IMG/VR virus record: IMGVR_UViG_3300024243_001175
Coordinates: 1 to 58,946 of that record
Length of the DNA stretch: 58,946 nt
Strand: one strand, 5' to 3'
Source: a virus
Shown here: positions 1-58,946 of the stretch, piece by piece
Numbering within the stretch: position 1 is the first letter of the stretch
How the letters are laid out: each line of letters begins with the position of its first letter
Notes under the pieces: model-generated
Database searches by the model: none
Told to the model about the DNA's origin: nothing
What the model saw: only the letters and a program-made list of their open reading frames with translations
Translations under genes and position numbers: made by a program

Positions 1-2
1 AC

Positions 3-48
3 AAAAAAAGAGTAAAAAAGTTATTTAAAACTTTTTTACTCTTTTTTT
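3..48 (+). terminator. Bidirectional intrinsic terminator hairpin
   Basis: A perfect 20-bp inverted repeat (3-22 with 29-48, loop 23-28) has A-rich left and T-rich right arms, so it could terminate transcription in both directions. It lies inside the insertion-sequence side of the left terminal repeat described at 101-129. Confidence 0.8.
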
Positions 49-100
49 CAAGTCAATTATTGGCTTTAATTAGATTAAAATTCAATATATTTTGTAGTAT

Positions 101-129
101 TATTTTCCCCATACGTGAAAAAGAACCGC
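101..129 (-). repeat. Terminal inverted repeat of an ISL3-like element (left)
   Basis: On the minus strand this reads CGGTTCTTTTTCACGTATGG and matches, with about three differences in 27 bases, CGGCTCTTTTTCATGTATGG on the plus strand at 58798-58827. Beginning with GG(T/C)TCTTTTTCA, it fits the terminal repeats of ISL3-type elements. The element interior lies to the left (positions below about 107), so only its end is in the window. Confidence 0.6.
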
Positions 130-195
130 TTTTTATTGTGTTTTTCTGAAAAGTGTATATAATGGATTCTAATTCTATATTATTAAATATATTTT

Positions 196-375
196 ATGAC
201 TACATTAATGGTAGATGTAGATACAAAAACAGTAAATTATATTAACTCAAGAAATAAAAATACAAGTTGATATTTATCAAATTTAATAAAAGAAGATATG
301 CTTTTAAACGATATTAATGAAAGTAAAAATTCTGGAATTAATAAGCTTAATTCTTTACGTGATTTAGATAATTAA
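196..375 (+). CDS. Small antitoxin-like protein
   Basis: Encodes 59 residues with one UGA-Gly, beginning MTTLMVDVDTKTVNYI and containing GYLSNLIKEDM, a pattern seen in ribbon-helix-helix-type antitoxins (beta strand, then helix 'xxYLSxLIxED'). The stop is one base before the start of the decayed RelE-like toxin frame, the usual antitoxin-toxin order. It appears intact while its toxin partner is broken. The family call rests on context and a short motif. Confidence 0.5.
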
Positions 376-376
376 T

Positions 377-636
377 ATGAGAGAAATTGAGTATACAAAT
401 AAATTTAAGAGATTATATAAAAAATAGATATATCATTGCAGTTAAAAATAAAGAAAACAATATTATCTTTACAAGAAAATAGTTTTCCTAAAAACTTAAG
501 AGTTCATAAGTTATAATGAAAATTATATCCATATTATTCCTGTTCAGTAGATTATGAAAATAGAATAATTTTTGAACTATTAAATAATTGAAAAATAACT
601 TTACTATTAGTATGAAATCATGATATTTATAAATAA
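377..636 (+). pseudogene. Broken RelE/YafQ-type mRNA-interferase toxin
   Basis: The frame opens with MREIEYTNKFKRLYKK and then hits UAG. Shifting the frame by one base at the A-run near 420 restores similarity, and a further in-frame UAA follows HKL near 511. The C-terminal part reads GKLYPYYSCSVDYENRIIFE then LLLVGNHDIYK. That is the classic RelE/YafQ ending (HxLxGxL, SVxxxxRIIY, GxHxxVY). At least one frameshift and one nonsense codon are needed, so it is inactive unless the sequence has errors. It directly follows the antitoxin-like gene at 196. Confidence 0.65.
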
Positions 637-690
637 AAAGTTAGAATTTTTATTTGGTTTTATTGTGTTAAAAAAAATAAACAATAAAAA

Positions 691-772
691 AAGAGATTTG
701 GTAAGTGTCTATATTTCATAGGATACGACCTTGTGTCTAATACCCTCCATATATGTTCCCAAACTGTCTCTT
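691..772 (+). ncRNA. Possible structured leader upstream of uvrB
   Basis: An outer stem pairs AGAGA plus TTTGG (692-701) with CCAAA plus TCTCT, with a three-base bulge on the 3' side. Inside is a hairpin pairing GTGTC-TAT with ATA-G-GATAC (705-725). The stretch is markedly less A/T-biased than its surroundings and ends about 40 bases before the uvrB start. I do not recognise a known riboswitch; a vague resemblance to the purine class was not sustained. Confidence 0.35.
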
Positions 773-812
773 AAAATCATTATATCCTTTTATTTTAAAA
801 AATCAAATTTTT

Positions 813-2936
813 ATGAAAAAAAACATGTTTAACCTACAATCAAAATATAACCCAAGTCCTGATCAAGGACAAGCAATAAAAACTATAGTAAAAAATATAG
901 AAGATAAACAAAAATTTCAAACACTTTGGTGAGTAACCTGAAGTGGTAAAACTTTTACTATGGCAAATGTTATAAAAGAAATAAATAAGCCTACTTTAAT
1001 TATAGCACATAACAAAACTTTAGCAGCACAGTTAGCGCAAGAATTTAAAGAATTTTTTCCTGATAATGCAGTGCATTATTTTGTGTCATATTATGATTAT
1101 TATCAACCAGAAGCATATGTAGCAAAAACAGATACTTATATAGAAAAAGAAGCAACGATAAATGAAGAAATAGATAGACTAAGACATGCAGCAACTCAAG
1201 ATTTACTTACTAGAAAAGATGTAGTAATAGTAGCAAGTGTATCATGTATTTATGGTATATGAGATATATCAACATATACAGATGCTCAATTTGATATAGA
1301 AGTTTGAAAGGAGTATAAAATGGAAGATTTACTTAAAAAATTAGTTACAATCCAATATAGAAGAGCCGCAAGTGATTTTAAACCTGGTAATTTTTTGGTA
1401 ATGTGAGACGTCCTTGAAATCTATCCAGCAAGTAGTGAAACTGTTATAACAGTTGATTTTTGGTGAGATGAAGTAAGTCAGATATCTAATAGGAATTATT
1501 TAACAGGTGAAATATATGAAAATATGCAAAAGGTAAAAATCTTTCCAGCAAAACATACCGTAACAACAAAAGATAGAATAGACAAAATCATTCCAGATAT
1601 TAAAAAAGAGCTAGATGAAAGACTAAAATATTTTAAAGAAGATATGTGAGATGTTTTAAAATATGAAAGACTTAAAACAAAAGTAGAGTATGATTTAGAA
1701 ATGATGCAAGAAGTAGGTTATGTGAATGGTATAGAAAATTACTCTAGATACTTAGATTGAAGAAAACAGTGAGATGCTCCAGCAACACTTATGGATTATT
1801 TTTGAAAAGATTTTTTATGTTTGGTTGATGAATCACATATGACTTTTAGTCAAATATGAGGTATGTATGCCTGAGATAGAGCTAGAAAAGTAAATCTAGT
1901 TGAAAATTGATTTAGGTTACCTAGTGCTATGGATAATAGACCTTTACAATTTAAAGAGTTTGAATCAAAATTTAACAATGTAGTTGCAGTATCAGCTACA
2001 CCAGGTAAATACGAAATAGAGCAAAGTTGCACATTCCCTGATATATTTTTTGATTTTGATCCAAAAAAAGATTGAATATGGGAATCTAGTAAGGATTGTA
2101 GGATTATACCACAGATGATGAGACCAACATGATTACTTGACCCTGAAATAATATTAAAACCTATGGGATTTATGGTTGATGATATAATGAAAAATATTTC
2201 GGATGTTGTAGAAAAAAAACAAAGACTATTAATTACTACTATTACAAAAAGATCAAGTGAAGAATTAACAGATTATTTACTTGATAATTGAATCAAAGTA
2301 AAATATTTACATAGTGAAATAGAAACATTAGAAAGATTAGAAACATTAAAAGAATTAAGAGAATGAGGTATTGATGTAATTGTATGAGTGAATTTATTAA
2401 GGGAATGATTGGATTTACCAGAGGTTAGTAAAATATGTATACTTGATGCTGATAAACAATGATTTCTAAGATCAGTTTCAGCACTTATTCAAATAATAGG
2501 TAGAGCCGCTAGAAATCAGAATGGTAAGGTTTATATGTATAGTGAGCAGCTTAAAAAAACAGATATAAGTAAATTGAAAAAAGAAGAAGATGGATTATAT
2601 AGACTTGATAATGGTAAATTATGTAATAATGATTGACTGGTAGTATCTGAGGCAATGAGAAAGGCTATAGACTTAACATATTATAGAAGAAATTTACAAG
2701 ATGAGTATAATAAAAAAAATGGAATAACTCCAAAAACTGTATACAGTGAGATAAAGGATATGTGACTTAAATCAAATAAAACAAAAAGAGATTACAGTGT
2801 ACTTGATAGAAAATCTATGGAAAGAGAATTATCTAGATTGGAGCTTGAAATGGATATAGCTTCAGCAAATATGGAATACGAAAAAGCTGCAGAACTAAGA
2901 GATGAAATATTAATGCTGAAAAAAGGAAAAAAGTAA
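813..2936 (+). CDS. uvrB: Excinuclease ABC subunit B (UvrB)
   Basis: A 707-residue DNA damage recognition helicase of nucleotide excision repair, which loads on damage with UvrA and recruits UvrC. Walker A GVTGSGKT is at residues 40-47, followed by [20 protein letters not shown] and the [15 protein letters not shown] hairpin region. Helicase motifs around residues 330-345 and 525-580 follow ([13 protein letters not shown]), and a C-terminal UVR domain contains [12 protein letters not shown] near 690. Length matches the family (about 660-710). Many conserved glycines are UGA, which fixes the genetic code. Start ATG 813 gives [21 protein letters not shown] 825 is an alternative. The gene is single and host-like. 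Confidence 0.97.
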
Positions 2937-2957
2937 TTAGTTAACATAATATATATT

Positions 2958-4400
2958 ATGCAAAGTAATAAAAATAATGATTCAGAAAATAAGGAATTTA
3001 ATTTGTCTATTTTGGAGAAAATATCAAAGTTAGTTTGAGATGCTTTGAGCTTTTCTGAGGTGAAAGAATTAGAGAATAAAATGGAGGTAGATAAGGTGGT
3101 AGATCAAATAATTGCTAAGAACAATACTAATAAAAACCTTGCACTTTTTTTAATATGAGAAATCTCATCAGACTTTTTTAAGAAATTTGATCACTTACAT
3201 GCAGATAAAGCAGTAGTAAATCTTGCACTTAGAAAAGATTCATCACTTTTTTATTCATTGAATACAGAGTTAAGAAAAGATGCAAAAATATGATTAGTAG
3301 TTCTTGACTCTATGATACGTGAATGAAAAAACTTTTTTGAGATAGATAAGTTTATAGAAATAAATTTTCCAAAAAACAAAAAAGTATTATTTAAACATTA
3401 TAAAAAACTACTAGAATTAGCAGATAAATCATACTCAAATGATATAACAAAAACTATATTGTTACTTAAAACACAAAATCAGGATTTTTATAATAAATTA
3501 TTAGAAATATGAGTATTTCAAGTGAATTCTGAAAAAATAGTTATAAAAAATGATTTTGTAAACTCAATTTATACAACAATAACTAATAATGATGAGTATA
3601 GTAAGTTAGCTGAAACAGAAAAGAAAAATTATTTAATAATTTATTTAGAAAAATTATTTTGAATCAATTATTTAAAATTAGATAAAAATGAAAAATATTT
3701 AATTGATTCTATAATTAAATTAGTCTGAGTTAAAGAGTCAAAAGAAAAAGTAAAAGAGAAAAAGCTAGAGGAAATTGAAGAAGAATCAGAAGAGATAGAA
3801 GAAAAGAAAACAACTAAATCTAAAAAAGAAATTAAAGATGAGTTTTGTGATGTTTTAGAATTTAGTACACCAGAATGCAGAAGTTATAGCGTATCTGGTG
3901 GTTATAATCTGGAAACAAATATATGAAAGACTATATTTATTACAACCAAAGAAAAACAAAAATTTACAAGTAAAGCTTTGACTAATTTTGTAAATTTTTA
4001 TAATACTATGAATAACTTATGATTATCATTTTTATGGGATAAATATAGTCATGATTTTAAAATATTATGCAATAATAAATTTGGTTTTGATTATATGTCT
4101 TGAGAGTGAATTACTGAATCTAAAACTTTAAGTGTTCTGAATATGGTCTGAAAAAATGTTTGAATTCCTGAATATAGTGAATTAGATGGTAACTGAAAAA
4201 AAACATGAGTACTTAGATGTTTTAAAACACTTTGAGATGCAAAAATGGGGTTTTCTGAAATAAAAGAAACTTGAATAATTAATGAAAAAAAGTATTCAGA
4301 TTGATCAGCTTTTTGAAATGGTGCTGTTGAGAATAAACTTATAGAAGTACTATGTATAGACCAAAAAGGGAGCTGACTTAATATTACTAAATGGAAATAA
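2958..4400 (+). CDS. Hypothetical protein, 480 residues
   Basis: Not recognised. The N-terminal two thirds (about residues 1-250) is predicted helical. A very acidic and lysine-rich linker follows at about 255-295 (EKKLEEIEEESEEIEEKK). The C-terminal region from about 300 is more mixed, with cysteines and a glycine-rich stretch, GKNVGIPEYSELDGNGKKTG. No signal peptide or membrane segment is evident. It starts 22 bases after uvrB and ends one base before the zinc-ribbon gene, suggesting an operon. UGA-Gly occurs throughout, as in host genes. Confidence 0.85.
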
Positions 4401-4401
4401 T

Positions 4402-4683
4402 ATGGTTAGAAAGTTAACGAAATATAAAGTTATTACCGTCTTTTGTAAATGTGGGGAAAGACTTGTTAAATACAAGAAATGACCTGGTAGAACACTTTTG
4501 AAAATCCATAGAGATAGGATTACAAAAGATTACCAAGGTATTTTTCTTGATAATTTTGAAGCTGAAGGAACTGATATATTATGCACTTGATGTTGAAATA
4601 GAATAGCTACAGTAAAAAGAGTTAACTGAAAATATATAAATAAAGTAAATAGAGGGAATTTGGGGATTATTAGAAAAAGTTAA
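4402..4683 (+). CDS. Small zinc-ribbon protein, 93 residues
   Basis: Contains FCKCGERLVKYKK near residues 14-26 and LCTGCGNRIATV near 60-71, that is CxC and CxxC knuckles that together can bind one zinc ion, embedded in a very basic protein. The second cysteine pair is spelled Cys-Thr-UGA-Cys, so UGA must be read through. The function is unknown; a nucleic-acid-binding role is an inference from charge and zinc ribbon. The start is one base after the stop of the preceding gene. Confidence 0.8.
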
Positions 4684-4748
4684 AATCCTAATTTGACATT
4701 GTAGGAATAGTAAGTATAATACTTGAAAAGTATTTTTAAAAATAAATT

Positions 4749-5099
4749 ATGAAATTATTGGTTGAAGCTAGTGCTACTACAAAAACTATAGATGAGCCTA
4801 TTGTTTTTATGGTTAATACAGATAATATAAGTAATGATATTAGTTTGCAAATGTGACAAATGATGGAAGAAATATTACATGAATCCTGATCTGTAGATTT
4901 AGAAAAAACAAAAATATTATTATGAGATGAAACTTTTACATATAAAAAGATGAGGGAAAAAATATTGGATCCAGAAGTAGTTCTAGCAACAATATTGCAA
5001 ATTTCTTTAAAAATTCATTTAATTCATATGTGAGAAACTATACCATATAATTCAGAAATACAAATTAAAGAGATTACTAAAATTTGATGATTAGCTTAA
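4749..5099 (+). CDS. Hypothetical protein, 116 residues
   Basis: Begins MKLLVEASATTKTIDEPIVF, with a central helical stretch and a C-terminal segment rich in Ile/Leu (ATILQISLKIHLIHMGETIP). No recognised motif. Six or so UGA codons are read as glycine. It is co-directional with the preceding zinc-ribbon gene after a 65-base gap and 15 bases before the next gene, likely the same transcription unit. Confidence 0.75.
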
Positions 5100-5114
5100 A
5101 CATAATATTATAAA

Positions 5115-5558
5115 ATGAACAAAATAAGTGAATTAAATGCAAGAAGAGAAGCTCTTAAAATTCGATTACATAAATCTAAACAAAAGCACGATCTTTTAAA
5201 AGCAAAAATATATAGAGGAAGAGAAGATAAAAAAGAAATTAATAAAAAAGAAATTAATAAAAAAGAAATTAATAAAAAAGAAATTAATAAAAAAGAAATT
5301 GATAAAAAATTAATTGATAAAGTTGATAAAACTTCAGATATAATTATAGATATAGTTAAAAATTCAGTTTCGATTTGAAAAAGAAAAATTAATCCTTCAA
5401 GTAGAAAACAGACTGATATGTGAAAATATGCTAAATTCATAAATGATGAAGTAAAATCAACTATAATTAATCCTTGAACAAATTGATCAGCATTAGAAAT
5501 AAAAAAAATAGAACCATGTCCTGCAGTATTACATCATTTAAAGACTATAAATACATAA
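5115..5558 (+). CDS. Lysine-rich protein with KKEIN repeats, 147 residues
   Basis: Residues 1-37 are basic and helical. Residues 39-63 are five tandem copies of KKEI(N/D), encoded by a near-perfect 15-bp tandem repeat at 5229-5303, which would form a charged helix. The C-terminal 70 residues are ordinary and contain DIIIDIVKNSVSIGKRKINP. Function unknown. It is the last gene before the terminator at 5604-5633. Confidence 0.8.
5229..5303 (+). repeat. 15-bp tandem repeat, five units
   Basis: AAAAAAGAAATTAAT is repeated with units starting at 5229, 5244, 5259, 5274 and 5289 (the last with one change, AAT to GAT). The period is a multiple of three, so copy-number change would keep the frame of the surrounding gene. 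Confidence 0.9.
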
Positions 5559-5603
5559 TATTAAAATTTAGATTAAACCATAATATATTAAAAAAAATAA
5601 AAT

Positions 5604-5633
5604 AAAAAAGTCAATATATGTATTGACTTTTTT
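5604..5633 (+). terminator. Intrinsic terminator
   Basis: A 13-bp stem (5604-5616 with 5621-5633) with loop TATG and a T-rich 3' arm closes the uvrB-downstream group of genes. Confidence 0.85.
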
Positions 5634-5681
5634 GTTTGAATAAGTATTATTGTTGATAATATTTTATAATTAATAATAATA

Positions 5682-6947
5682 ATGTTGGAAACTTTAAATG
5701 ATGTAGATGAAAAATTAGTTAATAGTCATAATGTTTTTTTGAATTTTGATGATTTTTACAAACCTTTGATGGAATGAGAAAAGATGTCAGAAAGAAAACA
5801 AAAATTATTGTTAGACTTGTCAGAAAAATTTAATTCAAGTGAAAAACAAATGGAATTTTTAGATCAATTATCAGGAGAGATGACATGTGTTTATCAAAAA
5901 TTTTTAAAACAAATAAATGATGAATGATGAAATTTAAATATGTTATGAAATTTAATTTGATTAGGAGATGAAAAAAATTCTAAAATTATTGAATTATCTA
6001 AAGCCGCAAATACTTGAGATATAAAAAAATTAAAAGAACTTTGATGTAATACTGATAACATAGAGTTATCAGAAGATTCTTCTTGAGTTATGACTAAAAT
6101 TAAATGAACCGCAATGTGAGCAGCTGGACTTACAGTTTGATTAATTCCTTTAAATGTAGTAAAAAACTATTGAAAATGATTAAGTGAAGAAGCTAAAAGA
6201 ATATTTACAAATGTAAGGAGATTAACATATGAAAGTACTTTAGAAATTTTAAATATGGAATCAGATGATGTAAATGTATATATAAATAATATCTCTAATA
6301 CAAGAGATGATATAAAATTAGAAATACTATGAATGTCTATGGTTTATGTAGTAATTGAATTCTTAGAAAATAAATATGTTGGTTTTAGAAATTGATTAGA
6401 GCCTATTAATGATAAAAGTGATTTTATTGAATCTATGGATACAGAAGAGGATATACTTAAATTAGATAGTAGGATAAATTCAATATCATCTTTGAAGGAT
6501 AATATACAGGCTATGATAATACCAGTTAAATCTACAGCTGAAAAAGCTGCTATTGTTGCAGATAATATAAAATCTACTATTGATTCTACAAAAATATTTT
6601 TAGGTTTAGCATGACCTCAATTAATTTCACAAACAAGAGTTATAGCATGATGACAAGTTATTGATACTATGGAAGAGTTAAAGAGGGAAACTATGAGGCA
6701 ACTTACAGAAAATAGCAGAGAGTTACATGAACAAATTCAAAAACATAGAGTAATTCAAATAAGGAATAGAGATTTTTTAATTAAACAAATGACAAGTTTA
6801 GAGCAGTGAATTAAAGATGTTGATAAAAAATATTTAGAAGAGTTGGAAAAAGATAATAGGGGAGCCTTTTTAGAATCATTAAATAGTGTTTGAAAAGTTT
6901 TAGAAAATAAATCATGAAAACTACTAGAATCATGAGATAGTAAATAA
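5682..6947 (+). CDS. Hypothetical helical protein, 421 residues (TelA-like pattern, weak)
   Basis: Acidic helical N-terminus. A small hydrophobic glycine-rich stretch at about 145-165 (KGTAMGAAGLTVGLIPLNVV) could be membrane-associated. The helical C-terminal half contains LDSRINSISSLKDNIQAMI, an internal ISQTRVIAGGQVIDTMEELK segment and a final coiled coil. The succession of long helices with N/I-rich heptads recalls TelA/KlaA-type toxic-anion-resistance proteins, but I see no diagnostic motif, so it is left as hypothetical. First gene after the terminator at 5633. Confidence 0.75.
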
Positions 6948-6996
6948 TTATAGTAAAATTTAAAAAATAAATAATTAAAAAACTAAAAATAATTTC

Positions 6997-7512
6997 ATGT
7001 CAAACATAATTCAAAGCCAGTCGTCTGAATTGTTAGTAGTAGAAAATGATAATTTAGAATTAAAAACTACTAAAAAACATAGCAATTTTATAAAACTAGT
7101 TGAGCAAAAACAGGGAGAATTAGTTAATTTAAATGTGCTTAGAATATCATGAAAAATTAGTAAAGAAATATATTATGAAAAATCAAAGGATCTTTTTGAT
7201 GATTTATTGAGTCAGTTTTCTAGATTTTCAATGTGAATATGAAAAAGATTGTTGTTATCATTAAACCCAAATAAAAGTCATGAAAAATATTATTTAAGAA
7301 ATGTATGAAAAACTGGTTATTTAAAATTAAAAGAAAATCATTCTATATTAGTTAGGGATTTTTCTGAATATTTTTTGTCTGAAAATATAAAACTTGAAGA
7401 TGTAGAAAAACTTATAATATTTATGCAAATTCTTAAAAATGGATTTTTAGTGAATAAATTCAATCATATTTATAGGTGATTAAAATGTAATATAAAATAT
7501 CTAATGATATAA
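6997..7512 (+). CDS. Hypothetical protein, 171 residues
   Basis: Basic, helical, with KISKEIYYEKSKDLFDDLLS in the middle and LEDVEKLIIFMQILKNGFLV near the C-terminus. No recognised domain. Its 3' end overlaps the beginning of the next open frame (7491) in another register, so the two may be translationally coupled, or the boundary may hide a small mutation. Confidence 0.7.
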
Positions 7513-7817
7513 ATTTAGAAAAATTAAGTTATGATATAGTTGAATCAGAGCTAACATATAAAAAAATACAAATTATTTATTGATTTGTTGATCTAATTAA
7601 AGATAATTTTAAAAAAAATAATTATAAGATAATATTGAGTGATACTATAGCAGATAATTTTGTAAAATTTGAAGATTGATTATATTGAAAAATAAATCTA
7701 ATTTATTTTAATTTTGAAACTTTAAATAAAATAATTAATAATGAAAAAATTGATTTTTGAAATGATTTTTCAGCTAATGTATTGAGAATGGAAATAGATA
7801 AACTAATAAAAAAATAA
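7491..7817 (+). CDS. Hypothetical protein, about 108 residues, start damaged or non-standard
   Basis: Open frame reading YKISNDINLEKLSYDIVESE through to LRMEIDKLIKK before UAA. The only in-frame ATG upstream (7485) is followed at once by TAA (7488), so as written the protein would need a non-ATG start, or the triplet 7488-7490 is an insertion. Codon use and UGA-Gly positions are normal for this window, so the frame is probably or was recently coding. Coordinates give the open frame after the TAA. Confidence 0.5.
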
Positions 7818-7835
7818 CATTTTATTTTTATAAAC

Positions 7836-10079
7836 ATGAAAAATTTAATAGCTAAATTAAGTAACTCACAGAACTTAGATTATCTGTCTAAGATAGAAAA
7901 AAAACATCTTGAATTTAATGATTTTACTGATAAAACTTTAGAGAAAATCCTAGAGTATTTTAGTGAAATAGAAAACATGGGTAGCTGAATAGAAAAATTT
8001 GAAATAAATCAAGATAATAAAGAATTAAATACTTATTTTTGAGGTGAATTAACAACTTTTGAAGATATTGAAAAAAAGAAAAATAAAGTAAGAGAAATAA
8101 GAATAAAAATACAATATAAAGTAGAGGGGGTTGTTATGAATTTTAGAGAAGAGTTATCAACAATAAGAAAATATGGTTTTTGATATAGTATGAATGATAA
8201 TGAATTTATAATAAGTTTTTATGATGTTAATAAAAATAGTTCAAAAAATAACGACAAATTTAAAAATATCTTTTCAGAAAAAGAAAATACAAAATCCAGT
8301 ATTTATTATACAACTATTAATAAAATCTTTGATAAATATCAATTTGATAATGGTATAAAAACTTTTCAAGATATTTATGATTCTTTTAAGTTGTTTAAAA
8401 ACTTGTTTTTATTAAATAAGTATCAATATGATTATAAATTTTTAAGATATTCTAAAAATACATGAAATTTTTATTTTGTTTTTGATATTGATTATCTATC
8501 TTTGCTAGTCTTAGGTAGGCATGATAGTATAGAAGAATTTAAATGAATTAAAAACATTGAAAATAAAGAAATAAAAGAAGATAGTTATCCTCAAAAAATA
8601 GAAGAAAGAAAAATAATTATCTTAGGGAAATGATCTGAGATAATTGTAGAAAAAATATTTGGAAAATATTATTTAAGTTTTGAAAATATTAGTGAAGAAA
8701 TTATCTTATTTTTAAGACAATTTAATAAAATAACAAAAGAGCAAGAAAAAACAAAAATAAAAGTTGATTATATAATATGACTTGAAAATAAAGAATGAAA
8801 ATTAAATAAAGACAATTATGAAGAAATAGTTGAATATGATATAGAGAGAATTAAAAATAATGAACAAATAAATCTAGTAAAATATTTTACTAATTATAAT
8901 GAATTTGAACTAATATTTTTAAAAGAAATAATGAAATCAAGATTTAATGAAGAGTTTTTAAAAATATCAAAAAATAATGATAAAACTTTAGAATTTTATT
9001 TACCATATGGTAGCTGAAACTTTGATCATAAAATGATAAAAATATTTCTTATAAGATTTTTTGAAGAATTTATTCCTCTTAATGAATATAAGGATTTAAA
9101 TGATTATTATAAACAAATAATTAAACCTATTTGGAACATAAGTTTTGATGATTTTATTAATAAATTTAAAAAACACTGAAAAAAATATACTAATGAATTA
9201 TTTTTATTATGAGATAAATTATGAGAAGAAAAGGTTAAAGTAAATACTTTAATAGATGACTTGAATAAAGGAATAGATTATGTGGTAGATGCAATCAAAG
9301 AAAAAACACTATCTTTGGAAGAAGTTAAAAAATATATGAAAAATGAAGAATTATTTAATAAAGTTACTAATAGTTTTGAAAATATAGATTTAAATGATTT
9401 TTCTAGAGAAGAGATTGTTAGGTATTTACCTTTTCTTATTAAAGGAAAAAATATATCTAAAAATATAATTACTGATTATGAAATAATAGGAAAAATATTT
9501 GTTCCTAATATTTCTTATGATATAGAATTTAATGAAGAAATAATAAATACATTTATAAATATATGAGAAATCTGAATAAGTAAATATGATTTTGACCATA
9601 TTTCAACTACTTTACTATATAATATTTCTAAATTTTTTGATAGTAGTATGTTTTGATTTTTACAAAGTAGAATAATTGGTATTAGTTGAAAAATAGAATA
9701 TGATAAAAGTTTAGTTAATTTAGAATACATATATAATGTTCTAAAAATATCTGAAATTTTATCAAAACAAGAGTATGAATATAAAATATTTATTTCAGAA
9801 TATACAAATTATATAAGCTATGATGAATTTGACCTAAAAAATATTAAAGAACTAAGTATCTCTCAAGATATATTAGAAATATTAAAAAATAATGAAATAA
9901 TAAAGATATCTAGAAAAGAGAATAATAATAAAGAAGTTATGATGCCTTATAGTGTTAATATTTTTAATAGGGAGCTTAGAAGATTGTTTGGTCTTGAACT
10001 TAATTATGAGTGAGAAGAAGATGAAAATATTAAGAAAGTAAGAAATGGTAAATTATTCAATACTAAAGGTAAAAAATAA
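7836..10079 (+). CDS. Large hypothetical protein, 747 residues
   Basis: Asn/Ile/Lys-rich, mixed helix and strand, no signal peptide or clear membrane span. Several short segments look like repeated alpha-helical units, e.g. ENIDLNDFSREEIVRYLPFL near residue 500. Near residue 575 it contains GEIGISKYDFDHISTTLLYN, similar in spacing to SGIDKYDFNQLDIEDLYNIS in the 702-residue protein encoded at 11110, so the two may be distant paralogues. No function assigned. The gene lies in a tight run of co-directional genes (5682-13218). Confidence 0.85.
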
Positions 10080-10121
10080 AACAAAAAGAGTTTATAAAAA
10101 ATAATTAAAAAAAATAAGGAA

Positions 10122-11072
10122 ATGAATCAAATAGAGGATTATACTAAGCTAGAATCAAATGAAATCTTTCATTGATATGATTTTGATTTTGTAGAATTAC
10201 ATGATAATTCTGCTAGTTTTGTGTATTTTGATTTTGATAATATAGATATAAATAAAAATATAATTAAAGCTTTTGATAATGTATCAAATATTTTATCAAA
10301 AAAATACAACAGGAAAAATACAAAAAGCGAAAATATAGAAGTGGTTGTGGATTCTTTTTTTATTTTTAATTTTACAAAAAAACAAGTTAAAGATTGAATA
10401 CATCAAACTACCTTAATAATTGATTTTTTAACTAGTGATTTAAGAGAAATGGAAAAATATTATATATCATGATTTTTTCATTATTTTGAAGCACATTGAA
10501 TACATTTTGACTATTTTGCAGATAATATAAGTGACTATAAACTAAAGCAATTATATCAAAATATTTTGAAGGACAAAAAAAATGACAAATATGTAAGATG
10601 AAATATTAAAGATGAAAAAGATTGATTAATGAAGCAAGAATATATTTTAAAAAAAATGCTTTTAGAGATTTATAAAAATTATTATATAATAAATGAAAAA
10701 TTCACAGATTATAAAAAAAATCAAGATTTATTTAATAATAATGCAGTCAACTCTATAGTCAATAAAGAAACTTTATTAAAAATTTCTTTTTTATCAAATA
10801 TAGATAAACAAAGAATAGTTTCATTAACTGAACTGCTAATATATTTTCCAAATAGTATGGATACATTAAATGAGATGAAAAAACTTTCTCAAAATAATGA
10901 TCAAATGAAGATTGAGAGTGAAAAATTAGAAAGAGAAATAATGGAAATAAATCATAGTGAAATATTTGATGGTAAATCAGATAGTTTTATAACTTGATTT
11001 ATAAAATGAAAACAAATTAAAAATGAGCGATCTAAAGTAAAAAATTTTTTACTTAAATTAAAAATTTGGTAA
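10122..11072 (+). CDS. Hypothetical protein, 316 residues
   Basis: The N-terminal half is rich in Phe/Tyr/Asp (FDFVELHDNSASFVYFDFDN) and looks beta-rich; the C-terminal half is helical, ending with a basic tail. A purine-rich AAGGAA precedes the ATG, one of the few Shine-Dalgarno-like sites here. It sits between the two large hypothetical genes and probably shares their transcript. No family recognised. Confidence 0.8.
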
Positions 11073-11109
11073 AAGTAAGAATAAAAAATATTATAAAAAC
11101 ATAAAAAAT

Positions 11110-13218
11110 ATGAACTCATTAATTTCGCATGGACAAGCTAGAAAAAAATCTCTTTTACCTGCATTAACTCAAAAAGCAAAATTTGTGAATTTTTGTTATG
11201 AAATAGAAATAATAAAACAAGAACTTTTAATGCTTTTTCATGATGAACAAAATAATGAAATAGATCATAGTAATACAGATGATAAAATAGAAAAGATTAT
11301 AAGAGAAATAGTTAACACTTTTTTAAAAAAATCAACTATATATACAAAATCAAGATATTCAAATAATGTTAATTTTATTTGAAATAATATTTATTTACCT
11401 GATAATATACAGGAAAATATTATCAAATGAATGAATAAAACTAACTATTGTCAAAGTAGTTTTCAAGATATAGTATTACTATTAAATACATTAAAGGCTC
11501 ATTTTTGGTGTAATGAGAAGAAAAATAAAAGTGTTTATGATGTATTGTTTTATAATAGAAATTTAGAAATATTTTTATACCCAATAGAAATAATTGATAT
11601 TAATCAATTCATGGAACATTTAAAAGCTAATTATGATTATCTATTAAAGCCATATCTACAAAATAGTTATAAGTTTGAAATTAATTTAGATGATTTAGAT
11701 GAATATCCATATGAAATCAAAGTATTATATGAATCAGAAACAAAAAAAAATAATCAAAAATTAAAAGTAGTAAAATTAAATTGAAATCATTATTTTTATT
11801 TTGATGAAATAACAAAGGAAATTTTAGATTTGTTTTTAGTTATACAAGAAATACATATTTTAGATATAGAAGCAGAAAAATATAGAGACAAAGTATTGAA
11901 AATATTAGATAAAATGTGATGAAATATAGCGAATATAAATGAACTCTATAAACTTAATCAAAATTTTAATTATATAGATATTGATTTTCATGATGAAACA
12001 ATTGATTTAAAATGTGTAGAAAGAGATATAAAAAGAATAGGGGATTGAGAGTTAATTATATGAAAATTGTATTTTAATATAAGTTCAGCTAGATTTGAAA
12101 AAATTGAAAAATCTGGAGTCGATAAAGAAATAATAAAATATTTAAAAAATTGTCAAGAATATTTTAATGATTTTTATACTCAATCTACTGATAATGTAAT
12201 AAATTTCAGTGCAGTTTATTCTATTTTTACTGCTATTTTAAATAAAAATTGAATAACTTTGATAGGTAATTATAAAGAATACATAAAAATAATTACTTTA
12301 CTATTTTCTTTAGATAATTATGTATCTAATTCAAGAATATATAATGAAAATAATTTTTTGAGTTTATTATTAGAAAAAAAACCTTTTGAATATGAAAAAA
12401 TAAAAGAATTATATTTTAAAGATATAGAGTGAGAAGATTTTGAAAATCTAGAAAAAGATGATTTTTACAATGAATTTATAGGTATAGATGAAGATTGTAT
12501 ATTTCAAAAAGAATTAAATAATACTATTAGTTTTATAAAGAATTGAGAATTTGATAAATTTGATAGCTTAAGTTTTTATAATTATTTTAATTCTCAAGAA
12601 AAAATAAATCAATTTCTAGATAATTTTCAATCATTTAGAGATAAAATATATTTAATAAATTATATAACAATAACTTTTGATGAAAATACATTTATTGATA
12701 ATTTTTTAAAATTAATAAATTTAAAATGATTTGAATTAAAATGAATAAGTGATTTATTAAAAAATAAAGATAAAATAGATAACAGGTTATTGAATGTAAT
12801 AGGTGATATATATGATTCTTGAATAGATAAATATGATTTTAATCAATTAGATATTGAAGATCTTTATAATATATCTGATATGATTGATGTTAGATATTTT
12901 ATGGTAAATAAATTATCCAGTTATATACTTATATGATATAATTTTGTAGATTTTCAAAATATAAGTGCTAAATTAATAATTAATTTATGAAGATATCTAA
13001 AAAATAATGAATTAGTAAAATATAATGATTGTAAAATAATTTTTACAAATAAAAACAAAATAGAATTTGATTATGATGAAATAAAAAAAGTATTTATAAA
13101 TATTGAAGACTTAAAAGATTTTGAAAATTCTTTTGTTTATATAGATGATAATAAAATAGAAATTGATTATATCAACACAAATATTTTTAGAAATGTGGTG
13201 AAAAAGATTTTTAAATAA
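11110..13218 (+). CDS. Large hypothetical protein, 702 residues
   Basis: Asn/Ile/Lys/Asp-rich and unrecognised. It has mixed secondary structure, with many short IDI/EFD strands. Around residues 575-595 it carries GIDKYDFNQLDIEDLYNISD, resembling a segment of the 747-residue protein encoded at 7836. Last gene of the run; a terminator follows at 13243-13277 and then the tmRNA gene. Confidence 0.85.
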
Positions 13219-13242
13219 ATGATATTAGTAATAAAAAAAATT

Positions 13243-13277
13243 AAAAAAACTAAAAACTTTACATTTTTAGTTTTTTT
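13243..13277 (+). terminator. Intrinsic terminator
   Basis: A 14-bp A/T stem (13243-13256 with 13264-13277) with loop CTTTACA and a 3' T-run, directly after the 702-residue gene and before the tmRNA promoter. Confidence 0.7.
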
Positions 13278-13284
13278 TATATAC

Positions 13285-13290
13285 TATAAT
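13285..13290 (+). promoter_or_regulatory. -10 element of the tmRNA promoter
   Basis: TATAAT lies 10 bases before the mature 5' end of the tmRNA, at a perfect distance for initiation at or near position 13300. No clear -35 is visible because the region overlaps the terminator arm; TTTACA at 13258 is too far upstream. Confidence 0.6.
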
Positions 13291-13300
13291 TACAAGATAT

Positions 13301-13766
13301 GGGGCTAATCTTGGTTTCTATCGGGAGATCAGCTCGGGTTATATGCTATCAGGGAGATGTTTATGGCTTCCTTTAATCAATCATAGATAACAATAAGTGC
13401 AAATACTTATAACAGAGCCAAAGCTAGTTTATCTAACTTTGCAGCTGCAGCTTTTAAAGCTCCAGCTTTCGTTGCTGCCTAACCAAACTGGTAGTAACTG
13501 TAGCCTTTGCTAGACAATGAGTGCCGATTGGCCTGCTACACATTTTATAAAAACTTCGACTCTTAAGGTTTTATAGAATTATAAAATAGAGTTTTTTCTA
13601 ATAAGTCTTTTAATTTGTTCTTGTTTTAGAAAAATATTGTAGAATAGATTATTATGTAGTTTTTTGTTTATTTTCTTTGCTTACATAATTATTAAAATAA
13701 ACTATGATAGTAGAAGTATTTCTTTAGCCTTCCGAGACGTCGGTTCAAATCCGTCTAGCTCCACCA
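13301..13766 (+). ncRNA. ssrA: tmRNA (transfer-messenger RNA)
   Basis: Rescues ribosomes stalled on broken mRNAs and tags the products for proteolysis. The 5' end GGGGCTA pairs with TAGCTCC near the 3' end, including the G-U pair at the third position typical of alanyl tmRNA, and the CCA is encoded. The T arm reads GGTTCAAATCC. The tag frame begins at GCA 13399 with ANTYNRAK and ends APAFVAA before UAA at 13480-13482, giving 27 codons. That is long, but it has the usual hydrophobic-Ala-Ala end. The 3' terminus is the integration site of the adjacent element, and the recombinase gene ends inside it on the opposite strand. Confidence 0.96.
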
Positions 13767-15191
13767 TTTATGATAATTGACCTTTTGAAGGGCTTTAAAG
13801 AAGAGGTTTTCCTCAATGTAAAGCCTTTTTTTGTTGTCTATTTGGAGTTCGACCACGATAGAATTAATGATTCATACCTTTTGCTCTATATTCATCGTTT
13901 TCCACTTAGTAGAGAGCTCTACAAGGAGTTCGACCATCTTATCAAAATTCTCCAAAATATCCTTATCATCATTATCTAATCTAATAATTTGATCTTTTAA
14001 ATCAGCAATATCATTTATTAACTGATTCTTCATATCAGTGAATTCTTCAGAAGTAATTTCTCAATTAGACCTCATTTTTATAAGTGAGGTTTTTTCATTT
14101 TCTAATTTAGATAATTTTTTATTAAATACATCTCTTTTTTTTCTGTTGTATTCAACTCTTTCTGTATAGAAATCTTTTAATCAATTTTTAACATCTTCCT
14201 TATATTTCTTTGGAATACTGTATAACCAAATATTTTCATCAAAAACTTTAATAATTTCATTTTGATTATACCAAAGTCTAGTTCAAGTTGCTTTTGATTT
14301 TCTTGAGTGAACATGAAAATATATGTATTTCTTTTTTAATAATGAAGTACACATTAAATCTCATGTTTCTTTATGTCTTACTTTTCATTTTAAGGGGGTT
14401 AATTGCCTATCTAAGACATAAGTTATTCATCTTCAATATTGATTAGCCTTATCCCATAATTGTTTCGATATAAGAGATTCATGTTTTCAATCATATAATT
14501 CTCAAGCATATTCAATAACACCATAATAAAATGGATTTTTAACCATTCTTTCAATTACAGATCTAGGTACTTTATTTCATTTTTTTGTTCTTAATCATTC
14601 TTCACTTATAACACTAGTTATTAAATCATAACTATGTCATTCAGATCTCATTTCAAAAATTCTTTTTATATAATGAAAAGTATCCTTATCAATATCAGCT
14701 CATCTAGTTTCTTTATTATTTACATAACCTATAGGAACTCTTGAAACTATTCATCAAGATTTAACTTTTGTATTTATTCATTCAATCACTTTTTTTCTCA
14801 AATCAACAATATATTGATTAGAAAATCAAAAATGAATTGAAAGCATTAAAACTTGATCACCAGTAAAAATTCATTCTTTACAATGAATTTCTTGAATTTT
14901 TCTATTTTGAGCATACCATTTTAGAGTACCTTCATCTACAGCATTTCTTGTAAGTCTATCTAAATGAAGAGTAATAATAGTATCAACTTCTCATTTTTCA
15001 AGCATCATGATCATTTTGTTAAATCATTCTCTTCAAGGTTGTTTAGCACTTTTTGCTTCAAGTATTGTTTCAACAATATTAAAATTGTATTCCTTGCAAT
15101 AATCAAGACACCATTGTAGTTGAGTATCAAGTGATTGTACTTGCATATCATCTCTATCAGTTGATTTTCTACAATAGATTATTGCTCTCAT
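13755..15191 (-). CDS. Large serine recombinase (integrase)
   Basis: 478 residues. The N-terminal resolvase domain has the nucleophile in IIYCRKSTD (Ser10) and the helper region LHLDRLTRNAVD near residue 85. A recombinase domain follows (GGIVSRVPIGYVNNKET), then a zinc-ribbon-like region that has lost most cysteines, and a C-terminal coiled coil. It catalyses integration and excision of the element. The last codons (KWWS then UAG) lie inside the tmRNA gene, so the C-terminus is set by the attachment site. Its 3' coding region also carries a terminator acting on the other strand. It is separated by 3 bases from the ImmA-like gene upstream. Confidence 0.93.
13761..13769 (+). other. Attachment-site core (left), attL
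   Basis: CCACCATTT spans the last six bases of the tmRNA and three beyond. The same nine bases recur at 55793-55801, within the 3' end of the second recombinase gene. tmRNA 3' ends are classic integration targets. The exact crossover point cannot be told from one sequence. Confidence 0.6.
13791..13832 (+). terminator. Terminator for tmRNA supplied by the integrated element
   Basis: GGCTTTA (13791-13797) pairs with TAAAGCC (13819-13825), with an inner GAGG/CCTC pair, followed by seven T. It lies 25 bases after the tmRNA 3' end, within the recombinase coding sequence read on the other strand. It would replace the terminator displaced by integration. Confidence 0.75.
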
Positions 15192-15194
15192 ATT

Positions 15195-15605
15195 TTAAGT
15201 ATAGATTAGTTTTAATTTCTTTTCTATTAGTCTTTCAGGAACGACTAAAAATTGAGCTAATGTTGGAATATTTTCATGTTCTTCCCATAGCTCTTTAATT
15301 TGTGCAGTAGGACATAATAGATCCATTGCAAAATTATCTGCTTTTTTCTCCTTTTCTTCTTTACATGCAAATATTCCTTTAGATGCTCATATCTCTCAAT
15401 CGATATAATGTCATAACTCATGAGCTAAAGTAAATCTTTTTTCAGCTAAACTCAATGATTTATTAATTACAATATTTTTTCATGATATAAAACCATTAAT
15501 TTTACTAAAATTAAAGTATTCAATATTGATTCATAAGCTATGTATTACTTCTTCAATATTAATTGGTAATTCGTTGTTTTTATAATTATCTAGAAAGTCT
15601 CTCAT
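15195..15605 (-). CDS. ImmA/IrrE-family metallopeptidase
   Basis: 136 residues with the zinc-binding LAHELGHYID motif (HELGH at 62-66) and the downstream glutamate region KKADNFAMDLLCP typical of the M78 family. In ICEBs1 and related elements such proteases cleave the partner repressor after DNA damage or quorum signals. Here the gene is encoded between the repressor and the recombinase on the same strand, so it is the probable induction switch of this prophage. It ends 3 bases before the recombinase start codon. Confidence 0.9.
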
Positions 15606-15677
15606 TATCAATTTTTTATTTCAATTAAAATAGTGATTTCATAAAAATACACTAAAAATAATTATTTTAAGAAAATG

Positions 15678-16133
15678 CTAGTCTTTTAACATATTTTTCA
15701 AAAAAGTTGTATCTCATTGTTCAATTTTAAACCTAGCATAAGCAATAATATCATTTAAAACAGCTTCATCATTTGTTCCAAATTCTCTTGAAAGAGCTAA
15801 CCTTAAATCTTCTAATTTTAAATTTTTTAATAAATCAGAATTATCATCTAATATTTTTCATGTAGCTATTTCATATTCATATTTCCTAGCTTTTTTTAAT
15901 AGTTTATCAAAATCAACTTCACTCATTCATAAACTTATAGCCATTTTTTTATAAATTTCTAAATTAGAAGTAGATCTTCTTCAATTTAATAAATCACTAA
16001 TATATGGTTGAGATTTATTTAATAATTCAGCTAATCATATAACAGTCTGTTCTTTTTCTTCTAAATACCTATAAATTTCAGATCCAAGAAACTTACAGAT
16101 ACTATCAATGTTAACTATTTTTTCTTTGTACAT
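15678..16133 (-). CDS. Helix-turn-helix repressor (Cro/CI-like)
   Basis: 151 residues. An XRE-type HTH occupies about residues 22-75 (GLAELLNKSQPYISDLLNGR), followed by an acidic helical C-terminus with ARKYEYEIATGKIL and REFGTNDEAVLNDIIAYARF. The partner ImmA-like protease downstream suggests that the C-terminal part is the cleavage target. It is divergent from the early lytic genes, with the promoter at 16169-16196. Confidence 0.88.
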
Positions 16134-16168
16134 GTTATTATTTAAGGAATATAACTAATATAGGTAAT

Positions 16169-16196
16169 AGTATATATTTATTTACTCTAAAGTCAA
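16169..16196 (-). promoter_or_regulatory. Repressor-operon promoter
   Basis: On the minus strand TTGACT (16196-16191) and TATACT (16174-16169) are separated by 16 bases, giving a start about 30 bases before the repressor ATG. An imperfect palindrome, CTAATA-TAGG-TAATAG, at 16154-16169 overlaps the start region and could be an operator. Confidence 0.6.
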
Positions 16197-16246
16197 TAGA
16201 TTTTTAATGAAAACATCTCTCAGAGGTATAAAAAAGTGATAAAAAA

Positions 16247-16297
16247 CATTTGCATTATACACAAAAAAGGTTATATTGGTGTTGTGGAATGCAAATG
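16247..16297 (+). promoter_or_regulatory. Early-region inverted repeat, possible operator or RNA hairpin
   Basis: CATTTGCATT (16247-16256) is the exact reverse complement of AATGCAAATG (16288-16297), and just inside CACAA pairs with TTGTG. Between them lies TATATT, a plausible -10 for the rightward genes. It could be paired operator half-sites around the early promoter or a long hairpin. It lies in the repressor/early intergenic space (16134-16387), which otherwise holds no gene. Confidence 0.5.
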
Positions 16298-16387
16298 ATC
16301 TTTAACATAAGCCGATAACAGACAAATAATATTTTTTTGATTTTTACTATAACCAAATTAAGTTATACAAGTAATAAAATTAAAAAA

Positions 16388-16552
16388 ATGAAATCTGAAG
16401 ATAAAAAATGGAAGTGGATTAACTGTGCTTTTTATCTCGATGAACCCATAGAGGAGAATGAGATACAAAAAGCACTTAAAGATGAGTTTGTAAAGAAAGA
16501 TTTATTTAACATAGTAGAAATTTTATTACAGGCTGATAATAATACCACTTAA
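16388..16552 (+). CDS. Small early phage protein, 54 residues
   Basis: Starts MKSEDKKWKWINCAFYLDEP; acidic, helical C-terminal half. First gene of the rightward early operon, 11 bases before the next. A TTG at 16337 would extend it by 17 residues, but the ATG has the more plausible start. Function unknown. Confidence 0.6.
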   Translation: MKSEDKKWKWINCAFYLDEPIEENEIQKALKDEFVKKDLFNIVEILLQADNNTT

Positions 16553-16562
16553 CATTAAAACA

Positions 16563-16796
16563 ATGAGATTAATAGAGAGAAAAGTTAAAGATAATACTCT
16601 GGTTGAATTATTAGCTAAAAAGCTAAAAAAGAAACCATACCTTGTAAGATATCACATCAATAAATATAAAAATCCAAGATGGGAAACTAAATGGAAGTTA
16701 ACTCAAGCTATAAATGAAATTGAGTGAAAAACTAAACAAGCTAGATATAGCATTTTAGATTTATTTGGTAATGATGATAACTTATGAGAAAAATAA
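16563..16796 (+). CDS. Small basic early phage protein, 77 residues
   Basis: MRLIERKVKDNTLVELLAKK then KKPYLVRYHINKYKNPRW: a short helix-turn-helix-like basic N-terminal part suggests DNA binding, but no family is recognised. Overlaps the next gene by 13 bases. Confidence 0.65.
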
Positions 16797-16945
16797 GGAG
16801 TAATAATAACTGCATTGTCTACAAAATAACACTAATCATCATAATAATATGATGGGTAGGACATTCTGATTACTGTACTAAAAAATTAGAATGTGAAGCT
16901 GGTTTATTTTATAACAATAGCATATGTGAACAACTGTTACAGTAG
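16784..16945 (+). CDS. Small single-span membrane protein, 53 residues
   Basis: After the basic start MRKIRSNNN, residues 11-24 are VYKITLIIIIIGWVG, a membrane segment or signal anchor, followed by a short tail with four cysteines (DYCTKKLECEAG and SICEQ), suggesting disulphides outside the membrane. Overlaps both neighbours by 13 and 22 bases. Confidence 0.6.
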
Positions 16946-17139
16946 ACCATAAAAAATATGAGTCTATGAAAAGAGAAATTGAGGTACTGAAAAGTATTGA
17001 TAATGATAAGTTCTGTAGATTTATAGAATTTATAAACTGATTTTCTGATGAGATTAATATAAAATGATATATTAATAATTTCATAGAAGATGAGTTATCT
17101 AAATATAGAGATTTAGAATCTAACTTAGAATTATGATAA
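16924..17139 (+). CDS. Small early phage protein, 71 residues
   Basis: MGTTVTVDHKKYESMKREIE then an acidic helical remainder, ending with two glycines encoded near UGA before UAA. ATG 16966 is an internal alternative start. Probably coiled coil. Function unknown. Confidence 0.6.
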
Positions 17140-17440
17140 GAGATTTTAAAGCAAAAGAGAAGTTATTTAATAAGATAAGTAAAACTTATTATTAACTTAT
17201 AGATCAAACAAAAATGAGTGATCTAGAATACTGAAGTCTACTTGAAATATGAGATAAAATCATATCTATGGAAGATAGGTATAAAGAGAATATGTAATAG
17301 CTTTTTATTAAAACTTTATGAAAAATAAATGAAAAGAAAGAGCTTCTAATAAAAGAAGCTCAATCCGTGAACACTCATTTACACATAAGTGAAATAAGCT
17401 ATGACATAATAGTAATTTATTACATTAAGTCAATAACACG
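17133..17440 (+). other. Stretch with only very short ORFs and a hairpin
   Basis: Possible tiny genes are 17133-17195 (20 residues), 17214-17297 (27 residues, MSDLEYGSLLEIGDKIISME) and 17318-17428 (36 residues, very basic, MKNKGKERASNKRSSIREH). A perfect 8-bp hairpin GAGCTTCT/AGAAGCTC sits at 17340-17361 without a T-run. None of the ORFs can be supported by family resemblance; the second and third are the most plausible. Confidence 0.4.
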
Positions 17441-18247
17441 ATGACAGATATACAACTTTGGAAAGACCAAACTAAGCTATCAGAGGTAAAGCAATTATTT
17501 GCACCTAAGCTAACTGAAAATGAATTCAATACATTTGTATGAATTTGAAAAGCAACTTGATTAAACCCATTTTTGAGAGAAATATGGGCTGTTAAGTATT
17601 CAACTCAACCTGCAAGTATATTTATATGAAGAGATGGTTATAGAAAATCAGCTCAATCGAATAAAGAGTATGACTATCATACAGTAGATTCGGTATATTC
17701 AAATGACATATTTGAGGTAGAAAACTGAGAAGTTAAACATAAATATAACTTCACAAATAGATGAAATCTAGTCTGAGCATACTGTATAGTAAAAAGAAAA
17801 ACTGCAAGTAAATCAATGTTTAGTTTTGTAGATTTATGAGAATATAATACGAATTTGAGTGTATGGAAACAAAAACCAGCAACAATGATTAAAAAAGTAG
17901 CTGAAGCTCAAGCTCTTAGATGAACATTTCAAGAACTTTTCGCAGGAACTTATGATGAAAGTGAAGAAATAAAAGATGATGTTAAACAAGAAGTAAGTGA
18001 AGATACACAAAATAAAAATTATGAGCTATATTATGATAAAATGATGGCTGTAATAAATGAAGATGAACTTAGAAAAGTTTTTATAGAACTGAATAAAGAA
18101 AGGAAGAAAAATAAAGATTATATTTCTGAGAATAAGGTTAAAGAATTAGTGAAAATAAAAGATGAAGTAAAAGAAAAATTAACTGATAATATTGTAGAAG
18201 CTGAAATAGTAGAAGAAAAACCAAAACCTAAGACTAAATCTAAATAA
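17441..18247 (+). CDS. recT: RecT-family single-strand annealing protein
   Basis: 268 residues. Phage recombinase that anneals complementary single strands. The family core is clear: GLNPFLREIWAVKY near residue 38, FIGRDGYRKSAQ near 65, then GAYCIVKRK, and WKQKPATMIKKVAEAQALR near 150, followed by LFAGTYDESEE. The C-terminal 90 residues are a charged variable tail. The neighbouring RecB-like nuclease gene (22 bases downstream) is the usual exonuclease partner that generates the single strands. UGA is read as glycine in all conserved motifs. Confidence 0.93.
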
Positions 18248-18268
18248 TAATTCCTAATAAAACTAAAC

Positions 18269-19318
18269 ATGTGAAAAATTAAAAGTTTAAGCTGGTCTAA
18301 GTTAAGCTCATTTGAGAACTATAGATCACAATTTATAAAAACATATTTCGAGGAAGAACCATTCTTTGAAACAAAAGAGATAATTTTTTGAAAAATACTT
18401 TGAACTATGATTGAACTTTGAAGTTTTGATGAAGAAGAAATAATCTTAACTTTATCAAAAAATAGAAATTGAGAAGTAGAACAAATAGAATGATGGAAAG
18501 AGAAAAATTATAGAGAAACTATTGCTAGAATTTCTGAAAATGAGGATTTTATAGAAACACTCCTAAACTTCCAATTTGATTTATATCCTGTATATGAGCA
18601 AAAGCTTCAACAATTTATAGATTGAATCTTCTGTCTTTGATTTTTAGATAATTGTCCTGATATAGTAGATGATTGATTAGAGAGTTTTAGAGAATTTAAA
18701 ACAGGTAAAAAACCTTGGGATCAAGAAAGAGCTGATAATCACTGACAATTATATTTTTATGCAATGCTTATAGAAGAGCAATCGTGAAAAATACCAACTC
18801 ATGCTTACCTTGATTGGCTAGAAACATCAGAAGATTCTGTCTGAAATATAATACCAACTTGAGAAATAAAAACATTTAAAGTAAACATAGATCCAAAGGA
18901 AGTAAAAAAGATGAGAAAAAAAGTACCAAAGGCTTTTGAAGAAATGAATAAAGAATATGAAAAATGGCTTGAATCTCAAGAATGACAATTAGAGATAGAT
19001 TCAACTGATATGGAGGAATATGTAAGACTTGAAAGAGAAAAAAGAGAAATTATAGATAAACAAACAGTATTGAAAAAGGAGATTGATAAACATATGAAAG
19101 AAAAAAAAGTAGATACATTTAAAAGAGATTGATTATGAAGCTTCTATTATCTTCAGAAGAAAAAATGGGATTACTCAGATGATATAATATCAAAAGAGGA
19201 AACTGTAAACCAAAAATATAAACAGGAAATGCTAGAGGTTAATGACTTAAAAAATGACTTCGAGGAATCACATACACCTGAGATATCCTATAATCTGAGT
19301 TTTAGACTCTGAAAATAG
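18269..19318 (+). CDS. RecB-like PD-(D/E)XK nuclease, partner of RecT
   Basis: 349 residues. Starts MGKIKSLSWSKLSSFENYRS, like the 'SxSxLxxFExCP' opening of RecB-family nucleases. The nuclease core is FIDGIFCLGFLDN then SFREFKTGKKPW near residues 115-150 (GxxD then ExKTG), followed by the motif-III-like QERADNHGQLYFYAML. Makes 3' overhangs for RecT. The C-terminal 130 residues are charged and helical. Confidence 0.85.
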
Positions 19319-19374
19319 GAACTAATGAGGAACTTATAGAATATCTTAAAACTGCAAGAAAAAGGCTTTACAAA

Positions 19375-19686
19375 GTGAAAGCCTTTTCTCGTTCCCGTTC
19401 GATTCCTCAAAACTCTTATCTACATTTAATATTTGATTTTTTAGAAGATTATTGAGAAACATGACATGATAAAGATGAACTGAAAGAAATATTGAAATCT
19501 AAGTTTTTAAGAACTTATTCATTTAAATTAAGAACAACTTATATAAAACCAACAAGAAGTCTTAGTAATAGAGAAATGACAATATTTATAAATAAAATAA
19601 GAGTTTGGGCTCGAGATTTCTTGAGTTTAGATATTCCTGATCCTGAAGAAAAAAGGATGCTTGAATATTATAATAACAAGATCTAA
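19375..19686 (+). CDS. NinB-like phage recombination protein
   Basis: 103 residues. MKAFSRSRSIPQNSYLHLIF resembles the 'RsxxQNxxxH' opening of NinB-like proteins, and RSLSNREMTIFINKIRVWA with SLDIPDPEE matches the characteristic end 'TTxExxxYIxxIxxwAaxELGIxIPxP'. I chose the GTG at 19375, as the frame has no ATG upstream. This GTG sits in the loop of a hairpin (AAGGCTTT/AAAGCCTT, 19361-19388), so initiation may be regulated by structure. Confidence 0.55.
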
Positions 19687-19688
19687 AA

Positions 19689-20507
19689 ATGCTTAAAAAC
19701 TGATATGCAATATGTGATAATGATTGGTTGTTTGAAAAGAAAATAAAATCAGAACTACAATTATTATTATATATTTCTAGCTTAACAGCTGAAAAAGGTT
19801 TTTGTTTTGCTAGTAATTCGCATTTATCTAAAAAGCTGAAATTACACGAAACCAATATTAGTAAAAAAATAAAAAAATTAGAAAAATTATGATTTGTTAA
19901 TATTGAATACGAGTATAGATGATGAGAGGTTATTAGTAGAAAAATACGATTAGCAAAAACACTAACCGACGATAGACAAAAACACCAACCGACGATTAGC
20001 AAAAATGCCAAAGATAATAATACAAGTATTAATAATAACTCTAAAGAGTTAAAGAAGATTGAATCTTCTTCTAATATTGTTAATAAAATTGAATATTGAG
20101 ATAAAGAAATAAATGCTCTTTTAGAATTCTTATATAAATCAATTTGAATTGATGATTTTAAAGAACCTCAGAAATGGCAAAGAATATTCTGAAAACAATG
20201 TATAACATTGATCAAAAGAATATGAAAACAAGAATTTATAAGAAGATTTAAATTAGTATTAGAAGATAACTTTAAAATAAAGAACTGTAATAGTATTAAT
20301 TATCTTTATAAGGAAATAAAAAGTTTTATGCATTCTCCTTTAGTTTGAAGTATATCTGATAGAGTTATAGTTGATAATTTAAGTAAAAATCTAGATATAA
20401 AACAAAAGAAAAAACTGAATGAGATTATTGGAACTTGGAAAGAAGCTCATAAACATAAAGAATTAAGTGAATGAGTTATACAAAATATGATAGATAGTAT
20501 TTTATAA
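19689..20507 (+). CDS. Phage replication initiator (O-like) with internal origin
   Basis: 272 residues. The N-terminal winged-helix-like domain (about 1-85) contains LLLYISSLTAEKGFCFASN, SHLSKKLKLHETNISKKIKK and LEKLGFVNI, like replication initiators and helicase loaders of siphophages. A linker of about residues 86-135 is encoded by the iteron DNA. The C-terminal helical domain (about 136-272) is of the DnaT/lambda-P-contacting kind by position only. Three 23-bp direct repeats in the linker DNA make the comparison with lambda O, which carries its origin inside its own gene. Confidence 0.75.
19947..20015 (+). repeat. Three 23-bp iterons: putative phage replication origin
   Basis: Units start at 19947, 19970 and 19993 with consensus CGATTAGCAAAAACACYAAC. 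Period 23 is not a multiple of three, so the repetition is at DNA level, not of protein. A very A/T-rich stretch (20008-20100) follows, suitable for unwinding. It lies inside the gene for the HTH-containing replication protein. Confidence 0.8.
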
Positions 20508-20517
20508 CCAAATTAAA

Positions 20518-21855
20518 ATGCAAGAATTAGAAAAAGAGTTTATAGAATTAGAACTCTCAAATATTATTCCATATGAGAATAATAATAAAATTCATACAGA
20601 TAAAGATGTATGAGAATTAGTAATATCAATACAAAAAGATGGATATATAGCACCGATAATAGTAGATGATAAAAATGTGATACTAGCATGACATTGAAGA
20701 ACTCTAGCACTTGAAAAAATGTGAGTAGAAAAAGTACAAGTTATGAGAGTTTATTGATTAAATGAAAATCAAAAAAAGGATTATAGAATTAGAGATAATA
20801 CTACAAACCTATTAGCTGAATTTAATATTGAGAATCTGAAAATAGATCTAGCTAGTTTATGAGATTTTTCTATTGATATTGTGGATCATCTCAAGTTTGA
20901 TTTAAACTTCAATTTATTTGATAGTGAAGAATTTAACGAAGAAATAGAAGATGAAGTACCTTTTACTGATAATAAAAAGATTATAGTAAAGTCTTGAGAT
21001 ATATTTCAGCTTTGAGAACATAGATTGATGTGTTGAGATTCAACTAAAATAGAAGATGTTGAAAAATTAATGAACAACAAGTTAGCTGACATGATTTTTA
21101 CAGATCCACCGTATAATGTGAATTATAAATGACAAGGAAAAATTACAGGTACTGATAGAAAAATAGAAAATGATAATATGAGTGATGCTAATTTTAAGTG
21201 TTTCTTAGATGATACTTTTTCTGTATATAAAAAGTCTATTAAAAAAGAAGCTTGAACTTATGTATTTCATTCTACTTCTACAGCAAGTATTTTTGAAAAA
21301 TCTTTAAAAGACCACTGATTTGATATAAAGAATCAGCTTATATGGAATAAACCAAGCTCAGCACTTTGATGGGGAAATTATAGATGGAAGCATGAGCCTT
21401 TTTTTTATTGCTGAATAAAATGAAATTCTACCAATTTTTATTGAGATAGAACTCATGCTACAGTAATTGAAACTTTAAAAGGAAAAACAGATAAACAGCT
21501 TTTAAATATATTAAAGAGAGCTAAAGAAGCTGAGAATGAATGAAAAACTACCATATGGAGTATGAAAAGAGCAAATGTTAATGAATATGTTCATCCTACT
21601 CAAAAACCAGTAGAACTTATAGAGTATGCTTTGAATAATAGTAGTAAACCTTGAGATGTTATCTTAGATTTATTTTGATGAAGTTGATCTACTATGATTG
21701 CATCAGAAAAAAGACAAAGAAAATGTTTTATGATGGAACTTGATACAGTGTTTATACAAACTATCATAAAAAGATATTACGATGTAACAAATTGAAAAAA
21801 AGAGCTGTTATGTCTAAATAGAAAATTAGATATTAATAAAATTCTAGATGATTAA
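20518..21855 (+). CDS. ParB-like nuclease/DNA methyltransferase fusion
   Basis: 445 residues. ParB/Srx-like domain at about 1-110 (IIPYENNNKIHTDKDVGELV then VILAGHGRTLALEKMGVEKV). Class beta DNA methyltransferase follows: DIFQLGEHRLMCGDSTKIED, DPPY at 196-199 and DLFGGSG at 384-390. Such fusions are common in phages and modify A or C, probably N6-adenine, to protect phage DNA from host restriction. Located just before terminase; ends 8 bases inside the next gene. Confidence 0.92.
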
Positions 21856-22333
21856 AAGAAACTCCAAAAAAAAGGGTAAAAAAATAGCTTTAAAGGATAA
21901 ACAAAAAACTGTAAAAGTCACTGAAAAAGATATTCCAAAAGAAGAAAATAATTGAAATATTTGAGCTGGAAGACCTAAGAAAATGACAGATCACACTATC
22001 CAAAAATTAAAGCTATGTTTTGCAGTAGGTATGACAGACCTACAAGCCTCTTACTTCTGCTGAATATCGAAGAGCTCTTTATATTTATATCAGTCAGAAA
22101 ATCCTGAATTTTTGGAGGAAAAAGAGATACTTAAAGATAGTATTTCTATGCAAGCTAGATTGAACATTTGATGAAATATAAAAAGCTGAGATACAGCTGA
22201 TTCGAAATGGTGGCTTACTATGAAAGATAAAGACTTTATGAATAAGCTACAACTTCACCAATGAAGTCCACTTACATTATCTGAAGAAGATAAGGTTATA
22301 TATGAAAAAATATTAAAAAATAATTTATGATAA
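21848..22333 (+). CDS. terS: Terminase small subunit
   Basis: 161 residues. Basic N-terminal tail, then GAGRPKKMTDHTIQKLKLCF with a helix-turn-helix (GMTDLQASYFCGISKSSLYLY), and a C-terminal region ending in LSEEDKVIYEKILKNN. The HTH recognises the packaging site. Position immediately before terL and start overlapping the methyltransferase stop support the call. Confidence 0.85.
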
Positions 22334-22334
22334 T

Positions 22335-23810
22335 ATGAAAAGAGATAGAGAACTTTTAAGTTATCTCTTTACAAACCCTGATAAAATATTTTTAAGAAAG
22401 GAATACTTTAAATGAGATTTTCTTTCTTTTTGTCTGTACTACTTTCCTAATGAATTTACACATCCACTAGCTGAATTCCATATGGATTATTTAGATGAAC
22501 TTCAAAAAATGAACAATATATTTTTTGTTTGATTTAGAGAATGTGCTAAAACTATGTTTCTGACTTATTATTATATTTATGTGATAGTATACCAAAAAAG
22601 AAGATACATAATGCATTATAATTCAGAGATAGAACAAGCTAAATCAATGTTGCTTGATGTTATAATTATTTTGCAAACAAATGAATTATTGATACATGAT
22701 TTTTGAAATCTATATATTCCTCCTGAATGAAGAAAACAAAATGAACCAACAAAGAAAACAATTTGAGAATTTATGATAGATTGAAATATAAAAGTTCAAG
22801 CTATGAGTATTTGAAAAAGTCCAAGATGAAAAAAATATCTTTGAAGAGATGGTAGAACACATAGACCTGACTTAGTATGATTTGATGATATAGATACAAA
22901 TAAAAATACTAGAAATCCTGATTTAATTGAAGCTGATATGAGGTTTTTAACTTGAGAAGTATTTGGTTGATTAAATGCTTTTGCTCAAAAAATATTCCTT
23001 TGAAATGTTATTAATGAAGATGGTAGAGTTCCAAGATTAAAGAAATTCTTTGAAGCTAATAAAGATTTTAAAGTATTTTGGATACCAATAAGAATTAAAT
23101 GAAAAATAACATGGAATAGATTTGTGGCAACTGATAAAGAAGCTGAAGAAAAAAATAATTGAATTACCGATAATGCTTATAAGTTTATATCACTACAAAC
23201 TAAAAGGAGAGATGGTTCTATTTGATATAATCAGAACTTTAATTTAATACCATATGTAAATGGTCAAAGAATTATAAAAAAGTCTGACATAAAATACTAT
23301 TACTGATTACCAAAGGTATATCGTGTAGTATTTTGAATAGATCCAGCTTTTTCAGAAAAAACTTGAACTGATGCAATGTGATTAACAATAACAGCTCAGG
23401 AAAAATACATGTGAGAAATATACAAATATATTATTGAATCAATTGCTTTTGAAGAAAGTGATAAGGATGAAGATAAGTTTTGTAATAGTGTCGCAGAGTT
23501 ATATCACAAATATAAATGTGATTTGATATATATTGAACAAAATAATGGTTGATTAATACTTGCTAGAATGCTGAAAAAAAGATGATTAGCAGTGATAGTT
23601 ATAAATTCAGAAAAGGATAAAGTAACAAGACTAAGAGAATATCAGTGAGAGTTTGAAAGATGACTTATAAAATTTAACCCTGATACTCATAGTGTATTAG
23701 GCTTAGAAAAACAATTACTTGCATTTCCAAATGATGAACATGATGATCTTGTTGATAGTATGGTTTTTAGTTTTAAACCATTCTCTTGATGAGAAATTAG
23801 AGCTTTTTAA
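22335..23810 (+). CDS. terL: Terminase large subunit
   Basis: 491 residues; ATPase and nuclease that packages DNA. The Walker A-like GFRECAKT is at 66-73, and Walker B is DLVGFDDID near 179. The RNase H-like nuclease domain has GIDPAFSEKTGTDAMG near 335 and HDDLVDSM near 469, with IEQNNGG near 398. Length is typical. Starts one base after the terS stop. Confidence 0.95.
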
Positions 23811-23820
23811 TTAATTTAAT

Positions 23821-24297
23821 ATGAGTTTAATACAGCAAAGAATTAAAGAGTTTCTTGATATTAATAATATGAAAAAGTTAAGACATGAAACTTGAATATG
23901 ATGTAAGGCTATTTACTCAATTATGAGATGACATAAAAATAAAAAATATACATCTCAAACTCTTGATACCTTGTATGATTTTTTTGAATTAGAAAAAGAT
24001 AATTTTTATAAAGAAAATCAAAAGAAGTGGTTAAAGAGTGATGAAAGTATCCTCTGAGTTTTACTTAAAAAAAAAAGAGAGCAACTTCAGTTATCTAAAA
24101 AAGAAGTAGCAAAAATTATAAAGTGAACTGAAAGAGAGATGACAAGAATAGAATCATGAGATGTAGCACCAAAATTTAACTCATATTATTTAAGAGAGCT
24201 AATAAAATTATATAATTTCTCTGAAAGTGAATGAAATCAAATTAAATGGTATGTTGCAAGTTTACATGATATAATTGAGTTAAATAGAAATACATAA
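23821..24297 (+). CDS. Tandem helix-turn-helix protein in the packaging region
   Basis: 158 residues with two HTH-like halves: HETGIGCKAIYSIMRGHKNK near 26 and LSKKEVAKIIKGTEREMTRI near 92 (XRE-like, followed by ESGDVAPKF). Unusual position between terminase and portal. It is followed immediately by the first copy of the GACCTTGAGGGGAA element and a terminator, so it could be the regulator acting on that element (inference). Confidence 0.75.
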
Positions 24298-24299
24298 AA

Positions 24300-24313
24300 G
24301 ACCTTGAGGGGAA
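24300..24313 (+). promoter_or_regulatory. Late-operon element, copy 1
   Basis: GACCTTGAGGGGAA, preceded by AAAA, 2 bases after the stop of the HTH gene and 49 bases before the portal start. Confidence 0.75.
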
Positions 24314-24317
24314 AGAC

Positions 24318-24352
24318 AAAGACTAGATAATAATTCTAGTCTTTATTTTTTT
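24318..24352 (+). terminator. Hairpin/terminator after element copy 1
   Basis: AAAGACTAGA (24318-24327) pairs with TCTAGTCTTT (24335-24344), followed by ATTTTTTT. Confidence 0.85.
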
Positions 24353-24362
24353 GTATAAATCT

Positions 24363-25640
24363 ATGCCTAACAAAACAAGAATAAAATTATTTAATTCAAC
24401 TAAATCAAAACAGATTGATGATAAGAGTGATGATTTATTTAGTAATAAAGAGTGAATTCTAGAACCTGAGGTATGATTTGAAGAATTATTGTATGCTTAT
24501 GATAATAGTTCTATTATAGCTTGAATTATAAAGAAAATATCATCAAAGGTAGATAGTGGTTTTCAGTTAACTGAGAATGAACAACTAGATCATCTTTTAA
24601 AGAATTTAGATATGGAAGTTATTTCACAAAATCTTTTAACTTTCTGAAATTCTTTCTCTGAAAGATTAAAAAATTGAAAAAAAGAAAATTTATTAGAGTT
24701 TGAAACTATTTTAACTCCATCAATCAGAAAAACATCATGAAATACTAAAAAAATAGATTATTACCAAAGAAGTAAGAAGTGAATTAAGAAAGTTCCTTTT
24801 TCTAGTGATGAGGTATTATTTTTTAAAAGATGATCTCTTGGAGATAAACATTACTGAGATAGTTTATTTCATTCTTGTATTGATGAAGTAGTTTTATTAG
24901 CATTTATAACTAAATACTATAAAAACTTCTTTAAATGATGAAATATTGAGCCTAATATACTATATGATGAACTATGAAATCTTACAACCGAGCAAGTTGA
25001 AAAAATAGAAGAAATGATCAAGGATAAAATATCATGAATAGATAATTCTCATAATACTTTATTTTTAACTTGAAAGATTTGAAAAATAGATTTATCAACA
25101 AGGATAGATCCTGATAAGTTTATAGCTCTAAAAAGAGAATTAAAAGAAGATATATCAATATCAACTAATATTCCTTTTGATTTATTATCATCAAAGAACT
25201 CAAATAAAGCTACTAGTAATACAGCATTAGAAAGTCTATACTCTGATATTATAATACCACTTCAAAATAAAATACTAAGACAATTAAAAGCTCAACTAAT
25301 TGCTTGGAAAAAATCTAATGAAAATGATTTATTTTTAAAAGATATTTCTGAAGATGAAATAAATGAGATTGAATTTAATAAAGTAGATTTGAAAAATTGA
25401 GTTGATGAAATGAAAATAGCAACTTGATATAAAAAAGCAGGTATCACTACAGCTAATGAGCAAAGAGAAAAGCTTGGTCTTGATACTGTACCTTGATGAG
25501 ATGAACTACAAACATCATGATGATCAGAGTTTGATAATAAAGAAGATATGGAACTAGATGAAGTAGAAAAGAAATTAAATAATAATTACTCAAAATGGTG
25601 AAACTTTTTAAATAAAATTTGAATATGAAAAAACAAATAA
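24363..25640 (+). CDS. Phage portal protein
   Basis: 425 residues, HK97/SPP1-like portal through which DNA enters the head. N-terminal wing includes YDNSSIIAGIIKKISSKV near 48; the core includes DYYQRSKKGIKKVPFSSDEV, FFKRGSLGDKHYGDSLFHSC and LKRELKEDISISTNIPFDLL, typical of the portal crown-stem region. A C-terminal acidic tail overlaps the MuF gene by 16 bases. Follows terminase after the HTH gene. Confidence 0.9.
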
Positions 25641-26389
25641 AATTAATAAAAGAAATTATAGATGATTTTGAAAAGGTAAAAACTAAAGAATTTATGAATT
25701 ATTTTTATGAATTCATGAATTTTTTTAATACATATTTTGAGGATCAAGCTATAGAGTATATAAATGGATTAAAAGATAATAAGGATATTAAGAAAGCTAA
25801 AGATCCTAAAATTAATAAAGAATTAATAGAGAAACTTTCAGCTATAGTTTTGCTTTGACAGTTAGAGCAAGAACAAAAAAGTAAATTGGAGCTAGAAAAT
25901 ATATGATTAAGTTTAGATATTTGAATAAATAATGAATATCAACTAGATTATGCAAAAAATAGAGCTTGAGAACTTATATCAGAAATAGATGATACAACTA
26001 GAGAAGAAATATGAAAAATTATAGAATACTGAATATCTAAATGAGATACACTACAAGAAATAGCTAAAAAGATAGATGATAAATTTTTAAAATATTCTAC
26101 TTACAGGAGTAGTTTAATATCTGTAATGGAAGTCTGAAATGCCTATGAATTTGGAAGTAGAAAGCAACATGATGAATATACTGAACACTTTGATGTAATT
26201 TGATATAAAAGAACTAAAACTCAAGGAGATAGTAATGCTAGAGAAAGTCATATAAAAAATGAAGAGGCTTGATGGATATTAAAAAATGAGTTATTTCCAT
26301 GAACCAATACAGATCATGCACCTCATTGATTTAACTGTAGATGTTATACTGATTATAGTATTGTAAATCCTGAGAGTTGATTAATTTAG
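25625..26389 (+). CDS. Minor head protein, SPP1 gp7/Mu F family
   Basis: 254 residues. The C-terminal MuF domain shows NARESHIKNEEAGWILKNEL near 210 and APHGFNCRCYTDYSIV near 235 (CRC motif). The N-terminal part is helical and acidic. Acts in head morphogenesis next to the portal. A perfect 12-bp inverted repeat follows at 26383-26420. Confidence 0.88.
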
Positions 26390-26420
26390 ATTTATGAGTA
26401 TATATAATTAAATCTAAATT
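26383..26420. repeat. Inverted repeat after the MuF gene
   Basis: AATTTAGATTTA (26383-26394) and TAAATCTAAATT (26409-26420) form a 12-bp stem with a 14-base A/T loop. It overlaps the MuF stop codon and may end transcription before the membrane-protein pair. Confidence 0.65.
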
Positions 26421-26434
26421 ATAAAAATCAATTT

Positions 26435-27211
26435 ATGAAAAATAAAAAAGAGTGAAGTATTTTCACAAAAATATTTTTAAATCCTATAATTAAACCTTCT
26501 TTTACTAACTCATCTATATTTGATAGTAAATTTTGAAGAACTTTTACAGTATTATATATAATATGATTTTTATCTTTATTAATATTATTACCTCTACATT
26601 ATTTTGTAAATTATGAAGATTTTAGTTTTTATAAATACGACTTATCTAAAAGTTGAAATAAAATAGAACTATCAGCTATTAAAAATCTTAAAGATCATGT
26701 AGAAAAACAACCTAATGGTAAATATGAATTAAAATATACATGGAGAGATAATTGTAATGCTCTTATTTTGGATGAAAGTGATGACTCATTTAGATATGAC
26801 TTTATAAATATTTGAGAGAATAGTTCAAGATATTATTCAAATAGTTGCTATGGTAAAATTTACAATTACTTTAAAGAAAAATGATCTGTTGATTATCCAA
26901 ACTTTATTAATGAAGATAACTTTAATAAGGAATTAGATATTTATGCAAATGACTTTGATAAATATATGGATGAAATTGGTAATGAATACCAAAGAGATAT
27001 GGATTATTTAAATGGTAAAACAGAAGATATAAAACCTGTTGAAAGAAGATCAAGTAGAATTCTAAGTAATAAAATAATAAGAAAATATGATTATGAAGAT
27101 ATCTTTATTTACTATGTATTTCCAATATTAATATTATTATTTTTAAAATATTGAATAACAACTTTGTATATTATTCTAAGAAAAGTATTTTTATTTATTA
27201 AAAACTGATAA
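26435..27211 (+). CDS. Two-span membrane protein, 258 residues (probable moron)
   Basis: A hydrophobic segment near residues 45-65 (VLYIIGFLSLLILLPLHYF) and a second near 228-252 (FIYYVFPILILLFLKYG then LYIILRKVF) flank a roughly 170-residue domain with four cysteines, consistent with an extracellular domain. It is not part of the normal head gene order. The gene is bracketed by an inverted repeat upstream and a terminator after the next gene. A role in superinfection exclusion is only a guess. Confidence 0.7.
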
Positions 27212-27215
27212 AAAA

Positions 27216-27653
27216 ATGGAATTAATAGCAATAATAATATGACTTATAATATTAATGTCATTCTTCTGATTTAAACCAAGTAAGTTTTTAAAAAGAGATA
27301 TAGATTTAGATAGCATAGATTGAAAAGTTATAGATTTTAAGAATTATTTTGATGATGAAATGATACAAATAATGGTTAATTGATATTCAGATGAATTAAA
27401 ACCTAGTATTACATCTACAGCTGTAGATTGAATTATTAAAAGAGAAATTTATTTAAAAGATGATTTATATTTTTATAATGAAAAAGGTAAAGACCTTTTG
27501 TTAGTCTTATTATTTGAAAACTTATCTATTGATAGAATTACTAAAAATAATCTTTTAAAATTTTTCAGTTATATAAATAATAATAATGATATACTAAATT
27601 TTTCATTAGAAAATGAATGAGAAAGATTTTATTATAAAATTAAAAATAAGTAA
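27216..27653 (+). CDS. Single-span membrane protein, 145 residues (probable moron)
   Basis: Residues 2-17 (ELIAIIIGLIILMSFFG) form an N-terminal anchor; the remainder is an acidic cytoplasmic or external domain with no recognised motif. Starts 4 bases after its neighbour, so the two are a pair, followed by element copy 2 and a terminator. Confidence 0.7.
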
Positions 27654-27659
27654 TTAAAA

Positions 27660-27673
27660 GACCTTTCAGGGAA
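27660..27673 (+). promoter_or_regulatory. Late-operon element, copy 2 (variant)
   Basis: GACCTTTCAGGGAA, preceded by AAAA, 6 bases after a stop codon and 56 bases before the protease start. The change TGAGGG to TTCAGG keeps a CCT/RGG pairing, hinting at RNA structure. Confidence 0.65.
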
Positions 27674-27677
27674 CTAA

Positions 27678-27710
27678 AACACTACTAAACTAAAAAGTAG
27701 TGTTTTTTTT
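27678..27710 (+). terminator. Hairpin/terminator after element copy 2
   Basis: AACACTACT (27678-27686) pairs with AGTAGTGTT (27696-27704), followed by eight or more T. Confidence 0.88.
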
Positions 27711-27729
27711 TATTTTCTAAAAAACTGTG

Positions 27730-28098
27730 ATGATAAAACTTTTAAAAACAGATGATATACATAAAACTGTGAGTTTTTGTATTTTAACACCTGATATTGA
27801 AGATAGAAACTGAGATGTGATAACTTCTGAAGAAATAATAAAAACAGCTCATGATTTTGGAGCTAATATGCAAAATAAGTTTTTAAATATAGACCATGAA
27901 GAAAATACCGAAATAGAAAAATCAAAATATCAATTTGTAGAAAACTTCATAGCTCCAAATGACATCATAGTTTGAGAAACTATAGTAAAAAAATGAAGTT
28001 GGTATGTGTGAGTTAAGTTTGTAGATGATACTTTGTATAAAAGTGTAAAAGCCTGAGATTTTGTCTGAGTATCAATGGAATGATATTTTATAGTTTAA
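27730..28098 (+). CDS. XkdF-type prohead protease, main part
   Basis: 122 residues. VSFCILTPDIEDRNGDVITS and KTAHDFGANMQNKFLNIDHE carry the protease-domain histidine; VENFIAPNDIIVGETIVKKG, GSWYVGVKFVDDTLYKSVKA and FVGVSMEGYF match the XkdF-like putative serine protease family. The usual C-terminal 'hISLVDxPAV' segment is missing here and appears in the next ORF. Located before scaffold and capsid as expected. Confidence 0.82.
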
Positions 28099-28108
28099 TA
28101 AAAATAAA

Positions 28109-28288
28109 ATGACAAGAAATATTTGAAATGTATTTGTAGATGGAATAAGTCTAGTATCAAAAGATAATACACCTGCAGTTGAACAATCTGAGAATAAGTT
28201 TGCTTTATTTAAAACAGTTAAGAAAGACAAAAATAAAAAGAAATTAGATAAAATTTTAACTAACTTGAAATGACCTTGAGGGGAATAA
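28109..28288 (+). CDS. Small protein with XkdF C-terminal-like segment, 59 residues
   Basis: VFVDGISLVSKDNTPAVEQS then KFALFKTVK resembles the 'ISLVDxPAVxxAxFxLFK' ending of XkdF-type proteases, so the protease domain may be split into two genes (frame offset +1). The last codons (KGPGGE then UAA) are encoded by element copy 3, with two UGA-Gly; under the standard code the gene would stop just before the element, as the others do. Confidence 0.65.
28272..28285 (+). promoter_or_regulatory. Late-operon element, copy 3
   Basis: GACCTTGAGGGGAA, preceded by AAAT, inside the last codons of the small gene and 50 bases before the scaffold start. The following hairpin is weak (AAACTAAT against ATTGTTT, 28293-28313). 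Confidence 0.7.
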
Positions 28289-28335
28289 GAAAGAAACTAA
28301 TCTGATAATTGTTTAATTTTTAACTTTTATTTTAT

Positions 28336-28752
28336 ATGAAAGAATTACTAGAAAAATTCTTTGGAGTTTTCTCTGATGGTATATCTTTATTAAAAGAAGA
28401 TAAGTCAGATGAAGCTATTAAGAAATTTGAAGAAGCTTCAGAGATGAAAACTGAATTATCTAAAGAAGTATCAGAAGATAATGAAAATATTTCAGAAGAA
28501 GATATTAAAAAGTTTTTTGAATCAGATGATTGAAAAGAAGCTATCAAAAAATATGTAGATATGTATTTATCTTCAGATGATGTTACAAATTTTATGTGAC
28601 AACTAAAAGAATTAACAGGAGAAATAGAAAAAATAAAAAAAGAAAAAGAAACTGATGATAAAACTGTATGAGATGCTCTTGATTCTACTATTGATAGAGT
28701 TGAAGAAATGGAAAAAATATTAAAAGATCAAAGGATCTCAAAAATAGATTAA
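28336..28752 (+). CDS. Probable scaffold protein
   Basis: 138 residues, strongly acidic and helical with coiled-coil character (LLKEDKSDEAIKKFEEASEM, EIEKIKKEKETDD, RVEEMEKILKDQR). No sequence family recognised; called from composition and position between protease and major capsid protein. Confidence 0.65.
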
Positions 28753-28776
28753 TTTTATATTTTAAATTTATTAAAA

Positions 28777-29991
28777 ATGCCTATACAACTTAAAAAAAGG
28801 ACTAAAAAAACAGAGGATCTAAAAAAAGCTTTTACATTAGATTCAAACTGAGTTCCTGTAAATTTTCATTGGAAAAATGATGAAGCTAAACAATTTATTG
28901 ATTATGTAAAAGATGAATCACAAGGATTACTAAAGAAATTTAGAGTGATTACAATGAAATGACCAACAAAAGAGATTGCAAAACTAATTGCTCCTTGAAA
29001 ATTCTTAATGCCTTGAGGTGCTTGAAAAAGAACTCATGGTAATTCTTGAAAAGCATGATACAAAGTAGAAACTAATTCAATATATTTAACATCAAGAAAA
29101 GTAGAGTGATTTTTTTACTTATCAGATGATGAAATTGATGATAATATTGAATGAAAAAGTTTTGAAGAACATATGAAAAGGATTATCGCTAAAAAGATTG
29201 CTAATGAACTAGTAGAAGTAGCCTTATATGGTAAAAAACTAGAAAATCCATCAGCTGATAATGGTATATTGAATATGTTTAATGGTATTAAATACCAAAT
29301 AGAACAAAATGGTAATGTTTTAGATGGTTCAGATACAAATGTATTTACTTGAAGAAATATTACTAGAAAAAAATATGTTCAAGCTAAAAAGTCTTTAGCT
29401 AATAAATATAAAAAAGAAATAGAATTCTTTCATGATCCTGATACTCAAATAGACTTAGATGAGTTATATAATGATCCAAATGGTAACAGATGAGATGGAG
29501 AAACTAATAAAAATAGAATTGCTGGTACTAAAATTAATGAAGTATCATTGATGACAAATGAGAACCCTGTAAAGGTTAGTTTAGTAACATCAATAGTTAG
29601 TAATCCAGCTAATATTGGAGCTACTTGAATATTTATAGATACTGATTTAACAGCTAATATTAATCCATGAGATAGTATTGTTGTTAACTTTGGTAATGCT
29701 GAGGAATTAGTTTATATAGTTGCTTCAATTGATGCAAATTCTATTACAACAACTACTCCATTACTTTATGGAATAGATGCTTGAGTAAAAGTTGATAAAG
29801 TTATTTTAGATGGTGCTGATATAATAGGAACTAATCCTAAAAATGTAGTTATCTGAATTCAAACAGATTTAAAACTTGAACCTGAAAGAGTTGCACCTGA
29901 TGGATACAACTTCTGGTATAAAATGAAACTTGATATACAAATTGAAAATCCTGAAGCTACTGTTTTAGTAAAAAACAATAAAACAACTTAA
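28777..29991 (+). CDS. Major capsid protein
   Basis: 404 residues. The N-terminal region has VNFHWKNDEAKQFIDYVKDE and KFRVITMKGPTKEIAKLIAP. The core has VEGFFYLSDDEIDDNIEGKS and FEEHMKRIIAKKIANELVEV, typical of HK97-fold capsid proteins, followed by a large insertion domain (about 235-330) and the C-terminal GYNFWYKMKLDIQIENPEA. Position after scaffold supports it. Confidence 0.87.
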
Positions 29992-30013
29992 TTTATTTTA
30001 TAATTATATAAAA

Positions 30014-30427
30014 ATGCTAAGAGTTATTAATAATAAGGATAGAGTTTATAATTGAGCTAAAAAATGACAAATTCTTGATATAGATGATAGTAAATTAGAT
30101 GATTATCTACAGGCTTGATTTACAATAGTAAAAGAAAAGATAGAAAAGAAAAATATCGTAAAAAATATTATTACTTTGAAAACTTGAAAAGAATGTAAAG
30201 AAATATTAGATCATGCATGAGTAGAATATGATAAAAAATTGAAAGTTGCAGACCTGAATAAGCTCGTAGATGAACTTGAAAAACAAAAAAATACTGAGAA
30301 AACAGATGATTTAAGTAAAAATTATGCTGAAATATTAGTAGATGAGTGAATTTTAGAGGAATCAGAGTTAGAATGAAAAACTGAGAAAGATTTGGAACAA
30401 TTAGCTACAGATAATTGATTAATATAA
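30014..30427 (+). CDS. Capsid-associated protein with HeH/LEM-like domain
   Basis: 137 residues. KTGKECKEILDHAGVEYDKK then LKVADLNKLVDELEK is a helix-extension-helix pattern like those found next to capsid and head-tail genes of siphophages. Also contains ILDIDDSKLDDYLQAGFTIV. Exact role unknown. Confidence 0.6.
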
Positions 30428-30433
30428 TAATAA

Positions 30434-31027
30434 ATGAATTATACTACTTTAAGTAGCTTAAAAGATAAGCTTTGAATCACAGATAATAGTAGTGATTCGA
30501 AGCTTCTTTTAATTATTGAAAAAGCTACGAACTTAATAGACTGATACATTGGATATAATCTAGGAAAACAAGATGTAATAAAAAGAATTGATTGAACAGG
30601 ATCTATTAAAATATTTTTAGATTATAAGGTTAATTCTATTGATTATATTAAATTAAAAAATGAATCTAAGTATTATAATTTAGATTATATTGATAATTAT
30701 ATTGTTTATCTAGAAGAAAAAACTCCTAAATGAAAGAGAAATATTGAAATAAAATATAATATTTGATTTGATAATACTCCTTCAGATATAGCTGAAATAT
30801 GCTTAGATTTATGCATTAATTTATCACTCGATTTATGAATAAGTGGAACTAATAGCGAGAATTTAGAGGATAAGAATATAAAGACTCAAAAGCTTGGAAG
30901 CTTGTCTGTGACTTACTTCTGAGCAAATGAAAAAGAATCTAACATAAAAGATAGATTTAACATAGCTATTCGTGAAAACTTCGATATGATAATTTCAAAG
31001 TATAAATCTTTTAAATGAATAATTTAG
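30434..31027 (+). CDS. Head-tail connector (adaptor) protein
   Basis: 197 residues. MNYTTLSSLKDKLGITDNSS then LLLIIEKATNLIDGYIGYNL, EIKYNIGFDNTPSDIAEICL and KLGSLSVTYFGAN match the gp6/gp15-type adaptor fold (DUF3199/YqbG-like). It binds the portal and starts the neck. 6 bases after the preceding gene. Confidence 0.8.
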
Positions 31028-31034
31028 AAAATTT

Positions 31035-31385
31035 ATGGCTTTTATAGATAATTTTAGCTTTGCCTTTCAAGAAATAATACTTGAAAGTTTTACAAAAAGC
31101 TTGAATAAATATTGAGAGAATGTGAAAGACTCATCATCTCAGGTTTTATTTAAGTGAATAATATTGGAAAGGTGAAAATCTATAAATGATGATACTCTTG
31201 ATAGAGCCTGACAATTAGGTTTTACATCTAAAGAGTATGAGCTTTATAGTAAAACCAGTATCCTACCAAATAAATGAGATAAAGTTATTCTAGAATGAAA
31301 TATTTTTGAAGTTATCTTTGTTGAAAAAGTGTACATGAATAGTAAACATGATCACAACAAAAGTATTTTAAGATTTATTAATTAA
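31035..31385 (+). CDS. Probable head closure/neck protein
   Basis: 116 residues. SKEYELYSKTSILPNKGDKV then LEGNIFEVIFVEKVYMNSKH looks like the short beta-barrel of head-closure proteins. Identification mainly by size and by order between adaptor and HK97-gp10-like gene. Confidence 0.6.
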
Positions 31386-31387
31386 TT

Positions 31388-31834
31388 ATGTCTGAGTTTA
31401 GCTTAAATACCATAGCCTTGAAAAGAAGTATAGATGAATCGGTACAGATTACATCAAATATTCTCGTTTCAAAAGTAAGACAAATAACTCCTAGAGATAA
31501 AGATAGATTACCAAAGAATAACATAGATAGAGTTGATTGAAAAACTCCTGAGAGAAGTAGTCATTATAAACCAGTGCAAATAGATGGTCATTGGTACGAA
31601 TGAGTAACTTGAAACCTGAAAAGAAGTATTTGAATGCAAAAAGTATGAGATTGAAGATATGTTGTATGAGTAAATCAATGATATACTGAGGAATATTGAA
31701 GAGTTTTAGAATTTTGAAGTGATGATGTAGAAAGGAGAAGTTTTTTAAGACAATGACTTAATGATAATGAAAAAGAATTAATATATATATTAAAAAGTAA
31801 TTTTAGTAAATTATTAAAGAAATACTCATGATAG
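31388..31834 (+). CDS. HK97 gp10-like tail/neck protein
   Basis: 148 residues. VRQITPRDKDRLPKNNIDRV with later VGVNQGYTEEYGRVLEFGSD is consistent with the HK97 gp10 family, although proline- and arginine-rich here. Overlaps the next gene by 7 bases. Confidence 0.6.
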
Positions 31835-32238
31835 AACATAGCGAATTATGATTTATAGATATTAGAAAATACATTTATGATAGACTTACAAGTTATGTAA
31901 ATTTGATACAAAAAATTTGATGACCTGAAAATATTATATGTAGAGATCTTCAAACAATAAAAGGAACTGATAGACCTTTTATAAGCTATAGTCATGTATG
32001 ATGAAGTACCAATAGTTTATGAATTAGAAAAGATTCATTTCAAATAGATATATGGGCTACTAATATGGAAGAGTTTGAGGATTTAAAAGATCTTGTAGTT
32101 TGATTATTTAATAGATCAAAAGATGATTGAGTAAAATCTCAGCTTTCTAGTGTTTGACCTGATATGTCAAATCCTGAAAAAAGTTTATTTCGTAAACCAT
32201 TAACTTTTAAGTTTGTTTTTAAAGATCAAAAGTTTTAG
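31828..32238 (+). CDS. Tail-completion-like protein
   Basis: 136 residues, containing IRKYIYDRLTSYVNLIQKIG, SYSHVGGSTNSLGIRKDSFQ and IDIWATNMEEFEDLKDLVVG, which resemble gp17-type tail completion proteins (DUF3168-like, 'xxFQIDxWA'). Last gene before element copy 4. Confidence 0.7.
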
Positions 32239-32247
32239 AAGTGAAAT

Positions 32248-32261
32248 GACCTTGAGGGGAA
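32248..32261 (+). promoter_or_regulatory. Late-operon element, copy 4
   Basis: GACCTTGAGGGGAA, preceded by AAAT, 9 bases after a stop codon and 51 bases before the tail-tube gene. Confidence 0.75.
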
Positions 32262-32298
32262 AAATAATACTTGTAGTTTATACAGGTATTATTTTTTT
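32262..32298 (+). terminator. Hairpin/terminator after element copy 4
   Basis: A 14-bp stem (32262-32275 with 32281-32294, one G-T pair) followed by a T-run. Confidence 0.85.
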
Positions 32299-32312
32299 AA
32301 CCAATATATTTT

Positions 32313-33077
32313 ATGCAAACACCTGTGCAAAGATCTGAGGCAATCAGAATGTGAAATGGTATTTTGAAGTTAGATTGAGTAAATATCTGAGCAATTAAAT
32401 CTGCTTGACTAGAAGTGTCATTCTTGATAGCTCAATTAAAATTTGCTAATTCTAAACTTCCACCAAGAAAAAAATTAGATGAAGTTAAATTTAATGCTGA
32501 GATTGTAGAATTACATCTTGATAATTTAGCAACAATAGATGGTATTTGAGATTTATTAAATACAGCTTGAACACCAGTAACTCAAACTGATGAAAGTTAT
32601 GGAGATGTGTGAATAGCATATAATCCTATTAAGCTTCTAAATCAGAATTGAGATGACTCGATTATTGCAATTACAAATGTAAAAGCATGAGGAACTACAG
32701 TTACAGCTTCATCATATTCAACTTATGTATGAGATGGAGATAATGGAGAAAAATGAGCAACTTATTTAGTATTTAAATCAGTTCAAGCTGGAGAAATTAC
32801 AGTTACTTATGATTTTACTCCAAATACTACAAAAACTCTTACATATAAAGATATTTTGAAAGCTCTTAGTTTATATGAAGTTATCTTTGAAAATACTGAT
32901 GAAAATGGTAAGAAATTTGGTATTAAGATTTATAAAGGGTATGCAACAAGTAATCTTGCTTTTGATTTCCCTGAAGATGATGATCTTGAATCTGTATCAA
33001 GTATTCCTGTTGAATTTGTAGGATATCCTGATGGAAACAATAACTTATTTGAAATATTTGATGAACAATCTGTATAA
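32313..33077 (+). CDS. Major tail (tube) protein
   Basis: 254 residues. Beta-rich, containing KLPPRKKLDEVKFNAEIVEL and an Ig-like insertion (ITNVKAGGTTVTASSYST). Near the C-terminus are FGIKIYKGYATSNLAFDFPE and SSIPVEFVGYPDGNNNLFEI, matching the ending of siphophage tube proteins ('xxPvxFxaypd'). Directly downstream of element copy 4 and the first gene of the tail module. Confidence 0.8.
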
Positions 33078-33340
33078 TGGAAACTTTGGATTTAAATAAG
33101 TATAAGAAACAAGAAACTGATTATTTTTCTCTTTGATGAATAGACTATAAATATACCTTTAGTTTAGAAGATAAAACTTATTTTAGAAATGTTCTAGAAC
33201 AAATAAATTTAAAAAAAGATTTATTTAAAACTTGGATAGAAATATTTAAAAAATTACTTCAGAGGGAAAATAATATAGTTGTAGTTTTAAAAGAAGATAT
33301 TGTATGACTTCTAAGTTATTTTACTTATAAGTTCTTATAA
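33077..33340 (+). CDS. Small protein after tail tube, 87 residues
   Basis: Helical with a beta start (SLGGIDYKYTFSLEDKTYF). Overlaps the tail-tube stop by one base. Position suggests a first tail-assembly chaperone, but no family motif is seen. Ends before element copy 5. Confidence 0.55.
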
Positions 33341-33346
33341 ATAAAT

Positions 33347-33360
33347 GACCTTGAGGGGAA
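33347..33360 (+). promoter_or_regulatory. Late-operon element, copy 5
   Basis: GACCTTGAGGGGAA, preceded by AAAT, 6 bases after a stop codon and 46 bases before the next start. Confidence 0.75.
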
Positions 33361-33362
33361 GT

Positions 33363-33399
33363 AAAAAAGATTTAGTCTAATTTAGATTAAATCTTTTTT
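33363..33399 (+). terminator. Hairpin/terminator after element copy 5
   Basis: Nearly perfect inverted repeat (33363-33380 with 33382-33399, one G-T pair) with a T-rich 3' arm. Confidence 0.85.
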
Positions 33400-33406
33400 A
33401 TTGTCT

Positions 33407-33859
33407 ATGAGAAAAAAACTAAAAATAAAATACTGAGATAGAATATATATGGTCTGAGAACTAACTGTATGATGATATTTTTTAGCTCTGAGTGATGTTG
33501 AACAATTTATAGAGGAAATATTCCTAGAATTTAATCCAAGTATTCCTGTACTTGATGAAAGCCAATTAAAACAACTAATACAAAAGTTATTTAATATAGA
33601 TGATCAGGATTTTGATAATTTATTAAATACTAAAAAACAAAAAGAGAATCCATTAAAAGATTTTCATATAAAGATCTGATTTTTTATGAAGTTTTTTTGA
33701 AATTCACATAAACAAACAATGGAAACTCCTTTAAAAGTATTTAATGATTTACTTGAAGATATAAAAGTATTTTCTTGAGATGAAAAGTATGATCCAAATA
33801 GAAAAGATCTAAAAAAGAAATTGAAAAATTTAGCAAATAATATAAAGAATAATGTCTAA
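33407..33859 (+). CDS. Probable tail assembly chaperone
   Basis: 150 residues. Contains LNTKKQKENPLKDFHIKIGF and an internal PSIPVLDESQLKQLIQKLF. Acidic/helical, located immediately before the tape measure gene, with an 8-base overlap. No slippery sequence linking it to a second chaperone frame was noticed. Confidence 0.55.
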
Positions 33860-36752
33860 TTTATGAGAATTAAGAGTCTGATTATCAGTAGATGAAAGCT
33901 CTTTAAAATCATCTACACTTAGAATAAAAAACGAATTTAAAAAAGCTTGAGATAGTATTGAAAAAAATCTAGGTAATTCATGAAAAAAGTGAATAAAAGA
34001 CTTAAAAAATGAATCAGAAAAAACTACTAAAACTATTTGATGATTAAATTCTAAACTAAAGAAATTAAATGATGAATTAAATGATACTAAAATATGAAGT
34101 AAAAGATTTAAAGAACTTCAAAAAGAAGTAAAGAAAACTGAGAAAGCTATTTGAAAAGCAACAAATAAAACATCAAAACTCTGATGACTTTTTAAAGGAA
34201 TGTGATGAGCTATAGCATGAGCATTCAGTATTTATGCTGTTTGAAATTTTATAAAATGAATCTCTAAACTTGGAGCTGAAGTAGAACAAGCAAAAATCAG
34301 TTTTGAAACCTTGCTTTGAAGTGAACAAAAAGCACTTCAGATGTTACAGGATATAGATGAATTAGCATCTCAAACTCCATTTAATAAATTAGGTTTAACA
34401 AAATCAGTTCAACAACTTATATGATTTTGATTTGAGTGAGAAAAATCACTAGCTACTATAAAAGTTTTATGAGATTCAATAAGTGCAGTTGGTAGATGAC
34501 AAGATGATTTAAACTGAGTAATATTAGCATTATGACAAATAGAAGCTAAATGAAAATTATCTACTGAAGAGGTACTACAAATGGCTGAAAGATGACTACC
34601 TATTTTTAAGGTTTTAGAAGAGCAATTATGACTTACTAAAAAGCAACTTTGAGATCTATGAAATCAAGGTATTGATTCATCTACAGCTATAAATGCTATA
34701 CTTACATGATTAAATGAGAAATTTGCTTGAAGTATGGAAAAACAAGCTAAAACTTTAACAGGTATGTGGAGTAATTTGGTAGATAATGTAGAAATAGCAT
34801 GATCAAAGATGTGACTAAATATATCAGATACTTTAAAAGGAATTATAGGAGCTATAAACAATTTTTTACAAAATAATATGGCTTCAATTATAGATTTTTG
34901 AAGTGATGTAGCAACAAATATAATTAATATTTGAAAAGCAGTAGCTTGAATATTTACAAGTGTATTTGAAATAATAACTGATGCTTTTTGAATATTAACT
35001 TGAGAAAATAAAAAACAAGTTCAGGATAACTTCAAATTATTCAAATTTTTAGCAATGGCAATATCAAATGGTTTTCAAGTAATTTATATTGTTATAAATA
35101 CAGTTTTATGATCTATATTTTGAGCTATAAAAACACTTTGAACATGATTAGGTAATTTCTTTTGATCAGCTTTAAATTTAGTACAATTAGCAGGTAAAAA
35201 GTCAGTTAATTTTGTTATAGGTATTATAAACTCAGCTATAAATAAAATAAATATAGTTTTAGAACTACTTTGAAGAAATACTATAGCTCAAATAAAAGAA
35301 GTTAATACTAAAATGGAAGAGTTAGTATTAAAAAATTGAAACTGATTAGAGAATACAAAAAAAGCTTGGACAGATTCATGGGATAAGATCAAAAGTAATA
35401 ATTCTAAGGCATTTGATAGAATGTTAGAAAATATAGATAATTATGAAACTGATATTACTAATACATGAAAAACATCTACCTGAGTATTTGATAAAATAAA
35501 TACTACAATAGATGGATTATGAAGTAGTTTTGAAAAAGTTTGAGGAAAAGCTAAAGATATGTGAAAAAAGTGAGCTGAAGCTACAAATAAAATTAAAGAT
35601 AGTATGAAAGATTTAGAAGATGAATATAAAAATTATAACAATAAAATAAAAGAATCTGAGAAGTTAAATGAGAGTTTAGCAAAGAATACTAAAAAATATA
35701 ATGATGAAATAGAAACATGACTTAGAAAAGTAAATAATGCTTTAGAAAAAAACAAAAAGAAATATGAGGAAACTATTAAACTTATAAAAAAGGAGAGAGA
35801 GGAAAGACTGTGAGAAAATGAGAACTCAACTCAAGAACAAATAGCTGAAAGACTTTTAGAAATAGAAAAAGAAAAACAAGAGATACAATTAAAAATAAAA
35901 GAAGATACTGATTCAGTAGAAGAAAAAATATTACTTCAAAAAGAACTTAATGTACTTATAAAAGAAGAACTCCAAGCTCAAGAAATAGTAGATCAAAAAG
36001 TTTTAGAAAGAGTTAAAAAGTATGAGGAAGCTTCTGAAATATGAAAAATTTTAATAGATCAAGAGAGAGAAAAACAAAATATTATATCTGAAGCTAATAC
36101 TAAAGAGTTAAATGCTGAAAAAGAGCTAAATACTGAAAAAGAAACTCTTGAGAGAAAACAACAATTTTATGAATTTTTTGCTGAGAAAAAAAGAGTAACT
36201 CAAAATGAAATAGATACTATTATGAAAGATGAAAGATTTTTGAGATTATCAGAAGAAGAGCAAGAATTTATATTAAAATTAGCAAGAGAAAAAGAAGAAC
36301 TTACAAGACAAAAAGATGAAGCAATAGCTCTACAAATTGAAATAAATAAAGCAACAATACTGTTATCAAATAAAACTACAGGTATATTAAATAAAAATGT
36401 AGCTAGTTTATCATCATCATATAAAAGTTTAATATCTCAGATTAATAGTGCAATTTCTGCACAAAAAAGATTAAATGCACTTAGAAATAATGGTTCTAGA
36501 TGATTTGCTGAGTGAGGTTATACATGAGATTGAGAAAAGCATGAAGTTGCATGAGTGGTTCATAAATGAGAATATGTATTAAATCAAGAAATGATACAAA
36601 AAATGCCAAATATAGTTCCTGAATTAGAACAAGTAAGACAATGAAGAACTACAAATAATGATTATTCAAAAAAAGTAGATGTTTGAAATATTAATGTAGC
36701 AAATTCTATAGATCTTGAATTATTCTTTGATAAATTGAAATTTAGAATGTAA
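33852..36752 (+). CDS. Tape measure protein
   Basis: 966 residues, the largest structural gene; sets tail length and joins the channel for DNA ejection. N-terminal TMP domain (FKELQKEVKKTEKAIGKATN, then IGFGFEGEKSLATIKVLGD near 195), several hydrophobic helices at about 330-450, and a long charged coiled coil at about 590-800. The typical end is GFAEGGYTGDGEKHEVAGVV then HKGEYVLNQEMIQ near 890-915. Many alanine/glycine-flanking positions use UGA. Confidence 0.93.
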
Positions 36753-36812
36753 TAAAAGGTTAAAGTGCAAAAAATGCACATTAAGGATATTAACACTTAA
36801 AATAGGATAGAT

Positions 36813-37685
36813 ATGGATTTTAAAGAAGCTAAAATAAACTGACAAGATATTTTAAAAGATAGTAGTTCTTGAATTGTTTACACTTTCAAAGATTGGAGAA
36901 AAGTATTAACAACTGATAATTCTGAAAATATAGATTGAGTTCATGGTAGAAATGTGAGTCCTACTTATGCAAGAGTAAGAGTAATAACTTTAGAATGAAT
37001 TAGTGATAGAGTATGAAATCAAACTGAAGAACAAAACTCTATAGAGTATTTACAAAAGATTTTTGCACTTCAATGAGCATTGTCTAGTTTAGAAGAAAAA
37101 GAACTTTATATCAAAGATATGTATGATAATGAGTGGGTATTGAATGTAAAAATAAAAGAACCACTTGATATAGTAGAATGAGATGATAGTTTTGTATGAA
37201 GTTATTGGAAATGGAGAGTAGTATTAGAAAGTACTAAAGAACCTATTTATAAAAGTCTTAATGAAATATTAAATACTTCACTTGAGTGAAATTATGGTTG
37301 ATTTAATCTAGGTTTTAAACTATGAACTCCTTTTAATAAAATTGATAATATTATAGAATGCATAACTACTTGAAATATAGATACTCCTGCGAGAATAGAG
37401 ATAACTGTAAATTGAGATATTAATAAACCATTAATGATAAGAGATTTAACTAAATGAACTTTTTTCTGACTTGATATGGATGCTGTAGCTTGAGATAAAA
37501 TAATTATTGATTCAGAATTTTATACAGTAACTAAAAATTGAGAAAATATCCTCTCAAATAGAATAACTTGAAGTATGTGGATTAGGATTTTAGAATCTAC
37601 AAAGCTACTAATAGAAGATAAAGATGGGAATATTCCATTTAATGACTTTGAGATTAATATTTACTTCCGTAATTCACTTTTATAA
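36813..37685 (+). CDS. Distal tail protein (Dit-like)
   Basis: 290 residues. VHGRNVSPTYARVRVITLEG and LYIKDMYDNEWVLNVKIKEP, followed by VGSYWKWRVVLESTKEPIYK, are typical of the siphophage tail component family. After the tape measure gene as expected. A GTGCA-aaaaa-TGCAC hairpin lies in the 60-base gap upstream. Confidence 0.78.
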
Positions 37686-38713
37686 TGTTTGTAATTTATA
37701 TAAATGATCATCTGTGAAATAAAAAAACTCAGATATTTGAGATAAATAAGCTAGAAATAAGACAAAAATTAAATGATATTTCTAGTGCTAGTTTTGAAGT
37801 TTCAAATACAGCTAAAACAAACTCATATAGTAATTTTAAAGAATTTAATGAGGTTTTAATATATAAGATTGATCAAAGCGAAGAAAAGCTAATATTTGAT
37901 GGAATTATAAGAAGTGTAGAAGCTGATTTATACAAAACAAAAGTGATTTTAAATGATAAGATATTTTTATTTAAAAATAAGATTTTATACACCGATAAAT
38001 CATATACTAATACTCAGATTAAATCTATATTAATTGATGTTTTAGATGTAATAAATTCTAGATATGACACAAGAATAACACTGAGTTCAGATATACTAGA
38101 TCAAGTAACTAAAACTTATAAAAAATGACAAACATTTTTTGATATATTAAAAGATCTAGCTTTAAATTGATATGAATTTAAGATAAAAAATAATATTTTA
38201 TATTTTTTGAATTCTATATGAGAAGATAAAAGTAGTTGAGTTAACTTTGTAGAATTTTCTTATGATATACAATTCCCATGAAGTAGAACTATAGATACGG
38301 CAAGATTAGAGTATGATAGTGAAAATATATCTAATGCAGTAATATCAAAAGATACTTGAAATTCTGAGGATTTACCAAGCATAAATAATTTTTGAAGATT
38401 AGAAAAATACTTTATTTCATGAGATAAAGATACTTTATTATCAGATAGAAAAGAGTCAATAAGAGAACTTGAAATAACTCCTGTAGCTCATGACTTCTTT
38501 GTCGCAAATTTGTGAGATATAGTAAAAGTATTTATAGATGCTTGAAATGATATAATGCAATTTGATTCTAATTTAAAAATAGTTGAAAAAGAATTTAGAT
38601 CATGAGAATTAAATAAAGTAAAAATAAAGCTGAGTAAATGAAATGTAAAAACTTTAAATCTAATAGAAACTATTGCTGATTTAAAAAATAGAACTAAAAC
38701 TCTTGAGATATAA
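37685..38713 (+). CDS. Tail/baseplate protein (Gp37-like)
   Basis: 342 residues. MFVIYINDHLGNKKTQIFEI, RQKLNDISSASFEVSNTAKT, and FVEFSYDIQFPGSRTIDTAR resemble tail hub or Gp37-like tail proteins. The stop overlaps the run of A before element copy 6. Starts one base inside the Dit gene. Confidence 0.7.
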
Positions 38714-38715
38714 AA

Positions 38716-38729
38716 GACCTTGAGGGGAA
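38716..38729 (+). promoter_or_regulatory. Late-operon element, copy 6
   Basis: GACCTTGAGGGGAA, preceded by AAAA, 2 bases after a stop codon and 47 bases before the fibre gene. Confidence 0.75.
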
Positions 38730-38734
38730 AAGAA

Positions 38735-38765
38735 GTAGCTGTAATATTTTTGCAGTTATTTTTTT
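38735..38765 (+). terminator. Hairpin/terminator after element copy 6
   Basis: GTAGCTG (38735-38741) pairs with CAGTTAT, followed by seven or more T. Confidence 0.7.
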
Positions 38766-38776
38766 ATATAGATTCA

Positions 38777-40996
38777 ATGCAAAGAGTTGCTTTATTAAAC
38801 TGAGAAAATATAAGTCAGGATTATGATCTAGCTAAGATATTTAAATCATTAGCAAGTTCATGAGTTGTAGAATGACTTGAAGTACAAACTTGAAAAGTAA
38901 CAGCTGGTTATGGATTTATTGATGTGACTAGAGATTCAGAAACTTTTCCTATATTATTTCAAAATACTGCAGAGTTAGTTATTGATACAACTTGAACTAA
39001 AAAAGTATTCATAGAAATAACTCAAGCAAATGTAGATGATTGAATAAATAATAGTTCAAATTGAACATGAATATGAGAAATAAAAACAGCAGTAAGTTAT
39101 CCATTAAGTAATTATATAAAACTAGCAAGTATTACATCTTGAGTTATTACAGATGAAAGAGAATTTATTGATCTAAAAAATCCTCTAGTAACAAAAATGT
39201 GAAATGCTTTTAATTGAGTAAATCAATTAATTAAAACAGATGAAAACTGAAAACTTCCTGCTTTAGATGGTAGCAATATTACATGATTACAAGCTGAGGT
39301 AAATAGTACAAGTTTAAAATATATGTTATGAGATCCTTGAGTAGTTTGAAAGGCTTATAGTTTAGTTGATTACGAGCAAACTATTTACTGAACATCTAAT
39401 AATTTTTGAAGTATAGCTCAACCTAAAATATCACAAAGTTTTTTTGCTCAGTGAGATATAGATTTCAATAATTTCAAATTGATGCTTAAAAAAGTGTCAT
39501 CTCCAAGTGATTGAATTATTGTAACAATTGAAACTGATAATGCTTGAAGTCCTAGTTGAATATTAGCACCAAACTGAGTATCTGATACTGTTTCATATAC
39601 TTCTATTTGAACAAATTTTACTGAGGTTTCATTTAATTTTACAAATATTCCAGTTCTTAATACAGAGGAATATTATCATATTGTAATAAAAAGAAGCTGA
39701 GCAAATGATGCTGTAAATTATTATTCAATTTGAAGTGCTTGAAGCGATAGACAAATTTGAGAGTGTAAAACTCATAATTGAAGTACTTGGTCAGCCATAA
39801 GTGATGATTTATATTTTAAAATACCTTGATATAAACTTTTAATTTTATGATGAACTAATTTTATTTGAATATTACAAATAGCTTGAAGTGTCTGACAATT
39901 TAGAAAAGCTAATACTTCATACGATAATAATCAAAGCTGATTAATTCCTTGAAATTACTACACATATGATATATCAACTTGAAATCTAACTACTTGAAAT
40001 GACTTAAGAGCAATTAGTGAAACTGAAATAGCATTTGATTCTAGTGCATTATGAATAGATCTATTTTATTGAAACTGATGAGATTGAGATTTAGAAGTCT
40101 TATCATGAACAACTAATCTTCCTTTTTGAGTATATAATTATTCAAGTATTAAGGTTGCTTCCTGAGCTACCTTGCAAATTACAGGTAGTAACTCAACTTT
40201 AGAATTGTACTGTAGTAGATTGTGTGAAATAGATGGAACTGTGAGTCTTGTTTGATTATGAAATGATGGAAGTAAGGTTTTATTTAATGGTTCTACATTA
40301 ACACCTTGAAATTGATGAAGTTGAGGTGCATGATGAAACTGAGGTAGTCATAGTATAAATGGATATTTAGCATGAGCCAGTTGATGAGCATGAAGTGGTG
40401 CATGATATGGTTGATGATGAGGTTGAGGTGCTGCTGATTCACAAAGTTGAGGATCAGGTTGAGCAGGTTGATATCCTTGATGATTATGAGGATATGGTTC
40501 TTGTGATAATTCAGGATGAGATGCTTATTGAAATCCATGATCAAATGCTAATTGGAATTGAACATATACTCAAAATTCATGATGAACTTCTGCATGATGA
40601 AGTGGGTGATGTAGTAATGGTGCTTGATGAGGATGATGAGCAGGTTGAACATTATGATGAAAATGATGAAATATAATAATAAGAGCAAATGAAATAAAAT
40701 GAACTTGAACAATAACATTACAGTGATCAAGTGGTTGAAGTTGATGAAAATGATGAAATTCTGGTGCATGATGAGGTTGAGGATGATGAGGATGATGATG
40801 AGGTGGTTGAGGTTGAGGATGAGCTATAATTTGTACTACAAATAGTTCAAATTACAATTTGATAAGTAATTGATGAAGCTGAGGTTCTTGATGAGTTTGA
40901 GGTACTGCTTCAGGATCATATAGTCCAACAAATTGAAGTAATTGAAATATTTGAACATCATGAAGTTCTTGAACTTTTAGTCTTATAATTAGATAA
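38777..40996 (+). CDS. Tail fibre with glycine-rich C-terminal domain
   Basis: 739 residues. N-terminal attachment region (about 1-180, ending in NGKLPALDGSNITGLQAEV). The middle beta-rich domain (about 200-400) contains VVTIETDNAGSPSGILAPNG-like carbohydrate-binding features. From about residue 509 to the end glycine dominates, including an uninterrupted run of 18 glycines encoded at 40769-40822, 11 of them UGA. Receptor binding is the likely role. By hand count about 70 UGA codons occur in the final 230, so it can only be made under code 25. Confidence 0.85.
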
Positions 40997-40998
40997 AA

Positions 40999-41412
40999 AT
41001 GGAATTAAATATGAATACTCTTAGTAAAGAGCAAAAAAAACTTATAGATATGTGATATACAGCATATATAAATGAAGAAAATAAAATAGTTTTGGATGAA
41101 CCTGCAATAATTACTGATGAAATAAAAGAATATAAGATATGAATAATAAATAAGCAATTCCAAGATAGGATAGATCAATTTACAGCTTGATATTCTCAGG
41201 CTGAAATTGATACTTGGCAAACAAAAGTTGAAGAGGCAAAGAAAGTTCAAGCCTGAGAAGTCTCTGATTTATTAAATGGTCTAATTATTGAATGAGAAAC
41301 TGTAGAAGATTTAGCTTCAAGTATTTTATTAAAAGCTGAGGAATATTCGAATATCTACTTATTTGCTGAAAAAAGAAAAAGAGAAGATATTAAAGCATTA
41401 GAAATATTATAA
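40999..41412 (+). CDS. Tail fibre-associated protein (DUF4376-like)
   Basis: 137 residues. DRIDQFTAGYSQAEIDTWQT then VEEAKKVQAGEVSDLLNGLI and LASSILLKAEEYSNIYLFAE match the 'ysxxExxsWxxQxxEA' pattern of small proteins encoded after tail fibres. Possibly a fibre assembly factor. Two bases after the fibre stop. Confidence 0.65.
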
Positions 41413-41432
41413 TTAACTTTTAATACTAAAAA

Positions 41433-41690
41433 ATGATTGAAACAACATATGAACATACTATGTCTTGAGAATGGGAAAGACCAGTAATAGTAGATTGAAA
41501 ATGAAGTAAAGTATGGTACTCATCATATTCACTATTAACAAGTAGTAATATTGATTATAGATGATCTGAATGACAGGCTGAATTCAAACTTAGAAGAAAT
41601 AAAATTAAGTCTTGAAGTGGTAAAAAAACAAATGTATTCCCAATAGAAGTAAAAGGTAGTGGAACTCTAGAAATTTTAGTTGGTAATTAA
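41433..41690 (+). CDS. Small tail-region protein, 85 residues
   Basis: Beta-rich, with GEWERPVIVDGKGSKVWYSS and final KVFPIEVKGSGTLEILVGN-like strands. Looks like a small baseplate or fibre-tip domain; no family recognised. Confidence 0.6.
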
Positions 41691-41698
41691 TAAAAAAT

Positions 41699-41935
41699 AT
41701 GTGAGTAGATATTTGATGAGCTGATACTAGCCCTGTATTCCTTATGACTAAGGATGAATTACTTGAATTTATACAAGTAAATAAAGATATGATCTTTTTT
41801 ATAGCTAAAGGTGCTGTAGATGAACAAATACAAACCTTGTTAAATGAATGAACTACAACTTTGAATGAAGAGCAAATAACAGTAGTAAATAATATATTAA
41901 CTGAGGTACTAAATAGAATATTAACAAATAACTAA
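41699..41935 (+). CDS. Small phage protein, 78 residues
   Basis: MGVDIGGADTSPVFLMTKDE then helices (ELLEFIQVNKDMIFFIAKGA, VVNNILTEVLNRILTN). No family recognised. Second codon is UGA-Gly, so the start is clear only in code 25. Confidence 0.55.
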
Positions 41936-41940
41936 AAGAT

Positions 41941-42153
41941 ATGTGAAACCATAATGATTTAATATTTGAAAAACTAGAAAAAATATTAGTCCAAACAACA
42001 AAAACTAATTGAAGAGTAAATAGACTTGAAAGTGATGTTAAAAATCATTCTGCAGATATAAAATCAATAAATAAAAGAATTTATATCGCAATGTGAGGTT
42101 TAACTATTCTTTCAATATTTTGAGAGAGAATTATAGAAGCAATAACAATGTAA
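41941..42153 (+). CDS. Probable holin/XhlA-like membrane protein
   Basis: 70 residues. A coiled coil with NGRVNRLESDVKNHSADIKS precedes one membrane segment (IYIAMGGLTILSIFGE), the layout of XhlA/haemolysin-like proteins that cooperate with the endolysin. Located in the lysis region. Confidence 0.65.
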
Positions 42154-42154
42154 T

Positions 42155-42625
42155 ATGAAATATACAACTGCAACACTTAAAAAGAATTGATTACTTCAAA
42201 AAATACCTTGAAGTGATTATTGGATAGTAAAAGAGGAATTTATATGGTTTATTAATTATGAAACCAAACTAAGTTATATAATTATTCCAAAATGATTTAA
42301 AACTAATTTTTGAAGTATTCCTAAGCTACTACAAAGTATTTTTTCTCCAACAAAATATCTAGCATATGTTTTACATGATTATTTATATTCAAAGAAAGCT
42401 AGAATTATATTATCAGATCAGATTGATAGTTTTGATAAAGAAATAAATAGCTTACATGTATCTTTTGAGAACTGAGATAAAACTGAAATATATGCTATTC
42501 CAAATAGAAAGTTTGCCGATAAAACATTAAGAGAAGCTATAAAAGTAGAGTGATGAATATATATTGAAAGACTACTTATTTACTTATGAGTTAGAATGTT
42601 TTGATTTTTAAAATTTAACAAATAA
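42155..42625 (+). CDS. DUF1353-family protein
   Basis: 156 residues. IPKGFKTNFGSIPKLLQSIF and AYVLHDYLYSKKARI, then NRKFADKTLREAIKVEG, match DUF1353, a family of unknown role often found in phage lysis or tail-end regions. Four bases upstream of the nuclease gene. Confidence 0.85.
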
Positions 42626-42629
42626 TCAA

Positions 42630-42971
42630 ATGGAAAAATATATTTATTCTGCAGAAGTTATAAAGGTTTATGATTGAGATACTATAACTGTAAATATTGA
42701 TTTATGATTCAATCATATATGGAAAGACCAAATTATTAGATTATATGGTATTAATACACCTGAACTTAGATGAGAAGAGAAAGAACAATGAAAACTTGTG
42801 AGAGATTTTGTAAGAAATATGATTCTATGAAAAAGAATCATTTTAAAATCTTATAAAGATAAAAAAGGTAAATATTGAAGATGGCTCTGAGAAATCTTTA
42901 TTGATTGAATTAATCTTAACGAGGAATTAATAAAAAGAGGTTATGCTAAAGAATTTATGAAGAAAAATTAA
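42630..42971 (+). CDS. Thermonuclease (SNase-like)
   Basis: 113 residues. EVIKVYDGDTITVNIDLGF, IRLYGINTPELRGEE, and KKGKYGRWLGEIFIDGINLN with NEELIKRGYAKEF match staphylococcal-nuclease-like proteins, with the Ca-binding Asp and the Arg/Glu pair present. No signal peptide is visible. Could degrade host DNA during lysis or act with packaging. Confidence 0.88.
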
Positions 42972-43005
42972 TGCGAAATTAATATAAAATTAACATAAAA
43001 TTAAT

Positions 43006-43518
43006 ATGAAAACATATAGATGACTAGATAAACTACATCCTAGATTTAGAAAAAAAGTAGAACTATTTTTAAAAGAAGTTTGAAGTAAAGTCTTTATAAC
43101 AGAAAGTTTTAGAACACAAGCAAAACAAAACTTTTTATATTCACTCTGAAGAACTAGAAAATGAAAGAAAGTTACATGGACTTTAAAATCTAATCATACA
43201 AAATGATTAGCAATAGATATAGCTTTTAAATGAAAAAAACTTTATCCTAGTGATATATATTCTTGGAAAGAAATAGCTGAAATTGCAAAAAAATATGGAA
43301 TAGATTGGGGATATGATTTATGGAAAACAGATAAGCCTCATTTTCAAGATAATATGAAAGAATTTGAGAAAAAAATATTCTTAGATGAATCAAGATTTTG
43401 AAAATTTATAAAAGAAAATTTAGAAAATAGTTTTAGATTCAATGATTATTTAGATAATAGACCAGCTTTAATTGCTGATATAAAGGAATTAATTACACTA
43501 TATGATCAAAGAAAGTAA
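43006..43518 (+). CDS. Endolysin, peptidase M15 family
   Basis: 170 residues. TESFRTQAKQNFLYSLGRTR, SNHTKGLAIDIAFKGKKL, and GIDWGYDLWKTDKPHFQD supply the HxxxxxxD and PHF zinc-ligand motifs of D-Ala/L-Ala-type peptidoglycan peptidases. Cleaves cell-wall peptides during lysis. No signal peptide, so a holin is needed. Confidence 0.9.
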
Positions 43519-43593
43519 AATACTTGATTTATTGGTTGAAAAAAAATGAAAAGTGATTATAGTAACCGAGCTTACCAGTCTGTTAAAACTCTT

Positions 43594-43694
43594 GATGAAA
43601 ATCGTATAAAGAGTGGAGAAAGTTAATCTTCCACTTGTTTTATATGATTTTTATCGTATTTTTCAGATGGGTAAGCAGGATTGCTTTCTCCACT
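43594..43694 (+). ncRNA. Candidate structured RNA with alternative hairpins
   Basis: GATGAAAATCGTATA (43594-43608) pairs along 15 bp, with two G-T pairs, with TATATGATTTTTATC (43641-43655), enclosing a hairpin AGTGGA/TCCACT (43612-43617 with 43630-43635). AGTGGAGAAAG (43612-43622) also pairs perfectly with CTTTCTCCACT (43684-43694), which is followed by T5. The two folds are mutually exclusive, like an attenuator. No convincing gene covers 43519-43751; a 35-residue ORF overlaps 43502-43609. Confidence 0.5.
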
Positions 43695-43715
43695 TTTTAA
43701 ATAATAAAAACTTAT

Positions 43716-43740
43716 AGTAAGCAATTTTGCTTACTTTTTT
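43716..43740 (+). terminator. Intrinsic terminator after the lysis genes
   Basis: AGTAAGCA (43716-43723) and TGCTTACT (43728-43735), loop ATTT, followed by T5. Confidence 0.88.
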
Positions 43741-43751
43741 AATGCAAAAAA

Positions 43752-43967
43752 ATGTCAGTTATAGAAAAAGTATTATTTTGATGATTCTTCGTAGTATACA
43801 TGTTTTGAGTATCTATACTTATTTTTAAATATGATTCAAAGGGAGGTATGATACCTAGATGTGCATGACAATGATTTTATGTATATTATGATAATAAAGA
43901 TCAAATGTGTAAATGCTATAGATGATATAAGAGGGTTGAGTGAAAAATATGATGTTTTAAGAGATAA
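43752..43967 (+). CDS. Small membrane/secreted cysteine protein, 71 residues
   Basis: FGGFFVVYMFGVSILIF (about 9-26) is a membrane segment or uncleaved signal; the following 45 residues have four cysteines (RCAGQGFYVYYDNKDQMCKC, GCFKR) and basic charge, likely an extracellular disulphide-bonded domain. Own terminator at 43963. Function unknown. Confidence 0.7.
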
Positions 43968-43988
43968 GTTTTTATACTTATCTTTTTT
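43963..43988 (+). terminator. Intrinsic terminator
   Basis: GATAAGT (43963-43969) pairs with ACTTATC (43976-43982), followed by T6. The stop codon of the small cysteine protein is inside the stem. The next 100 bases hold only the promoter below. Confidence 0.8.
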
Positions 43989-44027
43989 ATTTTTACTATT
44001 TAGTAGAACTACTACTGAAAAATAAAT

Positions 44028-44055
44028 TTGACAAAAGAAATAAAATTAATACAAT
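44028..44055 (+). promoter_or_regulatory. Promoter of the restriction-modification operon
   Basis: TTGACA (44028-44033), 16-base spacer, TACAAT (44050-44055), the best consensus-like promoter seen in the window, followed about 40 bases later by the half-HsdS start. Confidence 0.75.
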
Positions 44056-44094
44056 GCTAATAACTTCAGTATTTTAACTACTAAGAAATAAATT

Positions 44095-44667
44095 TTGAGA
44101 AAACAAGTTAAAGATATTGCAGTTGTACAGACTTGATTATTTATTCGCACTATAGAAAAAGGTAATGTAACTTATCTCCAAGCTAAGCATTTTAATGATA
44201 ATGGAGAACTAAGAGAAAAACTAATACCTGATCTTAAAAAGAGTAGTATTCAAGATAAGCATATATTGCAGGATTGAGATATTCTTTTCTCTGCAAAATG
44301 AACTAGAAACTTTGCAACTGTATATAGGTCTGATTATTGACCATGTGTAGCTTCTTCTACATTTTTAGTTATAAGATTAACTAATAAAAATTATATACCA
44401 GAATTCTTATCTTTGATATTAAATAATTTTATGAGTTCAGATTATTTTAGAAAATATAATCTTACTTGAACAACAGTAAAATCAATATCAAAAAAGATAA
44501 TAGATGAATTTGAAATATGAAATATAAATATAGAAGAGCAGGAAAAATTATTAAAATTAAATAATTTACATAATAAGCAAATAGAGATTTTGCAAGATTT
44601 AACAGAAAAAAAAGATAAACTTATAAATAGTATAATTTTACAATATAACAATAAAGATAATGTCTAA
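44095..44667 (+). CDS. hsdS: Half-length type I restriction specificity subunit (HsdS)
   Basis: 190 residues, a single target-recognition domain with one C-terminal coiled coil. LRKQVKDIAVVQTGLFIRTI, YLQAKHFNDNGELREKLIPD, DGDILFSAKGTRNFATVYRS, and LLKLNNLHNKQIEILQDLTE are typical TRD and helix motifs. No ATG exists; TTG 44095 follows TAA ATT and is the best start. A half subunit could dimerise, or be an alternative specificity module to the full HsdS at 48033. It ends inside the hsdM start. Confidence 0.82.
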
Positions 44668-46189
44668 TAAAGTTACACAAAAAGAAATAAATCAAATTCT
44701 ATGGAGTGCATGTAGTACATTTAGATGAGTAATTGATGCAACTCAATATAAAGATTACATACTAACAATGCTTTTTATAAAATATGTTAGTGATGTATAT
44801 AAAGAAAAATATTCAGAATATTTAACAAAATATAATGGAGATAAAGAAAGGGCAGAATATGCTATGAAGCATGAAAGATTTATAGTGCCTGAAAATTCAA
44901 CTTTTGATTATATATTTGAACATAGAAATGATGTAAAAATTTGAGAAATAATTAATACAGCATTAATAGATTTTGAAGAAGCAAATAGAGAAAAATTAAG
45001 TAGTGAAGATGGGTCATGAATATTTAGAAATATTGACTTTAATAGTAGTAATTTATGAGAATTAAAAGAAAAAAATAAAATATTAAAAGACTTAATATTA
45101 GACTTTAGTAACGAAAAACTAAACCTTACTCCATGACATCTTGAATGAAATGATGTAATAGGAGATTCATATGAATATCTTATAGCAAACTTTGCAAGTG
45201 ATGCAGGGAAGAAAGCTTGAGAATTCTACACACCTTCAGAAGTATCAACACTAGTAGCTAAGCTTACAAAAAGTAAACCATGAGCTCGTATATGTGATCC
45301 AACATGTGGTTCAGGATCGATGTTAATTAAAGCAGGTAGAGAAGTATGATCAAAAGACTTTGCATTATTTTGACAAGAGGTAAACTGAGCAACTTGGGCT
45401 CTTGCAATAATGAATATGTTTTTACACTGATTTGATAATGCAACAATTCGTTGGGGAGATACATTAAATAATCCAAAACTGAAAGAGTGAGATACATTAA
45501 TGAAATTTGATACAGTAGTTGCAAATCCTCCATTCTCTCTAGATAAATGGGGTGCTGATAATGCTGCAAGTGACCAATATAATAGATTTTGGAGAGGAGT
45601 ACCACCAAAAAGTAAATGAGATTGGGCTTTTATATCTCATATGGTAGAAACTACTTATGAATGAACAGGTAAAGTCTGACTTGTAATTCCTCATTGAGTA
45701 TTATTTAGATGAGCAAGTGAATGAAAAATTAGAGCTAAAATGATAGAAGAAAATTTATTGGAAGCTGTAATTTGATTACCTGCAAACTTATTTTTCTGAA
45801 CTTGAATACCTGCTGCAATTTTAGTATTTAATAAAGGAAAGAAAGATAATAATGTATTATTTATAGATTCAAGTAAAGAGTTTGAGGTAGCTAAAAATCA
45901 AAATAAGTTATCTGGAGATAATATAAATCATATACTATCTACTTTTGATAAATTTCATGAATGAAAATTAGAAGCTTGAATAGCTGAAGAAAAATATAGC
46001 TATGTGGCAACTTTTGATGAAATAAAAGAAAATGATTTTAATCTAAATATTCCTCGCTATGTAGATACTTTTGAAGAAGAAGAGGAAGTAGAAATAACTG
46101 AGGTTCAAAAAGATATAAAAGAACTTAATAAAAAACTTTGAGAAACTGAAAAAGAAATGGATAAGTATTTAGAGGAATTAGGATTTTAA
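44660..46189 (+). CDS. hsdM: Type I restriction-modification methyltransferase (HsdM)
   Basis: 509 residues, N6-adenine methyltransferase. The N-terminal HsdM domain has VIDATQYKDYILTMLFIKYV. Motif I is DPTCGSG at 213-219, motif IV is NPPF at 289-292. GEFYTPSEVSTLVAKL precedes motif I, and a C-terminal coiled coil (QKDIKELNKKLGETEKEMDK) contacts HsdS. Overlaps the half-HsdS gene by 8 bases. Confidence 0.95.
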
Positions 46190-46205
46190 TATTTAAATAA
46201 AAAAT

Positions 46206-46715
46206 ATGTTTGATTTTTTTAGCTCACCTGTATTTGTTATTATATGATGAATCTCTACTATTATATTAATAGGAGGTTTAATCTATACAATATATCTCAT
46301 TTTTAAATGAGTATTGCCTGTATTATACAGATTATGAATAGGTTTATCAAAAAGAGAAATAGCAATTTTTGCTGAGGATAAATATGAGGGTTTAAAAAAT
46401 ATATTAGTAGATTCAAATATTTTTAATGAAAAGAATATAATAAAAATTGAAAAGAATGAAATAAAGAAATCAAATGGAATATCAATTTTATTAGTTCATT
46501 GGAGTAGTTTTAAAGACAATATAGACGAAATATTAACTGAAAAAAAACATTCAGATTGATTAATTATTTATGCGCCACAGGAAGAATGATTTATAGATAA
46601 AGAAGATATAAAAAAGTTAAATTGAGAATCAAATTGTATTATAGTTAATTTTAGATGAAGACTATTAAATGATATATTAGTAAGTATGATAACAACAAGT
46701 TATGAAAAAAGATAA
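46206..46715 (+). CDS. Transmembrane protein, probable CBASS-type effector
   Basis: 169 residues. An N-terminal membrane segment or pair of segments lies at about 8-45 (FVIIGGISTIILIGGLIYTI, YLIFKGVLPVLYRLGIG). A soluble alpha/beta domain follows (KREIAIFAEDKYEGLKNILV, ISILLVHWSSFKDNIDEILT, GLIIYAPQEEG) and ends in NFRGRLLNDILVSMITTSYE. The gene overlaps the CD-NTase start by 14 bases, the usual layout of effector plus cyclase in CBASS. Effector role is inferred from pairing and topology. Confidence 0.65.
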
Positions 46716-48021
46716 ATTAAATACTCGTTTAAGAGAATATGCAAAATCTCTTTCACCTAAAGATGATGAAAAGGATTTAATGAGTAAAGTTTATAATGCA
46801 GTAAATAATGTATTATGAATAAATAACTGTATTCAAATTTGATCTTATCCTCGTTATACTTCCATAACTCCAGTACATGATCTAGATGTATTATATATAT
46901 TATGAGAATGGAATGAAAATTCTCATAATCCTTTAAATACATTGATTGACTTAAATAATAAATTAATTAGTGATTTTGATAATCCTACAAAATACAGTAT
47001 TAAAATTTCTCAACAAACCCACTCTGTTACAATTTCTTTTCAAGAAAATAATGAAGAAAAATTTTGATTAGATATTGTACCTGCATATATTTTTAATAAA
47101 AATGAGTTTTGATTAGATAAATATAAAGTTCCTGAAATTATCAATATATCTCATAAAAATAGAATAAAAAAATATAAGAAATTAACTGAATCGCATGAAG
47201 AAATGTGATGGATTAATTCAGATCCAAGATGATATATAAAAATTGCTTCTGAATTAGATTCAGCTACAAGGTGAGAATTTAGAAAAAGTGTTAAATTAAT
47301 AAAAAATTGGAAAAACAATTTATGCAATAGTGATGAAAATCTGAAATTAAAATCATTTCATTTAGAACAAGTAATAACTAACTTTTTTAGAGAAAATAAT
47401 GATCTAGAAATTTTCGATGCAGTTTTTAATTTTTTTATTGAATTGCCAAATATTATTGCAAGACCTAATCAGATTTCTGATAGAGCAAATTCTGATAAAT
47501 ATATTGATGATTATTTAGTAAAATTAACACAACAACAAAAAAATAAAATTATATTAGCTAGGGATTGCTTACTAATAAAATTAGAAAATATTTCTTCTAA
47601 CGATAATATTAGAAACATTTTTGATATATGCTACTATGAAAGAGTTTGACCTGAAGAAAAATTTTTATTCGACCAGAAAATTCCAGTTTGTACCGATTCA
47701 AATTATTCTTTTAAAATTTGTGGGAATGTTCATCAAAGAGATTGATTTAGAGCATTTGTATTAGATGTTTTATGAATAATTAGTATTGACAGAAAAATAA
47801 CATTTTGAATTGAATGAAATCAGCCAAATGTAGACTTATTCAAGTGGAAAGTTAGAAATGATAGCAATTGTGATAGTCCTAGAGGAGAAATTACTGATCA
47901 TAGGACATTAAGAGAACCTGAGCATACAAAATATTGATGAAATCATTATGTCGAATGTTATGCTATATTAAATAATGTATGTGTAGCAAAAGAAAAACAA
48001 AATGTAAAATTAAATAAATAA
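46702..48021 (+). CDS. CD-NTase (cGAS/DncV-like nucleotidyltransferase) with AGS-C sensor domain
   Basis: 439 residues. The nucleotidyltransferase motif GSYPRYTS begins at 47, with HDLDV giving Asp60 and Asp62, and the third acidic residue is GLDIVPAY (Asp124). A helical domain follows. The C-terminal 105 residues carry the AGS-C pattern: WKVRN, SPRGEITDH, HTKYGGNHYVECYAI and NVCVAKEKQNV, a domain proposed to sense a ligand in defence nucleotidyltransferases. Likely makes a cyclic oligonucleotide that activates the preceding membrane protein. Sits between hsdM and hsdS. Confidence 0.85.
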
Positions 48022-48032
48022 CTATATAAAAT

Positions 48033-49301
48033 ATGCAAAAAGAACTTACTATTAAACCATGATATAAAAATATTCCTCATATATGAGAAATTCCTGAAGA
48101 TTGGGAAGTTAAAAATTTATGAAATATTTGAGAATTTAAAACTAGTAGCGTTGATAAAGTTATTGTTGAATGAGAAAAAATTGTTAATTTATTAAATTAT
48201 ATGGATATTTATAGGAATAGACTTATAAATAATAAAATAGAATTTACTAAAACTTCTGTAAATGATAGACAATTAGAATCAAGTAATCTTACAAAATGAG
48301 ATATATTATTTACTCCTTCATCTGAAACAGCTGATGATATATGACATTCAGCCGTTGTAGAATATGACTTAATTGATACAGTTTATAGTTATCATGTAAT
48401 GAGATTTAGATTAGATGATCAAGAAACCTTAGATAACACTTTCAGATGATATGTGTTTAATAATCAAATGATTAAAAAAGAGTTTTCTAAGAGAGCTACT
48501 TGAAGCACAAGATTTACTTTATGAAAAAAAGACTTTGAAGATTCAATTTTTGCTTATCCCAAAAATATATTAGAGCAACAAAAAATTGCAAATATTTTAA
48601 AAACTTCTGACTCTCAAATAGATATTACTAAAAATATCATTAAAAAAATTGAATTAAGAAATAAATGATTACAACAAAAACTTCTTAGTTGAAAAAAAAG
48701 ATTAGATTGATTTAGAGATGAATGGAATGATATACAGATGAATGATTGTTTAAATTATGTACCTAGATGAATTCCAAAGCCCTTAGATAAATATTTAGCT
48801 TTATGAATTAGAAGTCATGGTAAATGAATTTTTCATAAACCTGACTCAGATCCAAAAAATATAGCTATGGAAGAATTATTTGTAGTAAAAGAGAATGACT
48901 TAGTTGTTAATATTACATTTGCATGGGAACAAGCTGTTGCAATAGCTTCTAAAGAAGATGAGTGATGATTAGTTTCTCACAGATTTCCAACTTATACTTT
49001 CAAAAAGGATAAAGCAATTCATGAATATTTTAAATATTTAATTATTCAGAAAAAATTTAAATATATGCTTGATTTAATATCTCCATGAGGAGCATGAAGA
49101 AATAGAGTATTGAGTAAAAAAGAATTTTTAAAAATGAAAGTCAATGTTCCTTGAGTGGAAGAACAAAAAGCAATTGCTGATGTATTAAATAAAGCAACTG
49201 AGCAACTAAATTTTTATAAAAATAAGTTAGAAAAATTAGAATTTACAAAGAAAGGACTTATGCAACAACTTTTAACTGGTAAAACTAGAGTAAACTTTTA
49301 A
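48033..49301 (+). CDS. hsdS: Type I restriction specificity subunit (HsdS), full length
   Basis: 422 residues with two target-recognition domains and two conserved helices ([20 protein letters not shown] near 185 and [20 protein letters not shown] near 375, followed by [20 protein letters not shown]). [20 protein letters not shown] and [20 protein letters not shown] are typical starts of each half. Determines the DNA sequence recognised. Confidence 0.93.
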
Positions 49302-49319
49302 TTATTAACTATATATATT

Positions 49320-49547
49320 ATGGAAAATTACCATCTTACAAAAGACTGAGAAGGGTATAAATTAAAAAAGGAATGAGCTGAAAGATCAACTAAAAAATTT
49401 GATGGAACTAAAGAAGAAGCCTTAAAAGAAAGTATTGCTTTTATGAAAGGTCATTGAGGTTCTCTTAAAATACATAAAAATGATTGAAAATTTCAAGAAG
49501 AAAGAACTTATCCAAGAAGTGCAGATCCTTCAAGTTCAGAATGATAA
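49320..49547 (+). CDS. DUF2188-family small protein
   Basis: 75 residues. YHLTKDGEGYKLKKEGAERS, TKKFDGTKEEALKESIAFMK, GHGGSLKIHKNDGKFQEERT and YPRSADPSSSEG follow the DUF2188 pattern ('VxpxxdGWxVkxegaxrasxxfxTkxEAixxArexaxxxg'). Often carried near restriction or mobile genes. Role unknown. Confidence 0.8.
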
Positions 49548-49567
49548 TATTTTATTAACCAAACAAT

Positions 49568-52500
49568 ATGGCAACAATAAGTTTTTTAGAAGATCATATC
49601 TCTCAAATTCCTGCTTTGCAAATACTTCAAAAGTTATGATATAAATACCTAACACCTGAAGAAGCTCTGGAATTTAGAGGATGAAAAACAAGTCAGGTAA
49701 TACTTGAAAGTGTTCTTCGTGAACAATTACATAAAATCAATAAACTTAGCATTAGTTCAACAAAAACTAGTGCTTTTAGTGATTGAAATATTGAAAAGGG
49801 TATTTTAGCATTAAAAGAATTACCTTTTAATGAATGATATATAAGTGCATCTGAATATGCATTTAATTTACTTACTCTTTGAAAAACACTTGAACAAAGC
49901 GTTGATTGAGATAAGAAAAGTTATAATTTACAGTTTATTGATTGGGAAAATATAGAAAATAATGTTTTTCATGTAACTGAAGAATATGAAGTTCTAAGAA
50001 CTTGATCTAAAAAAAGTTATAGACCTGATATTGTTTTATTTATAAATGGTGTCCCTATTTGTGTTATTGAATGTAAAAGACCTGATATGAAAAAGCCTAT
50101 TGAACAGGCTGTATCACAACATTTAAGAAATCAACAAGAAGATTGAATAAGATCTTTGTATGTATATTCTCAATTACTTATGAGTATAGCAACAAATCAA
50201 TCTCTTTATTGAACTACTTGAACTCCTGAAGAGTTTTGGGCTCATTGGAATGAAAAATTTGAATCTGAAAAAGATGAGAATAATTATAAGGAAAAATTAA
50301 ATAAACTAAAAAATAAACATCTTTCAATTAATGAAAAAGATAGAATGTTTTGAGATAGATTTAAATATGTTAGAAATTATTTTGATAATCTAGAAAAAGA
50401 AGAAGTTTTATCAACTTTACAAGATGAATACCTTGTAAATTTATGTGAACCAAAAAGATTATTAGATCTTATATTTGGATTTGTTATTTATGATGATTGA
50501 ATCAAGAAAATAGCGAGATATCAACAATATTTTGCTATAGAGAAAACAATGAAAAGAATTTCTAATGTAAGTTCTTGAAAAAGAAAAGGTTGAGTTATAT
50601 GGCATACACAATGAAGTTGAAAATCACTTACTATGGTTATGTTAGCTCAAGCTCTTATTTCTGATGAAAAAATTAAAAATCCTAAAATTATTCTAGTTAC
50701 AGATAGAACTGATTTAGATATTCAAATCTCTGAAACATTTAAAAAATGTTGAGTTGTAGTAAATAAAGCTAAAACAGGTAAAGATTTAGTTGAATTATTA
50801 GAAAGTACAAGTGATGCAGTTGTTACTACCGTTATTAATAAATTTGAGGCTGCAGTTAAAAAGATAAAAAATCCATTAACTTCACATGATATATTTGTTT
50901 TAATTGATGAGTGACATCGTACTCAGTATGGTAATTTTAATATTCAAATGGAAAGAACTCTTCCAAATGCATGTTTTATTGCTATGACTTGAACTCCTTT
51001 AATGAATAAAGAAAAAGATACAGCTAATAAATTCGGTTGAATTATTGATGCTTATACTGTTGATCAGGCTGTTGATGATAAAGCAGTTGTTCCTTTACTT
51101 TATGAGGGAAGATATGTAGAACAAAAAGTAAATTCAAGAGCTATTGATCTTTATTTTGAAAGAATTTCTAAAGATTTATCAACTAAGCAAAAAGCTGATT
51201 TAAAAAAGAAACATAGTCGTGCAGATCATTTAAATATTGCTGATCAAAAAATTAATGCAATTGCTTGGGATATAAGTCTTCATTATGAAGAAAATTGGCA
51301 ATGAACTTGATTTAAAGGTCAACTAGTATGTCAAAATAAAGAATCAGCTATTAAATATAAAAAATATTTAGATGAAATCTGAATTGTAACCTCTGATGTA
51401 GTTATTTCTTCACCTGATGATAGAGAATGAGAAGATAGTGCTTATGAAAAGTCTGAAGATCTTATTAAAAGATTTTGGGATCGTATGATGGATGAACATG
51501 GAAATACTAAAAAATATAATGATAATATTATTAGTAGATTTAAAAATAAAAAAGATCCTGAAATAATTATTGTTGTTGATAAATTATTAACAGGTTTTGA
51601 TGTTCCTAAAAATGTTGTTTTATATTTAACTAGAAACTTGAAAGCTCATACTTTATTACAAGCTATAGCTCGTGTTAATAGAGTAGCTGAAAATAAAGAT
51701 TATGGTTATATTATTGATTATTATGGTGTATTATCTGAATTAGATGAAGCATTAAAACATTATTCTTCAGTAGATGATTTTGATAGTAAAGATTTAAAAG
51801 ATACTTTTACTAATATTGATATTGAGATTGAGAAATTACCTCAAAGACATTCAGATGTATGGGATGTATTCAAAACCATAAAGAATAAACATGATTTAGA
51901 GGCTTTTGAGCAATACTTAAGAGATGATGAAAAAAGAGAAAATTTTTATGCAAAATTAAGAGATTTTTGAAAAACCTTAAAAATAGCTCTTTGATCTATT
52001 AAATTTCATGATAATGAAGATCCTGAAATTGTTGATAAATTTAAAGATGATATGATTATGTTTTATAAAATTCGTCAATCAGTTGCTTCTAGGTTTTCAG
52101 ATGAAATAGATTATAAGAAGTATGAATGACAAATTCAAAAATTAATAGATACTCATATTTCTAGTGATGAAGTTAAAACTATTGTTGAAGAAGTAAATAT
52201 ATTTGAAAAAGATAAGTTTGAAACTGAATTAGAAAAAAAAGAATGAGAAGCTGCAAGAGCTGATACTATTGCTTCTCGTACATCAAAGCATATTAATGAG
52301 AAAATGGATGAAGATCCAGCTTTTTATAAGAAATTTTCTGATATGCTTAAAGATGCTATAAAAGCATATGAAGATCATCGTATAAATGAAACTGAATATT
52401 TGAAAAGAGTTAGTGAAATTATGAATAATGTTTTATTACATAATGATGATACATTTCCTGAAGAAGTTATTTGAAATGATGTTACTAAAGCATTATATGG

Positions 52501-52774
52501 TATTTCTAGAGATTTCTTAAAAGAAAATAATGTTACTGATGAAGATAAGATTAAAGAATTATCTATTAATATAAGTTTACAAGCTGACAATATTTTTACA
52601 AGCATGAGAATAGTTGATTGGCAAGACAATATAGATGTTGTTAAACAAATGAAAATGCAAGTATTTGACATGGTTTATGATGAAATTAAATCTAAATCTA
52701 GTTTAGATATTTGAATTAATTTAATTGATCCTTTTATTGAAAAATGTATATGAATAGCGAAAATCAAGTATTAA
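49568..52774 (+). CDS. hsdR: Type I restriction endonuclease subunit (HsdR)
   Basis: 1068 residues; DNA translocase and nuclease. The nuclease domain has the motif RPDIVLFINGVPICVIECKR near 155-175. Walker A is QGSGKS near 348-353, the DEAD-like box is DEGH at 447-450, and later motifs are VDKLLTGFDVPKN and LLQAIARVNR near 690. Length and order after HsdS are as expected. Its last 31 bases overlap the YgjP-like gene. Confidence 0.95.
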
Positions 52775-53457
52775 CATTTTGATCTAAGGTAATAAAATAT
52801 ACTTTATTACAATTAGATAGAAAAACATTGGATATAGAAGTAACTCCTGAAATGGAGGTTATTGTTCGTGCTCCATTAAATTCTAGATTAGAATCTATAT
52901 TGGATAAAGTAAGAAAGAAAGCTCCATGGATATTTAAACAAATTAATTTTTTTAATGAGTTTCATCCAAAATTAACAGCTAAAAAATATATTACCTGAGA
53001 AACATTTTTATATTTATGAAAGCAATATATTTTGAAAGTAGAGATAACTACTGAGTCTGAAAAAGTTAAATTAAAATGAAAATACTTAATGGTATTTGTA
53101 AAAAATAAAGAAAATTCAGAAAAAGTAGTAGAAAGTTGGTATTTAAAACATGCTAAAGAAAATTTTAAAAAATATAGTGAATGAATTATAAAGAAGTTTG
53201 AGGTTTATAATGTAAAACCTTGAAAAATCTCTATAAGAAAGATGAAGTCAAGATGGGGAAGTTGTAGTAAAAAAGGGAATATAACACTTAATAGTGATCT
53301 TATAAGAGCTCCTAGAGGATGTATTGAATATGTACTAACTCATGAATGTAGTCATTTACTTGAGTACTGACATACAAAGAGGTTTTATGAAATTCAAACA
53401 TCTCAGATGCCTGATTGGGAAAAATGGAAAAATAAATTGGAAAGATTGTTGGCTTAA
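52744..53457 (+). CDS. YgjP-like metallopeptidase (DUF45)
   Basis: 237 residues. RKMKSRWGSCSKKGNITLNS followed by IEYVLTHECSHLLEYGHTKR gives zinc ligands HECSH at 200-204 and a downstream His. Such proteins are frequently encoded directly after hsdR in type I systems; their task there is unclear. The overlap with hsdR suggests coupled translation. ATG 52750 is a second possible start. Confidence 0.9.
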
Positions 53458-53475
53458 TTTTTAATTAGTACATTA

Positions 53476-54252
53476 ATGGATATTTTTAGTATTTTATGAG
53501 CTTGAAGATGAATTTGATCAATAATAGATAAATTTATAGAGTGAGCAAAATGGGGAAAAACACATAAACAAGATGAAGAAAATAAAAAAATCATAAGATC
53601 AAGACTTAGGGGAGTTTTTGATACTCATAAAATTGAAATAGAAAATATTTTCATTGATTTATTAAATGAAATGAAAAGTGAGGTATTGAAAAATGAAAAT
53701 CATGATAAAAAGGATGATAGAAGCAAAACTCTTTTGTTAAATAAAATAGATAAAATAAAAGAATGAAACTTATTGGATAATATTGATAAAACAGGAAATG
53801 AAATAGAAAATAATGATTATATTATTTTTATGTGGAAAACATTTTTTTATGATGAGAATATAAAGACCATAGAAAGTGATTTAAAAATAAACTTAGATAA
53901 TTTTTTAGATTTGTATTTTAGAGAAGCAAAAAATTATTTCTTATCTAATGAAAAAGCCGATATAAATTTATTAATAAATGAAAAATGAGAAATTTTAAAA
54001 TTGCTTGAAATATCAATTATTGAATTTGAAAAACTTATTTTAGTAAAATTACAAGGATTAATTAATTTATCAATCATTGATTCCATCAAACCTACATCAT
54101 CTATTAATGATGATAAAATAAATAATATGATAAAAAATGTTGATAAATTTGCTAATGATATTAAGCAATGAAAAATGAAGAAATATTATGGTAGATTACA
54201 AATTCTTTTAGATAAAATTATCATAGATATGATAAATAAAATTAAAAAATAA
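53476..54252 (+). CDS. Hypothetical helical protein, 258 residues
   Basis: MDIFSILGAGRGIGSIIDKF could be an amphipathic or weakly membrane-associated N-terminus; the remainder is charged and helical (LDTHKIEIENIFIDLLNEMK-like segments). No family recognised. Three bases before the ADP-ribosylglycohydrolase gene, so probably functionally tied. Confidence 0.75.
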
Positions 54253-54254
54253 AT

Positions 54255-55058
54255 ATGTACTGAGCAATTATATGAGATATAATCTGATCAATTTATGAAT
54301 GGGATAATATTAAAACAAAAAAGTTCCCATTATTTCCTAATGGTGTATTTTTTACTGATGATACTGTATTAACAGTGGCAACAACTTATGCTATTTTAAA
54401 TCGTTTAGATTTTTGAGAATCTTATAAGAAGTTTTATAAAGAATATCCTTGAAAATGATATTGATGAAAATTCATAGAATGGTGTGAGAATGATACAAAA
54501 TTATTTGGTATATTTGCTAGAAAACAAAACAGTTTTTGAAATTGATCTGCAATGAGAATTAGTCCTATTTGATATCTTTCTAATAATTTAGAAGAAGTAT
54601 TAAAAATATCTAAAATATCTGCAAAATGTACTCACTGACATAAGGAATGAATAAAATGAGCTCAATCTGTGGCTAGTGCAATATTTTTAGCTAGACAATG
54701 AAAAAATAAAAATGAAATTAAAAAGTTTATAGAAGAAAAATTTTGATATGATTTAAATAGAAAAATTGATGATATAAGGTTAATTTACGACTTTGATGTA
54801 ACTTGTCAGTGAAGTGTTCCTGAATCAATAATAGCCTTTTTAGAATCTAATGATTTTGAAGATGCAATCAGAAATGCAATATCTATTTGATGAGATAGTG
54901 ATACAATTGCATGTATAACTTGATCAATAGCTGAAGCATATTATTGAATACCTAATGATATATTAGAAAAAACTAAAAATTATTTAGACGATGATATGAT
55001 AAAAATACTAGATGAATTTTATAAAAAATATAATATTAATCCTAAAAAATGAATTTAA
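54255..55058 (+). CDS. ADP-ribosylglycohydrolase (DraG-like)
   Basis: 267 residues. MYGAIIGDIIGSIYEWDNIK, FFTDDTVLTVATTYAILNRL, GNGSAMRISPIGYL, KCTHGHKEGIKGAQSVASAI and SIGGDSDTIACITGSIAEAY contain the paired metal-binding aspartates (TDDT; GGDSDT) of the family. Removes ADP-ribose from modified targets. Within a defence cluster it may counter or complete an ADP-ribosylation reaction, though no ADP-ribosyltransferase is visible nearby. Confidence 0.93.
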
Positions 55059-55582
55059 AAACAATTGCAGATATTGATATTTCAAATCAATCTTATGAAT
55101 ATAACTTTCAAACTGATTTAACTGAAAAGCTTGATAGTTTAGAATGAGATTTTTCACAAGAAATATTAAATGAAATAATTTTGTGGAAAGTGAACAGGTA
55201 TGCTTTATTTGATAAAGATACTATAAAATTATTAAATAAACTAGATCACAACTCAATAGAACTAAATAAAGAGTTTACAACTGAGTTATTATGAAAATTA
55301 TTGAATACAAAATGAGTTCAATTAGCTATGGCTACAACAATTTTAAGATTCAAGAATCCATCTATTTATCAAATTATAGATCAGAGAGTATATAGATTTA
55401 TTTATTGAAAGGAAATGGATAGAATTGTATGAAAAAATGATTTGGCTATAAAGTTATATTTAGACTACTTAGAGAATCTTTGAAAAGTTTGTATTAAATA
55501 TAATATTAGTTTTGAGGAATCAGATAGAGTTTTATATGCATTAGATAAAAAGCTAAATAAAAATGTTAAAATTAAATATTAA
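55049..55582 (+). CDS. HhH-GPD-like protein, 177 residues
   Basis: Contains GVQLAMATTILRFKNPSIYQ followed by IIDQRVYRFIYG, recalling the helix-hairpin-helix plus catalytic Asp stretch of HhH-GPD DNA glycosylases ('GvxxxtAsxiLxxxxPxxfpviDxrv'). The glycosylase resemblance is partial and the protein is short. Overlaps the ADP-ribosylglycohydrolase gene by 10 bases; likely the same unit. Followed by about 100 bases of A/T-rich DNA with no gene. Confidence 0.55.
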
Positions 55583-55792
55583 AAAATAAATTAAGTATAT
55601 AATATTTACTGAAAAGTATATCAAAAAATTTTCTTATAATGTTCTATTGTAAAATATGTATTTTTTGTTATACTAAAAATTAGGTATTTTTTAAAAAACG
55701 AATTTTCTTAAATCTAGGTAGTTTTGCCTTAGTTGGTCAGCAAAATCAAAAATAGCCTCATAGAAAAAAGTTCAGCCCATCACCGACTTGTC

Positions 55793-55801
55793 CCACCATT
55801 T
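55793..55801 (+). other. Attachment-site core (right), candidate attR
   Basis: CCACCATTT identical to the tmRNA 3' core at 13761-13769, with flanking partial similarity (GTCCCACCATTT against GCTCCACCATTT). It would bound a 42-kb element. It may at the same time be the left site of a second, older element. Confidence 0.55.
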
Positions 55802-55853
55802 GATTTTTAGACACTTTTGATAGCTCAAAAGCCTGATAAATAAGCGATAAATT

Positions 55854-55877
55854 AAGGGTTCAAACAACCCTTTTTTT
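55854..55877 (+). terminator. Intrinsic terminator within the recombinase 3' end
   Basis: AAGGGTT (55854-55860) pairs with AACCCTT (55866-55872), loop CAAAC, followed by T7, on the plus strand and so opposing the recombinase gene. Its placement beyond the core mirrors that at 13791-13832. Confidence 0.8.
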
Positions 55878-57347
55878 GTTGATTGGAATTCAGCCGGGAA
55901 ATATCATTTTTATAAGGTTTTTCTTATTTTCAATATTCTGAGAATTCCATACTACTAAAGCATTACTTATTTTTTTTAATTTATCTTTTAGGCTGGTTCA
56001 AACATTTTTTAAGTGTCAGAATTTTTTTGTCATTTTTTCAGATAAAATTTCTTTATCTTTTTCTAATATTTCAATTTTTCATTCATAATTTTCTACTAAT
56101 TTTTGACTAGAAGTGTTTCAAATTCTATCAATAAAATTATCTATTTTTTTATCAATATCACTTATTTCTTTTTCTAGTTTATTATGGTTTTGAGTAAATA
56201 TATCTTTTCTATCTTTTAATAGATCTAAAAATATTTCTTCAAAACATTTAACTGTATCTTTTTTAGGAGTAAGAGTTTTTAATATTTCATCAAATTCACT
56301 ATGAAATTTATCTCTATTTATGCTTTTTCACTTTAATGGAGAATTTCTAGGGAATGTATAATATGGAACTTTTCTGTTTCTTCATGTAGCCCATCATCAA
56401 CTAAGCATATATCAAGAGTCTTCACAATATAGATGTCATCTTAAAGGAAAATCATCACTAATATCTTTTCTATTAATGGATGATTCTATTTTTCTTTCAA
56501 CTGGTGACATTGATTTAAGTCTTTTTTGAATTCTTTCATATGTTTTCATTGAGATTAAAGCTTCATGTTTAGCTTTTGTAACTGGTATATCCCATTTTTC
56601 ACATACTAAATTACCAGTATAAAATATATTGGTAGTTATTCAGTGTACATTAGAAGTAGATACAATTCTTCAGTTAGAACTTGTTCATTTAATTTTCAAT
56701 CATTTTTTGAAGTAAAAACTTTGTAATTAATGTAGTGTGTGTAATATTCAATCAGCATATTTTTCTAATCAATTTTTGATTATATTTGCTGTATCAGAGT
56801 CTTTTACAACTATTCTTCATCACTCATTAGCTTCAATAAATTTATATCAAATAGGAACTCTAAAACACCAAAATCATTGTTCTAATCTTGCTTTCATTCT
56901 ACTTAAAACTCTTTGTTTGTTTTTATCCTTTTCATATTGAGAAACTATAACTGAAATATTTTCTTTAAAGTCTCATTCAGGACTTTCTTCAAATTTGAAA
57001 TTGGGACAAGCAAGTTCTACTCATCTCTTTTTAAATTCTGATTTTAATAGTGTATGTACTTGTATATCTCTTGATAATCTATTTAGATCTTCAAAAATAA
57101 CTATATAGTTATTTTTTTTGTTTTTATCTATATATTTAAATAATTCTTGTATAGATTTTCTTTCAAAAAGTCATCCACTAACTCATTCATCATTAAAGAC
57201 ACTTTCAACTGATATTCATAGAGTACCAGTCGCATAATCTCTACATCTTTTTTCTTGTGAACTAAGTCAGTTTCATTCTTTTACTTGTTTTTTTGAAGAT
57301 ACTCTACAATAGATTAATCATTTGATATCCATAATTATTTTTTAAGA

Positions 57348-57494
57348 TTATAATTTTCTTAGGTTTAATATTTTTAATAAATCCTCACTATCAAGGATTA
57401 GCTTAGAAAGAATAATTAAATCTTTTATTATTTTTTGTTTTTCTTCATCTGTATAAGTTTCAGGAAGAAGATCTTTATATTTCTCTACTAACAT
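57348..57494 (-). CDS. Small helical protein upstream of second recombinase, 48 residues
   Basis: MLVEKYKDLLPETYTDEEKQ then KIIKDLIILSKLILDSEDLL; the open frame continues upstream without ATG (LLSYYSLTIGI), so a non-ATG start could add about 15 residues. Basic and helical. Co-directional with the recombinase and ends 15 bases before it. Function unknown. Confidence 0.5.
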   Translation of the reverse strand: MLVEKYKDLLPETYTDEEKQKIIKDLIILSKLILDSEDLLKILNLRKL

Positions 57495-58047
57495 AATTCA
57501 TATTGTTAGTGAGTAATAGGATAATAAATAGACTGTTTTTATTGTTTCAAATATTTAAATTTTTCATGCACAAAAAAATAAGGAATAAACTTTATAGGTT
57601 TATACTCATTTTAAGAGTAAAAAAAGATTAAATAAATAGACTAATCTCTTAAAATTGGAGGATGTTAAAGAACATTTTAGATTGCCTCTTTTCTAAAACT
57701 GCAAAATCATACTATAAAGAAAATTAAATCTGTCAAATATAAATAACGTTAAAATCATTAAAGTAGTATGTAAAATAGAATTCAAAAATCACGAATTCTA
57801 TTTTACTTCAGCAAAACTAAACAGTATCATCGTTTTTTGTCATACTCGTGTTTATCGGCAGGGATAATAATAATGTGTGGCAATTGTAATTTTTGTTTTA
57901 TATTGTAAATATAGAACTCAACTATTAACTAGATAATCATTTTATTACTCAAAATATACAAGTATTCATCTTACTTTTGGTTTCCATACTTTACTTCATA
58001 AAGCCAAAAATTGTTTTACACATACTTTATTTATTAATTTTTAGAAT
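57495..58047. other. Intergenic region without recognised gene
   Basis: Contains several short hairpins and the strong one at 57770-57806. A 21-codon ORF (57662) lies immediately after GGAGG with no spacer, and a cysteine-rich 11-codon ORF near 57874 is too short to support. Likely holds promoters for the divergent genes at 57494 and 58048. Confidence 0.5.
57770..57806 (+). terminator. Strong hairpin, possible terminator
   Basis: GTAAAATAGAATTC (57770-57783) pairs perfectly over 14 bp with GAATTCTATTTTAC (57793-57806), loop of nine. There is no long T-run, so it may be a regulatory or protein-binding site instead. Confidence 0.55.
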
Positions 58048-58413
58048 ATGGAAACTAAGACAAGTTTACTTTGTGATTTATTAGAGTGTGGTTTTTTAGA
58101 TATCAATTATCTTACTGATTTATTAGATGATAATAATATAGAAATAGATCTACAAGATTTAAAGTCAAATTACTGAGATCTTAACATTAACTGGATTATT
58201 TATGATGTTATTTCTCAAATAGCTGAAAGATTTATAGAAGAAAATCAGGATGAAATTGAAAAGATTCTAGATTTATGAGAATTTTGAAATTTATACGATT
58301 ACATGAGTTCTCATGAAATTTATGAGGTTTATACAAATTACATTGATAGTCATTTATGGTTTAAAGATGAAGCAATTCAAGATCTTTTTGAAAATTCAAA
58401 ATATCAGGTTTAA
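58048..58413 (+). CDS. Acidic hypothetical protein, 121 residues
   Basis: METKTSLLCDLLECGFLDIN then NYGDLNINWIIYDVISQIAE and DKGEFGNLYDYMSSHEIYE-like helices; strongly acidic (Asp/Glu-rich), helical, no motif. Acidic small proteins of this kind occur in phages as anti-defence or DNA-mimic proteins, but no evidence links this one. Terminator immediately downstream. Confidence 0.75.
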
Positions 58414-58430
58414 CAACCTGGTATTTTTTT
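58405..58430 (+). terminator. Intrinsic terminator
   Basis: CAGGTT (58405-58410) and AACCTG (58415-58420) with loop TAAC, which is also the stop codon region, followed by a T8 tract. Confidence 0.85.
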
Positions 58431-58797
58431 TATTATGGATGATAAGTAATTAGCAGAGCTAAAAGACCGAGTTTTACTTTTCTAAATCAAAATTTGACTT
58501 ATTATTTTTTCAAATTGTTTGATTTATATAAAAGCAAACGAGCGATATACGAAAATGTTATTTCTTACATTTTGAAGTCTATTTAATTTATCATATTTTA
58601 GTTTCTTTATATTAAAAATTGTAATTTTCAAAAATCATAAGTCAAATTTAATGATTTTTCTGAGAGTTTTATCTTAGATTTGAGTTTATAAAGAAAAGCA
58701 CCAAGCTTCAACCAAAAATGTTATATAAAAAAACAACCATAGGAGATAAACTCCTTATGGGTGTTTTTTGGAATAACTAATTCATTAACTCTGTAAA
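58431..58797. other. Intergenic region with a terminator
   Basis: No supported gene. A 40-codon hydrophobic ORF at 58555-58677 lacks any family likeness. A near-perfect hairpin at 58727-58769 (CCATAGGAG with CTCCTTATGG, extended by A and T runs) is a clear bidirectional terminator next to the insertion sequence. Confidence 0.6.
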
Positions 58798-58827
58798 CGG
58801 CTCTTTTTCATGTATGGGAAAAAATTA
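58798..58827 (+). repeat. Terminal inverted repeat of an ISL3-like element (right)
   Basis: CGGCTCTTTTTCATGTATGG, matching inverted the repeat at 101-129. The element interior is to the right, where the transposase C-terminus is encoded. Confidence 0.65.
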
Positions 58828-58946
58828 AGTATAAATTTGAAGATTTTTATGACAAAATTTAGCAGTTAATTTTCTAATATACATATCTTTTAATTTAAAT
58901 CAGTGAGATTGTCTTTTTGCAACCTTACAAAGATTATTAACTCATT
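58825..58946 (-). CDS. ISL3-family transposase, C-terminal fragment (runs off the window)
   Basis: About 40 codons from the window edge: GVNNLCKVAKRQSHGFKLKD then MYIRKLTAKFCHKNLQIYT and UAA. The 'GxNxxxKxxKRxxxGFxxxxxxxxR' arrangement is the usual C-terminus of ISL3 transposases ('EGINNKIKxxKRxxYGF'). The stop sits within the terminal repeat, as in that family. The rest lies outside the window. Confidence 0.6.

Follow-up and report, generated by a model that had tools for sequence, protein, structure and literature searches.

This locus raises the question of whether a second recombinase gene beyond a phage marks a second, independent integration at the same tmRNA gene. The window (the whole stretch of DNA that was analysed, 58,946 bases, ending at 58946) is a complete IMG/VR virus record. 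Few long frames are found with the standard code, and it is gene-dense when TGA is read as glycine (table 25). UvrB (753-2936) shares 66-81% identity with Candidatus Gracilibacteria genomes, and the left flank is therefore host DNA of the Gracilibacteria kind; a left-flank protein other than UvrB gave no match in a first scan of the genome contigs. The target gene and the two core sequences are:

13301..13766, plus strand: tmRNA gene, the integration target, with its own CCA encoded (Rfam RF00023, 75.5 bits, E 1.5e-27)
13761..13769, plus strand: core CCACCATTT, the tmRNA 3′ end (CCACCA) plus TTT; phage attL (exact match)
55793..55801, plus strand: second core CCACCATTT, phage right end and element 2 left end (exact match; homology boundary; predicted junction)

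An ARAGORN run left the tmRNA at 13301-13766 undetected. Exactly three copies of CCACCATTT occur in the window (13761 and 55793 on the plus strand, 22205 on the minus strand) against 0.10 expected. The copy at 22205 was discarded as an att site: it lies in coding DNA, as KWW in the small terminase, and relatives carry it at the matching distance, about 8.5 kb from attL, which argues against such a role. Both plus-strand cores sit within the 3′ end of a minus-strand serine recombinase gene of the LSR type, rec1 and rec2 respectively, and are read in different frames (KWW in rec1 versus QMVG in rec2). Some 20-60 bp past each of them a hairpin is followed by seven T:

~13787..13829, plus strand: hairpin and T7 facing the tmRNA, within the rec1 coding end (fold -17.7 kcal/mol, z -3.5)
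~55854..55879, plus strand: hairpin and T7 within the rec2 coding end (fold z -5.1)

From their form, both would serve as terminators behind the tmRNA. The first-pass annotation had seen that the second recombinase repeats the layout of the first (same strand, core in the 3′ end, T7 terminator beyond), and this description is correct.

The first recombinase belongs to a phage:

13755..15191, minus strand: rec1, intact phage LSR, 478 codons (PHROG integrase 8e-62; PF00239 1.6e-19; PF07508 5.8e-15)
13770..55801 (first core end to second core end), no strand: element 1, siphophage-like prophage (phage genes; core at both ends)

In rec1 an N-terminal Resolvase domain is followed by a Recombinase domain, its length falls within about 450-600 residues, and it is probably an active recombinase. 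The integrated gene ends in KWWS*; its closing codons with the stop, WWS*, are read from tmRNA sequence in antisense. Between the two cores lie genes for terminase, portal, tape measure and a virion protein, identifying a siphophage-like prophage. One phage protein (38720-40996) contains 120 UGA-coded glycines and has a very glycine-rich C-terminus. The right end of the phage (44660-55058) carries defence-like cargo with type I restriction genes, of which hsdM and hsdS are separated by a SMODS/AGS-C nucleotidyltransferase gene, as well as a YgjP-like peptidase and an ADP-ribosylglycohydrolase.

Beyond the second core, the following features were assigned to a second element:

55680..57332, minus strand: rec2, element 2 LSR, about 550 codons, those left of 55793 being phage DNA (PF00239 4e-22 in the N-part, PF07508 1.7e-5 in the C-part)
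55794..58752, no strand: element 2, visible part (DNA 77-82% identical to G244:C7)
58048..58413, plus strand: small element 2 gene (METKTSLLCDLLECG...; 84% in G244:C7, 45% in element A of G244:C20)

Resolvase and Recombinase domains are found in the two pieces of rec2, N-part and C-part respectively. It had been taken for a plain second recombinase gene; it is indeed a single frame, but not an intact one, an in-frame TAA at codon 202 (56727-56729) having been overlooked. A 68% identical relative in genome G244 is open at this position, and the TAA could be a sequencing error. Across 288 genomes from the class and 77 from the order, the best matches to rec2 were this relative and three others at 51-52%; all end at residues 513-516, with the core at residue 511. 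Searches of viral contigs with rec2 peptide patterns, and with a pattern for G244-like rec2-arm DNA, gave no match. At the DNA level, 55794-57642 aligns with G244:C7 at 80.5% identity, the alignment beginning inside the core, and it resumes up to 58752, with about 2.6 kb and two genes extra in G244 between. The small METKTSLLCDLLECG... gene belongs to a family common to several LSR elements (58048-58413 here; L081 10099-10464; L192 6968-7273); the family gave no match in PHROG and a Pfam match below threshold only. No core with up to one mismatch was found between the element 2 start and the record end at 58946, and the right end of element 2 lies outside the record. In the G244 assembly the closest relative of rec2 lies away from RNA genes; there (L081 15472-17334) the rec2-type gene ends next to no RNA gene and faces a convergent, unrelated LSR gene.

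Looking for genomes with a single element next to the tmRNA, as the first-pass annotation had advised, yielded one of each kind. Viral contigs yielded four rec1 relatives. In three, the core, in the form AAATGGTGG, continues into a tRNA 3′ end (the contig of L007 stops inside it), and the fourth, L009 in record G292, lies at a tmRNA with attL at 3368 and attR at 47449. Past this attR there are a terminator-like hairpin and an hsdM-like gene, with no recombinase, and G292/L009 thus reads as the phage-only state at the tmRNA. A DNA pattern for the phage arm recovered the four known loci and L094, which was set aside as a chance match in unrelated coding DNA. No attR of the tRNA-Lys relatives G290, G291, G293 and G228 was found on their contigs.

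The converse state is represented by G301/L158, in which a 52% identical rec2 relative stands alone, directly at the tmRNA (52.7 bits). Joining the window flanks without the phage predicts CTAGCTCCACCATTT followed directly by GATTTTTAGACAC (in short form, CTAGCTCCACCATTT followed by GATTTTT); L158 reads CTAGCTCCACCATTTGATTTTTGTCTC, and its junction CTAGCTCCACCATTTGATTTTT matches the prediction for the window before the phage arrived. By this junction, G301/L158 corresponds to the element-2-only state at the tmRNA. The majority of LSRs that are 32-39% identical to rec2 are also at tmRNA. In the window the core stands both at the RNA-gene end (13761) and at the boundary between the elements (55793), and each type of element occurs alone at the tmRNA in relatives (the phage in G292, the rec2 type in G301). 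The phage-free state would be marked by CTAGCTCCACCATTTGATTTTTAGACAC and the free phage attP by CGACTTGTCCCACCATTTATGATAATT.

Two LSR genes, two cores, an element 2 boundary placed exactly at the core and relatives with single elements can all be read directly from the sequences compared. We consider them best explained by two site-specifically integrated elements in tandem at the tmRNA, each with one LSR (probability about 0.9), and the tandem array proposed in the first-pass annotation is upheld by the cores at 13761 and 55793, the element 2 homology starting at the core and the single-element relatives. The core CCACCATTT would contain the crossover point. In the proposed sequence of events the rec2 element enters first, giving tmRNA, CCACCATTT and GATTTTT-rec2 in a row, and its recombinase decays later. 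The siphophage would then enter the same tmRNA/core junction by means of rec1, displacing element 2 by about 42 kb and leaving core 2 between the phage right arm and the element 2 left arm. As attP would overlap the recombinase 3′ end, integration would swap the last codons for antisense tmRNA, and each element would supply its own hairpin-T7 terminator behind the tmRNA.

With B for the tmRNA arm and P and P′ for the arms of each attP, the final array B-core-P′1...P1-core-P′2 is identical for both orders of integration, and hence the array itself cannot tell the order. The claim that element 2 came first and the phage settled between it and the tmRNA therefore stands for the two integrations, while the order has to be deduced from other evidence. 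The phage could have entered at the tmRNA first, with the rec2 element following into the phage attR, which keeps the core in the phage-only relative. We regard this reverse order as unlikely, since rec2 is decayed and rec1 is intact, and since these recombinase groups are nearly always found at an RNA-gene arm, which attR1 lacks. Both points favour an earlier integration of element 2.

If instead only one phage had integrated, rec2 might be the leftover recombinase of an earlier relative of that phage, or a resident host gene behind it. The short visible extent of element 2 (about 3 kb), the broken rec2 frame and the unseen far-end core would all suit such a history. However, rec1 and rec2 come from different LSR groups; the match to G244 extends beyond rec2 itself and includes a linked gene; and LSRs of the rec2 type occur alone at the tmRNA, which speaks against a single phage. 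Moreover, the decayed remnant of an integrated element would still record a former integration. This alternative is quite improbable.

The tandem array is not the only one of its kind. Four further LSR stacks were found, one at a tmRNA, two at tRNA-Glu and one at tRNA-Cys:

G153:C19, tmRNA: two LSRs 30 kb apart, sharing ATCTGGAGA
G244:C20, tRNA-Glu: cores at 38831, 56597 and 67399, giving two delimited elements, far-end core included
G309:C1, tRNA-Glu: LSRs 9.7 kb apart
G208:C80, tRNA-Cys: LSRs 8.4 kb apart

An assembly error at 55793, with two contigs fused through a short repeat common to both, is scarcely credible: two relatives have contigs (G244:C10 and G184:C32) that do start (base 1) exactly at the core, so that assemblers break there, but the usual assemblers are not misled by a repeat of only 9 bp, and similar stacks occur in four other genomes. 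Such contig ends are what one would predict where integrated and free forms, or more than one element, are present together at the site.

The preference for RNA genes extends beyond these stacks. At 43 of the 52 LSR loci examined, a convergent tRNA or tmRNA 3′ end is found no more than 400 bases from the LSR stop codon, and in most of the 43 the stop codon falls inside the RNA gene. This count scores L162 as not adjacent, where by eye the LSR ends in a tmRNA-like 3′ end (L185). Given some tens of tRNA genes per 1.2 Mb, we estimate that about one such adjacency or fewer would be expected by chance. Among about 58 surveyed tmRNA 3′ flanks, each up to 6 kb long, five contained an LSR, all already known from the rec2 search, and none a second LSR; stacks with a long first element escape a stretch of this length. 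No report of this habit of LSRs at RNA genes in Gracilibacteria was found in the open-licence literature.

Closely related recombinases are found at tRNA genes in L182, L183, L008 and L010 (tRNA-Lys in L182 and L183) and at tmRNA in L009 and L185, and these two sets of sites have the short core alone in common. The target has thus switched between tRNA and tmRNA inside one recombinase family. In L183 (G176:C24) the core with tRNA-Lys 3′ sequence occurs three times, at 1209, 1358 and 1507 with a spacing of 149 bp; two of the three copies are partial and all precede a whole tRNA-Lys gene. They are perhaps scars of repeated integration.

The position of attP inside the 3′ end of the recombinase gene has a further consequence, namely that integration exchanges the recombinase C-terminus. 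In the reconstructed circular phage, rec1 runs 33 residues past KWW and reaches 510 residues, compared with 478 when integrated, so that integration truncates the protein encoded across attP:

55691..55792, minus strand: severed tail, the rec1 frame continued in the phage right arm, 33 codons plus stop (reconstructed attP)

As read from the junctions, the exchange follows directly from this arrangement. A rec1-type frame in G292 (L070) runs 34 codons past the core at the same place. When the window and G292 tails were compared anchored at the core, they matched weakly (57 of 20,000 shuffles were as good); in a free local comparison the match was not significant (1445 of 5000). At the seven junctions compared, the recombinase frame runs further without a stop than either alternative frame (p = 0.02), with two short exceptions. 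A severed tail as a universal rule is not supported, the tails of G208 and G153 measuring 11 and 26 residues. Conservation of the tail may hold for the rec1 type and no other, and that it has a regulatory role is a guess. Tentatively, and with some doubt, we suggest that LSRs at RNA genes which carry attP in their own gene might use the tail as an integration sensor for direction or stability, in which case stacking would hand the older recombinase the newer arm as its end.

Serine integrases are prized as tools, and their short sites are difficult to predict. As the LSRs described here mostly end in tRNA or tmRNA genes, their sites are easy to map from sequence. The natural arrays, among them one in which all three cores are present, provide material to test the repeated use of one site, and the exchange of the recombinase tail suggests a way of controlling direction that can be put to the test.

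Several known systems resemble this array in part. Tyrosine-integrase tDNA islands likewise insert at RNA-gene 3′ ends, with terminal direct repeats and reuse of the site; they are ascribed to tyrosine integrases, whereas here there are two LSRs and a 9-bp core, both recombinase genes being of the serine type. The serine integrases of mycobacteriophages are reported not to use tRNA genes (PMC9262239). SCCmec and ECC cassettes (CcrAB LSRs; PMC6222049) are likewise elements with serine recombinases, located at a single conserved gene's 3′ end. They target, in contrast, a protein gene, rlmH, by the joint action of two recombinases, while single recombinases and RNA genes are involved here, with one recombinase per element at the tmRNA in place of a ccrA/ccrB pair at rlmH. 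Several attR sites were seen in 16 of 32 ECC elements, and that study observed no ECCs in tandem with more than one ccr gene (PMC6222049). The tandem prophages T36-2a/b of Mycobacterium abscessus (PMC9934374) have integration-dependent immunity systems, which use tyrosine integrases (PMC9262239), unlike the serine recombinases at the tmRNA described here. BPs-type integration-dependent immunity (PMC9262239) is alike in that attP lies inside a phage gene and integration truncates the protein; there the repressor gene is cut and the integrase is of the tyrosine type (PMC9262239), whereas here it is the serine recombinase gene itself that is cut. Tandem integration is of a known kind, and what is new is that LSRs are combined with RNA-gene targets, with att sites that overlap the recombinase gene, and with stacking that recurs.
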